DNA of 64,000 bases from Anadara kagoshimensis (lineage: Eukaryota > Mollusca > Bivalvia > Arcoida > Arcidae): the NCBI GenBank assembly GCA_021292105.1, contig CM037864.1:4436413-4500412 (forward strand), in the 5' to 3' direction. The position numbers and the translations under genes are program-made. This document shows, in pieces, positions 1 through 64,000 of the stretch. The first letter of the stretch is position 1, and each line of letters opens with the position of its first letter. The notes beneath the pieces are model-generated. The model had not been told where the DNA came from and made no database searches. It saw only the letters and a list, made by a program, of their open reading frames with translations.

Positions 1-835
1 GTACCACTACCATATCTGTAACACAAGCCAAGGAGTCAGACAGGGACCCTTGTGTGATACCAACATAATAACCAGGATCAACTTGATCCAAAGCTTGATT
101 GGTTGAATCCTTGATTTACACAGGTTTAAAACAATAAAAATCAATGTATTTTATAAAATCAGTATTTTTAAAGCAATTTAATTCAGCTAGATGACATTCT
201 GTTCACTTTAAATCTTTTCAACAAAAGTTAGGAAATATTAGACAGAGTTCATTCTAGAGAAGACCATGGGGCCTTTTACCTGTATCTCTGAGTTTGCCAA
301 ATGATCCCATTGTAAGGACCTTGGTGAATTATATTAAAAATTATGTGACTCCATTAATATTGATGTTATAGTGTTTTAGAGGAAAGGTTTTGAAAATGAC
401 TCTTGAAAATCCTAGATCGAACACTGTATCAGATAATGTGTAAAGTTTAAAAATAAAATCTGTGAAATGTGTTAGTTAAACCAATCAAGCTTCTAGATGA
501 AACTCGATTGCCTGCTTCTTAGATTTAAACAAGCCCCTCATAATTTAACAGATATTTGAATAAATGTAGGGTCAGTCCAGTTTTTCTTAGGGGTTGACAT
601 ATGAAATGTGATATTTGCAAATTCAAAGTAATCTACAGGAATCAGTCCAGTACTAAAATGTGGTTTCTTGCAAATGAAGGTTCAGACATGGACCCCTGTG
701 AATGTAGGGTCTACCCAGTGCTGTGTATGTGTTTAATAAATTTAAAAGAAGGAACAAAGATATATACAGATATAATTATTTTTTTCAAATACTGATGTTA
801 TGAACTAGACTGATAGCTCTCATGTTTCTTTGCAG

Positions 836-958
836 ACGTCAGGAAGAGCTGAATACATTGATGACATACCTGCAAGACCGGGAGAGTTGTATGCAGCATT
901 TGTACACAGTACAGTTGGTAATGCTAAAATATCAAACATAGATCCATCTGAAGCTTTA
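836..958 (+). CDS. Molybdo-flavoenzyme exon 1 in window
   Basis: Acceptor TTTGCAG, donor GTAAGT, 41 codons, phase 0 on both sides. It encodes [20 protein letters not shown] followed by [12 protein letters not shown], the conserved start of the molybdenum-binding part (aldehyde oxidase / xanthine dehydrogenase a/b hammerhead region). The preceding exon is not in the window. Confidence 0.9.
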
Positions 959-2454
959 GTAAGTTTTCATATTTGTGAGAAGATCTGGTGTATCTGAACT
1001 ACTATAAATGTACTTAATTTCACGGGTTCAAATTCTTGTGTGAAATATTCCCAAGTAGGAATAATGTCCAAAAAAAAACACTGGCAAGGGAGATAATAAA
1101 CTTCCGTACACTACGATCCAAGTGGATTTGAACTTAAGCATTGGATCCTATGAAGAAATTAGACATAAAAGATGATGGTATAAAGCACTTTTATGACTGA
1201 GGTTGGTTGGTTGGTTGAATGTTGCTTAATGTTGCATCAGCAATTTTTAAGCTATTCACGATGAGAACTATTTATATTAATCTCTATGGATTAATCTATG
1301 AACAATTTCATGTATGCATGTGAAGTGCGAGTGTGTTGTATGGTCTGCCTTGTAATAGGGCACACTCAGGGCAACTTTACCATACTAGCTCACTGAGTCA
1401 GTATGCCGCAGACAAGCTTACCACTCCCCCAGTCCATTATACTGATACCAGGTGAACCAGTAAAGGCCAACGACAAGGAAAATTCACTTTCCCACATGTG
1501 GTCTTTTATAACTGAGGTATTTTTATATTGCATGCATATAATCAAGTCAATCATCCTGTCTATTGATCATGCTTTAATCAATGGTTAATTAAAATTTTTA
1601 AAAATCAAAATGTTATTGTAATTTAATTTTTTGTACAAAAACATAACATATTATTAAAAGCATTGTATCAAAGGAGAAAAAATGTGGGGTTAGACCAGCG
1701 ATTGAATCTTGGACATCCTGCCTTATAAACTAGTGCTGTACCAACTGAGCCACCCAAACAGCTACATTTACCCTGTTTTTCTTGAGTTTTGTATTTGTCA
1801 ACCCTTCAACAGATACAAGCTAATAAACCCGAACAATTATGTTTTTTTTTTTTTTTTTTTTGTTTTTGTTTTTTTTTTTTTTAATTTTGATATTTTGATG
1901 TATTGATTGATTAAATTAGGTTTTATATCCCAGTAAAGAATATTTCACTTATATCAAGACATCACCAGCTATAGATGAAGTGACTGAAATGTTTACCTTT
2001 CCAATGCACTCAGGGCAGTGTGCAGGGATGGTTCTTTAATGTGTAATGCCTGCTGTTTTTAAGGTCACTTGTGAAGGACCCTGTGACTTTCACTTCTAAA
2101 TGCTGAGTGTTTGGTGAAAAGAACAGTCACTACCTATTTTCATGTTTTGGTCAAACCCCATCCGAGGTTCAAACCCACAACCTCGCACATATGGAGTGAG
2201 CACTCTACCAAATTGAGCTGCTGCAGTGGTGTATATTTTGATGTAGCAATTGTGGACTTAATTCCCTGACATTTTTTAGGTTTTTGTAAATTATATCATA
2301 TATTCCAGAATATGCCAAGAGTTGTTAAGTTTATATCAGCTAAAGACATCCCAGGTGAAAATAATATTGGATTAGACTCATTAGATCCAGAAGAGGTAGG
2401 CAAATTTGTTTTAAATTTTTCAAACTAGTTTGAGGGAGTATATAGTAATCACCA

Positions 2455-2521
<67 letters not shown>

Positions 2522-5500
2522 ATATAATATATAAGAATAGTAAAAACAAAAATACTTCCCCAAATTTATTACTTTAATGATACATGTACATAGAATTATT
2601 TTTTAATATACCACACCATTATAACATTATAATATTAAGTGGTTTTTATAAACAGTGAGAAAATGCAGTACCACCAATAATGCTAATTAGGTTGGTTCTC
2701 TTTTGTCAACATTTACCAGGTTTTGGGTTTCATAACTTTCAGTACTTTGATTTAAGAATTGTATAAACTAGAACTGTCTCTTGAGAGCCAAATACCCCCC
2801 CCCCAACATCTGTCCGGACATGATTTCAAACATACTTTTCCTTTGACCTTGACCTTTCTGATATTAACTTGGTTCGAGGTCATGACACACCTTTTGACCA
2901 TGAAGATTATTCATGTAAAGTTTTGTGACAGACGTCAAAAACAGCTATGAGATAAGGCCCAGACATGATATTAAAACATACCTTTTCTGCCGCCTTGACC
3001 TTTCTGATATGACCTTGGTTCAGGGTCAGGGCACACCTTTTGACCTTGAAGATTATTCATTTGAAGTTTTATGGCAGTCGTCTGCAGCAGGTATGAGATA
3101 TGACCTGGACACAATTTTACACAGATAGACAAGTTGATTTCTAACTTCAAACTAGCTTCTTCTTTTTTTTGGGGGGGGGGGGGTTCTTTTTTTTTGGGGG
3201 GGAGGGGTATAAAACTACATGTACTGGTTTTCATTTATCATCCACTGGTTTTTGTAAGTGAATGGAACAGTGGTATATATCCCATTGGCATATAATAAAT
3301 CTAATGAAATCAATTAACAATTTAAATACTAATAAATCTACGTCATGTGGAACCTCAAGACCAGTAGAAAGTATAAAGAAACATAAAAATAAAACACTTT
3401 TAAATGATTTTATTCAACAAATAGGGAAAGTTACAATGAAAGGACAAAATTCTTAATATTATATACACATACCATAAAAAACACTTTTAAATGATTGTAT
3501 TTAAAAAATGGGGAAAGTTACAATGTAAGGACAAAATTCTTTATATTATATACAAACCATCAAAACACTTTTAAATGATTGTATTTCAATTTAAAGAAAA
3601 TGGGAAAAGTTACAATATAAGGACAAAATTTAATATTTAACACCTTATGTCAGTATCAATGATGTTCATATTTTCCTTTGTACCATTTTATTTAAATGAC
3701 AATATTATGTTAAACATTTGTCATGCTTTCTGTTCCATATATTTTATAAAGTCATAGAGCTTTGACAATGATACAATTTTACATTATGTCAGTATCAATG
3801 ATATTCATATTTCCTATGTATCAAAAAAGAATCCCATTTTATTTAAATGGTCACAGAATGTTAAAACATTTGTCACTCTTTCTGTTCCATATATTTTATA
3901 AAGTCATAGAGCTTTGACAATGATACAATTTTACATTATGTCAGTATCAATGATATTCATATTTCCTATGTATCAAAAAAGAATCCCATTTTATTTAAAT
4001 GGTCACAGAATGTTAAAACATTTGTCACTCTTTCTGTTCCATATATTTTATAAAGTCATAGAGCTTTGACAATGATACAATTTTACATTATGTCAGTATC
4101 AATGATATTCATATTTCCTTTGTATCAAAAAAGAATCTCATTTTATTTAAATGATCACAGAATGTAAAATATTGGTCCATGTTTCTGTTTCAATTATTTC
4201 CTATAGTCATAAAACATGGCATGAAAAAAAAGCTTTGACAGTGATGAACTTTTAACTATCTTACTTATAATCTTTATAATTCATTCATATTACATTAACA
4301 AAATGAATTCAACTTTAAGTCATCACAGAATGTTGCTATAACTTTGTCCCTGTTTCTGTTACACAGATTTTTAGCTCACCTGAGCCGAAAGGCTCAGATG
4401 AGCTATTGCTATCTATCACCGTCCGTCGTCCGTCGTCCGTCGTGCGTCGTGCGTAAACTTTACATTTTAATCTTCTCCTCCAAAACTACTGAGCCAAATT
4501 TGATGACACTTGGTGATTATTATGCCTGGGTAACAGCCTTTCAAAATTGTGTTCGGGGTTTGACCACGCCCAATAATATGGCTGCCGTTACTATAAATAG
4601 CCAAAAGACAAAAAAATCTTCTTCTCTGAAACCAAAAGGTGCAGGCAAATTTTGATTACATTTTTGGATTCAGGATACCTAGATACACTAAAATTGTGTT
4701 TTTCATGAAATTGGACGAAAAATAGGTTACACGTTTTTTGCGTAAAATTATGTAATTTTTAAAATGAGACATTTATTGTTATAACTTCATAATGGCTGAA
4801 GATAATTGTATGGAGTTTTCACTGTTGATCTTGTCTTGCGATATTCTTCCGATTGATGTCAAGGTCAAAGGTCAAGGTCATGTCCCAGTTTTTGACCTGT
4901 GATAAAAAATGCTATTTTTAAACATTTCTGGTGATAATGATGTAGGATTTTTGGTTAATTGTAGGTATTGACATGACGATCATTTTGATATATCGATTAA
5001 GGTCATGGGTTCAAAGGTCAAGGTCACAGATGTACAAGTTTACCAAAATAGTTAATTATCTGCAAAACTATGAACTTTTTGTATAGGCATGTATATTAGA
5101 ATATTGTAGGTAATGGCCCAATGGTCATTTTAATTATAAATAAAGGTCATGAGTTCAAAGGTCAAGGTCACAGATGTAAACAAGTACTGAAATGATATTT
5201 ATCTCAAAAACTATAGACTTTTTGTATAGGCATGTATATTAATATTTTAGGTATTATCCTAACGATCATTTTGATATATGAATGAAGGTCATGGGTTCAA
5301 AGGTCAAGGTCACAGATGTGAATAAATACCTGAATGGTTAATTATCTTGAAAACTTAACTTTTTGTATATGCATGTATATTAGAATATTGTAGGTATTAG
5401 CCTTACAACCATTTTCATATATGAATGAAGGTTATGGGTTCAAAGGTCAAGGTCACAGATGTGAACAAGTTCTAAAATGATTATTTATCTCAAAAACTAT

Positions 5501-8500
5501 AAACCTTTTGTATAGGCATGTATATTAGAATATTTAGGTATTATCCTAATGATCATTTTGATATATGAATGAAGGTCATGGGTTCAAAGGTCAAGGTCAC
5601 AGATGCAAAAGAATACCTAAATGGTTAATTATCTTGAAAACTATTAACTTTTTGTATAGGCATGTATATTAGAATATTGTTGGTACTGGCACAGTGGTCA
5701 TTTTGATATATGAATGAAGAGCATGAGTTTAAATGTCAAGATCACAGATACAAACAAGTACTGAGATGATTATTTATCTCAAAAACTATAAACTTTTTGT
5801 ATAGGGATGTATATTAGAATATTGGCCTAATTATCATTTTGATATTTGAATGAAGCTCATGGGTTCAAAGGTCACAGGTGAGCGTTAAGGCCCATGGGCC
5901 TCTTGTCTTATTTCCTGTATTACACACCAACAATCTACCTGAACTATCTATGTCCAATCCCACTGGCCTGTCACAGATAAACAATGTCAATACCTAAATG
6001 ATCACAGAATGTTGTTATAACTTTGTCCTTGTTTCTGTAACACATATTTCACTATGAGGCTTTTCTTATTTCCTGTATTACACACAAACAATCTACCAGA
6101 ACTATCTATGTCCAGTCCCACTGGCCTGTCACAGATAAACAATGTCATTATCTAAATGATCACAGAATGTTGTTATAACTTTGTCCCTGTTTCTGTTACA
6201 CATATTTTACTATGAGGATTTTGTTATTTCCAGTATTACACACCAACAATCTGCCAGAACCATCTATGCCCATTCCGCATGGCCAATTACACCCCTGTTT
6301 AGGTGTTATCAGATACTTTAGTATCTTGCCATCTTTATCCAGGACATGTACTGCAGAGTTGTAATTGTTACTGATTATTATATGTCCATATTTATCTGTG
6401 ACTACATACTCTGGATCAAGTTTGTTCTTCCTGTTCTTGACTTGATATATAAATCTCTTCTGTCCCTGTTGGTTAACAACTACTACTTCCTTACCATCTA
6501 TAACTACAATGTCACCATTTATGTTAGTACAGATAAACAAGGGGTAGTTAAACAGTCTTGTGTTATCCAATGTGTCATGTTGTATTGTCCTGATGTGTTG
6601 TCCACTGGTTGTTATCTCCACTATCTTACTGTGCTTGTCGTTATACAACACAACAAGAACATTCCCTGCATCTGTTACAGTGATTCCCCGTGTCTCATAG
6701 CAGTCTGCTGCTGTATATATGTCTATAAATGTGTTATTTCCTGTTAACTTCTTTACTTTATTACCACCCCCAACTGTCACAAGCAGATCTCCAGATTTAG
6801 AGACAGCAGCATCATATATACAAAAGTCAGTACTGATGTTCTGTATAACTTTACCATCTGATGTCACCAGTGATATATCTCTAACATCACAATCCCATAA
6901 CCAAGCCTGGTCATTATCTGTTGTTACTACCCGACCCTTATTAATAGTAAAACTGGAAACTATCTTAGCATCTATCACAGGACTGGATGATGGAATTTGG
7001 CTGCCGTGTGTTAATGGTGCATTGATTGTTGGTTTTGTCTTCAAATCAAGTAGTCCAAACAGATGTTTAAGTTCTTCATCATCCACAGACCTGCTTATCA
7101 GGTCTGGTGGACTTACTGGGTCTGGTGGATCACATGGTCTGTATTTATCTAATCTTTGTGTTACATCTGTCACAAACTTTACCATCTCTATATTCCTATC
7201 TCTCTGTTTCCGCTCACATTGTTGTATCAGTTGATTAATTTCGGCCATTTCTCCTTGTAATCTTTGCTCCAACTCTATCATAGCTTTCTTGTTTTGTTTG
7301 TCTATATTTTGTAGTTTTGGATGATGTCAGATTCTATATGGTCTAGTCTACTTTTAAGCCGGTTGTATATAGCTTTTACTTCCTTGATTTTCTTGGTGAT
7401 AGACTCGGAGAATTCAAGTTTATTTTGAGCGATGGTTTTGATGGTATCTTTATATTTTGTGGACTTTTCATTTGTCTGCCTGATGATATTTGATAGTTGT
7501 TTTTGTTTGATATCTATAACCTCTTCCACTTTTATCATGGGGTGGTTAAGATGGACACCACTGGTAACACACTCTATGCAGATTGGACAATTACATGTTT
7601 TACAAAACATAAGCAAATCCTCTTTGGTGTGACTTGGACATTTTTCCCCTATTTGATTATTTTTATATATCTCAGCTGATTGTAAACATACGACTTTATG
7701 ATCTTTAGATATTTTGCTTTTCAAATGTATTTTCATGCAAGTTTCACATATTAGCTCATCGCAGTTGAGACACTTATAAGATATGTTGTTAATTTCACAT
7801 AGCTCACATTTCTGGTCAAGGAATACTGGCCACTGGGCATCGGGAACTTCTGACTCCGCCATTGCTATAAATTATTTCTGCTAAATGAAAAGAAAAAAGA
7901 AAAATTAGGAGTTGTGTTGTTTCAGGGCCAAGTTAAACTTTATACAATTACAATGAACTTAATTTATTCCAGTCCAGATGGTGTGGTACATTAGGTAAAT
8001 ATATATGTTCATAAATCAGTATTCTGTAGAAAAATTTAAAATAATGATTTATTTGTATACACAAGAAGTGTCTGTGAAGCTTGTTCCACCAAATTTGTAA
8101 AATTATAAGTACTTCCTAATAGGTTCATCAGGCTAGAGGTTATATTCTTTGGGGGGGGGGGGGGGGGGCTGTAGTGGAACAACTACAAACTATTGTGGAA
8201 ATGTATAACTGAAGGCTACTGTTTGATACTTGTACATGTGTCGTTACTGGTAGTGTGTGTGGCGTGAGTGGTGTGTGTCTCGTTTAAGGTATTCCGACAA
8301 CCTTGGACTTCGGGTCCCAGAACTGTATTCAGTCCCGTTGATCTGTCATGTCTGAGTGTATGTGTCATCTATGTGTGTCAGTGTGTGAGTGTAGTGCCAG
8401 GGCTTATATACCAACAACATGGAGATGACCAACAGAATAACATCATATTCATACCGTTTTTGTTTATCACATTTGTTTACAGGATTTGACAACGAGATGT

Positions 8501-11500
8501 AATTTTAATAATCGTTATTACGAACTAATTCCAACTAAGTTCACATTAGTACATTTATTAAAAAATTTACCAAATCCTAAATGGCTGAATGTAAGAATAT
8601 ATTTCATTACAGGGCATAGTAAATCAAGGATATCCTATAACTGGACATTAGTTTTGCTGGTTGCAATATTGACAAGTATATTTTAAAAAATTGCTGCTAT
8701 GAAAATTGTAAAATTTCTTTCACTTAGAATGTCCTTGTTAATTGTGCTCTGTATTTCTTGTAGTGGTCATTTGACCATAGTTTATGTCACAAAAGCTTTA
8801 ACTTGAAGCTATATGACAAACATGGTGACTTTAATTTTTCTTTGCAACTTTTTTGCTATTTTTGTTGCCCAACTAACAGGCTATGGTAGAGCTTGTTCCC
8901 ACTATGGGAACTTTATACTACAAAGAAATCTGATTACAAAGAAATTGTTGCCTCAGAGATATTGTAAGCCTAGGTGTATCAGTGGCCTCAAAAAGTTTAA
9001 TGGTGTCTTCACAGTATTGTTGATAAGTATGATGTCTCTGTATCCAGGATAACACTGGACATATTTGCTGCTTCCTTTCACATGTTTCACTCTCAATTTT
9101 GATTACACACCTAGTGTGTGTAACTAGCTAAACAAGAAGTTCTTACCTTTCTAGAACACCTGACCTCACTTCCTGATGGAAGTTTTACCTACTGTAATTG
9201 TCAATTTCAAAATTTTCAATTTGCTCTAGGATTGTATTCAGTCCCGTTGATCTGTCATGTCTGAGTGTATGTGTCATCTATGTGTGTCAGTGTGTGAGTG
9301 TAGTGCCAGGGCTTATATACCAACAACATGGAGATGACCAACAGAATAACATCATATTCATACCGTTTTTGTTTATCACATTTGTTTACAGGATTTGACA
9401 ACGAGATGTAATTTTAATAATCGTTATTACGAACTAATTCCAACTAAGTTCACATTAGTACATTTATTAAAAAATTTACCAAATCCTAAATGGCTGAATG
9501 TAAGAATATATTTCATTACAGGGCATAGTAAATCAAGGATATCCTATAACTGGACATTAGTTTTGCTGGTTGCAATATTGACAAGTATATTTTAAAAAAT
9601 TGCTGCTATGAAAATTGTAAAATTTCTTTCACTTAGAATGTCCTTGTTAATTGTGCTCTGTATTTCTTGTAGTGGTCATTTGACCATAGTTTATGTCACA
9701 AAAGCTTTAACTTGAAGCTATAGACAAACATGGTGACTTTAATTTTTCTTTGCAACTTTTTTGCTATTTTTGTTGCCCAACTAACAGGCTATGGTAGAGC
9801 TTGTTCCCACTATGGGAACTTTATACTACAAAGAAATCTGATTACAAAGAAATTGTTGCCTCAGAGATATTGTAAGCCTAGGTGTATCAGTGGCCTCAAA
9901 AAGTTTAATGGTGTCTTCACAGTATTGTTGATAAGTATGATGTCTCTGTATCCAGGATAACACTGGACATATTTGCTGCTTCTTTCACATGTTCACTCTC
10001 AATTTTGATTACACACCTAGTGTGTGTAACTAGCTAAACAAGAAGTTCTTACCTTTCTAGAACACCTGACCTCACTTCCTGATGGAAGTTTTACCTACTG
10101 TAATTGTCAATTTCAAAATTTTCAATTTGCTCTAGGATTGTAATTTGGACATGATTTTGATAGAATTATTATTTTTCTTGAGAAAACAATTTAAGGAGGG
10201 TTTATCATATAATAATTCCTACCTGTTCAATATATCTCAGATTAAGCAGCAGTCTGTTTAAGCTTTCTGTTAAATTTGTAAACATTTCCTGGATTTATAT
10301 AAAACATGAATAATTATTAATAAGTTATAATTAATTCCAAAATGTTCTTTCTGTTTGGTTTGCATATTAAAATGGCGCATTTTAAGTAACAGGTACAAAC
10401 CTGAACAGACCAACGGAAAGGTAATAACTAATTCCAAAATGTTCCTCCTGTTTGGTTGGCATGTTAAAATGGCGCATTTTAAGTAACAGGTACAAACCTG
10501 AACAGACCAACGGACAGGTAATAATTTTGAAACTAGGAAGTAAATTAATATTGTAGGTATGATAACTGATACAAGAACACCTTATCTAACTGAATAAATA
10601 CCGGGGAGCGAAGGTTGTACCAGGTGTAAATCAATGTACAACATGTCAAAGGGACTTTATCTGACCTCGATGCAAAACATTTATTCACTTAAATAAAAAT
10701 AGTTTTTACATGATATATAAGGCACTGTTTTACATTATTTTGTGATATCGTTTATTAAATTAAATAAACAAAATAATCATATCCAATGAAATAAAAAAAA
10801 TTATTTTATTTCAATGAAATTCAAAAAATAATTATATGTCAATGAAATTAAAAAAATAATTTTATTTCAATGAAATTATAAAAATTATTTTATTTAAGGT
10901 TTTTCACTGTGATGGAAACTGAACAATTGTTTTGAAATATCATATTTGAGCGAAAAAGGAAAGCCATTATTTATAACATGTACAAATGTAGCTATACCAT
11001 GTATATTGGAAACAGAATAATTGATTTTAAGGGCTAAAATTGGATTTATTTTTGTTAATAAAAATAACGTTATTGTTTTAGCTCATCTGAGTAACAGACA
11101 GTTTAAATCCAGACTTTATCAAACTTGCTACATATTATCGTCTTGAAAAGTACAAAGTCAAGTTCATTTTTGAGTCATGTTGGCTCAATAAGTAGGCCAC
11201 TAGTCCAAATAATAGAAACACCTTACTAACATTCTTGAGGCCACAATTGCTGTCCAAACTTCATCAGTCTTGCTTAGAATGATCCTCATGACAAAAGCAA
11301 GGTCATGTTTGTATACAGACCATGTTGGGTCAGTAAGTAGGTCACTAGGCCAAATCATAGAATAATAGAATCTATTATTAGTATCCATGTAGGACAGGGA
11401 AATCCCACCCAAGGGGTTGAATATTTTAGTCAGAAACAAGGCTTGCCTTACAATAACATTAGTGGTATTAAAACCTTTGTTTTGTTATATGAGTGTTTAA

Positions 11501-14500
11501 ACTCAACTGGTTTATGCCATAAACTCAGCTGAGTTTATGGCATGATGAAGCATGTGGTTCATGTATCCGTCCATCCATGCTATGTAAACTATTATCTTCT
11601 CCTCTGAAACCACTGGGCCAATTGAAACCAAATTTAGTGTAGAAGGGTCCTAGGTGGGGTAGATCAAAGTTTGTAAAAGCTTACCCAATACAATATCCAA
11701 GCTAGATGGCTTACCTGAACCTTAATGCTCTCCTCGCCAGAAGCTGCATAAGGCTGTAACGCTATCTTTCCATTTTTGCCTGTCCTTTGCTGCAGTTTTT
11801 GCTGTGTTCCAGCTAGATGGCTACCATTACTATAAATAACATAATCACTAAATGGCCATTGTGGATTCAATTTTCTACCAAATTTGTTCAAATTTATAAA
11901 ATAGAAAGTAGTTACCTGGTTATTTAACATATGTAAATGTTTTTCATAAACATTTTCATTGACCCAATTTTAGAAAATTATGCAAATAAGGTCAATTTTT
12001 TAGCCAATTCTTTGAATATCTTCTCTTCATAAATCACTGGGGAATTGAAACCAAATTTGAGTTGAAGGTCTCCAGGTGGGATGGATCAAAGTTTGTACAA
12101 GCCAACCCAGTATGATACGCCAAGATGGCCATCATTACTATAAATAGCAAAATCACTAAAATGGCCATTGTAGATTTAATTTTCTACTGATTTTCTTCTA
12201 ATTTGAAGTATAGAAAGTAGATACCTGGTTATTTAACATAATTTTGTAAATGTTTAGGCCCAGAATTTTAGGCACTTCTTGGTCTTTTTTTTAATAAGCC
12301 TGGTTTTGTTATATACATGTTGTTTATAAGCCTGTTCCAGGAATTCACAAATTCCCTCTTGTTACAAAACGAGACTTACAAACTGTAATCTGACCATGAT
12401 TATACACTGCCATCCATAAATCATTTTTACATGTTCAAAACGGGTGATATCATAACAGACAGAAAATCTTCACAGAAAACTAAATTGTCAAAAACATTAT
12501 TCTGCTAATTTCCTAAAGCAGAGTATTTTGCAGCAAAAAATAGTGTTTTGTTTTTTTTTTTTTAATATTTTCCCTACAATTTCATACATTTCTCTAAAAT
12601 CAAAAAAAAAAAAAAAAAATTAAAAAAAAAAAATTCTTCAAGAAAAAACAACTTTGCTGCATAATTTAGATCATCAAATTAAGATATCTCTTTCAAATAC
12701 ATCTTGTACTGCAAAAAATTCAATTTTTAAATAATGATGACATGTTGATCATAATATAAACCTATGCAAGAAATAAATGGTGGACATGCAGTTATTTATG
12801 GATGACAGTCAGATGAGGTTTCAAATTTATAATCGTTAGTAGCCAAATTTCCAAACTTTGCAAAAATATAAATTATATTAATAAAATAAATATATATATG
12901 AATATAAAATGGAATTTCGAGGATTCTGTGTGTCCCAGTGGGACAGGTTTTAAAAAGGTCACAATCTAGAATATCCTGACAATCCAGGATGTATAACATG
13001 TAAGATATAGGGCTGTAACAATAGCGTAAAAATTGTATTGCAATATATTGCCAACTTTGTGTAATGTATTGCAATATGTATAACCATGTATAGCATAAAA
13101 GTTATAACAAGAATCATTTTAGTTTAAATAAATGATGAAAAAATACTGTTTTAACCCTCAATATTCAGAAACTTGAAAAATCAAGTTTTAATGAATTAAC
13201 AAATAAAACAAATCATTTCTGTAGAGAATATTGAAATGGCATGACTAGAATAAAGGAGAAAAATAAAAGTGGTCACCATCTTGGTGCCATTAACAAACAT
13301 GTGTTCATTCATATAAAGCCTTTAGTGTAAAATGTTTTGGCAAAACTAACGTACCGCCGGAAACTCGATACATGCAACCCATATCTGGATAACACTAGTA
13401 CAGCATTTCATACCTGTACCGATTATATCTGGTATATGGTTGCAGCCCTAGTATGATAATCATACTAGGGCTGGAACCATATACCAGATATAATCGTTTT
13501 AAAAGTATTTTTTCACAAATTTTATAAAAAAGGTTTCTTTTTGAAAGAATTTCTCAGAAATTAGTAGCCAGTGGTGATTTTGGCGACTAGGGATAGAAAC
13601 ACAGGCACTGAAATCAAGACGATAAAATTAAGACATTTATTAACTTAATTGCTAATTGTTTCCGTTATTTTTCAGCTGTTTGCTGTTAGTGATGTACAAT
13701 ATTGTGGTCAGGCAGTAGGACTTATTGTAGCAGGTACGATAATTAATAGTAGGGGAAATCACTAAAATGTGATATGTCGTTATTATCTTTTACTTCTGCC
13801 GTTTATCAAGAACCACCTTATGTTCCCAAAATGAAGTTGGGGACATGAGTGTTTTGAATGTTAAATGTTGAATTTTCTTCTTTTTTAAAAAATATTTTTA
13901 TACATGTAATAAATGTTCCTAATACATGTATGTTTATTTTCTTGTTTGTGATTTGTGCATTGTTTGAAGTTTTTGATATTAGCTCACATGGCAAAGCAGT
14001 GTGAGCTTATGGTGAGTTTATGTGAGCTTGTAAGCTTTAATCTCCTCCTCTTAAATCACTAGGTAAAGGCCATTGAAGGTCCATGATTGGTAAAGATTTA
14101 AAATTGTGTCTGACATGCTGTCTGTCTAAAACCAAGATGGGCATCATTACTATAAATAGCAAACAACTTATAAATGGCTATTATAGCTTTATTCATGTAC
14201 TGATTCTGTTAAAAGTTTGAATTTAGAAAATAAAAATGAAGTTACTAAACATATGTTCCAGGATATGTTACAGGAATTTCCAGGTGAGCATTACAGGCCT
14301 TATTGAACATCTTGTTTGCTTATATTGAGCCATGTACTGATGTGTGTTTTCCATTTCCAATTTTCCATTTTTAAGTTCATTTTTTGTGATAATTCATATA
14401 GCTTGATTTTGGTCTCTTTTATCAGAGAACCAGGCTACAGCAGACATGGCTTCCAGCAAGGTCAAGGTCACATACACTGATGTAAAACCACCTATACTAT

Positions 14501-17500
14501 CCCTGGCAGATGGTATAGCAAAACAGTCGTTTTTTGACAAAAAGTTGGATGAGGTTGTCGTCGGAGATGCTGAAGGTATGTTATATAGAATCATTTTCAT
14601 ATGGAATTATAGAATGGAATTATAGGAATCACTTTATGCATTTGTCCATTGGTCACTCTGTCCCGATATCATGCCTGATTGATATCTTATATGTCTATAT
14701 GAATTTGTCGCATACCATATTTAGGTGCATGGGTTAGGGGTTAAGGTCACAAAAACAAATGTTAGAAATATAACAACTCAGCAATGTTAGCAAGGATCTG
14801 GTGCGGGGTGGTAGGGGGGAATTATCTCTCAAAAAACTGCTGTAGTTTTATAACTGTACTGGGTATTTTACAGAGTTAATGTATAAATTCTGATGCTGAT
14901 GCAGGGGCCAACAAGATGACAAAAGTTGTATGCTACTTGTGTGGATTTGGATTAAGCTTGTCACCTATTTGCACTAAGTTTACATTTTCTGAATGTTTTT
15001 CAATACATATTACTCATACTTGCTGCTTACTTTAAAATGTGTCTTCTACTCAAAAATTTACAGAAAGGGTTGCTAATTTAACTTTTGTTACTTTGAATTT
15101 AGGTGCAATAAATGGATCAGCTAGGAAGATATCCGGAAGTATTTCCATGGGAACACAGTATCATTTCCACCTGGAAACCCAGGTAACACAACCTGCTTAA
15201 ACCTTCCAGACCAAAGATTTTAATTGAATTGGAGAGATTTTTAATTAAATTAGAGATCATATAGATTTAGGCAGCAAAATTGTCTGTGAGAGAAATAATA
15301 TACTATATCCTTGCAAAAATCACTTAAATTATTTCACCACTAAAATTAATACAGTTAGTGAAATAATAGTGACAATAGGGACATAAAACATCACTGTTCA
15401 TCACGGTGCCATGTTTTGTATAATCCATTTGTCCTAGACACTTCTTGTCTAGTGTAATTCTCCGAAACTATGAAGCACTATTTTACGAAAAATCAAAGCA
15501 TCAACATAGATAGGAGATATGCATATCGTTAATCTGAGTTGGTTTGCTCATCTTCCTGGGAGTTATTGCCCTTTGAACATAAGTGCAAATCACAAAAAGG
15601 GATATACTTGTGGAAGATCTTAATTTAGTGAATTTGTTTGTTTTAGATAGCTATATGTGTGCCTACAGAAGATGGTATGGATGTAGATGCTTCCACTCAG
15701 TGGATTCAGTATGCTCAACAAGCTATTGCACAAGTTTGTGGATTTGAAGACAGCAGGTATAATATTTATACATATAAAATTAACATATTTTGTGATTTGC
15801 TTTCTTGGGTTTGGTGGTTTCTTCAGGCTTGCGGATTCTAAGCCATTATAGATCTGACCATCTCAGTATAAGTGAAAGGAACTTGATGCCTGGATATAAG
15901 TAAAATAAACTTAGACCCTAGTGTGAGACACTATTACTCCACTCCACTGCAGGGTACAATAAAACCTTGTTGTAATGTCTCTTGTTTACTTTGCTACCTC
16001 ACTAATCAGCACAGTGTAATAAGAAAATAATGTGCGTACCACTAATAAATTCATGTACATGTGTATTGCCTATGAGTGTAATCAATCAATTTTGTCACCT
16101 TTCAAAAAAAATTCGCTTATCGGAATAGCTAGGTTAACTTGTTAGGGTACACAGAACTATTTTGTCTTTTGGAGTACATAAATGCATGCAACATTTAGCA
16201 ATAGAAGGGAAATAATTCGCGGAAGTCTGGTCGCAGTACAAAATCTTGGCCACAAGTTAGGCACAATCTACCCAGAATACAAAATCAAAGTAAAAAAGAC
16301 CAAACTAATGTCACTTCGATGGATGACAACAAATATGTTATACAGGTTTTTTAGTAGGTTACCAGTGATTTAGTTTGCCTAAAATTACTACGGAATCAAG
16401 GTGACTAACATGACTAAAATTTCCCAATTCGACTATTAAAATTCCCCTAAAATCAGCAATAAATATTTCAATATTTTCATATTTTTCAGTGTGTATTTAA
16501 AAGTACGGAGATTAGGTGGTGCTTATGGTGGTAAAATTAGTAGGAATTTTCCAGTATCAGCAGCATGTGGGTTAGCGGCCTATTTACTGGACCGGTATGT
16601 ATTATAATATACATATATATAGTCTATATATAAAGACCATATAGAAAACCTGTAAAACCGCTATATATATATGTAACCTGTTTAAACTGAAATTAACCTC
16701 TTTCAGGACTGACGATTATGTTTGGATAAGACAAAATTTCTTGTATGAGAAAGTTTTGTCAGTTCACTTGTTGAATTTTGGTGGTTTTCCATAGGCACTC
16801 AGGTTTCCTCTACCATCCCTGAACTGACTGTCTCAATATAAGTGAAAGATTCTTGACTTGGTTGTAAAACTCCTTACTTTACTTAAATTTTCTACAGGTT
16901 AATGTAGTGAACAGGGAACAATAACATGTAATTGCAGATATCTCTAATTTCCAGATGCATGTAAGTAAAACATTTTTAAAAATAGCCCAGAATAAGTTAC
17001 TCTTTAACCAAAGGCATCTGGTCATCTCAAACTCAGATATATATATGTTGTGATAAGTCAAATTATTTTCATTTCCCTGTGGAGTTACTGATTCAACTGT
17101 ACATTTAGCACTCTATCATGTTTCATATTTTTTTAGACCTGTTCGCTTAAGACTTGATTTCCACAAGAATATGGACATGATGGGGAAAAGATTTCCTTAT
17201 CAAGCAAATTATGAGGTTTGTAGACTTAATATATGAACATTTTTGTAGGTAATTGGAGTTCAGGGTTCTTGCTCATCTTTTGTGAAATGGGTCTAGGCCC
17301 TTGCAATAAGGTTCATCAGTGTACCATGTGATACCCATAACGTTTCTGCGGAACATTGGAGATGGAATGGCTTCAGTTCACATTGAAATATACCTTAATC
17401 TGGGAAATTTGGATATAAACCTTTTCTAAAACGTTCCACACAAACAGTAAGGGTCTCAATCACATGGTACGCTTGTGAGCTCCATTGTGAAAATAAACAT

Positions 17501-20500
17501 TATAATGGGCAAAATTGTGTGATAGAATACTGTGAAAATTTCCAAGGTGATTGTGAAAAACAGAATACTGTAAAAATTTCCAAGGTGATTGTGAAAAACC
17601 GTAAGATTTTGAATTGTGAATGGGACAGAATGTGAGCCTCAGAGACAACCCAGCTAAGAGCCCTGTATTCTCTTACAGATATTTATATTGCTAGTAAAAT
17701 GACATATAATATTCCTGTAAATTCCATTGCTTTATAAAAAACCATGCTAATGTTGGACATTGGAAATGATTGTGAAATTAAGACTGGGTATTGTGAATAA
17801 ACCTTTATGGGACAGAAAGATACTATAGAAATAACATTTACTTGCAAAATAGGTGTGACTGTTGATTGAAACCAATGAAGATTGCCACTCTACCACGTGA
17901 TCAACACCTCTTATTGTTTGTCGGGAACATTTTGTAAAACGTTTACATCAAGAATTCTTGAAGTAACAATTTTTACAAGAAAATGTGAACTGATATGATT
18001 CTATATTCAATGGAAATAATTGTTCCACACAAATGTTAAGGAGCATCATGTGGTACACTGGTAAACCCCTTTTTGTACAGCGTTCACGATAGTGAACGCG
18101 TGTACATTGCTGTCACTTTCTTCCAAGATATCGAGCTTCTTTGCTATGAAATTATAAGATATGAGTACACCTGGAAATAGTGCGCCTGGTAAATGAGCGT
18201 GAAAGAAGTATATCTGTTTTATCGTGAGATATGTATTCTGAGACGGGTAATGCATTTGGTTACATATGCACATTTGGAATAAATTTTCGGAATACATTTC
18301 GGAATCTAGTAAAATATTGCGACTGGATACATCTAATAATTTCTGCAATTTGGCGAACTGATCTCATGTTTACAATAAAAAGTAGTTCGAGAAGTTTGCG
18401 TCCTACGATGTAAAATCATAACTTTTTAAGAAATGAACAGCAACGGCAGGTTGTTTAATTAATTCGGAAATTTAAATTTATTTTGAAGGTTATGATAACG
18501 TATTTTGATGTTGAGGCAATTGTGTCATATTTTAAAACTGTTTATCGATTAGATTTTACTTTCGTGAAAGGGAGATAATTCGTACAGTGTTGTGTTCAAA
18601 TTTTAAATACAGTCGTTTTACCAGTTCCGAACAGGGTTTCATATAAGCGCTGCTGCAGACGTCATCCACAAGCAGAGGAAATAAAATTTATGTTGTGTAA
18701 TAATACAAATGTTTACTGATTCCAAAATATCGACATCTGTCCTCAAAAACACGTGGTAGTATGTTTTCTTGAAAAAAGCATTTCCGTGATCACGATTTGT
18801 TTACATCGTTAAACTAGGTCACCAACAATCTGTCGACCTGTCCTGCACATACATTTAGGAAGCGGTTGAAGTTTATATTATTTAAACAATTAATGCCCAT
18901 ACATTCAAGTAGAAGCAAATTGAGAAAGTTATTTTGTGATTCCTTTAATTGAACGGGATTGAAATTTTAGATTATTCGGTAGTAAAAATTCGGAACTGGC
19001 AAAACAACTGATACTTCACCATTAACATGAAACGGGAATATTGTGAGTGATAATCAGCAGTTAATTAAAACCCAGATCAACAGCAAATGATCCAGTTACA
19101 TACAACCGCTAGAATGTACCCCTCATAGCGACGGTAGGATCTGCAAAACTCTACTTTCTCTCTATCCGAAATGACAAAACGATCGGGTACAACTTTTTTA
19201 AATTTTAATTACCGATTGTCTTTTTCATATATTTGAAATTATTATTTTCTACCATTTAATTCAGCAATACATGATTTGGTACATTGTTTCTTTTTCCAAA
19301 AAAAAACCCATTCGTCGGACTATGCATAGATCGACCCCCCCCCCCCCCCCCCGAATTTTCGGTTATATTCTGTCTTGCCACAACACAATGCAATTTTCCC
19401 AACTACGCTGTACAGCAGCACGACAGTGCTATGTTTAGATTGCCTACAAATGATGTTAGAATGAAAAAACTAATCACCATGACAATGTGTGAGGCTTGTA
19501 TTTTTGTATGGGTGAAATAGAATTCTAACAATACCAAAACTAGAGATTTTTGTCTCTGAGATGAAAGAAAAATATTCTGACATTAATAATTTTCAGTATT
19601 GATGACACTATTTATCATTTTTATTGGTCCAGGTCGGTTTCACAGATGTTGGTAAATTAAATGGTGTGAAGATAACTTACTACACAGACTGTGGTTACTT
19701 AGCAGCAGAACAAGCCATGCCGTTTGTGATGGACTCTAGTGACAATGGTAATTATCCCCCACCTTTTCGAAGAGAGGATATTAAATTTGAGTTTCCCTCT
19801 GTCCGTCCTTCTTTCTGTCTGTCCTTCTGCCTGTCCGTCTGAAATTCTTGTCTATGCAAATTCTCGAAAACTATGAAGCACTATTTCATAAAACTTGGCG
19901 CAAAGAAACAACTTTGATAGGAGATGCGTATATCGTTAACCTGAGTACGTTTGCACATTTTCCTGTGAGCTATTGTTCTTTGTACATAAGTGCAAATCAC
20001 ACAAAAAAGAACCTGCTGGCAGGGGACTGTAATTCACTGAATTTACTTGTTTATTTTTTAAATTTTGACACATTTATATTATTTATTCAAAAGGTGGTGC
20101 ATTTTTTCCTAGCACTAGCAAAAAAAATTTTGTTATGTTATTTTGTTGGAACCAGTCTGAAAAGAGAGGCATATATGGCCCTTCAATCTCCAGAATTTAA
20201 ATCACTTGTTTCTCAAGATAATACTATCTTCACATAATTTTCCAATTCAAATATAAAGTACATCACAAATTCAAATCTTATTACTGAAAATGGAGTGGTA
20301 AAGAGTAATGGAATTTTAAGCCCCAGTCAAGATTCTTACAATTATTAATATAGGCAGACACTGTGAAATGATGGAGGAAACTGGAGTAACATTATTTGGC
20401 ATAGAATGATTTCAATTTGTTTGTAAATATCCATATTTTCTATTTGCAACTTAAAATTAAAAATTAAATTTTTATGTAACATTCTTCTCAATGTCCACAT

Positions 20501-23500
20501 CCCTAACAACATAATACCATATCACCATCAACATGCAAAAAGGGGCCTTTGGTAAAAAAATATTGATAATTTCACTTTTTTGTTATATTTTGAAGCACCA
20601 ATATTGGGTTATCCAAACATATTAGTAAAAGTAAAATCAACCCAGAAATTGATAAAAGCAGAAAAATATGTTTTTATAACTGACTATACTGTAAACTTAT
20701 TTATTTTCGTGGTGTATTAATTTTCGCTTTTTTGTAGTCATTTGTTTTGCATGAAAGTTAATACCAAGTGAAAATTGTAGTGCATATTTCTAAAACTGTA
20801 AAATTTAACTATGTGGATATGTCTCAATTTCCTATACCGCGAAAATAAATAAACACAAAATTTAAAACTTTTACAGTATTTATTTTCTTTATTTGTCGTT
20901 TTCTCCATTATGATTGTTCCAGTAAAGACCATTTTTTGCGTACTTAATGTTATTTTTAGAACAATTTACTCATTTTGTACCTAAAATGTATCATATAATA
21001 TAAAATTGATTCTGAGTCAGAAATAATGTAAAGATAAAAAAAGTAGTTCTTGTTGCAAATGCTGAAAAATTGCTGATGTTACGTTAAGCAACATTTAAGT
21101 CACCAAGCAAGTCAGAAATGGGGAGATGTTTCAACCGAGCCAGAAATCGGGTGACGTTTAGACAGAGTCAGAAAGGGGGTGATGTTTCGACCAAGTCAGA
21201 AATGGAGAGATGTTTGGACCGAGCCAGAAATGGGGTGATGTTCGACCGAGTCAGAAATGGGATGATGTTTTGACCGAGTCAGAAATGGGGTGATGTTTGG
21301 ACCGAGTCAGAAATGGGATGATGTTTCGAACTTGTGCATCTGATTTAAGTAATTTTATTTCACTTTGTGTTTATTTAAAGAGTTGTTATTTTTGTTTTCA
21401 AGCTTACCATTGTGACAACTGGCACATGATTCCAAAACTTGTAAAGACAAATAAACCATTTAACACAGCTTGCAGGTCACCAGGTAAAGTGTTATGTTTT
21501 TAGCTCACCTGAACCAAAGGCTTAGATGAATTATTACACCCCCTGCAAATTAGTTAGAGAGGGGTATATAGAAATCACCACATCTGTCTGTCTGCCCATG
21601 TAAAATTGTCTCAGGGCCATATCTCATAATTGCCATAAAACTTCACATTAATAATCTCCATGGTTTAAAGGCGTAGAAAGGTCAAGGTCACTGTAAAAAT
21701 TAAACCCTTGTAGATGTTTGGGGCGGGGAAGAAAAATTTTTTAAGTTTTGAGGTTTTCATGACTTGGGTCAAGGGTACAGGTCATGACCTTTGTGTACTT
21801 TATTGATATTAATGTTATTTTCCTTAAAAGTTTACATTGGGGTTTTCTTTTACCTGTATGAAGAACATTGGAAGACAAGTACCGGTACAAGTATCTTGTA
21901 GATTCTTGTTCAAATGATTAACAATAACAAGGGTATCTTGTTCTGCATAGTTGTTCCTTAGTTGATGTTTTGAAGCTTTTTTTGCTACGTGGTGTCAGAG
22001 TCAAAGGTCAGGGCCATGACAGTATAAATGAAAAAAACTTAGTTGCTGTATCTTGATTGTATGATAAGATTTTGATATGAGTGTTTCAGTTTTATGTTTT
22101 CTTATAACATATCAACTAGCTATTATTTATCAGGTGAGCATATCAGGCCTTTTGTTTTTATATTTTAGGGACATGCCCCGCAATATTTGTAATGGAGTCC
22201 ATTATGGAACATGTGGCTAAGTCACTTGGTAAAGACCCGACTGAAGTCAGAAAACTCAACCTTTATCAACAAGGACAGGTATATTACATGTATAAACATC
22301 TCTGAATTTGAACTACTGCAGTAGCTCAGTTGGTAGAGTGCTCGCTCTGTAAGTGAGAGATCTCAGGTTTGATCCCGGCCGGGTCTGACCCAACACTTGA
22401 AACTAGGTAGTGACTCTTCTTTCACTAAGCACTCACCATTACGAAATGAAAGTCAGGGTTTTTTTGGATGGGAACTTAAAATATACAAGGTCCCGTGTCA
22501 CGGTGGGCTTGGCACACTAAGTACCCTGCTGTATACATGGTATAATGTCAACAGCGCAACGCACAGGCAAAATTTCTGCACCTTTGCCTATAGCTGGCGA
22601 AATCTCGATGTAAGTGAAATATTCTTGACTGGGACGTTAAACACCATTACTCACTCATCTTTGAAATTATGTAAGTGGCTTGGTGGCTGAGTGGTCCAAA
22701 GCTTGATCACAGTGCCTTCCATAGCCTAGGTTCCATTCCTAGTGTAAAGTGTGAGCTTAGAGATCAAAGCATCTCTTGACACCTAGGTTTGTACACCACT
22801 TGTTCAGATCCTAGTGTGAGAAAGTATGTCAGATTGATTGCCGAAGTTTGGTAGATTTCTCCAGGTACTCTAGTTTTCCCCACCATCCTTAAACTGACTG
22901 CCTTGATACAAGTGAAAGAATCTTGACTGGAGCGTAAAACTCCATTCTTCCACTCAGAAATTGTTTAAATAGCTATTATTACTGTGCTCATTAATCAGAT
23001 GTTGTGTACTTTTCACAAAGTAGGTGTAACATAGCACTAGAAAGAGATGTATGAGTACTGTAAACATATTTATTTCTGTGGTGTACTAATTTTTGCTTAT
23101 TTCATGGTTATTTGTTTTGCCTGAAAATTAATATCACACAAAGATATAGTAAAAACAATGTAATTCTGGGAATTCACAACTTAAACATTTTCCAAAACAT
23201 CCAGCACAGGTGTGAAGGGATGATGGCGTGCGTGGTACAGTAGCGAACTTCATTTATGTGATTTTTTTTATGACATGTATTTTGTAGATTACACCGTGTA
23301 AATACCCGTTACAATATTGTAACATATCCAGCATGGTTACCTCCCTTGAACAGACAGCGTCAATAAAACAGAGACAACAAGCGATAGAGACATTTAATCA
23401 GGTATTGGAAAAACAAGGTTGACCTGTCCACTTGACCTTTCAATTTAAATATTGAATATGGACTAGTACATTTATGTAAAGGGTACACACAGGAACACAC

Positions 23501-26500
23501 ATATTAACTTGTGAACATATCACTTAATCAGTACATTTATACATATTAACTGCAAATCCTTATGCTACCTATGTATTGGGTAGACCCTTCCATATGAATA
23601 TTTCTAATGAAAGGTCAAGCAGACAGGTCAATGTTGTTTACCTATATGTTGAATATTGTTTAATATATAACAAAGCATGCTACTTACAAATCAGGGATTT
23701 TCTGGCCATTTTGGGGAAAGGGACCTTGGAATGAAATTGCAAAAAATCCATTGACAAAATTTTCATTTTGAGAAAACAGGAAAACGCTCCAGCTTATTCA
23801 TTTTGAAATATTTTAATAATAATCTCACAATACTGTATGTAAAAATTTGTTCCATATGGGCTGCTATCCCTTGTACCATATGTACATTAAAGAGGTATTA
23901 CCTTGTTTGTAAATCATTTTACAGATATATGCCTAAATTTGATGTTTATGCCACTTTTACTTGAGTTTCCCCTCAGTTTTTATGAAAATCCATTTTGGGA
24001 GGTTTTGCCTACAAAATTTATAAAAAAAATGTATGCTTTTTGCACTGGAAATAGTGGTATGTGCTTTTAATACTGGTCCTAGTAAGCGGCCACACAAATA
24101 ACTGAAAATAAACTGTTGACTCTGAGATATTGCAAGCTAATACTTATCATGGCCCTCAAAAAGTTGTATGGCTTTTATCACAATATTGTTTATAAGTATG
24201 AGGTGTTTGTAGCCAAAATTATGCTGGATATATTTAATGTCCAATAGAGCCATGTTTCTTGCATTCTCAGCTAACCAACAGGAAGTGTCTACACTTCAAG
24301 AACACACATCCTGTCTCCTCTTCCCTTGTAGAAGTTTACATGTTTAACTTAATTTGCCAGTTTTCAAAGTTTTTCCTTTGCTGTTAAGATTGTGGTTTGG
24401 ACATAGACTGGTATGTTTAATTTTTTGTTTTTTATTTGAATGTTGTTATACAACACATCAGCAATTTTTGAGGTATTTGCAATAGACACAATTTTTCTTA
24501 ATATTAAAGATTAAACACAAATCCATGTAGTTTGTGGGTTTTGGGTTTTGGAAATGCGTTGTATCATTGATCTTTTGAATTAAAAATTCCTGCCTTATAC
24601 AACATGACAAATTATGTGACACCACTAAATGTAACTGCCATATTGTTTACAAAGTGGCTAGATCACGTGATCACATTGTTTCTTTTTGTTTCTTTGAGTT
24701 TGCATGGTGTGAAGTCAGGGGTTAAAATTTTTCCAGGTCTGTTCTAGGTCTGGGGCTTATTGATTTTACATTAGAGCCATTGATATCTAAGCTTTAAAAG
24801 TCCAATACACCTGTCATTCTTTTCCAAAATAACATAATTTTTTCTAAATGATAACATAATTTTACATGGATCTTTTAATTTTGATATTGGACTTTCAAAA
24901 ATTTATGCGGGACCTTCCTAAAATAAAGTCAAAAGGACCTGGACCGTCCATTACAAAACATGATTTTGAACCTCTGGATGTATTGTTTATGAACCGGTTT
25001 TATTATAGAGGTATTTATGTGAAAATATACAGTACATATAAATATTATAATGTTGCCATAGTTACCATGTTATTGTATATTAATTAAAACAGGCCAACAA
25101 ATGGAAGAAAAAGGGATTATCTGTGGTGCCAATCAGATTTTACTTGGCGTGGAATACTGGAAATTATATGCATGCCATGACTGTATATGCAGGTGATGGG
25201 AGTGTTGCCATAGCTACAGGTGGAATTGAAAGTGGACAAGGACTGAACACCAAGGTAAATGATATCAGTGGATAATGGATGTATATTGTAGTAAAAACAA
25301 ATGTGGATCTAGAATCAGAGATCCTCATATTATGGGTCATCAACCCACATTATTGCATTTATTTTTAATTAAGTATAAAGTGACCATTAAGTGTCAGAAG
25401 TAACAAACATAAGATTGCCAAAGGCACCCCCAAAAAAGGAGTGGTAAAGATAAGCCTGTCATAGACAACCCAAAATAAAGGAGTGGTAATGGTAAGAGTA
25501 CCATAGGTGCCCCAAAATAAGGGAGTGGTACACAGTCAATTTTTGCTCATGTGAAATTTACGTGATATTCTTATGAATTTCACATGAATTTCGGTTCACG
25601 TGAATTTCACGTGAGAAAAAATTGGCTGTATAGCGTTAGTCAAATCTATATATTACTGACATAAAAATCAACAAAACCATATGCTGCCATGATTTTTGCA
25701 ATAACTGATTGTGATATTTTTTTCTCTATATATCTGAAAATTATGATATTATTTTAAACTTGTGCCACAGTTATTAATCTGGTGTTGCCAGAATATTGGT
25801 GTATATCATAACAACTCTTTTTAAGCGTTGAAAACCTTTTAAACTTGAATAAAGACTGTGCATTTTTTTTTAACATAAACCCGCTAAGGGAGGGATTCGT
25901 GCAAAACGCACACTCTTCATTCAAGTAATTTCTCAACAGACCTAACAAAAATTAAAGGCAATGCTTATAATTAAAATCACATCAATAAAGAGACCAAAAG
26001 ACCAGGGTACTATGAAAAAAAAGTTTATCAATGAAATTACTCCAATTTGATCAAAAATGAAATGTGTGCATGGATTTATAATCAAGTAGCCATATTGACA
26101 AAATCAGGTCCATGAGGAAATAACCATAACTTTTTAGCCAATCAGAATGTGTAAAAATGCGATGGGTGGGTCTTGGTAAAATTAGGTCTATGAGAAAATA
26201 ATACTAATTTTTGAGCTAATCAGAATGGGTGAAAATTGTAAAATTTAATTATTTTACTGTAAATTGTTATTTTGTTTTGTAGGTGATCCAAGTAGCCGCA
26301 TATGAATTAGGTATACCCATGAATATGATCAAAATAAAACCGAGCAATACGCTTACCAATGCTAACTCCATGACAACAGGAGGGTCAGTGACAAGTGAAC
26401 TTTGTTGTCAGGTAAATATGATTAAAATAAAACCAAGCAATACTCTAACCAATGCTAACTCCATGACAACAGGAGGGTCAGTGACAAGTAAACTTTGTTG

Positions 26501-29500
26501 TCAGGTAAATATGACCAAAATAAAACCATCCAATACGTTAACCAATGCTAACTCCATGACAACAGAGGGTCTGTGACAAGTGAACTTTGTTGTCAGGTTA
26601 ATATGACCAAAATAAAACCATCCAATACGTTAACCAATGATAACTCCATGACAACAGGAGGGTCTGTGACAAGTGAACTTTGTTGTCAGGTTAATATGAC
26701 CAAAATAAAACCAAACCATCCAATACATTAACCAATGCTAACTCCATGACAACAGGAGGGTCAGTGACAAGTGAACTTTGTTGTCAGGTTAATATGACCA
26801 AAATAAAACCAAACCATCCAATACATTAACCAATGCTAACTCCATGACAACAGGAGGGTCAGTGACAAGTGAACTTTGTTGTCAGGTTAATATGACCAAA
26901 ATAAAACCAAACCATCCAATACATTAACCAATGCTAACTCCATGACAACAGGAGGGTCAGTGACAAGTGAACTTTGTTGTCAGGTTAATATGACCAAAAT
27001 AAAACCAAACCATCCAATACATTAACCAATGCTAACTCCATGACAACAGGAGGGTCAGTGACAAGTAAACTTTGTTGTCAGGTAAATATGACCAAAATAA
27101 AACCATCCAATACGTTAACCAATGCTAACTCCATGACAACAGGAGGGTCTTTGACAAGTGAACTTTGTTGTCAGGTAAATATGATCAAAATAAAACCAAG
27201 CAATACTCTAACCAATGCTAACTCCATGACAACAGGAGGGTCTGTGACAAGTGAACTTTGTTGTCAGGTAAATATGATCAAAATAAAACCAAGCAATACT
27301 CTAACCAATGCTAACTCCATGACAACAGAAGGGTCTGTGACAAGTGAACTTTGTTGTCAGGTAAATATGACCAAAATAAAACCAAGCAATACTCTAACCA
27401 ATGCTAACTCCATGACAACAGAAGGGTCTGTGACAAGTGAACTTTGTTGTCAGGTAAATATGATCAAAAAAAAACCAAGCAATATATTAACCAATGCTAA
27501 CTCCATGACAACAGGAGGGTCAGTGACAAGTGAACTTTGTTGTCAGGTAAATATGATCAAAATAAAACCAAGCAATATATTAACCAATGCTAACTCCATG
27601 ACAACAGGAGGGTCGGTGACAAGTGAACTTTGTTGTCAGGTAAATATGATCAAAATAAAACCAAGCAATATATTAACCAATGCTAACTCCATGACAACAG
27701 GAGGGTCGGTGACAAGTGAACTTTGTTGTCAGGTAAATATGATCAAAATAAAACCAAGCAATACGTTAACCAATGCTAACTCCATGACAACAGGAGGGTC
27801 GGTGACAAGTGAACTTTGTTGTCAGGTAAATATGATCAAAATAAAACCAAGCAATATGTTAACCAATGCTAACTCCATGACAACAGGAGGGTCGGTGACA
27901 AGTGAACTTTGTTGTCAGGTAAATATGATCAAAATAAAACTAAGCAATATTAACCAATGCTAACTCCATGACAACAGGAGGGTCGGTGACAAGTGAACTT
28001 TGTTGTCAGGTAAATATGATCAAAATAAAACCAAGCAATACATTAACCAATGCTAACTCCATGACAACAGGAGGGTCGGTGACAAGTGAACTTTGTTGTC
28101 AGGTAAATATGATCAAAATAAAACCAAGCAATACATTAACCAATGCTAACTCCATGACAACAGGAGGGTCGGTGACAAGTGAACTTTGTTGTCAGGTAAA
28201 TATGATCAAAAAAACCAAGCAATACGTTAACCAATGCTAACTCCATGACAACAGGAGGGTCAGTGACAAGTGAACTTTGTTGTCAGGTAAATATGATCAA
28301 AATAAAACCAAGCAATACGTTAACCAATGCTAACTCCATGACAACAGGAGGGTCGGTGACAAGTGAACTTTGTTGTCAGGTAAATATGATCAAAATAAAA
28401 CCAAGCAATACATTAACCAATGCTAACTCCATGACAACAGGAGGGTCAGTGACAAGTAAACTTTGTTGTCAGGTAAATATGATCAAAATAAAACCAAGCA
28501 ATACATTAACCAATGCTAACTCCATGACAACAGGAAGATCAGTGACAAGTGAACTTTGTTGTCAGGTAAATATGATCAAAATAAAACCAAGCAATACATT
28601 AACTAATGCTAACTCCATGACAACAGGAGGGTCGGTGACAAGTGAACTTTGTTGTCAGGTAAATATGATCAAAATAAAACCATCCAATACATTAACCAAT
28701 GATAACTCCATGACAACAGGAGGGTCGGTGACAAGTGAACTTTGTTGTCAGGTAAATATGATCAAAATAAAACCAAGCAATATATTAACCAATGCTAACT
28801 CCATGACAACAGGAGGGTCTGTGACAAGTCAACACTTGTCAGGCAAAAATGATCAAAATAAAACATCACTTATTGACTTAGTATTTTGAAATCCAAAAAT
28901 CTGTTTATTTTATGTTTTCTCTTTAAGTCTCTTTATTTGTTGCCAAGCCTCTTTATAATGCCAAAATTTGACCAAACGAATGACAGCAATGAGTCTTTAT
29001 TGTATTTGACAATATTTACATTTTGTCTGTTTTCTGTCCTCTACACAAGGTTTCAGAGCAATTGCGTTCATATCGGCTATGAACTGCAAGATCTACCTTG
29101 GTGTACCGTCACGGGAATTCCATTCACAACAATCGGCGTATGAATACACAATATGAAATACACAAAACCGGAACTATATTTAGTTTTAACTTTTTATTGA
29201 TTGTTTGCATAATTGTGATTATTTATTACCGAAATAATTGTATTTAATAAAAAATTTAACAATTTAGTAGAAATTTTGTATGCAATTTGTTGTTTTTTTC
29301 CATGCACTATTTTGTCCTAGAATTTCTGGCGCCAAACTGCACAGCTGATCAGTTGGATCTGCTGTTCCATCAGCTGTTCCGTTAATCGAAAATCGTTGTT
29401 GACAAAGCGCGGAATTAAAATTTTCTAAAATGATTTTGAACCAAGAAAAAGAATAGAAAATAGTTTTAAAAGTAAATATAACAATTGAACTGTTTAGAAA

Positions 29501-32500
29501 TGCGGTTCAAAGTCGATATGAATGCAATTGATATGCAAGGCAAACTAATCATAACGCGCTAACACGCGTTATTCAGTTTGCTTGCATATCAATTGCGTTC
29601 ATATCGACTATGAACCGCATTTCTAAACAGTTCAATTGTTCAATGTATCTTTATTACAGGCCATTATAGAATGTTGTAATCAGTTAAAGGCCAGGATGGC
29701 ACCTGTGAAAGCTAAAATGTCCAACCCAACATGGAAACAGCTCGTCGCAGAGTGTTTTAAAGAAAATGTTGATTTAGTTACCAGATACTGGTAAGACTGC
29801 CACCTAGTGGTATTTTTTTTAAATAGAATTTTATGGTTGGTTGTCTTTTCCTTACAATAACTGTAAATGTATGTAATTTCACAGGCTCAAATTCTTGCAG
29901 TGTTGTAATTTCCAACATTTTCACGAGGTGTAATTTTCATGGATCTAACTATAAGATAGAGAGTATACATTATTTTAGGCAATTTTTTTTAAAAAATCAG
30001 TACACCACAAATAAAACTAAGGTACTTTTACAGTAGTGCAATGTATAACTTCTCTATAACTTCCACTTCTCTGAAACTTGTTTTAGTTTCGCTGACCATT
30101 TACATGTTGTATAGTATATATTTATGAATCAATGAATCTCATTGCCTCAATTCAAATTCTTCTGGACAGATTTTAATATGAGAAATTTTGTCATGTCAGT
30201 GGTTTTCTCCAGGCACTCTGGTTTCCTCCATTATCTAAGAAATGACCACCTCAATATGAGTGAAAGAATCTTAACTGAGACGTAAACTCCAATAATCCAC
30301 TCCACTTTTACACAATAAATAACAGTATGTTTAGACTACTGAAATCTTTAACCCAACCCTTTTTAATTAACAAGGAATCAGTTTCTGTTTACAGTGACAA
30401 ACTTATAAATGAATTGATGAAAAAATATTTTATTTTGAAATAGAAAATTTGTTCCTCACTTAATAGAAATTGGTAAAAATGTTGGCAAATGCAAATTCAT
30501 ACCAAACAAAAGTTGATGCAGTGATATTACATGGGTATATTGTGATTATTACATGGATTTTGGGACTTACTGTCTGATAAATTGTTCTTTTTTTATATTT
30601 AGAGATGTATGGAAAACCTAGTATGAATATGCTTATTAAGGGGCATATCGTCAGGTGAGCATCAAGGCCCACTATTGGCCTCCTGACACTAGATGGATTT
30701 TGGCACTGACTGTAGGATAAATTGTTCTCTCTTTTTCATATTTAGGGATGTACCGAAAACCAAGTATGATTATGCTTATAATTCCTATGGTGTAACATGT
30801 ACAGAAGTTGAATTAGATGTTTTGACGGGAGAACATCAGATTGTCAGAGCAGATATACTGTATGATTGTGGAGAAAGGTGAGAATTTATCAGATCTCAGT
30901 TTCACAACTAAGATAATCCTTAACTTAAATCTGATCTTAACTAAGATTTTCATTAATTAACATCTTGCAAATTTGAAATCTGATTATTTTTGTTATTTTT
31001 CAATATATATTCATGAATTTAAGGTGTCATTTAGAAGGTCACTCTAAGCCTATTACATCTGACGTTCCGCAAGCAAAAAGGGCCCTTAGAACAATCCAAT
31101 CTTAATGCTGAAAAAGTTTTTTAATGCAGTATACATGTATATAGTCTCTTAAAAACATGGTTTTTGTTATTTTACCATTTTTGCTACAACTACTAGAGTG
31201 ATTACACTTTTATTAGCTCACCTGAGCCAAAGGCTCAGATGAGCTATTGCAATCTATCACCGTCCGTCGTCCGTCGTGCGTCGTGCGTCGTCCGTCGTGC
31301 GTAAACTTTACATTTTAATCTTCTCCTCCAAAACTACTGGGCCATATTTGATGAAACTTGGTGATTATCATGCCTGGGTAACAGCCTTTCAAAATTGTGT
31401 TCGGGGTTTGGCCACGCCCAACAAGATGGCCGCTGTTACTAAAAATAGCAAAAAGACAAAAAATCTTCTTCTCTGAAACCAAAAGGTGCAGGCAAATTTT
31501 GATTGGATATTTGGATTCAGCATACCTGGGAACATTAAAATTGTGTTTTTCATGAAAATTATACGAAAAATAGGTTACGCGTTTTTTGCGTAAAATTACA
31601 TAATTTTTAAAATGAGACATTTATTGTTATAACTTCATAATGGCTGAAGATAATTGTATGGAGTTTTCACTGTTGATCTTGTCTTGCAATTTTCTTCCAA
31701 TTGATGTCAAGGTCGAAGGTCAAGGTCATGTCCCAGTTTTTGACCTTTGATAAAAATGCTATTTTTGTAACATTTCTTGTGATAATGGCATAGGATTTTC
31801 AGTTATTTGTAGGTATTGACATGACGATCATTTTGATACATAGATCAGGGTCATGGGTTCAAAGGTCAAGGTCACAGATGATCAAAAATACCAAAATAGT
31901 TAATTATCTGCAAAACTAGGAATTTTTTGTATAGGCATGTATATTAGAATATTGTAGGTAATGGCACAATGGTCATTTTGATATATGAATAAAGGTCATG
32001 GGTTCAAAGGTCAAGGTCATAGACGCCAAGGAATACTTAAATGGTTAATTATCTCAAAAACTATAAACTTTTTGTATAGGCATGTATATTGGAATATTGT
32101 GGGTATTGGCTTAACAATCATTTTGATATATAAATGAAGGTCATAGGTTCAAAGGTCAAGGTCATAGACTCGAACGAATACTTAAAAGGTTAATTATCTG
32201 AAAAAATATAAATTTTTTGTATAGGCATGTATATTGGAATATTGTAGGTATTGGCCTAACGGTCATTTTGGTATATGAATGCAGATCATAGGTTCAAAGG
32301 TCAAGGTCATAGAATTAAACAAATACTTAAATGGTTAATTATCTCAAAAACTATAAACTTTTTGTATAGGCATGTATATTGGAATATTGTAGGTATTGGC
32401 CTAATGATCATTTTGATATATGAATGAAGGTCATAGGTATTAAGGTCAAGGTCATAGCTGCGAACGAATATTTAAATGGTTAATTATCTCAAAAACTATA

Positions 32501-35500
32501 ATCTTTTTGTATAGGCATGTATATTAGAATATTGTAGGCATTTGCACAACAATCATTTTGATATATGAATGAAGTTCATAGGTTCAAAGGTCAAGGTCAT
32601 AGATGCAAACTAATACTTAAATGGTTAATTATCTCAAAAACTATAAACTTTTTGTATAGGCATGTATATTAGAATATTGTAGGTATTGGCCTATTGATCA
32701 TTTTGACATATGAATGAAGGTCATAGGTTCAAAGGTCAAGGTCATTGATGCAAATGAAAACTTAAATGGTTAATTATCTCAAAAACTATAAACTCTTTGT
32801 ATAGGCATGTATATTGGAATAAGGTACGTATTGGCCTAACGATCATTTTGATATATGAATGAAGGTCATAGGTTCAAAGGTCAAGGTCATAGACGCGAAC
32901 GAATACTTAAATGGTTAATTATCTTAAAAACTATAAACTTTTTGTATAGGCATGTATATTGGAATATTGTAGGCATTTGCACAACAATCATTTTGATATA
33001 TGAATGAAGGTCATAGGTTCAAAGGTCAAGGTCATAGATGCAAACAAATACTTAAATGGTTAATTATCTCAAAAACTATAAACTCTTTGTATAGGCATGT
33101 ATATTGGAATATTGTAGGTATTGGCCTAATGCACATTTTAATATACAGATGTTTTAGCTGTTTATAAATAATATATTGTAGCTAGACTTTAAATATGTTA
33201 TATATAGCATACTTATATAATAATTATTATAATTAATTTGCAAAAATACTTGCATATTATTGGTCCTTACTGCTGAAAATTTTGATATTCTCTTTTATTA
33301 ATGTCATTGACCATTGAACCTCTGCATAAGATATGTACTCTTCCTCAGGTGAGCGTTAAGGCCCATGGGCCTCTTGTTATTTATGTTTATTTAAACCAAT
33401 GTTGGTGCTTCAAAAATATAACAAAAATCGAAAATCTCACTTTATTTTTACCTAAGGACCCTTTTTTGCATGTGGATGGTCATTATTATGATTCCCCACC
33501 ACCGAAGGTGGGGAATCATATTGTTTTCGTTCTGTTTCTTCTTCTTATTATTATTTTTATTATTCTTATTTTTATTATTCTTCTTCTTTCAAGACCATAT
33601 GCTGGCGCACATCTCGGGAACGGCTTGATGGATTTAGATGAAATTTGCTACCAATAATCTGTTGTCTGTGTAGATAATCAAGACGCGTTCATTTTCGTTA
33701 TCTTGAAGGTGGGTTGGTGGGTGTAAATAAATACGTAGTTAAATACCCGGGGAAACCAATTCTGAATGGACATAAGCTGGTTACGACACCTTAGTTATAC
33801 TAAGCCAATGCTTTCACCTATGAGTTAATCCGATTAGTGACCGTTAAAAACTTGGCGATTTTTAAAACCACAGCTTGTCACGTCACACGCCTGTACTTTA
33901 TACATTTATTGCCTTTGTTTGAGGGAGATATGAACATTTGTTCACCCTCAACAAGTCATATTTCCCGAGGGCGAAGCCCGAGGGAAATGTGACTTGTTAA
34001 GGGTGAACAAATGTTCATATCTCCCTCAAACAAAGGCAATAAATTGTTTATTATACCGAAAAATAACCATTGTAATAAGAAAGACAGAAAGAAAGAAAAA
34101 TATTTAACAAAAGACAGCATGAAAACATAATTCCTTCTCCGATTCATTGCTTTTTCTCCTATCGGAACTCATCGGAGGCAAACGTTAGAACGTCGTGACC
34201 GATTCTCCATCGATGACGTCATATCATTGTGACGTCATGGCGTGTTCCGAAGAGGTGGGATATGATGTTTTCAGAGGGATACACGATGTTTTCTCCACCC
34301 TGATCACATGATCCAAGGATCCAATCAAATTACAGATAGCATCGTATTTTTCTCATGAGGTATAATAAAAAACCTTATACAATGAGATGAATGGTGTATA
34401 CAATTTGCCTTGATAGATCAAATGGCTTCGGGGTTTTCTGTTAATCACTGACTGTGGAAGTAGAAGACAGCCCACTTTTTTAAGTTTACACCAATGAAAT
34501 GTCTCCTTTTACTGACTGACACTTTCCTAATGACCGGTATGTCGAGTACAAAAATTTGTAGTTTTAGTCGGAAATGAATCTTCCGAGTAAGCCGCCACTC
34601 TGTTACTATTAACACTTTTCAAATAAGAGATGGACAATTATTTCAGGTATTGTTCAAGTTTAAGATAAAATATTTTTGTGTCTTTTTTATTCGATTTAAA
34701 CATTGGAATTTTGGTAATTTGGACTGAAAGTTCACTTCGATTTAAACATGGGAATTTTCGTAATATTTCGTAATTTGGACTGAAAATTCGCTTCAAATTC
34801 GGCGTATCGAATTAACTAACAAATTTACATAGAAATACATAGCGATCTGACGGGACCATTTGTATCATTTCGATTTAAGCGAAATTGTGATTCAACCGAT
34901 TTCAAATTAACAACTGAACAAGAGTCGACTTTATTTCGTTTGCATCAAAAACATCTAAATAATCTATAGAGCAATGAAGATCTGAGTCTTTTAGATGCTG
35001 GAAATAACAATATGAGATTTATTCCGTATAATACACCTAAACTAATATGTACCTCAACGTGTTGAAAAGTACGTTTTTTCAATAGAGGGGGTCTTTTAAA
35101 TCGGACTATATATACAGCGTCGATCAATTTCAACACACTATACACAGAGTTGACATACATGCTTCATATAAAAATGTCCCGTCTTTTACAATTTTGACTG
35201 AGTAGATGTATCGTTATGATCATGAACCTCAAACATATAGGAATAACCGATATAAGTCGCGTAATTAAAATACAAACAGATGGCCTCCTATGATGTGTTT
35301 TGCGCATTGAATCACAATTATTAATCAATAAACTTTTTAGAAAAAATATTAAATAAACATCACAAAGGGTAACTTTTATTATATTTTATTTTGGATTTTA
35401 CAATAATACCGAATCCATCGGTGTTTATACTGTCTGACGACATCGGGAGGGCACTTGGGTATATCCTCAGGCAATGTCGACACGCTACAATATTACCTGG

Positions 35501-38500
35501 ATCTACCTGTCCATAATTAGAAGGTCTTACATTCACACCTAAGACAGCGATCTTAATCAACTCAGTCGTTAATTACTGTGTTTATTCAGTGACACTCGCC
35601 AATCCGTCACTGGCTTCAATGTGTTATCACCTGTTAATTACTGGTGACCAAGATAACGGTGAACTTTGAAAACTTGTGGTCAGAAAAATCGCAAAGCGCC
35701 GTGTTTTGTCGCAAGTTAAAGAAAACAATCGCAGTTAGCGATGCCCAGCGCAAACCCTCCCATACGTGTTCATTCATTGTAACACGCGGCGACGCCAAAT
35801 CAGAGGCCTGAGAGGGGTTCTACGAGTTTTCTTATTCAATAAAATTCATTGAAAACGTCACTTCCTATGCCGAGAAGGCCTTCCAATGTACGATTTTTCT
35901 CAACCGAAAACTTTAATTCAAATCTACTTTAACTTTCAAAGAAATTTTAAAAAGCAATCAAGGTATGATTTTTTTAGTTTACCAGGTGGGCGCGGTACAA
36001 ATGTACTTTATACACAACTGCCTTTAAAATGTAATTGTTCATCAAGGCAATATATACACAACATTAAAAACGCATGCGACGTGAAAATCACAAGATTTAC
36101 CCTTTTTGGCGACACAGTAATGAAATTGGCAACAAAATTTTACAACTGGCGATTTCCTTGACGACAGACTTTTACAACCCAGCGCTAACCCTGCTAGGGT
36201 CTTTTCACCAGATATATGCCATAAATTATTTATGGATGGTGGGGAATCATACGTAACTGGTATCCCAGTTACAATCTCTAGTTCTATATTCTAATTGTGT
36301 TTATATCTTTTATTTGTAGTGCAAAAACATAATGTCAAAATATGTCAAATTTAAGTTAAGGTAAAATCTTAGTTAAGGAGTGATTGTGAAACTAGACCCT
36401 GTTCTTTCGTAGGGCCAGGGACCTCAGTGGCCAAGTGGTGTAATATGTCTGTATATCCACACATACCTGTTGTATATCTACACACTGTATAATGCTTATA
36501 TTTTGCTGTGGTTTATTTTCGTTATATTCGCGGTCCATTGTATTCATGCAAAAATAAAACCACTGCGAAAATACATGGGTATTACCAGCTCATTAATCTT
36601 GCTAGAGTTTTTTTCCCTTAATCAGATATGACCACGAAAATATGACACCGGGAATTTACTAGCCATAGTCAAACCACGAAAATTTGACACCTTGAAAATA
36701 AAGCAATGTAAAGTATCTCTACATAAAAGTTGTACTCTATTTTGACATGTTACACTGCCCCATGTAACCTTTCAAAGATCTGTGTACCCTGAGTTGCCAT
36801 TTTTGTCACCCTTCAAAGCTGTGCTAGTTTGGCCTTTTTAACCTCAATTTGAAATTCTGCCTGACTTGCATACTTTGTCGCTAAGTTTGTTAACCATAAT
36901 GTATGAGTTACTTCCCTTTTACTGCTAAATCTTGTGTGTGTTTATGTACCCACGGAAATTTATGTACCCTGGCAAGTTAACCAATCACTATGTGAGAAAT
37001 TCCTTTTAATGGGGACATGATTATGTATTTCTGTATAACCACATATACCAGGTTATGTGGTTACAACATTTCTAGCATTTACATCAGTTATAATTATACC
37101 CCCATGTTGAAGAAGAGCAGGTGGTATACTGGTTTACCTCTGTCCTTCTGTCAGTCTGCCCAAAACAAAAATTTCATAACATTTTCTCAGCAACTACTGA
37201 ACAAAGATACTCGAAATTTTGTATGCGAGTTCAGTATGAGGTCTTATGCCACAAATACTGATTTCAAGTCTGCCAGACATCCATTTCCTGTTTAATGACT
37301 TAGTTTATTTTTCAAGATTTACAGTCAGTGGTTGAAGTTAAAAGCAGGGGTATACTAAGTGAACAGTAGCTCACAGATTTCTTGTTTATTATATTATAAT
37401 TTTGTAGTTTGAATCCAGAAATTGATGTCGGACAAGCGGAGGGAGCATTTGTTATGGGACTGGGCTACTGGTTAACCGAGGAAGCACTGTATGATCCCAC
37501 CACTGGTCAGCTGGTCACTAATGACACATGGGTAAGATTTTATATATTTTACTTATTCATGTTATTCTACCCAGTCTTTTAAGAGTTTGTATTTTTAGAA
37601 AGCATTCTCTATAGTGGCCACAAAGGGGGTGGGAGTTACTCTACAGGGGTGTCTTCAGTAAGCACTGAGACTCAGGACCTCTGTTTTTAGTTTCATCCAA
37701 AAGACTTTTCTAGTATTGGTAATCTGACGTTTTGCATCATTGGTTTTGGTAGAAGATAGTATATTTTTAGTTTCATTCAAAAGACTTTTCTAGTATTGGT
37801 AATCTGACGTTTTGCATCATTGGTTGGGCAAAAGATAAAGTATATTTACTTCTGTCACAGACGAGTTTGAACCCACAACCCCCATCTTTAGAAAGCCAGT
37901 GACACAACATGCGACTAGGTTAGGTCTGTTTATACACATAAAGTGATTTACAATAAAACAATGGTAGTTTCCCTTGGAGAAAAATTCTTTAATTTTCCCA
38001 GTTTGACCATGCTTTCAAAAACAACAGTGAAGACTAGAGATGCATCAGATATTTTGAAATATACAAACAAAATGTCTACACAGATGAAATCAAATTGTAT
38101 AATACTGTTTTTCCCCATTGTTCCTTGACATAATTTCAGGTAGTGTCACAATACAATATTTCATGTATCTGGATGTGAAAATTTTTCTAGCAATTTTATG
38201 TCAGAGAACATGCATTTTTACCACCCCACCCCACCAGAGCTATCCATGTTGTTCCTATCAGTTTCCAATGTTGGATTTCTCAAGGGTTATACCAATTTCC
38301 ATATCTATATCATCACAATCATTTAAATTAATAACATCCTTATCATTTTATTCAAGAATATGAGCAAAAATCAATTGTGTAATAATTTTGAATTATATTT
38401 CAGGAGTACAAGCCTCCGTTAGCTAAAGACATTCCAATAGATTTCCGCATTCAGTTTCTGAAGAACGCTCCAAATCCACTAGGAGTACTCAGATCAAAGG

Positions 38501-41500
38501 GTAAATATAGACAAGTCTCCCCTCTAAGAATGCTCCAAACACACTGGGAGTACTCAGATCAAAGGGTAAATAGAGACAAGTCTCCCCTCTAAGAATGCTC
38601 CAAATCCACTGGGAGTACTACGATCAAAGGGTAAATATAGACAAGTCTCCCCTCTAAGAATGCTCCAAACACACTGGGAGTACTCAGATCAAAGGGTAAA
38701 TATAGATAAGTCTCCCCTCTAAGAATGCTCCAAATCCACTGGGAGTACTACGATCAAAGGGTAAATATAGACAAGTCTCCCCTCTAAGAATGCTCCAAAC
38801 ACACTGAGAGTACTCAGATCAAAGGGTAAATATAGATAAGTCTCCCCACTAAGAATGCTCCAAACACACTGGGAGTACTCAGATCAAAGGGTAAATATAG
38901 ACAAGTCTCCCCTCTAAGAATGCTCCAAACACACTGGGAGTACTCAGATCAAAGGGTAAATATAGACAAGTCTCCCCTATAAGAACACTCTAAACCCACT
39001 GGGAGTACTCAAAACCCTTGTCATCTTCTGGTTTTGAATTTGATTGGGAGCATATCCTTGTGCAAAAATTTAGGGGAGTTTAGTGGTTTTCTCTTGAAAC
39101 TCTTGTTTTCTTCACCATCTCAGAACTGACCACCTTGATATAAGTGAAAGAATCTTGACCAGGAAAGCATGCATGGATTTTGGGAAAGCATATTCCTAGC
39201 ATGTTTTACCATAAAACATTGGTTCTTGGAAAAGATATATTTAGAACTTAGAATCCATATAAAAATGTATTTTTCATTTTAAAAAGAAAACTATTTTGAA
39301 AATCTTCTCTGTAAAGAGCCTTGGTGGCCATGGGCTCTAAAGTGCGAGGTTAAAAATCAAATCATGTCTCACCACCTAGTTTTGAATCCAACTCGGCACA
39401 GATGTTAGGATGACATTTTGCCTGTTCTTGTGTTTATATAAAATTGTAATTCTGTATTATCTTTCACTGTTTGTAACAGCCGTGGGTGAGCCACCTCTGT
39501 GTATGAGTTGTTCAGCTTTATTTGCCATAAAACATGCTGTAGAAGCTGCCAGGAAGGACAACAACCATGATACTTTTTTCCCTTTGAGTAAGTTTATACC
39601 ATGAAATCATTAACATTAGTGGTGTCCCAATTTCTGGTTTTTTTTTTTTTTTGTAGATGCTCTAACACACAAATTTAGTCTGGGCCCCAAGATATCGCAG
39701 TACTTACTGGGTTTTTTTTTTTTTGGGAGGGGGGGGGGGGGATTTGAAAATGAATAAAACTTACAAGAAACTGTAATTCATTACAATGATAGTTCAACAT
39801 AAGGTTCACATTTCTGCAGAAACTTTATTTATTTAAAACAATGTTTCGTGTTGTTCTGTGTAACTTTGTTATTATGTAGGTCGCCATTTTGTAAAAAAAA
39901 AAAAAAAAAAAAAAGGGTGAGATTACCATGATATTGTGGCAATGTTATATTTTCTGTCTACAAAGCACCAGAAGTACGAAAGCCTAGTAAGCTCATGAAT
40001 GAAAAAATTTAAAAGGCGTAATAACGCGAAATAAAGGCGTTATAATGCAAAAAAAGGCGTTATAACGCAATAACGCGAATTGAAAGGCGTTATAACGCGA
40101 AATAAAGGCGTAATAACGCGAATTAAAAGGCGTTATAACGCGAAATAAAGGCGTAATAACGCGAATTGAAAGGCGTTATAACGCAAAATAAAGGCGTAAT
40201 AACGCGAATTGAAAGGCGTTATAACGCGAATTGAAAGGCGGTATAACGCGAATAAAAAGGCATTATTACGCGAAATAAAGGCTTATTCACGTGAAGTTAA
40301 GATGCCTTCCATAATGATGTGGAGGTTCTGGGGTTTAATCTCTACCCCCACCCCCCACTTTACATACATATTAAAAGTGTGTGTGTGTGTGTGTGTGTGT
40401 GTTTCCTGCACAAATATATGTAATGTAATAAGCTGTTTTATATGTATTTATTCTATGAAAATTAAAAAAAAACTGCACATCATCCGATCCTGCGCTGAAA
40501 TGAACATACTATTTCAGTAAAACAGAAAGAAAGGTTTCTTTTCAATGTTAAAGTGTTGGTTTTTTTTCATAAAGAGTATCATTTTATATATGGGGATAGA
40601 AATCTTTTAAGTAATCTGAAATATAAACATTGATAAACATTGACAATGTACACATGGCTATTTATTAAAAAGTTCCTGTCCAATTGTCAATCGCTAACTT
40701 TTTACAAAAATTAAATGACATTTGTGACATCTTAGTATGAATAGATCTGCAGTTGCCTTAAACTATTCAAACTAAAACCAATCTGTTTGTGGTGAGGGTT
40801 GTTAACATTCTCCAGGGAAGTGACTGCTCTATACATAGACAAAAAGGCATTATAACGCCTTTCACTTTGCGTTATTACGCCTTTTAATTCGCGTTATAAT
40901 GCCTTTCAATTCGCGTTAAAACACTTTTATAAAGGCATTATAACGCCTTTATTTCGCATTATAACGCCTTTCAAGTCGCGTTATTATGCCTTTCTAAAGG
41001 CGTTATAACGCCTTTCGATTATAACGCCTTTCGATTCGCGTTATTACGCCTTTCTAAAGGCGTTATAACGCCTTTATTTCGCGTTATAACACCTTTCAAT
41101 TCGCGTTATTACGCTTTTATTTCGCGTTATAACGCCTTTCGATTCGCGTTATTACGCCTTTTAATTTTTTTTATTCATGAGCTTAATAGGCTTTCGTACC
41201 AGAAGTGTCAAAATTATTCACAAATATTAAACGAATTAAAGATTTGAAGAAACACTCGTGACCTCATTGTTTACAATCCATTATTGTTTCTTCACTTTGT
41301 GTCGCTATAAACATACTGTAATATCATGGGACCTGCATCAATGAAATAGCATTTATTACAAACTTACTATAAATGGAAACCACAAACGATGAATTTACAA
41401 CCCCACAAAATGGTATTTTCTCAGAAGCACAGAAATTGAACACAACAAAAAAAAATGATTTCACAGTAGGTACATGTATATGTCTTAAAGTATGGATTTT

Positions 41501-42042
41501 TTATTGCCTGTATTTTATGTTTTCTCTGCTAATTTGATAGTAAATTACCAAGAAATTATTGGGAATTTTGTATCTAAATCCAGTTCTTGCTAATGTATGG
41601 CTACTAGTCATTTGGGCTTCGGTGGCAAAGCGGTTACAAGTGCATATTTGTGGGCCACAGCACCTCTCACCATCTACGTTTATCCCACTTGGGACATATA
41701 CTAGTGTGAGAAAGCTTTTCTGTATACCTGCTGAGGGTCAATAGTATTCTTCAGGCACTCAGGTTTCCTCTACAATACCAGAACTGACTATCACATAATG
41801 AAGACGTGCACTTCCTATTTTGATGTATATTGGAGATTTTCCATAAAATTTCTACAATTCAGAACCCATAACACTCATTTTAAAGCCAAATGTAAGATAT
41901 TTTTACTTAAATATTGATTTCTGGTGAGCCTTGTTTTAATATTTAATTTTATTTGAATTTTTTAGATGGACCTGCCACAGTTGAAGCAGTTCAGACATCG
42001 TGTATGTTAGATCCATCACAGTTTGTCATCACAAACTCTTAA
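836..42042 (+). CDS. Aldehyde oxidase / xanthine dehydrogenase-like molybdo-flavoenzyme, 3' part (20 exons)
   Basis: The span covers twenty exons, listed separately, joined by GT-AG introns with compatible phases into 723 residues plus TAA. Xanthine oxidoreductase-family enzymes are about 1,300 residues: two 2Fe-2S domains, a FAD domain and a large molybdopterin part that hydroxylates aldehydes or N-heterocycles. Only the molybdopterin part is here. It runs from the [11 protein letters not shown] stretch at its start to the catalytic VGEPPL near its end. Landmarks in order are [55 protein letters not shown] and SKAVGEPPL. The Glu that xanthine dehydrogenases carry after GGK is Ile here, and the AFRGFG stretch reads ACRSPG as in insect aldehyde oxidases. 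I infer an aldehyde-oxidase-type substrate range. The fold and family are secure; substrate and symbol are not. Introns range from about 350 bp to over 11 kb and hold nearly all the repeats below. Confidence 0.9.
1692..1762 (-). repeat. tRNA-like SINE head fragment
   Basis: On the minus strand the sequence reads GTGGCTCAGTTGGTACAGCA, a pol III A box, and later AAGATTCAATCGC, a weak B box. It is probably a decayed tRNA-derived SINE head in intron 1, not a functional tRNA. Confidence 0.4.
1917..2228 (-). repeat. tRNA-derived SINE, near full length
   Basis: Read on the minus strand it starts with a tRNA-like head (CAGCTCAATTTGGTAGAGTG and B-box-like GGTTTGAACC). It ends with a conserved tail containing ATAAGTGAAATATTC followed by TTTACTGGGATATAAAACC. 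The same tail recurs near 16830, 22620, 22910, 30260, 39140 and 46215. Confidence 0.65.
2309..2395 (+). CDS. Molybdo-flavoenzyme exon 2 in window
   Basis: Acceptor ATTCCAG, donor GTAGGC, 29 codons, phases 0/0. It encodes [20 protein letters not shown] and continues the hammerhead domain; the SAKDIPG stretch matches the family's SA.D.PG motif. The following intron of about 11.3 kb hosts the antisense B-box/NHL gene. Confidence 0.9.
2456..2518. repeat. (GTCT)n/(TC)n microsatellite
   Basis: About eight GTCT units run into about 13 TC units just 3' of exon 2. Length is likely polymorphic. Confidence 0.9.
2840..3130. repeat. Diverged tandem copies of a TGACCTTGACCTTT-type repeat
   Basis: Two related segments, around 2840-2945 and 2990-3085, share CCTTTTGACC, GAAGATTATTCAT and TATGA-GATA-G-CC-AGACA-type blocks. 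They carry the complement of the AAGGTCAAGGTCA motif found in the large dispersed element. Short poly-C and poly-G tracts lie nearby at 2796-2804, 3170-3183 and 3193-3206. Confidence 0.5.
3640..4370. repeat. About 150-bp tandem array flanking the antisense gene's 3' side
   Basis: Units share CAGTATCAATGATATTCATA, TTTTATTTAAATGGTCACAG and ATAAAGTCATAGAGCTTTGA. Unit starts are near 3651, 3790, 3942 and 4094 (spacing 139, 152, 152). A more diverged relative, at lower similarity, covers 3380-3640. The CACAGAATGTT...TTTCTGTTACACA block links this array to the 158-bp units at 5912-6228. Confidence 0.8.
4369..5906 (+). mobile_element. AGCTCACCTGA-type dispersed element, copy 1
   Basis: It starts TTTTAGCTCACCTGAGCC and ends CAGGTGAGCGTTAAGGCCCA then TGGGCCTCTTGT. 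Its ends are inverted repeats (AGCTCACCTGA / TCAGGTGAGCG). Inside are a CGTCCGTCGTCCGTCGTGCG run and about eight units of about 130-150 bp, each with GGTTCAAAGGTCAAGGTCAC, TAATTATCT-AAAACTAT and TTTTTGTATAGGCATGTATA. It has no coding capacity. It sits inside a unit of the tandem repeat that flanks the antisense gene. Confidence 0.8.
5908..6230. repeat. 158-bp tandem repeat derived from the 3' end of the antisense gene
   Basis: TTCCTGTATTACACAC starts at 5912 and 6070, and the matching TTCCAGTATTACACAC at 6228 lies inside the 3' end of the antisense coding region. Two extra copies of the last coding codons plus 3' flank therefore follow the gene. Confidence 0.75.
6196..7281 (-). CDS. Coiled coil and NHL-type propeller (3' frame of the broken gene)
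   Basis: 361 residues. The N terminus is helical. A Pro-rich linker with [13 protein letters not shown] follows at about residues 50-65. From about residue 110 there are repeated blades of the pattern hydrophobic-x-D-x-x-G-x-hhV. The internal ATG at 7281 is probably not the true start; upstream the frame stays open back to the frameshift. Confidence 0.7.
   Translation of the reverse strand: MIELEQRLQGEMAEINQLIQQCERKQRDRNIEMVKFVTDVTQRLDKYRPCDPPDPVSPPDLISRSVDDEELKHLFGLLDLKTKPTINAPLTHGSQIPSSSPVIDAKIVSSFTINKGRVVTTDNDQAWLWDCDVRDISLVTSDGKVIQNISTDFCIYDAAVSKSGDLLVTVGGGNKVKKLTGNNTFIDIYTAADCYETRGITVTDAGNVLVVLYNDKHSKIVEITTSGQHIRTIQHDTLDNTRLFNYPLFICTNINGDIVVIDGKEVVVVNQQGQKRFIYQVKNRKNKLDPEYVVTDKYGHIIISNNYNSAVHVLDKDGKILKYLITPKQGCNWPCGMGIDGSGRLLVCNTGNNKILIVKYV
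7302..7862 (-). CDS. Tandem B-box and partial coiled coil (5' frame of the broken gene)
   Basis: 186 residues from ATG at 7862. Cys/His spacing supports a B-box1-like finger ([20 protein letters not shown] and on) and a B-box2 ([25 protein letters not shown]). A Lys/Glu-rich helix follows. If the frameshift is real this could still make a truncated protein of two B-boxes with a short coiled coil. Confidence 0.75.
   Translation of the reverse strand: MAESEVPDAQWPVFLDQKCELCEINNISYKCLNCDELICETCMKIHLKSKISKDHKVVCLQSAEIYKNNQIGEKCPSHTKEDLLMFCKTCNCPICIECVTSGVHLNHPMIKVEEVIDIKQKQLSNIIRQTNEKSTKYKDTIKTIAQNKLEFSESITKKIKEVKAIYNRLKSRLDHIESDIIQNYKI
8321..10139. repeat. Near-identical 909-bp tandem duplication
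   Basis: 8321-9229 and 9230-10139 match almost base for base at an offset of 909. I saw only a few single-base indels (near 8814/9723, 9073 and 9083). The right half of each unit belongs to a dispersed family that contains CTATGGTAGAGCTTGTTCCC, GTGGCCTCAAAAAGTTTAAT and a GATTACACACCTAGTGTGTG block. Open frames in it (for example 8486-8686 and 9395-9595) are paired shadows without recognisable domains. Confidence 0.9.
10332..10525. repeat. 97-bp tandem duplication
   Basis: Two copies start with TAATTCCAAAATGTTC (10332 and 10429) and end in GAACAGACCAACGGA-AGGTAATA, with a few mismatches. Confidence 0.85.
10526..13000. other. Intron 2 distal part: AT-rich repeats, no gene seen
   Basis: It contains short repeats of TTTCAATGAAATTxxAAAAA (10780-10900) and a degraded AGCTCAtCTGA-type stretch at 11078. 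Two diverged copies of a block with CCACTGGGCCAATTGAAACC / GATGGCCATCATTACTATAA lie at 11580-11900 and 12000-12260. Poly-T and poly-A tracts lie at 12541-12563 and 12601-12634. I see no coding signal. Confidence 0.5.
13008..13450. mobile_element. hAT-type MITE with 8-bp target-site duplication
   Basis: It starts TAGGGCTGTAACAAT and ends ATGGTTGCAGCCCTA, terminal inverted repeats of the TAGGGCTGCAAC type known in hAT elements. It is flanked by GTAAGATA (13000-13007) and GTATGATA (13451-13458), a 7/8 match. 443 bp, non-coding. Confidence 0.7.
13421..13497. repeat. 38-bp-arm palindrome
   Basis: CGATTATATCTGGTATATGG and the following bases up to GCCCTAGTATGAT are mirrored by ATCATACTAGGGCTGG onward to CAGATATAATCG, with one mismatch in about 38 bp and almost no loop. 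It combines the right end of the MITE with an inverted copy of the same end. Exon 3 lies 180 bp downstream. Confidence 0.85.
13676..13733 (+). CDS. Molybdo-flavoenzyme exon 3 in window
   Basis: Acceptor TTTTCAG, donor GTACGA, 58 nt, ends in phase 1. It encodes [19 protein letters not shown], the family's short V.Y.GQ.VG.IVA strand. Confidence 0.92.
13979..14318 (+). mobile_element. AGCTCAC...GGTGAGC dispersed element, short degraded copy
   Basis: It starts ATTAGCTCACATGGCAAAGC and ends CCAGGTGAGCATTACAGGCC then TTGTTT. The internal AAGATGGGCATCATTACTAT block matches the long copies. Located in intron 3. Confidence 0.6.
14426..14575 (+). CDS. Molybdo-flavoenzyme exon 4 in window
   Basis: Acceptor TTATCAG, donor GTATGT, 150 nt, phases 1/1. 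The product includes [20 protein letters not shown] and [16 protein letters not shown], equivalent to the VTYE-x-L-P-ai-TIEDAI-x-x-x-SFF segment of the family. Confidence 0.92.
15103..15182 (+). CDS. Molybdo-flavoenzyme exon 5 in window
   Basis: Acceptor AATTTAG, donor GTAACA, 80 nt, ends in phase 0. It encodes [16 protein letters not shown], the family's G-Q-x-H-F-x-L-E-T motif next to the molybdenum cofactor. Confidence 0.93.
15647..15756 (+). CDS. Molybdo-flavoenzyme exon 6 in window
   Basis: Acceptor TTTTTAG, donor GTATAA, 110 nt, ends in phase 2. It encodes [20 protein letters not shown] and then [13 protein letters not shown], matching the family's ST-Q-x-x-x-x-Q-x-x-VA-x-x-LG stretch. 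Confidence 0.93.
15820..15960 (+). repeat. SINE tail fragments
   Basis: The stretch contains CTTCAGGCTTGCGGATT and TCTCAGTATAAGTGAAAGGA then ACTTGATGCCTGG, resembling the conserved SINE tail. Located in intron 6. Confidence 0.4.
16490..16594 (+). CDS. Molybdo-flavoenzyme exon 7 in window (GGAYGGK motif)
   Basis: Acceptor TTTTCAG, donor GTATGT, 105 nt, phases 2/2. It encodes [20 protein letters not shown] followed by [13 protein letters not shown]. The G-G-x-x-G-G-K molybdopterin motif is present. The residue after the Lys, Glu802 in bovine xanthine oxidoreductase, is Ile here, as expected of aldehyde-oxidase-like members. Confidence 0.95.
16775..16875 (+). repeat. SINE 3' tail
   Basis: Consensus tail blocks are present: GGTTTTCCATAGGCACTCAG, CTGACTGTCTCAATATAAGT and GAAAGATTCTTGACTTGGTT then GTAAAACTCC. 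Located in intron 7. Confidence 0.55.
17137..17215 (+). CDS. Molybdo-flavoenzyme exon 8 in window
   Basis: Acceptor TTTTTAG, donor GTTTGT, 79 nt, ends in phase 0. It encodes [20 protein letters not shown] and then PYQANYE, the RPV-R-x-x-L-x-R-x-x-D-M-x-x-x-G-x-RHP-type stretch. Confidence 0.93.
17216..19632. other. Intron 8: repeats only, no gene seen
   Basis: 17480-17605 holds a short tandem duplication (AGAATACTGT-AAAATTTCCA and AGGTGATTGTGAAAAAC, twice). A dispersed block with CTACCACGTGAT and GGAAATAATTGTTCCACAC at 17330-18060 has a relative at 60690-60830. 18090-19260 shows nothing recognisable. A poly-C run of 16 lies at 19336-19352. Minor open frames (18046-18348, 19284-19520) show no domain. 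Confidence 0.5.
19633..19747 (+). CDS. Molybdo-flavoenzyme exon 9 in window
   Basis: Acceptor GGTCCAG, donor GTAATT, 115 nt, ends in phase 1. It encodes [20 protein letters not shown] and continues with [18 protein letters not shown]. By eye the position of bovine Arg880 falls at the Asp-Asn end of this exon. Confidence 0.92.
19748..21067. other. Intron 9, proximal: one MITE-like repeat, no gene seen
   Basis: The (TCTGTC)-like stretch at 19797-19840 and the open frame at 19848-20237 lack family features. A region at 19840-20040 resembles 15440-15640 (CTATGAAGCACTATTT, GATAGGAGATGC, ATCGTTAA), so it is a dispersed repeat that twice lies beside exons of this gene. Confidence 0.5.
20690..20881. 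mobile_element. TACTGTAAA-ended MITE
   Basis: It begins TACTGTAAACTTATTTATTT TCGTGG-like and ends in AAACTTTTACAGTA. The inverted TACTGTAAA ends and TTTTCGTGGTG core are shared with fragments at 23057-23150, 36500-36720, 57430-57580 and 62180-62220. Confidence 0.6.
21068..21330. repeat. About 30-bp minisatellite (GACCGAGTCAGAAATGGGGT)
   Basis: About eight imperfect units of the form GACCGAGTCAGAAATGGGGT + GATGTTT lie in intron 9, ending about 75 bp before exon 10. Confidence 0.8.
21403..21483 (+). CDS. Molybdo-flavoenzyme exon 10 in window
   Basis: Acceptor TTTCAAG, donor GTAAAG, 81 nt, phases 1/1. It encodes [20 protein letters not shown] and then TACRSP-G. Xanthine dehydrogenases read TAFRGFG here; TACRSPG resembles insect aldehyde oxidases. 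Confidence 0.93.
21498..22158 (+). mobile_element. AGCTCACCTGA-type element filling intron 10
   Basis: It starts TTTTAGCTCACCTGAACC 14 bp after exon 10 and ends CAGGTGAGCATATCAGGCCT then TTTG about 10 bp before exon 11. The intron is 685 bp and nearly all of it is this element. Confidence 0.75.
22169..22278 (+). CDS. Molybdo-flavoenzyme exon 11 in window
   Basis: Acceptor ATTTTAG, donor GTATAT, 110 nt, ends in phase 0. It encodes [20 protein letters not shown] followed by [16 protein letters not shown], the conserved helix ending in D-P-x-E-x-R-x-x-N. Confidence 0.93.
22316..22660 (+). repeat. tRNA-derived SINE, full length
   Basis: A-box-like GTAGCTCAGTTGGTAGAGTG and B-box-like GGTTTGATCCC lie at 22326-22376. 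The tail reads CTCGATGTAAGTGAAATATT then CTTGACTGGGACGTTAAACA. Located in intron 11. Confidence 0.75.
22674..22946 (+). repeat. tRNA-derived SINE with a different (Ser/Leu-like) head
   Basis: The head reads TTGGTGGCTGAGTGGTCCAA with a B-box-like GGTTCCATTCC. The tail reads CTGACTGCCTTGATACAAGT and GAAAGAATCTTGACTGGAGC then GTAAAACTCC. It directly follows another SINE, so two SINE heads share one tail family here. Confidence 0.65.
23288..23401 (+). CDS. Molybdo-flavoenzyme exon 12 in window
   Basis: Acceptor TTTGTAG, donor GTATTG, 38 codons, phases 0/0. It encodes [20 protein letters not shown] and a helix rich in Gln and Arg ending in IETFNQ. This region is variable in the family; its place in the frame supports it. 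Confidence 0.88.
23412..23650. mobile_element. MITE with GTTGACCTGTC...GACAGGTCAA ends
   Basis: The left end GTTGACCTGTCCACTTGACC then TTTCAAT is inverted at the right as ATGAAAGGTCAAGCAGACAG then GTCAATGTTG. Relatives lie at 45443-45640 and 57018-57060. Located in intron 12. Confidence 0.55.
24060..24425 (+). repeat. Dispersed family copy (related to the 909-bp duplication)
   Basis: It shares GAGATATTGCAAGC, CCTCAAAAAGTT, AACAGGAAGTGTCTACACTT-like and GGTTTGGACATAGA blocks with 8800-9235. Related copies lie on the plus strand at about 49340-49690, 53060-53530, 57790-57960 and 63390-63780. Minus-strand copies lie at about 50030-50400, 55110-55400, 56340-56680 and 63780-64000. Confidence 0.6.
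25093..25254 (+). CDS. Molybdo-flavoenzyme exon 13 in window ([12 protein letters not shown])
   Basis: Acceptor AAAACAG, donor GTAAAT, 54 codons, phases 0/0. It encodes [20 protein letters not shown], then [20 protein letters not shown] and LNTK. The G-G-x-E-x-G-Q-G-x-x-T-K motif contacts the molybdopterin. Confidence 0.95.
26283..26411 (+). CDS. Molybdo-flavoenzyme exon 14 in window (founder of the 93-bp array)
   Basis: Acceptor TTTGTAG, 43 codons, phases 0/0, first donor GTAAAT at 26412. It encodes [20 protein letters not shown] followed by [20 protein letters not shown] and CCQ, equivalent to the family's Q-VA-x-x-L-x-IP ... N-x-x-x-T-x-x-S segment. Its 3' two thirds plus the donor are repeated about 26 times downstream. 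The first donor is taken as canonical because it fits the family length. Confidence 0.92.
26321..28870 (+). repeat. 93-bp exon/5'-splice-site minisatellite
   Basis: The array starts inside exon 14 at AATATGATCAAAATAAAACC. Each unit repeats the exon's last two thirds, ends TTTGTTGTCAG, and is followed by GTAAAT or GTTAAT. Donor GT positions are 26412, 26505, 26597, 26690, 26788, 26886, 26984, 27082, 27175 and on to 28752: 26 intact donors, then a decayed 27th unit where GT is GC. The usual spacing is 93 bp. It is 92 at unit 3 (one base lost), 98 at units 5-8 (CAAAC inserted) and 91 at units 18 and 21. Units 3-7 have GTTAAT. No unit contains an acceptor. The 93-bp unit is open through the donor (31 residues), which gives long open frames of about 92, 307, 90 and 214 residues. 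Confidence 0.97.
28880..29479. other. Intron 14 distal part, no gene seen
   Basis: It contains GCAATTGCGTTCATATCGGC at 29059-29078 followed by TATGAACTGCAAG. This is a diverged copy of one arm of the palindrome at 29480-29640. Otherwise AT-rich with no recognisable feature. Confidence 0.5.
29480..29640. repeat. 160-bp near-perfect palindrome ahead of exon 15
   Basis: The left arm AACAATTGAACTGTTTAGAA ... ATATGCAAGGCAAACT is mirrored by AGTTTGCTTGCATATCAATT ... CTAAACAGTTCAATTGTT with about four differences in 67 bp. The centre continues the symmetry (ATAACGCG ... CGCGTTAT), leaving a loop of about 6 bases near 29561. Confidence 0.93.
29660..29790 (+). CDS. Molybdo-flavoenzyme exon 15 in window
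   Basis: Acceptor ATTACAG, donor GTAAGA, 131 nt, ends in phase 2. It encodes [20 protein letters not shown] and then [13 protein letters not shown]. This is the expected continuation of exon 14 (family pattern A-x-x-x-x-x-x-L-x-x-x-K ... W-x-x-x-V). A large palindrome ends about 20 bp before the acceptor. Confidence 0.92.
30195..30300 (+). repeat. SINE 3' tail
   Basis: Tail blocks TTTTCTCCAGGCACTCTGGT, ACCACCTCAATATGAGTGAA and AGAATCTTAACTGAGACGTA are present without a clear head. Located in intron 15. Confidence 0.55.
30551..30640 (+). pseudogene. Decayed duplicate of the exon 16 acceptor and 5' end
   Basis: TGGATTTTGGGACTTACTGT ... ATATTTAGAGATGTATGGAA ... GTATGAATATGCTTAT parallels 30692-30782 (intron 3' end, acceptor and first 35 bases of exon 16). 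The copy's frame is damaged. It is followed by a truncated GTCAGGTGAGCATCAAGGCC end of the dispersed element. Confidence 0.8.
30746..30877 (+). CDS. Molybdo-flavoenzyme exon 16 in window
   Basis: Acceptor ATTTAG, donor GTGAGA, 132 nt, phases 2/2. It encodes [20 protein letters not shown] and then [20 protein letters not shown], the strongly conserved Y-x-S-Y-G-x-x-x-x-EVE-x-D-x-LTG segment. The upstream intron holds a decayed copy of its acceptor side. Confidence 0.95.
31213..33376 (+). mobile_element. AGCTCACCTGA-type dispersed element, copy 2 (about 2.2 kb)
   Basis: It starts TTAGCTCACCTGAGCCAAAG and ends CAGGTGAGCGTTAAGGCCCA then TGGGCCTCTTGTT. After a CGTCCGTCGTGCG run it carries about eleven tandem units of about 145 bp with GGTTCAAAGGTCAAGGTCAT, GGTTAATTATCTCAAAAACT and TTTTTGTATAGGCATGTATA. 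The 5' part is very close to 4369-4900. Located in intron 16. Confidence 0.85.
33904..34044. repeat. Palindrome with about 68-bp arms
   Basis: TTTATTGCCTTTGTTTGAGG ... TTTCCCGAGGGC is mirrored by GCCCGAGGGAAA ... CCTCAAACAAAGGCAATAAA around a GAA centre, with few mismatches. The CCCGAGGGCGAAGCCCGAGG centre can form a very stable hairpin. Confidence 0.93.
34214..34237. promoter_or_regulatory. Two full CRE motifs (TGACGTCA)
   Basis: Perfect TGACGTCA palindromes at 34214-34221 and 34230-34237 lie 170 bp after the palindrome. Single sites of this kind occur elsewhere in the window, including inside exons, so function is not implied. Confidence 0.35.
37408..37531 (+). CDS. Molybdo-flavoenzyme exon 17 in window
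   Basis: Acceptor TTTGTAG, donor GTAAGA, 124 nt, ends in phase 0. It encodes [20 protein letters not shown] and then [10 protein letters not shown], matching the family's SLNP-x-ID-x-GQ-x-EGAF motif. Confidence 0.96.
37682..37832. repeat. 81-bp tandem duplication
   Basis: TTTTTAGTTTCAT-CAAAAGA then CTTTTCTAGTATTGGTAATC and TGACGTTTTGCATCATTGGT occur twice with an offset of about 81. Located in intron 17. Confidence 0.85.
38404..38500 (+). CDS. Molybdo-flavoenzyme exon 18 in window (founder of the 65-bp array)
   Basis: Acceptor ATTTCAG, first donor GTAAAT at 38501, 97 nt, ends in phase 1. It encodes [20 protein letters not shown] followed by [12 protein letters not shown]. The 3' 40 nt plus about 25 nt of intron form the unit repeated downstream. 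Only the first donor joins in frame to exon 19 to give SKAVGEPPL. Confidence 0.94.
38461..39012 (+). repeat. 65-bp exon/5'-splice-site minisatellite
   Basis: Exon 18's last 40 bases (AAGAACGCTCCAAATCCACT ... GATCAAAGG) plus GTAAATATAGACAAGTCTCC and CCTCT form a unit. The first copy is the exon itself. Donor GT positions are 38501, 38566, 38631, 38696, 38761, 38826, 38891 and 38956, all exactly 65 bp apart, then a truncated unit. Two variants alternate in part (TACTCAGATC and TACTACGATC). 65 is not a multiple of three, so only some donors could keep frame. Confidence 0.97.
39060..39165 (+). repeat. SINE tail fragment
   Basis: GTGGTTTTCTCTTGAAACTC and CTGACCACCTTGATATAAGT then GAAAGAATCTTGACCAGG match the tail blocks. 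A tRNA-like head remnant (CCTTGGTGGCCATGGGCTCT) appears separately at 39319. Confidence 0.5.
39480..39587 (+). CDS. Molybdo-flavoenzyme exon 19 in window (catalytic GEPPL)
   Basis: Acceptor GTAACAG, donor GTAAGT, 108 nt, phases 1/1. It encodes [20 protein letters not shown] and then EAARKDN. The Glu of GEPPL is the general base of the family (Glu1261 in bovine numbering) and is intact. Confidence 0.96.
39640..39925. repeat. Homopolymer cluster in intron 19
   Basis: It contains T-runs at 39639-39652 and 39713-39724, a G-run at 39731-39740, and an A-run of about 22 at 39893-39914. Otherwise featureless. Confidence 0.8.
39976..41197. mobile_element. Foldback element with long inverted repeats and a 9-bp target-site duplication
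   Basis: It starts ACGAAAGCCTAGTAAGCTCA then TGAAT and ends ATTCATGAGCTTAATAGGCT then TTCGT. ACCAGAAGT stands immediately before (39967-39975) and after (41198-41206). Each arm (about 40010-40290 and 40840-41165) is an array of AAAGGCGTTATAACGCGAAT-like units in opposite orientation; AAAGGCGTTATAACGCCTTT is itself a palindrome. The core has a (GT)11 run at 40378 and no transposase. A 9-bp duplication with long arms fits Mutator-like non-autonomous elements; this assignment is inference. Confidence 0.9.
41608..41790 (+). repeat. SINE, truncated
   Basis: The tRNA-like head reads CTTCGGTGGCAAAGCGGTTA. It is followed by ACTAGTGTGAGAAAGC, CTTCAGGCACTCAGGTTTCC and CAGAACTGACTATC, and the final tail is lost. 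Located in intron 19. Confidence 0.55.
41966..42042 (+). CDS. Molybdo-flavoenzyme terminal exon
   Basis: Acceptor TTTTTAG, 77 nt ending in TAA. It encodes [20 protein letters not shown] and then ITNS. This is a usual family C terminus. An A-tract of about 29 bases begins a few bases after the stop. Confidence 0.9.
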
Positions 42043-42979
42043 ACTAAAAAAAAAAAAAAAAAAAAAAAAAAACAGGATTTAAAAAAATAATATTAAAAAA
42101 TTGATGAAGAAAAAATATAGAAGATTTTTAAAATTGTCATATTAAAAAAGTAACAAAAAACATGATTTTAATAGTGAAACATTAGAAAGAAATTGTAATT
42201 TTTAAAATGCAGTTTGGATTACCAGTATTAATATATTTCATTGTAATTATGTGGTGATCTTTAAGCAATATATTAATTATCAGCTTATATAGGGCTTTGT
42301 TTTTTAAGAGATAAATTTATGCCATATTGAACTTGTGGGCTGTTGCAATAAGATTAATTATCAGCTTATATAGGGCTTTGTTTTTGAGAGATAAATTTAT
42401 GCCATATTGAACTTGTGGGTTTTTATGTTAATGATGTGTATATGAATTTATAATTATTATTATTATTTAATGTGTTTGAAAGACTCATGTTTTCCTGCAA
42501 AAGTATGCCGATTTTCTTTTGCAATTAGCTTTACTGTGATAGCCAGATCTACTCATTGTCATTGCCCATCAGCTGTATTGTGACAGTAGAATGAACTGAT
42601 TTTTCCTGGCAATCAGTTTCGTTGCAACAATCGAATGGACTGAATATCTGGTGTTCTTTAAGTAAGAAAAAACAACACAGTGTATAGGACTTTATGTTTG
42701 AGAAATACCTTGGTGCCATAAAGAACTTGTGAAATTCCATGTTAGTGATGTGTACTTGAATTTATCTTATTATTATTATTATTATTATTATTACTTTTAC
42801 AGTCCAACCTGCCTTAAAGGCCACCTTTATATAAGGACCACCAGATTATAAAGGCCAGTAGAATTGTATTCCAATATTTTTCTTGATTTATATTATTTGA
42901 ACCTGTATATGAAAGTCACCTGCCCATAAAAACAACTTTTACTGGTTCCCTTGTTTGGCCTTTATAGACATGTTTGACG

Positions 42980-43011
<32 letters not shown>

Positions 43012-43860
43012 TAATATATTTTAAAGACTCATGTTTTCTCACAAAAATATACTCATTTTCTCTGGCAATCAGCATGTCTGTAATAACTGGATCTACTGAT
43101 TGTTCTTGTCTATCAGCTGTATTGTCACAGAAGTCTCAGCCATCAGTTTTATTGCAATATTGAATGAACTGATTTTTTCTAGCATTCAGCTTTATTCATA
43201 TAAGGGATTGAACTGATATTTCTGCAATCATTCACTGCAACAATCAGATTATTTGATTTGTCTGCCATCCAGCAAAACAGAGTCTTCACAAATTTTCCAC
43301 TTTAAAGATTTATTTATAGGAAATTTTAATTATCCAGCCATAACTTAAGTAACATGTGTTATTTGTGTATTTTGCCTTGTGCTTTGCTTATCATAGCTTA
43401 AAAATTGTATATTTTTTAAATCACATTGCAAAGTTTTAAAGATCAAATAGCATGAAGTTTTAAAGCAACAAAAACAAAAACAAAATTAAAATATTAATTT
43501 TAAAAAATAGCATTGCTAGTGTTAAAGAAACTTATAAACATGTATTATTGTATAATGAAAAACCATATTTATAATTACAAACTATACAAAATTTACTGTA
43601 AATATTTCAAAATCTGGATGTTTTCATTGTTGTCCATCATGAGCACAAAAGACAATGTCTATCTGAGGCCATAACCTTGATTATGATGCCTTTCATTTGT
43701 GATTTAAAATAACACTTTCATAGATGTGTGAATACTTTTGTGTAATAACAAGTGATGCCGGAATATGAAGAATTTGCTAAATTTAAATGACCTTACACAT
43801 GTGTTTAATTATGAATATCACATGTAACATTGATGAGCACACTGATTGGATGGTTAGTTC
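42043..43860. other. 3' flank / probable 3' UTR of the molybdo-flavoenzyme
   Basis: An A-tract lies at 42046-42072. Two copies of a 70-80-bp block (TTAATTATCAGCTTATATAG then GGCTTTGTTTTT...) lie at 42269-42341 and 42351-42420. (ATT)n runs lie at 42764-42793 and 42981-43010. No clear AATAAA signal was found close to the stop, so the 3' end is not fixed. Confidence 0.5.
42799..42983. mobile_element. ACAGTCCAACCTG MITE, copy 1
   Basis: It starts ACAGTCCAACCTGCCTTAAA and ends GGCCTTTATAGACATGTTTG then AC. The inverted ends flank a TATAAAGGCCAGTAGAATTG core. Two more copies lie at 45781-45949 and 63085-63264. Confidence 0.75.
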
Positions 43861-45165
43861 ATAAACAGTAAAGCTCCACTGATTGGTTTGTTAGTTGATA
43901 AACAGTGGAGACTCCACTAATTGATTGGTTAGTTGATAAACAGTGAAGACCCCACTGATTGATTGATTAGTTGATAAACAGTGGAGACTCCACTAATTGA
44001 TTGGTTAGTTGATAAACAGTGAAGACCCCACTGATTGATTGATTAGTTGATAAACAGTGAAGACCCCACTGATTGATTGATTAGTTGATAAACAGTGAAG
44101 ACCCCACTGATTGATTGATTAGTTGATAAACAGTGGAGACTCCACTAATTGATTGGTTAGTTGATAAACAGTGAAGACCCCACTGATTGATTGATTAGTT
44201 GATAAACAGTGAAGACCCCACTGATTGATTGATTAGTTGATAAACAGTGAAGACCCCACTGATTGATTGATTAGTTGATAAACAGTGGAGACTCCACTGA
44301 TTGATTGATTAGTTGATAAACAGTGGAGACTCCACTAATTGATTGGTTAGTTGATAAACAGTGAAGACCCCACTGATTGATTGATTAGTTGATAAACAGT
44401 GAAGACCCCACTGATTGATTGATTAGTTGATAAACAGTGAAGACCCCACTGATTGATTGATTAGTTGATAAACAGTGAAGACCCCACTGATTGATTGGTT
44501 AGTTGATAAACAGTGAAGACCCCACTGATTGATTGATTAGTTGATAAACAGTGGAGACTCCACTAATTGATTGGTTAGTTGATAAACAGTGGAGACTCCA
44601 CTAATTGATTGGTTAGTTGATAAACAGTGAAGACCCCACTGATTGATTGATTAGTTGATAAACAGTGGAGACTCCACTAATTGATTGGTTAGTTGATAAA
44701 CAGTGAAGACCCCACTGATTGATTGATTAGTTGATAAACAGTGAAGACCCCACTGATTGATTGGTTAGTTGATAAACAGTGAAGACCCCACTGATTGATT
44801 GATTAGTTGATAAACAGTGAAGACCCCACTGATTGATTGATTAGTTGATAAACAGTGAAGACCCCACTGATTGATTGGTTTGTTAGTTGATAAACAGTGG
44901 AGACTCCACTGATTGATTGGTTAGTTGATAAACAGTTAAGACCTCACTGATTGATTGGTAAGTTAATAAACAGATAAGACCTCACTGATTAAATGGCTAG
45001 TGAATAAACAGTAAAGTCCCCGCTGATTGGTTGTTTAGTTGTTAAACAGTAAGGACTCCATTAATTGGTTGTTTAGCTGATAAACAGTAAAGGCCCCACT
45101 GATTGGTTGGTTAATTAATAAACAGTGAAGACCTTACTGAGTGGTTGGATAGTTGGTAAACTTCA
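43850..45165. repeat. 38-bp minisatellite, about 33 copies
   Basis: The unit is ATTGATTAGTTGATAAACAG + TGAAGACCCCACTGATTG. Two interspersed variants exist, one with GTGAAGACCCCACTGATTGA and one with GTGGAGACTCCACTAATTGA. The second contains the near-perfect hairpin CAGTGGAG-A-CTCCACT. The outer units (43850-43920 and 44930-45165) are more diverged. Confidence 0.95.
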
Positions 45166-45780
45166 AAATACTATGGGGATAAGCAATGTTTCAAAGTTAT
45201 TGAGGGACATTTAAACACAGTGTTACTGGTGTTATAAGCACGGTGCTAAAGTTACTGATCAGGGGCATAATTAAGAGGTTTTAATGTATAAAACCATAAT
45301 ATAAAGTTTTAAAGAATTATGAATCAGTTCATTGTTTTAGCAGATTATGTTATTATTTTTTATATTGTTACTTTACAAATGATTAAATTTATGATTATAT
45401 ATTATGTGTTATTTTTGCTATTAATATCCAATATAGTCAGGCAACATTGACCTGTCTGCTTGACCTTTCATTTGAAATATCCATACACAATGATCCACCC
45501 AAGACAGTGTTAGAATACACCAATTATATATTTAAAAAAAAATGTTTCCCATGATGTACACAAAATAAAGACTTGTGTTTCCTCCCATAAATATACTCGC
45601 TCGTATCAATCCCACACGTCAATGTTATTTGCCTATAATAGACAATATAATAAATGCTTTTAAATCAATCAAGTATTCACATGTGCCTCTACATACTCTT
45701 TGTTAGTTTGCTTGCCAAAGGTAAGTGATTTACTCTGCTAAATTTCATGATTCTCCAACACCCCAGAACTATCTGCTATC

Positions 45781-45949
45781 TACAACCCAACCTGCCTTAA
45801 AGGCCATGTCTTATAAAGGCCAGTAGAATTGTATTCTAATTGTTCTTTATTCATATATTTAAACCTGTCTATAGAGGCCACCTATCCATGAAGTCCACAT
45901 TTACCGGTTCCATTTTGTGGCCTTTATATATAGACAGGTTTGACTGTAC
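45781..45949. mobile_element. ACAGTCCAACCTG MITE, copy 2
   Basis: It contains ACCCAACCTGCCTTAAAGGC, TATAAAGGCCAGTAGAATTG and the end ATAGACAGGTTTGACTGTA. Same family as 42799-42983. Confidence 0.7.
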
Positions 45950-46028
45950 CTATGTGTTACTTCCAATGCACAGACTAAAGTTTACATGTGGGGGAATCGA
46001 TAGCAAGATGGTTTGCAGTTAAGTAATT

Positions 46029-46242
46029 AGAGGCCTTGGTGACTAAGTGGTCTAAATACACCACTTCTCAACGATTGGTCTTAAATCCCACTCCAGAAAG
46101 AACCTAATGTTAGAAAGTTTGTCAGTTCACTTGCAGAAGGTCAGTGGTTTTTCTACCTGCATTTCCAGTTTCTTTCGCCATTTATGACCTGACAGCTTCG
46201 ATCTAACTGGAAACTTCTTGACTGGGGCGTAAAACTCCAATT
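46029..46242 (+). repeat. SINE (Ser/Leu-like head), near full length
   Basis: The head reads GGCCTTGGTGACTAAGTGGT, followed by GTTAGAAAGTTTGTCAGTTC. The tail reads ACTGGAAACTTCTTGACTGG then GGCGTAAAACTCC. It ends 30 bp before the TIR element at 46275. Confidence 0.65.
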
Positions 46243-46274
46243 AAACATGACTACAATTCACTGATGATTGTGTA

Positions 46275-47409
46275 GGCTGAATTATCTGCCTTAACGATGG
46301 TATGATATTTTAGCTCGCCTGACCACAGGTCTTTTGAGCTTGTGGCGTAGCACAGGATGTGGGTATTTGTGCATGCATGCGTTGTTAAGACCTATTTTTG
46401 ACTTCTCTGAAACTACTGGACAGATTTCAACGAAACTTTTACAGAAGTATCCATTGGCCTGTGCAATTTAGATTTGTTCGTGGGATTATCATGGCCACCA
46501 AAACTTGGTCAAGGTGACGTAGAAGCACAAAAGATCTTCTCCAAATTGACAATTGGAGATAATCTGATGTAATATTCTCTATGGTCTTAAACTTATAGTT
46601 TGTTCATTTTGTTAAATTCTGAGGTAAAATGAGTTATTTGGTTTTTAGTTTAATTTTTAAATAATCATGAAGTAGTTTCAAATAATTATATCTTGACTAT
46701 TTAAATAGATAATGACATGGGGGTTTTCATCATTGACATATTTATTGTTATAACCTTCAAAATGAGGTCAAGGTATTTTGTAGTTTCAACTTTCTGCATA
46801 GGCATGTATATTGGAATACTGTTGGTATTGGCCTAACAATCATTTTTAAAATATAGTTGAAGGTCATGGGTTCAAAGGTCAAGGTCACAGATGCGAAAGA
46901 ATACTGAAATGGTTAATTATCTAGAAAACTATGAACTTTTATAGGCATATAAATAAGAATATTGTAGGTATAAATACAACAATCATTTTGATGTATAGAT
47001 GGAAGTCGTCGGTTCAGAGGTCAAGGTTACAGATGTGAAAGAACACTGAAATGGTTAATTATCTTGAAAGCTATAAACTTTGTGTAAAGGCATGTATATT
47101 AGAATAGTGCAGGTATTGATACAGTTATCGATTTAATATATAGATGAAGGTCATGCGTTCAAAGGTCAAGGTCACAGATGCAATAAAATACTGAAATGGA
47201 ATCTGTATCTGGAAAAGATTTTAAATCTCGACTATATGTAAAGATTTTAATTTTGGTGTTTCGGTTTTTATATTTTCTTAACATCTTAGCTAGTCTTTAT
47301 TTATCAGGTGAGCATATCAGGCTCATTGGGCCTTTCGTTTACGTTGATTCTACGATGACAGCAATATAAACAGAAATAAGATACCATCGTTAAGGCAGAT
47401 AATTCAGCC
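46275..47409. mobile_element. TA-flanked inverted-repeat element carrying a nested AGCTCxCCTGA element
   Basis: The outer ends are GGCTGAATTATCTGCCTTAA then CGATGGTAT and its exact complement at 47381-47409, flanked by TA on each side as in Tc1/mariner-type insertions. Inside, 46308-47337 is a copy of the AGCTCGCCTGA ... CAGGTGAGCATATCAGG dispersed element with GGTTCAAAGGTCAAGGTCAC units. No transposase was seen. Confidence 0.7.
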
Positions 47410-49284
47410 TATAATTCGTGGTGTCATTTAGAATCTTGCCTTTTTCAGATTGAATTTTACGAAGTGTTTAAACTTGGAAATATTAATTGATAGAAACTGA
47501 AAAATTGTGCATTAGACCATTGCAAAAGAAAACAGACGAAAAAGTATTGCTTTGGACTGATGATACTTGCCGAGTGGCTGTCGCGGTGCTTTAGTTTAGT
47601 ATATAAAAAGTTTCCCCACAAAAATTGTGCAATTGTTTTGGACACCAATTAATTTTTCGATTTTGTAAGTGCAAAATATCCGACTATATTTATAAAGATT
47701 GCCACTGTAGGCCGAAATCTGATTCTAAAGTTACCAATTAAATTACGATCCTGCTATTAGCTTGGGAGGACATTTGTACTAAATGGGAACTCGTATAAGG
47801 ACTATATGTTCCTAATGTTTAGCCCAGTCCGGTATCTGATTCTAAAGTTACCAATTAAATCACGATACTACTGTTAACATGGGAGGACATATAGGGCATT
47901 TGTACTAAATGAGAACGCATATAGGAACTATGTAATGTGTTCCTAATGTGTAGTCCGGTATTTCAACCATGTGTACTTTTATCTTGAAGATAAGACGTTT
48001 TAACTTCAAGTTCATTAGGCTACATTATGATAAGCACCTCTAACAAACTGTGAAAGTTAAACTAGTTCTTATCGGAGTAACATGGTGCAACTCCAGAAAG
48101 GTAATGTAATTTTATTCAAATAGATAATAAAAACCAAAATAGCAGGAAAGAAAGACTAAAACCAAAAGAAACTAGAGCAATCTCTTGACAGACAAATGCC
48201 CCCGTCATCAGGCGGATGCTAAATTTGATATGCGACACATCATGTCATGTTGGTTTACATTTGTGCCAAGATTGCTTAAATTCATCCATAAACATGGAAG
48301 ACATAGAAGTAAAAATGATTTCGGGACAGACATGCAGACAGACGGACAATATGATTCATATATACCCCTATTCGTTTGCGGGGGATCAGAAAGAAAAAAT
48401 AAATATATTAACGGAAAAGATTTTTTTCTCACTACTTTGTGGGATTCGAGTGGTATTTGGTTCTCAACAGAAGTTCTAGTAGAACTTACTTCTGCATCCT
48501 ACCTACCTATCCTCTTCGCTCCTAGTGGAGCATAAGGCGAGGCACAGATCTCTCTACTTCGTCCTATTTGAGGCTTCATCCTCTGCCGTTCTCCAACTTG
48601 GCCATCCCATATCGTTTCTTTCTTTCTCTGTTGTTCTTACTTCTACATATTTAGGTGTTTTTACAAAATTGATCATCTTTAGTTCTTTTCTTTTTTTTTT
48701 AATTTTCGGAGGGGGGCTCAGTTACATGTGGCCTAAAGCACTGGTTTGCGAATCAAAATATCTTTCTTCGAATGGGTTTTGAATCCAACTCGAACAATAC
48801 TAGTGCGAGGAATTTTGTCTGTTGTCGGCACTCTGGGTTCATCCACCATACCATATCTGCCCGCCTCGACGTCTACAGATGTAGTCAAATAAACTGTGGA
48901 TAAAACAAAAATTACTCAACTCGATGGTAATATTTTCACCAACCAAAACCAAATCTTTTGAGCTTTTCTTCAATGTTATTTATCGTTTTTTCACCTCGTA
49001 TTTAACGTCTTTTCTTTCCGTTTGCTGCATACGCCATTGCTGTTTTTCCTTTCGTTGATTTCTGTTCTGATGCTCTCTGAGCACAGTGGTGATGAAGGTT
49101 TTTATTCTTTATTTGCTTTGTTATGTTTAAGTAGTAGAATGTATGTATTGACGATGCTCTCTGAGCACAGTGGTAATGAAGGTTTTTACAGCACAGTGGT
49201 AATGAAGGTTTTTACCCTTTATTTGCATTGTTATGTTTAAGTAGTAGAATGTATGTATTGACGATGCCTTTAGTTTCTTTTTAG
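47410..49284. other. Spacer between the two genes, repeats only
   Basis: Two copies of a block of about 120 bp (GATTCTAAAGTTACCAATTA then AAT-ACGAT) lie at 47715-47820 and 47835-47945. A SINE-like fragment lies at 48720-48870. A triplicated ATGCTCTCTGAGCACAGTGG / GTAATGAAGGTTTTTAC block spans 49068-49265. The open frame at 48185-48535 and its antisense partner show no domain. Confidence 0.5.
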
Positions 49285-49329
49285 GTTTATATGTTGGGAC
49301 TTTGTTGATCCAAGTTGTTAGAGTTTTCG
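49285..49329 (+). CDS. Possible signal-peptide exon of the LU / IgGFc-binding gene
   Basis: Acceptor TTTTTAG, donor GTGAGT, 45 nt, ends in phase 1 as the next exon requires. It reads LYVGTLLIQVVRVFG, a hydrophobic stretch joined directly to ALKCLGC. That suits the end of a signal peptide before the first three-finger domain. The exon with the start codon was not found. Confidence 0.4.
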
Positions 49330-49907
49330 GTGAGTATATTTAAGTTATACAAAGAAGCTGGATGCTTGCAAATAATTTGTTGACATAGGAATATTGCAAT
49401 CCAATCCTAGGCTTATCAAAACCCTAAAAAAGTTCAATGGTCGTCATAACATTAGTGTTGATCTCTATGGCGTCTCTGTATCTAAAATTATCCTGAATAT
49501 ATTTGAAGTCTCATAGTTCCACGTTCTTTCATTTTACACGTGGCTTGTGTAGCTAGCCAGATAAACAAGAGGGACTTACCCTTTCGGAACATCCGGTCTC
49601 ATGCGTGTAACTTAATTTGCCAGTTTCAAAGTTTTTGCCTTGCTTTTGAATTGAGGTTTGGTTATAGATTGGTATCTTTGATTTAATATTTACAATAAAA
49701 CATAGATGATTGTTTCTGAAAAACGTGAAAAACTGGTTTTAATGTCCATCTATGGTTTTGACATCTTGCACATCGCCACATTATTTTAAAGTCTTCTTTT
49801 GGTTAGTCTCCATCGATGTGTCACCAAACCCCAACCCCGTTATAACGCCAAAAGTTTTTTGAACAAATGAAAAACTGTTTAATTTAGCAATTTTGTTTTT
49901 ATTTCAG

Positions 49908-49987
49908 GTGCACTCAAATGTCTTGGTTGTTTGGATGTATCTGATCCTAGGCTATGTCGTCGCGTCAAACACTGTCAGAGTGGCGAG
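49908..49987 (+). CDS. LU domain 1, exon a
   Basis: Acceptor ATTTCAG, donor GTAATA, 80 nt, starts in phase 1 and ends in phase 0. It encodes ALKCLGCLDVSDPRLCRRVK and then HCQSGE. The C-x2-C and following Cys spacing is that of a Ly6/uPAR (three-finger) domain's first loop. Confidence 0.75.
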
Positions 49988-50989
49988 GTAATAATTAATG
50001 AACATAAAATCAAACAAAGATACTAATCCATATCCAGAAGTACTGACAAGTTAGGTAAGACAGTAAACTTCCACCAGGGAAGTGGGTGTTCCAGAAGGGT
50101 AAGCACCTCCTGTTTAGCTAGTTACAACCGCCACGTTTGTAATCAAACTATTAAACTATGGGACGCCAAATATATTCAGGGCAATCCTGAACACAGATAA
50201 ATCAAACGTATCAACATTACTGCGATGACGGCCATAAAACTTTTTGAGGGCCTTGATAAGCCTAGGCTTGCAATATCCTTGCAATATCCTTGAGTCAACA
50301 ATTAATTGCAAGCAGCCTGCTTCGTTGTACAAAGGCCCTGTAGTGGAAACAAGCTCTACCATAGCGTATCAACACACCATAAGCAGGAGAAGCGGGCATA
50401 TTGCTGCATAGAAAAGGAAAGTTGACAATAAAAAAATCATTACAAGTTTCAAATGTAGCCTTTCGTGGGCGTCATAATTCAGGTATAAGTCTAATTATGA
50501 GGCATACAGTAAATGTGATCTTTGTTAAGTGTGTTTTATTTAATGCAATGATAAATTAGACAATGCACGTAAATTTTACTTAGAATTAATACTTCTGATT
50601 GATTTTATTTATTTATTTGCTTTGAATGTTTGAGTCCGCTGATAATGAATAAATTTTTTATTTGTTTATATTTTACATTCCATTGCTTAGGTTAGCAATC
50701 TTTTCTAGTTTATCCTTTCCCATTCTTTACTCTTCTCACCTAACCTCAACTCATCTCCCTTACTAAATCTCATCTTATCTTGACTAACTTTATCTCATCT
50801 CATCTCACTTTACAATATCATCCCATCTCGTCTCAACTTGTATCATTTCATCTCGTCTAAGCTCATCTAATCTCAATATAACTTATCCCATTTCATTTTA
50901 TTCCATCACATCTTGAGTTATCGGATTTCATTTCTCTTCTAGTCAGCTTGTCCAATCGCATCAGGCTTAATCTTTCTCTATCTTGTATG

Positions 50990-51390
50990 AATTGTATTCC
51001 GAAACGGCCGTCTAGTGCTGTAAAATTAAAACTGGTATAATATGTAATTTAAACCCCTGAGCCGATATCTCTGCTGGTGGCTGGTGCCCCGAGGATATCA
51101 CACACTCAGTAGGCAATAATTTCGTATTATTCTCAGAAATATACTATAATTGTCTAAATTTCCTGCAAGTTAAAATTTGAAATTTCTCAAAAACTAAGGT
51201 ATACTCCCTCATGCAGAGTGTTTCCTTAGCTTAATTTGGTAAAATATATTTTGGTCCTTTAGTAGCTTTTCAACATCTTCAAAATAATTTTGGTTTCATA
51301 ATTTTGGTCCAAGCACTACTGATGAGGAATTGTATTCCGAAACGGCCGTCTAGTGCTGTAAAATTAAAACTGGTATAATATGTAATTACC
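50990..51390. repeat. Direct repeat pair GAATTGTATTCCGAAACGGC
   Basis: GAATTGTATTCCGAAACGGC then CGTCTAGTGCTGTAAAATTA and AAACTGGTATAATATGTAAT occurs at 50989-51052 and 51327-51388, enclosing about 275 bp. Complementary copies are at 62850-63050, with fragments at 55440 and 58030. 50690-50960 is a degenerate CATCT-type pentanucleotide tract. Confidence 0.75.
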
Positions 51391-51483
51391 CCTATCGCAT
51401 TATGTCTCTGCCTATTCTATTACCCAATTTCATATCTATCACCTTACTTGAGTGTTTGTTTTAATTATCTGTTTTACGACTAG

Positions 51484-51555
51484 GTTTGTGTGACTGAAAA
51501 GTTCCAAACAGCTGGTGGACAAGTCAGGATAGACTTCGGATGCAGAAATGGTGCG
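51484..51555 (+). CDS. LU domain 1, exon b
   Basis: Acceptor CGACTAG, donor GTGTGT, 24 codons, phases 0/0. It encodes VCVTEKFQTAGGQVRIDFGC and then RNGA, the central strands. The preceding C-x2-GE-VCVTE pattern is typical of LU domains. Confidence 0.7.
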
Positions 51556-52158
51556 GTGTGTATTTCATGACTTATTTTTATGTTGGGATGTTGTATTACT
51601 TATATCAAGACGTCCAGATCTGGAATACCGGTAGTGGAAAAAACTATATTGATAGTATATACTCGTGACGTCAAAGATAAATAAGACGTAAAATCAGACA
51701 TTGCGAAAGTACGAATATAACAACGACGACGACGTCACCATGGTATAGATCTACCTGGGAGAGAAACATTAGCGAACGAACTGATAACTGTTCTTGCACT
51801 AATGTCTCCTACTACTAAAGATAATGGGCGTTAATTATCACTGTGACACGATTTTAGATCTAGGTTACCAATAGTGCGTTTTTGCAGCAACGACCACCAT
51901 CTTGAAATAACGTAAAAATCGACAGATGAACATCTCCAATCAAATCACAGATTGCAAGCTTTATTTATTCCGTCATTTGATAAATTTAGATTCTTGTCTA
52001 CATTTTTTAAAATATCATGACGTCATTAAGATGTTATTATTAAAAGTAAAAGTACCCATGCATAAACATTTAAAGTTTGAATTTTATGTGTCGAATTTCT
52101 TTTACTTTTATGTCAATAAATATTTTCATATCTATATTGTGCTTTATATGTTTTATAG

Positions 52159-52267
52159 ACTTGTTCAAGTCAGAACACAGCGACGACTGGACAACCAGCG
52201 GTAGGCAACACTTGTACCGATTGTTGTAATAGCGACCTCTGTAATTCTGTTGGCTGTGGCACAAAAG
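52159..52267 (+). CDS. LU domain 1, exon c (CCNSDLCN)
   Basis: Acceptor TTTATAG, donor GTTTAT, 109 nt, starts in phase 0 and ends in phase 1. It encodes TCSSQNTATTGQPAVGNTCT and then DCCNSDLCNSVGCGTK. CC-x-x-D-x-CN is the C-terminal signature of Ly6/uPAR domains. Confidence 0.85.
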
Positions 52268-52878
52268 GTTTATATATTTGTTATTGCATTAGTGACGGAC
52301 AAAGAGCACAAGTGCCCGTGGAATGGATTTTAAGCATTTATTAAAAATATAACGTATTACATATACTCTTTACATATGTGTAATGCGCTATATTTTTTAT
52401 AAAATGCTTAAAATCTATTCCACAAACATCTGTGACACGGGAGGGTGTCTGGGGGATCGGAACCCATCACCCCCACTTAATTATGTATATTACTTGCTCA
52501 GATTGCAGGAAATTGCAGGGTTATGTGTTTTATTTTAAAAAAATAATGACAAAAACTAAATATGAAAAAATGGAACTCCCTTACAAAAATTAATGGACCT
52601 GCCACTTGGTATTAAAATTTTTCAGATAAACTTTTTTTTTAAATAAAGTATGCTTTCTTAAATTAAGCTTTGTGTGAAAATGGAAGTAAATACATTAGGT
52701 AAGGAAATATTGTTTTAACTATAAATAAACGTTTTTGATAATATAAATACAGATGTTTGAAGCTTGAAGTGTTCTTCATAATGACGCCTTTTAAAAATTC
52801 CAAAATATATCTAAAAAAATATAGATAAAGGTAAATCTTAGTTTAGAAAGAATTTTACAAGTTAAATCTTATTTTCAG

Positions 52879-52976
52879 GTTACAATTCCACAACAGATGG
52901 ACCAGTATGTTACAACTGCCCACATTCAAATGACCTTACAACATGTGAGGAGATCAGAGTGTGCAGTAAAGACGAA
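52879..52976 (+). CDS. LU domain 2, exon a
   Basis: Acceptor TTTTCAG, donor GTACGT, 98 nt, phases 1/0 as in exon a of domain 1. It encodes YNSTTDGPVCYNCPHSNDLT and then TCEEIRVCSKDE, again C-x2-C followed by two spaced Cys. Confidence 0.8.
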
Positions 52977-53559
52977 GTACGTGTTATGTACAACTCTCTC
53001 CTTTTTAAAATGTATTTAAATTTATAACGAGTTACAACTCTTCCAAACCATGATCACAAACCGTCTATAGACAGAGAAGGCTTTGCCTTATACACGACCT
53101 GACGTTGGACCGAGCGGGCAACACACAGAGTTACGTTCCTTTAACAAAGCCCCCCTATGGTCATGATGGGTTTGGTTCAATGAAACAAAAGCTATGGTTA
53201 CTTATATTCTGACATGGCCCTCGTCTGCGACTTTAAGACGCGTCAAGGATTAACAAAACACCAAAAAGGTTTTATGACCATCATCACAATATTGTTGATA
53301 GGTATAATGGTTCTGTATAAGAGATTATTTGGCATCCCATAGTTCTAAAGTTTGATTACACGTGTGACGGGTGTACCATTTGAAATGGTAAGCATCACTG
53401 GCTTAATCATTTCAGAGCACCCAACCTAACTTTCTCAGTGGAAATTCACTTGTATGCGCATAACTTAATTTTCCAGGTTACGAAGTGATTTGGACATCGA
53501 TTGGTATGTTTGTTTTGTTATTTTTAGAATCTTAATCTTCACACTTACATTATTTTCAG

Positions 53560-53619
53560 AGTTGTTTTATTCAAGAAGAAAACACACATTTGTTTGCTAC
53601 AAGATGTATTCAGAAAGCC
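53560..53619 (+). CDS. LU domain 2, exon b
   Basis: Acceptor TTTTCAG, donor GTAAGT, 20 codons, phases 0/0. It encodes SCFIQEENTHLFATRCIQKA. It is shorter than exon b of domain 1 but has the same two Cys. Confidence 0.75.
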
Positions 53620-54237
53620 GTAAGTACACATTAAGAGTCTAATCACACATACCCTGTCGAGATTGTAAAATAAAACTACATGAGGTGTTTAATACATTCC
53701 GATTATACATAACATAATGCTGTTGATAATGTGCTTCCGAAATAAGGCAAAAAAAAAGATCTAAAATGAATCCAAATAATAGATGATGATATAGACCAAA
53801 TAACTAACAATATCCAGTTGGATTAGAGGTGTTTATCTAATTGGTCACTATGGAATCTACAATTAACCTAAATGTATTCCATAGCATCCGAATAAAACTC
53901 TAGCTACGCATATAGAGACGTATTGCAAGCAAAACATATAAATAATGATAAATGTTGTGAAGACTCTCCCACACAATTTCCGTATAATAAACTACAGACA
54001 AGGCAGACACGCTTAAAAAATCTAGTCGAAGGAGGCTTCTTTAAACCTTTCAAAAAAGTTTTAGTATGGACCTATGGTTTAAAATGAACGAGATAATCGG
54101 AGTTTTACAAAAAGTATTTGAACCAAACAAATGGATACCATTTCAATGTATATCTGCATTTTCTGTACAGAGTCGGATTTTGTTTTTTATAAGAGTGGCT
54201 TTTCAATTTTATATTTTTTATTTATTACAAATTCAAG

Positions 54238-54346
54238 TTCTGTAATATTGGCGGTGGTCCGAATCCTGTTGGAAGACGGTGGATAAGTAATAAACGAGAT
54301 GCTAGATGTACACATTGCTGTGATAGTAATCTTTGTAACGATGTTT
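54238..54346 (+). CDS. LU domain 2, exon c (CCDSNLCN)
   Basis: Acceptor ATTCAAG, donor GTAAGT, 109 nt, phases 0/1. It encodes FCNIGGGPNPVGRRWISNKR and then DARCTHCCDSNLCNDV. The length equals exon c of domain 1, and the CC-x-x-x-LCN signature is present. Confidence 0.8.
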
Positions 54347-54965
54347 GTAAGTTTACTTTTTACATATCTCTGTACAATGGTGATTTTTCGGGATCCTTTG
54401 AAACTACACATCATCACTGAATATCAATATGTTATTTTACCACGGTAATGTCAAATGTAGAAAATTCTCAAAAATTTAATTTAGTTAATATGTGTTTATC
54501 TTGTATCATGGTGTAAATTTTTGAATTTTCTAAATTGTTAAAAATTTATATCGTAATTACTTGTTTCTTGTGTTTTTCATATTTTTATTGTGTTATGTCC
54601 ATGGTTGCATTGGTTTATTGCCAAGTACACGTTTTTATATACTTTTACTACATTTATCTAAATATGTAAGTACATATACGTTAGTTAATTCTCCAATAGT
54701 TTATCCCATAAAATAATTAACAGTTGCTCAATTACTACTTCTCTCTGAATCTAAACCATCAGACGCACTTTTGTCTGTACCTAGTGGTACAAAAGTTGAC
54801 TTTTGTAAGTCAGGTGCTGTAAGGTAGAAACTCACTCAAGTTTCATATGGCGAGATTACAAGCTTTCACTATTTCAGTGACGGAGTTTTCAATCCGTGTT
54901 GAAATCTAATTCTGTATAATTCTTGTTTTGTTTTCTATTGAATAATAATTGAACTCTATTTTAAG

Positions 54966-55025
54966 GTAACCAGAATGGTGTCTATACTAGTTCAACCACA
55001 CCACCAACTACTATCGCTACTACAG
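54966..55025 (+). CDS. Thr/Ser-rich linker exon
   Basis: Acceptor TTTTAAG, donor GTACAG, 60 nt, phases 1/1. It encodes CNQNGVYTSSTTPPTTIATT, a mucin-like spacer with many possible O-glycosylation sites. Confidence 0.6.
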
Positions 55026-56069
55026 GTACAGTGATATATCTTACTTATAGTTAACTCAATAATATCAGTTTAACAATTTTGTTCATTTTTGTAAATACGG
55101 CCTATTCGTAATTTTAATAAAAACAAACATACTAATCCATGCCAAAATTACAATTCAGAGCACAGTAAAAACTTTAAAACTTGCATATTAAGTTAGCTAT
55201 GTCAATTTCAACCAGGGAAATAAGGCCGGATGGTCCGGAAGGATAAGCACTTTTCGAATAAGATTTGACATATTTTGGGATGTTTGATTTTGATTTTTCA
55301 TTGACAAAACTATTATAATAGTTGAAAACCGCTGTCCAGTTTCATTGTTCGTCCGAGCTTTTGGATTTGACATGCATATACTTCTTAATTCCATTAGTGT
55401 AGAAACTAATATTATTACTTAACATGTTTTATTTTGGCAGCACTAAACGGCCGTTTCAGAATAAAGGCATCAGAAATGTTCGGACAAAAATAATAGAAAT
55501 CCAAATATGTTTAAAATGCTCAAATGAGAAAATGTATTCTATCAAGTTAACCTTAGGCAATACACGTTTTGATTTTTACAAATGGCGTATTGAGGTCAAA
55601 GGTCAAAAGAAAAAAAAAAAGGTTAACAACATGACGGCAATCGCATGAATTGAATCAACAAGTATAGCTTAGTTTTTGAGGAATTTTAACATTTATGTAG
55701 CAGATAATATTGATGAACAATGTTTATCTGACAATACTATGAATTGCCATCTGGGTTAACAGTATTCTCGAAATGCTTTATCCACCAGCAGTGATACAGG
55801 CTCAGTGGTTGTAATAATTATTAAGTCTGTTATGATTTTACATTACTACACATCCGTTTTGGAATCATATTCCTAATCAGTTGTCCTCAGACAAAATTGT
55901 GAAAATCCACAATTTTAGATGTTTAGACGAGAAAGATAGAATACATTATATGAACCCCCTTTTATTAGGGTTTTATAGAGTCATTTACGCGGAATAATAC
56001 ACTTGTTATATTATTTTATGCATAGTTGTAATATGTACAGTTGTCTTTTATACGCTTTATTTGTTGCAG

Positions 56070-56111
56070 CTATGGCAACCAGCGGAATTATACCAGGCCC
56101 CGTATGCAGAG
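56070..56111 (+). CDS. Short linker exon
   Basis: Acceptor TTTGCAG, donor GTAATT, 42 nt, phases 1/1. It encodes AMATSGIIPGPVCR. Its donor phase fits both large terminal exons. Confidence 0.55.
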
Positions 56112-58347
56112 GTAATTATAACTTCTTCTAATACATAATACGAAAACTCATATAAAAATGGTTAGTCTTCTGTAGTATCAATTCTGTGAATTGACAATCT
56201 ACTTAACGGCCCACCGAATTAGATTTAAAAAGACCGAATATGTTTCAGCGGTCATCTTAAGGCTAAAATCGAAACAATTAATAAAATAAGTCCTGTAAAT
56301 AAAATTATCTAACCCATCTAGACAAAATATATTCGCATAAATTAACACTATATAATCAAAATCAAACATACTAACCCAAAAGTAAAAACTTTGGAACTGA
56401 CAAGCCAGGTTAGACACGTGAACATCCACCAGTGATCCGGAAGGGTAAGCATCTTCTGTTTTGCTAGATACACCCACCACGTGTGTAATCAAAATTATTT
56501 GAAAGGTACGGGACACTATGGGACGTCAAATATATCCAGGGCAATCCTGGACACAGATACATCAAACTTATCAACTATACTATGATGACGGCCATTAAAC
56601 GTTTTGAGGATCTTGATAAGCCTAGGTTTGCAATGTCCTTGAATCAACAAGTTATTTGCAAGCAGTCTGCTTTGTATAAATTTTTCCACCAACACAACGG
56701 TGAATCAAATCTAGAAGAATATGTGAATATCATCTATCCTAGTGAGCTTGAAATAAAAGATACGTTCTGCTTCATATTTGGACTTATTCCTTAAATATGA
56801 CACCAACAAAAGGATACATTTAAAGTCATATTAAAAACGTAATGACTTTATTGTTTTGTACCAAGTTCACGGTACAAGTACATCTATGTATAGGGAGCAC
56901 TTGTGTTTATTTTGTTTACATAATGAGATATACTCATCATGTGCACTATTATGTATTAACTTGAATCCTAACACAACCCATGTATTTGGTAGAACCTCCT
57001 AAATAAATATTCTTAACAAAAGGTCTAGCAGACAGGTCAATGCTGTTTGCCTATATTAAATAGTTCGTGTATTATAATTTTTTAAATAAAAAAAATAAAA
57101 AACAATGACACCGTGGTTTAATTAGTTACGGAAGCATGAATAACAATGGTCACTAAAACGGAGCTTTTAAAATTTAATTTACTAATGCTATATATTGGTA
57201 AGTACTATTTGAAGAATATTTTATAATGAGGACATTCCTATATAGTCAAAAACTAACATACCAATCCAGTTGGTTCTAACAGGCCTACAGTACACCATTG
57301 TACTAAAGTCTACAATTTAATCATCAGTGTCCGTTTATATGTTTTTTATGTATTTTTTGTTTGTTTTTAAATATGTGTTCTTTGTTTAACATATGATGCT
57401 TATATGTTGTTGTTTTATTTATGGTCCAGCGTATTCCCGCGAAAATACAACATTTTCAGGCATTCAGATATGTCGCTCGAGAAGGCCGCGAAAATTTAAC
57501 ACCACGAATACACTTGTCATATTCAAACGGCGAAAATTTGTCATACATCGTGAAAATTAAGCAATATACAGTAATTGACTAAATTGAAACTGTGTGACAT
57601 GACCTATGGATATCAGACATGTATATTTTGTCACAGCTATCCTTATAAAATGTTTCTACAGCATTTCACATAACTTTATATAAGATTTTGATGAATACGA
57701 CTTCTACCTGTATAGGTAAATATATTTGACCTTCTGATTGACCTTTAATTAAAATATTTATTGTAGACATTGTTAAGTATTCAACCAATCTTTTTTGTTA
57801 AAACTATGTTCATTTTCAAAGGAAGTGATTTCCCTTCCGGAGCACCCGGCCTCACTTCCCTGGTGGAAGTTCACGTGTTTAAGCTAATCAACTGTTTTAA
57901 TATCACTTCTGGATTGTGATTCGAACATGAATTAGTATGTTTGTTTTTTATCTTTGATAGTCTGAAAACCATTATAAGTGCCTTTGAATATAAGATTTTG
58001 ATTATTAATAAATTTGTTTTATTTCATAATACTATACGGACGTATCGGAATAAATTTCTCGTCAGTAGTTCTAGAACCGACATTATTGGATTCTAAATAT
58101 TTCTAAGATGTCAAAAAGGAACAATAGAATGAAGCACAAATTTACCAGTTCATACAGGAACAAAAAATCAATAAATCCAATCCGCCGAACGATAAAGCAT
58201 GGATTATTTTTTTTAAGGAAATTTAAAATATTCAAAGCAGGTAATTTTCTATGACAATCTTTTTCTGGTTATGTCATGAATTTCACGATAAGTTGACAAT
58301 GGTAACCTACCTTAACGTTTAATAAATTATAACTAATCTGATTTCAG
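56112..58347. other. Intron before terminal exon copy 1
   Basis: It holds a minus-strand dispersed copy at 56340-56680, a MITE fragment at 57018-57060, a TTTTCGCGG-type fragment at 57430-57580 and a plus-strand dispersed copy at 57790-57960. The open frame at 56582-56794 runs across the dispersed copy and shows no domain. Confidence 0.5.
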
Positions 58348-59579
58348 ATAGCAGAGACACCGAATTCATTTTCATGTTTATTCCAAATACAAACCATGAC
58401 ACAGAAACTATTCAACTAGTATTTACAAGTTTTACCGGGCAGTCGATGATAGAAATGACGTCATCACTTAAGGGAGTCTCTAAAAACATTTCTTTATCAC
58501 GCCAGTCGTTGCCGGTTAATGTAAGCAAAGATTTAGTTCATGTAAATAATAGCCTGATACTAAACAAAGGAGTCTATATCAAGGCATCAGAACCAATATC
58601 TGTACACGGGTTTTCTACTTTTGGTGTATATGGTTCGTCCGGTGCGTTCACAGCATTGCCTATTAAACTTCTTGGTACGGATTATGTTGCAGTTACGTAT
58701 TCATCTGGAATTAGTCAAATAGGAATTGTTGCAACTTCAGATAACACTGATATTACTGTAATATTTAACACCACTAAAGAAGGCAAGGTAGATTTTAATG
58801 ATCAGGTATACAGAAATGGTGATAAAGCTACGTTTTCATTAAACCGGTTAGACACTGTGCGTATTAAAACTTATGGATTTTTTAGTGGCGATCTCACTGG
58901 GACCACTATACATAGTAACAAGCCTATAGGAGTCATGTCAGGAGATACATGTATGGCCATAGGACTAGGATATTGTGATTACGCAGTTTCCATGTTGCCG
59001 CCAGTAAACAGATGGGGGACAACTTTTATAATACCAAGAATAAATCCAGAAATGGTCATGGTTCTCAGAATAGTACCTTCAGTTGAAAACACCATCATTG
59101 AATTGGAGAATAACGGAACTCAAACTTCGTATACCACTAACAAAACCATTGAAGTCAGAACCCCTGTCGATGTTTTGACTTTTGTATCTTGTAGCCATCC
59201 ATGTCTTGTTGTCCAGTATTCTTCTCCGGATAGGACGTTAGATCCATTTATGGCAATAGTTCCACCTCAAGAACAATTTTCAAACCGATATGTAATGGGG
59301 GTTTCAACCCTTCAAAATTACATCAATCACGTTTCAATATCTATTGAATCCAAAGATGTAAATGGATTGCTTTACAACGGAAAACAGCTTTCTGGTAACC
59401 TTTTGACCGCCCTCGATAAAAACAACACAGAATGGACAAGTATTACCATGGAGCTCAAAGGTCATGGCAGCCATATTATAAATCATATGTCTAGTGGTAT
59501 CTATTTTGGAGTAACCCAGTATGGATACAAGGCTTATGAAACATTTGCATTTCCTGTAGCTTATGGAGTTAGGTGTTAG
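58348..59579 (+). CDS. IgGFc-binding N-terminal-type domain, terminal exon copy 1
   Basis: Acceptor ATTTCAG, 1,232 nt, starts in phase 1 and ends in TAG; AATAAA at 59604. The product of about 410 residues begins DSRDTEFIFMFIPN. It continues with PISVHGFSTFG, ALPIKLLGTDYVAVTY, GTTIHSNKPIGVMSGDTCM, MLPPVNRWGTTFIIPRI and SSGIYFGVTQYGY. These are hallmarks of the IgGFc-binding protein N-terminal region, found in vertebrate FCGBP and many secreted invertebrate proteins, thought to act in mucus or adhesion. In this gene it would be the C-terminal half of a secreted LU-LU-linker-IgGFc-binding protein of about 620 residues plus the signal peptide. I saw no transmembrane segment or GPI signal after it. 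Confidence 0.85.
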
Positions 59580-60914
59580 GTCATTTATAACTATAGTTAC
59601 ATGAATAAAAATTAGTTTGACATTATCTATTGTGTTTATTTTCAATTTTTCGTCATAAACGTAAAAACCCCGATACAATGATGTCAACATATGATGTAAT
59701 AACTTAAATCGCTTAATGCCCCTTACCAGAGATACACGTATAGATATACGAAATTTTGAACGATGGCAATTTCTGTTTTTTTTTGATAGGAGATGTTCAT
59801 CAAATTAAAATCGGCAACTATGGACTCTTTGATGCATTTACATACATGAAAAACAATATAGACTCCTTAATCTTGCAAGTTTATAAATGTGTCAGGGAGA
59901 AAGAGAAACAGATAATTTTTCATTCCTTAAAGTGGCTGCAGAAACACCCCAAGAAGAAGGCGCGCGTTAACACTGATTTAAGCATATTATTCTATAAGGT
60001 AAAACTTTTTTATGGACTAAGTGCCTTTTAAATAAAAATTTAAGCATTTCTTGTTTAATTTGACCATGGCTACAATTATGGTTATTTTTCAATTAGATTT
60101 AGCATTAAATACCAAACCCAATATAAATGCCAAAAAGATACGAAAGAAAAACATCTAAAACACTTGACGCACCAGAACCACAATTATTATTATTATTATT
60201 ATTAATATTATTATTGTCTGACATTGTAATGGAAGTTAAAAAATAGATATGTTTCTCCATGTAAGAAAGAAAAATCTTAGCCTAGGGGTTAAACATTTCT
60301 GTTAACCAAAAACTGACATTGTAATTGAAGGGAAAAAAAGATATGTTTATTATTATTGTTGTTGTTGTTGTTGTTGTTGTACGTGTACTTTATTTTTTCT
60401 GATCCCTTATTCAGGCAAAACAAGCGCTTTAAGAAAATACTGGTCTAAATTATGACACTACATTACATTACCCACTGAATTGTGTATTTCTACAAAATTT
60501 GTAATTGAAGGGAAAAAAGATATGTTTATTATTATTGTTGTTGTTGTTGTTGTTGTTATTGTACGTGTACTTTATTTTTTCTGATCCCTTATTCAGGCAA
60601 AACAAGCGCTTTAAGAAAATACTGGTCTAAATTATGACACTACATTACATTACCCACTGAATTGTGTATTTCTACGACATTTTAAAGGGATTCGCCGCTG
60701 TACCACGTGATTAATAGTCTTTGCGAATTACCAGAATAACGTCGTGTTACGGTAAAACATGAACTTATATGATTTCATATCAAATTTAAATAATTGTTCT
60801 GCACAAACGTAAGAGGAATCGCTTAGAGCAGTGACGAATCCTATTGCGGTAAACACATTCCCATAAAGTGTTAACTACACCAAAAAAATTAAATACTCTG
60901 ATTTCTTTTTACAG
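59580..60914. repeat. Spacer between terminal exon copies, with a 180-bp tandem duplication
   Basis: Two copies of a block of about 180 bp (GTAATTGAAGGGAAAAAA, (TTG)n, GTACGTGTACTTTATTTTTT, GGCAAAACAAGCGCTTTAAG) lie at 60320-60496 and 60501-60676, almost identical outside the triplet runs. (ATT)n lies at 60188-60212. A block at 60690-60830 is related to 17330-18060. No exon was seen. Confidence 0.75.
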
Positions 60915-62140
60915 ATAGCAGAGACACCGAATTCATTTTTATGTTTATCCCAAACACCCATCATGATGTAGAAACTATTCAACTAGTATTCACCAGTTTT
61001 ACCGGACATTCAGCGATTGAAATGACGTCATCACTTCAGGGAATATCTAAAAATATTTCATTATCAAGTAGGACATTACCAGTTAATATAAGCAGTGATA
61101 TTGTCCATGTAAACAATAGCCTGATACTGAACAAAGGACTACATATCAAGTCAACAGAGCCTATATCTATACACGGATATTCTACTTATGGTCCATACGG
61201 TTCATCCGGTGCTTTCACAGCATTGCCTGTTTACATGCTTGGTACAGATTACGTTGCAGTTACTTATCCAACTGGAACTAGTCAAATAGGAATTGTTGCA
61301 ACTACAGATAACACAAATATTACGGTAGTATTTAACACCACTAAAACAGGAAAGATAGATTTTAACGACCAAATATACAGAAATGGCGATAGAGCTACGT
61401 TTGTGTTAAACCGGTTAGATACTGTGCGTATTAAAGCTTTTGATGAGGACCTGACTGGAACTACAATACATAGTAACAAGCCTATAGGAGTCATGTCAGG
61501 TGATGAATGTGTAGGTATAAACCGTTATGGTTATTGTGACTTTATAGTCTCTATGGTACCACCAGTGAACAAATGGGGAAAATCCTTCATAATACCGAGA
61601 ATAAATTCTGAAAAGATCATGATTCTCAGAATAGTACCTTCAGTTGAAAACACCATAGTTGAATTGGAGAATAATGGAACACAAACTACGTTTGTCGCTA
61701 ACAAAACAGTTGAAGTCAGTACCCCTATTGATGTTTTGACATTTGTATCTTGTAGCAAACCTTGTCTTGTTGTTCAATTTTCTTCTCCAGATAGAATGTT
61801 CGATCCGTTTATGGCAATAGTTCCACCTCAAGAACAATTTTCAAACCGATATGTAATGGGGGTTTCAACCCTTCAAAATTACAGAAATCACGTTTCAATA
61901 TCTATTGAATCCAAAGATGTAAATGGATTGCAATACAACGGGAAACAGCTATCTGGTAACCTTTTGACAGCCCTTGATAGAAATAGCACAGAATGGACAA
62001 GTATTACCATGGAGCTCAAAGGTCATGGCAGCCATATTATAAATCATATGTCTAGTGGTGTCTATTTTGGGGTAACCCAATATGGATATAAAGATTATGA
62101 AGCGTTTGCCTTCCCTGTAGCGTATGGGAATAGTTGTTAG
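60915..62140 (+). CDS. IgGFc-binding N-terminal-type domain, terminal exon copy 2
   Basis: Acceptor TTTACAG, 1,226 nt, starts in phase 1 and ends in TAG; AATAAA at 62268. The start DSRDTEFIFMFIPN matches copy 1, and the whole protein aligns end to end with small differences (for example RIKAFDEDLTG against RIKTYGFFSGDLTG). No LU or linker exon was found between the copies. It is therefore either an alternative last exon joined to 56070-56111 or an orphan duplicate. The reading frame is intact, which argues for use. Confidence 0.8.
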
Positions 62141-64000
62141 TAGCTGTGTCATAAGTCATAATTACTGTTCAATCATTTTTTTTCGCGGTCTCCATTTTTC
62201 GTGGTTCTGAGGAAAATAATTTTGTAGGCTTATAAATTCGAGGTTTAGTTTTATTATATATATTTAAAATAAACAATTTCGTTGACATGCTAATTCAAGG
62301 GCCAAGGAAAAGGACGGAAATTGGAAAATTTAAGATTTTACAGTATTCTTTAAAAAATGCACAGGACAATAAAACTAAAGGAATAAACATTTGTATTTGG
62401 TTAGCCTGTTGAAGTTATTTACATTTAACCACTTATACCGATTTGTTTTATTTCATTATAGGAATAAAATTATTTTTTCTTTTTGTTATGAAAGTACATG
62501 TATAAAAGTTCTTGTAGAGTAGCGAATTATGTCACGTGTGCAAATTGTCCAATTCTTTCATACTACAATATCAAAAAGAAAAATAATTTCATTTCTTTTA
62601 ATTTAATTTTTCAAATTTTCAACAACAAACCAACAATTCAAACAACAATACAGCCATAACAAGTAAAAATATTATATCATCGCTATGGTGTAGGAATTTA
62701 AATGTCTGTGCGTCGTCAATAATAAGATGACGTCATTGAGAACCAATCTATTCATGCAATCGTAGCAGACCAATCTCAACAATCAAAATGCTTTAAACAA
62801 AGGAGAATAAAATTATTTGGGGTCAATATAAATGATACATATTATGCCAGTTCTAGTTTTACAGCTCTAGGCGGCAGTTTCGGATTACAATTCCTCATCA
62901 GTAGTGCTTGGACAAAAAATTTGAGACCAAAATTTCTTTAAGGGATGGAAAAAGTATTCAAAAGACCAAAATATATTTTAACAAATTTAGTTAAGGAAAT
63001 ACTTTGAATGAGGGGTTATAACTGAAAATGTCTTTACCTGAAAATCGCACAGACTGCGAGATAAGTATTGATCAGATACAGTGAACAGTCCAACTTGCCT
63101 TAAAGGCTACCTCTATATGTGGGCCATCTGCTTATAAAGGCCAGTAGAATTCTAGCACAATTCTTCTTTATTCATATTATTTGAACCTGTCTATAAAGAC
63201 CACCTGTCCATGAAGGCCACTTTTACTGGTTTCCTTGGTGGCCTTTATATACAGATTTGACTGTATATAGTCACATAATCGTTTGGATGTTTAAAGTTCC
63301 TTCTATTTCCCGACTTTAAGGTAGAATCTGACAGATAGGAAGAAAAAATGGGTCATTAAACTGTTCTGATTTTTTGGCCGTTACCACAGTATTGTTGAAA
63401 AATTGGACGTCTCTGTGTCCAGGCGTATCGTATGTATATTTGACGTCCAATAGAATTTCCATGTTTCTTTTACTTTAGATTACACGCGTGGCGGGTGAAG
63501 CTAGCTAATATAAATAGGAACGCTTAGTATCGCTTCCCTGGTGTTTTACCCAATTACAATACACGAATGATTTGATATTTGACGTTATATAGTTCCATGC
63601 TCCTTTCACTTAATTTTGATTATACACGTGGCGGGTTTAGCTAGCTAAACAGGATGCACTTATCCTTCCTGAGCAGCCGGCCTAACTTCCCTGGTTAAAG
63701 TTCACGTGTTTAACCTAACTTGTCAGTTCCGTAGTCTGGATTGTAATATAGGCATGATTAGTATGTTTGTTTTTAATTTAACATCTTAATATATTAAAAC
63801 ATGAATTTCCACAATTTCCTATGGGTCATTTCAAAGTTCGGTTAGACACATGAACTTCCACCAACGAAGTAAGGCTGGATGCTCCGGGAGAGTAAGCACT
63901 TTTTGTTTATCTAGCTACACCCGTCATGTGTGTAATCAAAATTGTGTGAAAGGAACATGGACCAATGGGACGTCAAAATATCCAGGGAAATCCTGGACAC
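62141..64000. repeat. 3' flank: dispersed repeats in both orientations
   Basis: A TTTTCGCGG fragment lies at 62180-62220. A minus-oriented ACGGCC-type repeat lies at 62850-63050, and the third ACAGTCCAAC MITE at 63085-63264. Two plus-strand dispersed copies at about 63390-63560 and 63580-63780 face a minus-strand copy at 63780-64000, forming a large inverted pair that runs off the window. No gene was seen. Confidence 0.6.

Follow-up and report, generated by a model that had tools for sequence, protein, structure and literature searches.

A 93-bp tandem array repeating an exon end and its splice donor in three oxidase-type gene copies of Anadara kagoshimensis

We describe a tandem array in the bivalve Anadara kagoshimensis in which the 3' end of a coding exon, together with the splice donor behind it, is repeated in units of 93 bp. 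The array lies in a gene (hereafter W) within the 64,000-nucleotide stretch of contig CM037864.1 that we analyzed (“the window”), and it stands at the identical position in two more gene copies outside the window, A and B, so that it is found at three separate places on C8. All three genes are intact and under strong purifying selection, whereas the repeat units are constrained far less. The array is probably a minisatellite, born by tandem duplication of the exon's 3' end with its donor and tolerated because the first donor is the one used. This reading assumes that the later donors, most of them as strong as the first, are silent.

In the course of events that we favor, the exon end and donor would have been duplicated in tandem in the ancestor of the W, A and B gene copies, before the gene duplications, and array length and unit order would then have changed separately at each locus. 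The exon-proximal donor (donor 1) is most likely used, with the remaining array removed as intron. Donor 1 is the first to be made, has the gene's highest donor score and bounds an exon of normal length (129 nt), which is probably why the array is tolerated. A second safeguard could lie in the borders between units (“hinges”): were donor 1 joined to a later hinge, the product would again carry the same exon end with a fresh donor behind it, and the mRNA would be unchanged.

Host gene and structure of the array

Judged by similarity, the host gene is of the xanthine-dehydrogenase/aldehyde-oxidase type, with a molybdopterin cofactor-binding domain. The exon at 26283-26411 and the next exon, the two exons searched, match PF20256 (MoCoBD_2, 2.9e-16), and 24 PDB sequences match them at E up to 0.001, the best being aldehyde oxidase 7px0 (8.2e-17). 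The exon at 26283-26411, exon 14 of the initial annotation, is the 13th of 18 bounded exons in W, a set that omits a tblastx match at 2309-2410 (borders not found; it may be a further exon), another at 24319-24420, and the likely last exon near 41944-42036; the gene extends past the left end of the window. With donor 1 joined to the acceptor at 29660, exons 2-18 of W form one frame without stops, and the use of donor 1 likewise leaves exons 2-18 of B and 6-18 of A free of stops.

TRF places the W array at 26322-28864 (period 93, 27.2 copies, 96% matches, score 4262). It starts inside a real coding exon, as the initial annotation had proposed: the source exon, on the plus strand, comprises 129 bp or 43 codons in phase 0, and its last 90 bp are the first copy. 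Directly behind it stands the authentic donor, GTAAAT at 26412-26417 (plus strand; context CAG|GTAAAT). Units 2-26 each begin with GTA, followed by a copy of the exon's final 90 bp; these 25 further copies occupy 26412-28751 on the plus strand with an AG|GT hinge at each border, 18 of them being 93 bp long, four 98, two 91 and one 92. That annotation described the copying as exact, and although exon end and donor are indeed repeated, exactness is too strong a word, as W units differ by 5.2% on average. The array closes at 28752-28864 (plus strand) with a 27th copy that is degenerate and ends CAG|GC (hinge 28842/28843), then with a truncated 28th that passes into unique intron sequence.

Between the array and the acceptor stands a stretch of about 630 bp (29015-29647) that is specific to W and missing from the A and B introns at this place. 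An inverted repeat can be seen by eye in the right part of this stretch. The next exon (29660-29790, plus strand) follows the acceptor TTTATTACAG|GCC, located where it had been placed before.

Selection and turnover across three loci

The array comprises 53 copies in A and 28 in B, and it is absent from a diverged relative, D. Of the 107 copies at the three loci, 94 have the 93-bp length, 12 are of 91, 92 or 98 bp and one is of 152 bp; each of the three arrays includes copies whose length shifts the frame.

Over exons 6-18, dN/dS is 0.04 for W-A, 0.02 for W-B and 0.05 for A-B, at dS of 0.134, 0.119 and 0.087, respectively. In the units, pN/pS is 0.41 (91 units pooled), and their pN of 0.048 compares with an exon dN of 0.003-0.005, an approximately tenfold relaxation at similar silent divergence. 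Amino-acid differences from the exon copy average 1.38 per 30 residues in 89 units, versus 0 among the three exon copies themselves. The pN/pS below 1 and a slight silent excess among distinct unit variants (17 vs 11.5 expected, P ~0.05) are possibly due to a degree of constraint, or to units having been reseeded time and again from the exon copy; singleton variants alone show no excess (4 silent vs 3.4 expected).

Minor counts at the hinge bases A, G, G and T are 13, 0, 7 and 1 of 92 units, with a per-site mean of 3.8, and we see no preferential conservation of AG|GT relative to the other unit bases in these 92 units. Unit positions 81-90 (CTTTGTTGT and the preceding base) are invariant in all 92 (run P ~0.07 by shuffling), a run that lies under the motif used to find units with two errors allowed. 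The per-site table covers 92 of the 107 units, omitting 13 of other lengths as well as A50 and A51, which carry offsetting indels; the pN/pS set additionally omits A21, which has a stop. The alignment for distances and unit order omitted A52, and the A18/A19 border was shifted by one base by hand.

No runs of at least three like units in common order between loci were found when up to two differences per unit were allowed, and unit divergence is alike within loci (5.2-6.7%) and between them (5.9-6.9%), which together indicate high turnover. Six unit types are common to different loci, so that exchange between genes could stand in for common descent.

Splice sites, reading frame and alternative readings

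All 26 W hinges are AG|GT (21 CAGGTAAAT, five CAGGTTAAT), in agreement with the 26 intact GT donors counted at the outset, and AG|GT is also intact at 36 of 53 hinges in A and 26 of 28 in B. Of the 107 hinges in the three arrays, 93 retain AG, 102 retain GT (26/26 in W, 50/53 in A, 26/28 in B) and 88 retain both. The initial annotation's statement that the units lack an acceptor does not stand: each of the 26 in W ends in CTTTGTTGTCAG, where AG follows a T-rich stretch, and an intact unit is a 93-nt GT...AG segment, since the hinge doubles as AG. In unit W15 there is a CTAAC 50 nt before the unit end, where W04 and W26 have ATAAC. On rough matrices built on 17-18 sites, the hinge acceptor scores 4.2 at 23 of 26 W hinges versus 4.7 for the true acceptor at 29660. 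The hinge value of 4.2 falls low among the 18 acceptors of the gene, which span 1.7-13.3, and 9.5% of 1594 intronic AGs score as high. Donor 1, at 10.9 on the small gene-derived matrix, has the top score among the gene's 18 donors, and 80 of the 107 hinge donors reach this score. A hinge is a plausible acceptor as well as donor, which would make the units intron-like, and because hinges double as AG, joining donor 1 to a hinge further on would regenerate an identical exon end; the initial annotation overlooked this.

These features could also permit a stepwise course of splicing, in which each AG|GT hinge is dual-specific and acts first as acceptor and then as donor; the intron would be removed, in part or for the most part, in pieces of 93 nt or multiples of it that leave no trace in the mRNA. 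Each intact unit does run from GT to AG with an acceptor inside the real range, and passages of PMC10809524 report that human tandem repeats use dual-specific sites, though they also state that such sites are underrepresented among annotated ones. We consider this course unlikely, as 14 of 53 hinges in A lack AG and the A gene is still constrained, and as 93 nt is far under the 464 nt that is the minimum for the other exon-to-exon intervals of W.

A second array of the same kind, likewise overlooked at the outset, bears on this as well. The 3' end of a later exon (38404-38500, plus strand) seeds an array at 38461-39011 (plus strand; 65-bp unit, 8.5 copies) with eight GTAAAT donors, including the exon's own, and the hinge AAAGG|GT. 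In W, all eight of its hinge acceptors score between -1.9 and -4.0; of nine in B, one reaches 4.3, two are at 0.1 and the other six are negative. That this array is tolerated despite the poor W acceptors speaks against stepwise splicing. The same acceptors, from an array in the same genes, also weaken the notion that an array is tolerated only when its AG|GT hinges splice without a scar.

The reading frame sets donor 1 apart. Donor 2 of W adds 31 codons in frame with an open join and none of donors 3-26 gives one, both as first described; donors 2-28 of B give none either. Counting donor 1, the donors that can be joined to the next exon in frame and without a stop number two among 26 in W, 18 among 53 in A and one among 28 in B, and donor 1 is the only such donor common to all three.

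The long series of W and B donors with no open in-frame join, together with hinge donors that so often match the score of the first, would suit a decoy or brake, in which U1 snRNP bound at the many donors slows splicing, or a fraction of the transcripts goes to decay, and expression of the gene copies is tuned in this way. We rate this as quite improbable, however, because the donor GT is kept no better than other bases and copy numbers are unequal across the loci (26, 53 and 28).

Even harder to sustain is a length ladder, in which several donors are used and yield enzyme forms with multiples of 31 extra residues. Such forms could come from donor 2 in W and from 17 donors beyond the first in A, but W has only this one extra in-frame donor and B has none, which led us to set aside a conserved in-frame ladder. 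The insert would moreover land inside the molybdopterin-binding domain PF20256, and the tenfold relaxation of unit amino acids relative to exons at like silent divergence argues against it. Among the three options first offered (a splice ladder, a decoy array and a neutral minisatellite), the minisatellite fits best, and the ladder is unsupported as a conserved function. Finally, long arrays of near-identical units are difficult to assemble, but an assembly artefact or a wrong assembled copy number is scarcely credible for three loci with different flanks and their own variants, 98-bp units being confined to W and CGG hinges to A.

Wider meaning and known systems

Among seven family gene copies, an exon end was seen duplicated together with its donor on three separate occasions (93, 65 and 106 bp), and no duplication across an acceptor was seen in those seven. 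The survey comprises 80 exon placements, those in W, A and B being mutually non-independent and those in D, C2, C3 and C11 being raw tblastn matches with borders not set; the family search listed 22 matches, and the survey took in three of the at least eight family loci on C2, C3 and C11. We claim no excess of arrays at W exon ends, where two left edges fall in exons versus about 1.1 by chance (expectation by hand, from 22 merged arrays with period of at least 20 and at least 1.9 copies, a 38,752-bp span and 2,008 exon bp).

We suggest, tentatively, that exon 3' ends may be permissive ground for minisatellites, with mirror-image growth across acceptors selected against; repeats could grow from the exon end into the intron free of cost because the first donor is used and AG|GT hinges are scarless. 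If such a donor bias holds genome-wide, the rules of donor competition would be readable from genome sequence alone. The array is also a large natural test of splicing choice among dozens of near-identical donors in constrained genes, with three gene copies that differ in GT-bearing hinges and a relative, D, that has no array. It illustrates, in addition, how duplication of an exon end automatically yields intron-shaped units.

A literature search on bivalve minisatellites at intron splice sites gave no match, and the closest parallels come from other organisms. IFI6 is a human gene whose repeat unit is shorter than 93 bp. Downstream units of its minisatellite serve as donors and three mRNAs result (IFI6 is also 6-16 or G1P3; Turri, Cuin, Porter 1995, Nucleic Acids Res 23:1854, as cited in PMC4526556; the title is also among the references of PMC2572611). 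As in IFI6, the W repeat begins in an exon and repeats its donor; unlike in IFI6, the unit is 93 bp, the gene is an oxidase, and the multiple donor candidates are read from sequence.

In UBC and VCX3A, according to passages of Duan et al. (2024, PMC10809524), each repeat unit carries AG|GT, a whole-unit stretch can be an intron and repeat number varies freely; the unit length is a multiple of 3 in 45 of 77 dual-specific cases, a subset. The present arrays resemble these repeats in their AG|GT hinges (26/26 in W, 36/53 in A, 26/28 in B) and in a unit of 93, a multiple of 3. In UBC, however, the repeats belong to coding sequence and reads show that they are spliced, whereas in W the copies past the first are intronic and lie behind an existing donor.

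Introns can also be gained by tandem duplication of an exon segment bearing AGGT (Rogers 1989; Hellsten 2011; both as cited in PMC4974935), and the same article describes 24-bp repeats in fission yeasts. There, as here, duplication of an exon piece yields GT...AG units that would be removable with no change to the protein. The difference is that the AGGT of W was already an exon/intron boundary, and an existing intron would therefore have been lengthened rather than a new one gained.

The array-bearing gene and its two relatives

The genome searched comprises 1.115 Gb in 36 contigs, with the window at C8:4436413-4500412. The two exons surrounding the array place the window's gene (hereafter W) in the xanthine dehydrogenase/aldehyde oxidase family, as they match Pfam MoCoBD_2 (2.9e-16) and 24 solved-structure sequences, the best of which is aldehyde oxidase 7px0. 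We compared W with D (C8:30.93 Mb), a diverged relative, and used this comparison together with splice signals to delimit 18 exons in the interval 836-39587; exons 2 to 18 of this set form a single stop-free frame when joined. The exon in which the array begins (26283-26411) contains 43 codons and is in phase 0; the exon downstream of the array starts at 29660. TRF reports 27.2 copies of the 93-bp unit at 26322-28864. Division at the exon end gives the exon copy and 25 more full copies; after these come one degenerate copy, with the hinge CAG|GC, and a truncated one. The unit is GTA plus the exon's final 90 bp, in agreement with the initial annotation, which described the repeat as a coding exon end together with its donor.

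A genome search with the unit returned three regions, all on contig C8; these were the three candidates at first look, and all were scored. Besides W, they are gene A (array at C8:4196125-4201125, minus strand, 53 units including the exon copy) and gene B (C8:6501045-6503658, 28 units including the exon copy), whose arrays occupy the same exon and intron as that of W. D has neither this array nor the 65-bp array described below. We found exons 6-18 in A and 2-18 in B, with AG/GT borders and lengths equal to those of W; within the sequence retrieved, no exon before 6 was found in A and none before 2 in B. Pairwise dN/dS for exons 6-18 is 0.04 (W-A), 0.02 (W-B), and 0.05 (A-B), and dS is 0.134, 0.119, and 0.087, respectively. 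All three genes are strongly constrained.

Several other features lie nearby. About 630 bp of the W intron (29015-29647), absent from the A and B genes and with an inverted repeat visible by eye in the right part, resembles an inserted mobile element. A 158-bp array (2.4 copies, 5902-6284) overlaps the 3' end of a minus-strand open frame (6196-7326) that sits between two oxidase-gene exons. Arrays of 144-145 bp at 4958-5879, 31807-33145, and 46835-47199 have consensus sequences that are alike by eye, and another occurs in the B gene; judged by this likeness, they are a dispersed satellite-like repeat. Two long, similar open frames (58326-59579 and 60902-62140; 417 and 412 codons from one stop to the next) stand in tandem on the plus strand, separated by a 182-bp repeat of 2.0 copies.

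Donors and hinges

Splicing to the next exon would be in frame and free of stops for two of the 26 donors in W (1 and 2), for donors 1, 2, 4, and 6-20 among the 53 in A, and for a single one (donor 1) of the 28 in B. Donor 1, the exon's own donor (GT starting at 26412), is the sole one that works in all three genes alike, and this is the chief ground for supposing that it is used; it also scores 10.9, the highest of the 18 donors of the gene, on a small matrix built from splice sites of the W gene itself. The simplest account is a minisatellite that was seeded by duplication of the exon end and is tolerated because splicing uses the first donor. Later donors may also be used.

Alternatively, the array may be removed stepwise in 93-nt pieces. 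The initial annotation saw no acceptor in any unit, a claim that does not hold: the borders between units (hinges) read AG|GT, at 26/26 sites in W, so that each unit spans GT to AG. If donor 1 were spliced to an intact hinge farther along the array, the exon end would stay as it is and a fresh donor would follow it. On the same matrix, the hinge acceptors score 4.2 at 23/26 W hinges and 3.8 at the remaining 3, close to the true acceptor at 29660 (4.7); a score of at least 4.2 is reached by 15/18 real acceptors (that of exon 13 included among the 18) and by 9.5% of 1594 other intronic AGs. CTAAC lies 50 nt upstream of the unit end in W15, the unit tested, and is missing from W04 and W26. AG precedes 11/18 real donors of the gene; when an exon end is duplicated along with its donor, GT...AG units would therefore often arise unaided.

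Unit variation within and between loci

The variants seen in 92 full-length units comprise 35 that change an amino acid, 17 that are silent, and 1 stop; the same spectrum predicts 39.9, 11.5, and 1.6, respectively (P about 0.05 for the silent excess). The pooled pN/pS of the units, 0.41, is far higher than the dN/dS of the exons (0.02-0.05), yet it is not 1. The 89 full-length non-exon units differ from the exon peptide at a mean of 1.38/30 residues, and the three exon copies are identical over those 30. Over all loci, hinges retain AG at 93/107, GT at 102/107, and both at 88; minor counts at hinge A, G, G, and T are 13, 0, 7, and 1 in 92 units, the mean per site being 3.8. The A array has lost AG at 14/53 hinges, 13 of them CGG|GT (from CAG), a form that retains the donor without the acceptor AG and is absent from the 26 W and 28 B hinges.

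Units diverge about as much within loci (5.2-6.7%) as they do between them (5.9-6.9%). Six of the unit types occur at more than one locus, and no runs of at least three like units in shared order were found between loci. Together, these patterns suggest that either the unit types predate the gene duplications or units were exchanged between genes, with their order turned over.

A second array and known parallels

At 38461-39011, a GTAAAT donor is repeated with the end of another W exon (65 bp x 8.5), with 9.6 copies in B and 2.5 in A; a genome search with this unit found the W, A, and B loci and a single diverged, unrepeated match at D. All 8 of its W hinges read AAAGG|GT, and their acceptor scores range from -1.9 to -4.0; judged from these scores, scarless splicing does not seem necessary for an array to be tolerated. 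In an oxidase-family gene at C11:33362001-33382000 (loci L053 and L054), the end of the exon corresponding to the one bearing the 65-bp array is duplicated once with its following GT (106 bp x 2.0, ~19610-19823 of the joined reverse complement); the duplicate donors are weak (3.6 and 1.5 on the W-gene matrix), the exon border being judged from a 32%-identical match. Seven gene copies gave 80 exon placements, among which arrays cross 3' ends in 7 cases and 5' ends in 0. These 7 represent three separate events, two of them common to W, A, and B, which is too few for claiming a 3'-end bias; in W, where arrays make up 21% of the gene span, two exon-end arrays are about the chance expectation.

The W array, which we regard most simply as a tolerated minisatellite, has known parallels: the minisatellite with repeated donors in the human gene IFI6 (cited in PMC4526556 and in PMC2572611), the dual-specific splice sites that tandem repeats can hold (PMC10809524), and AGGT duplication as a route to intron gain (PMC4974935). 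It is a large member of this known kind.
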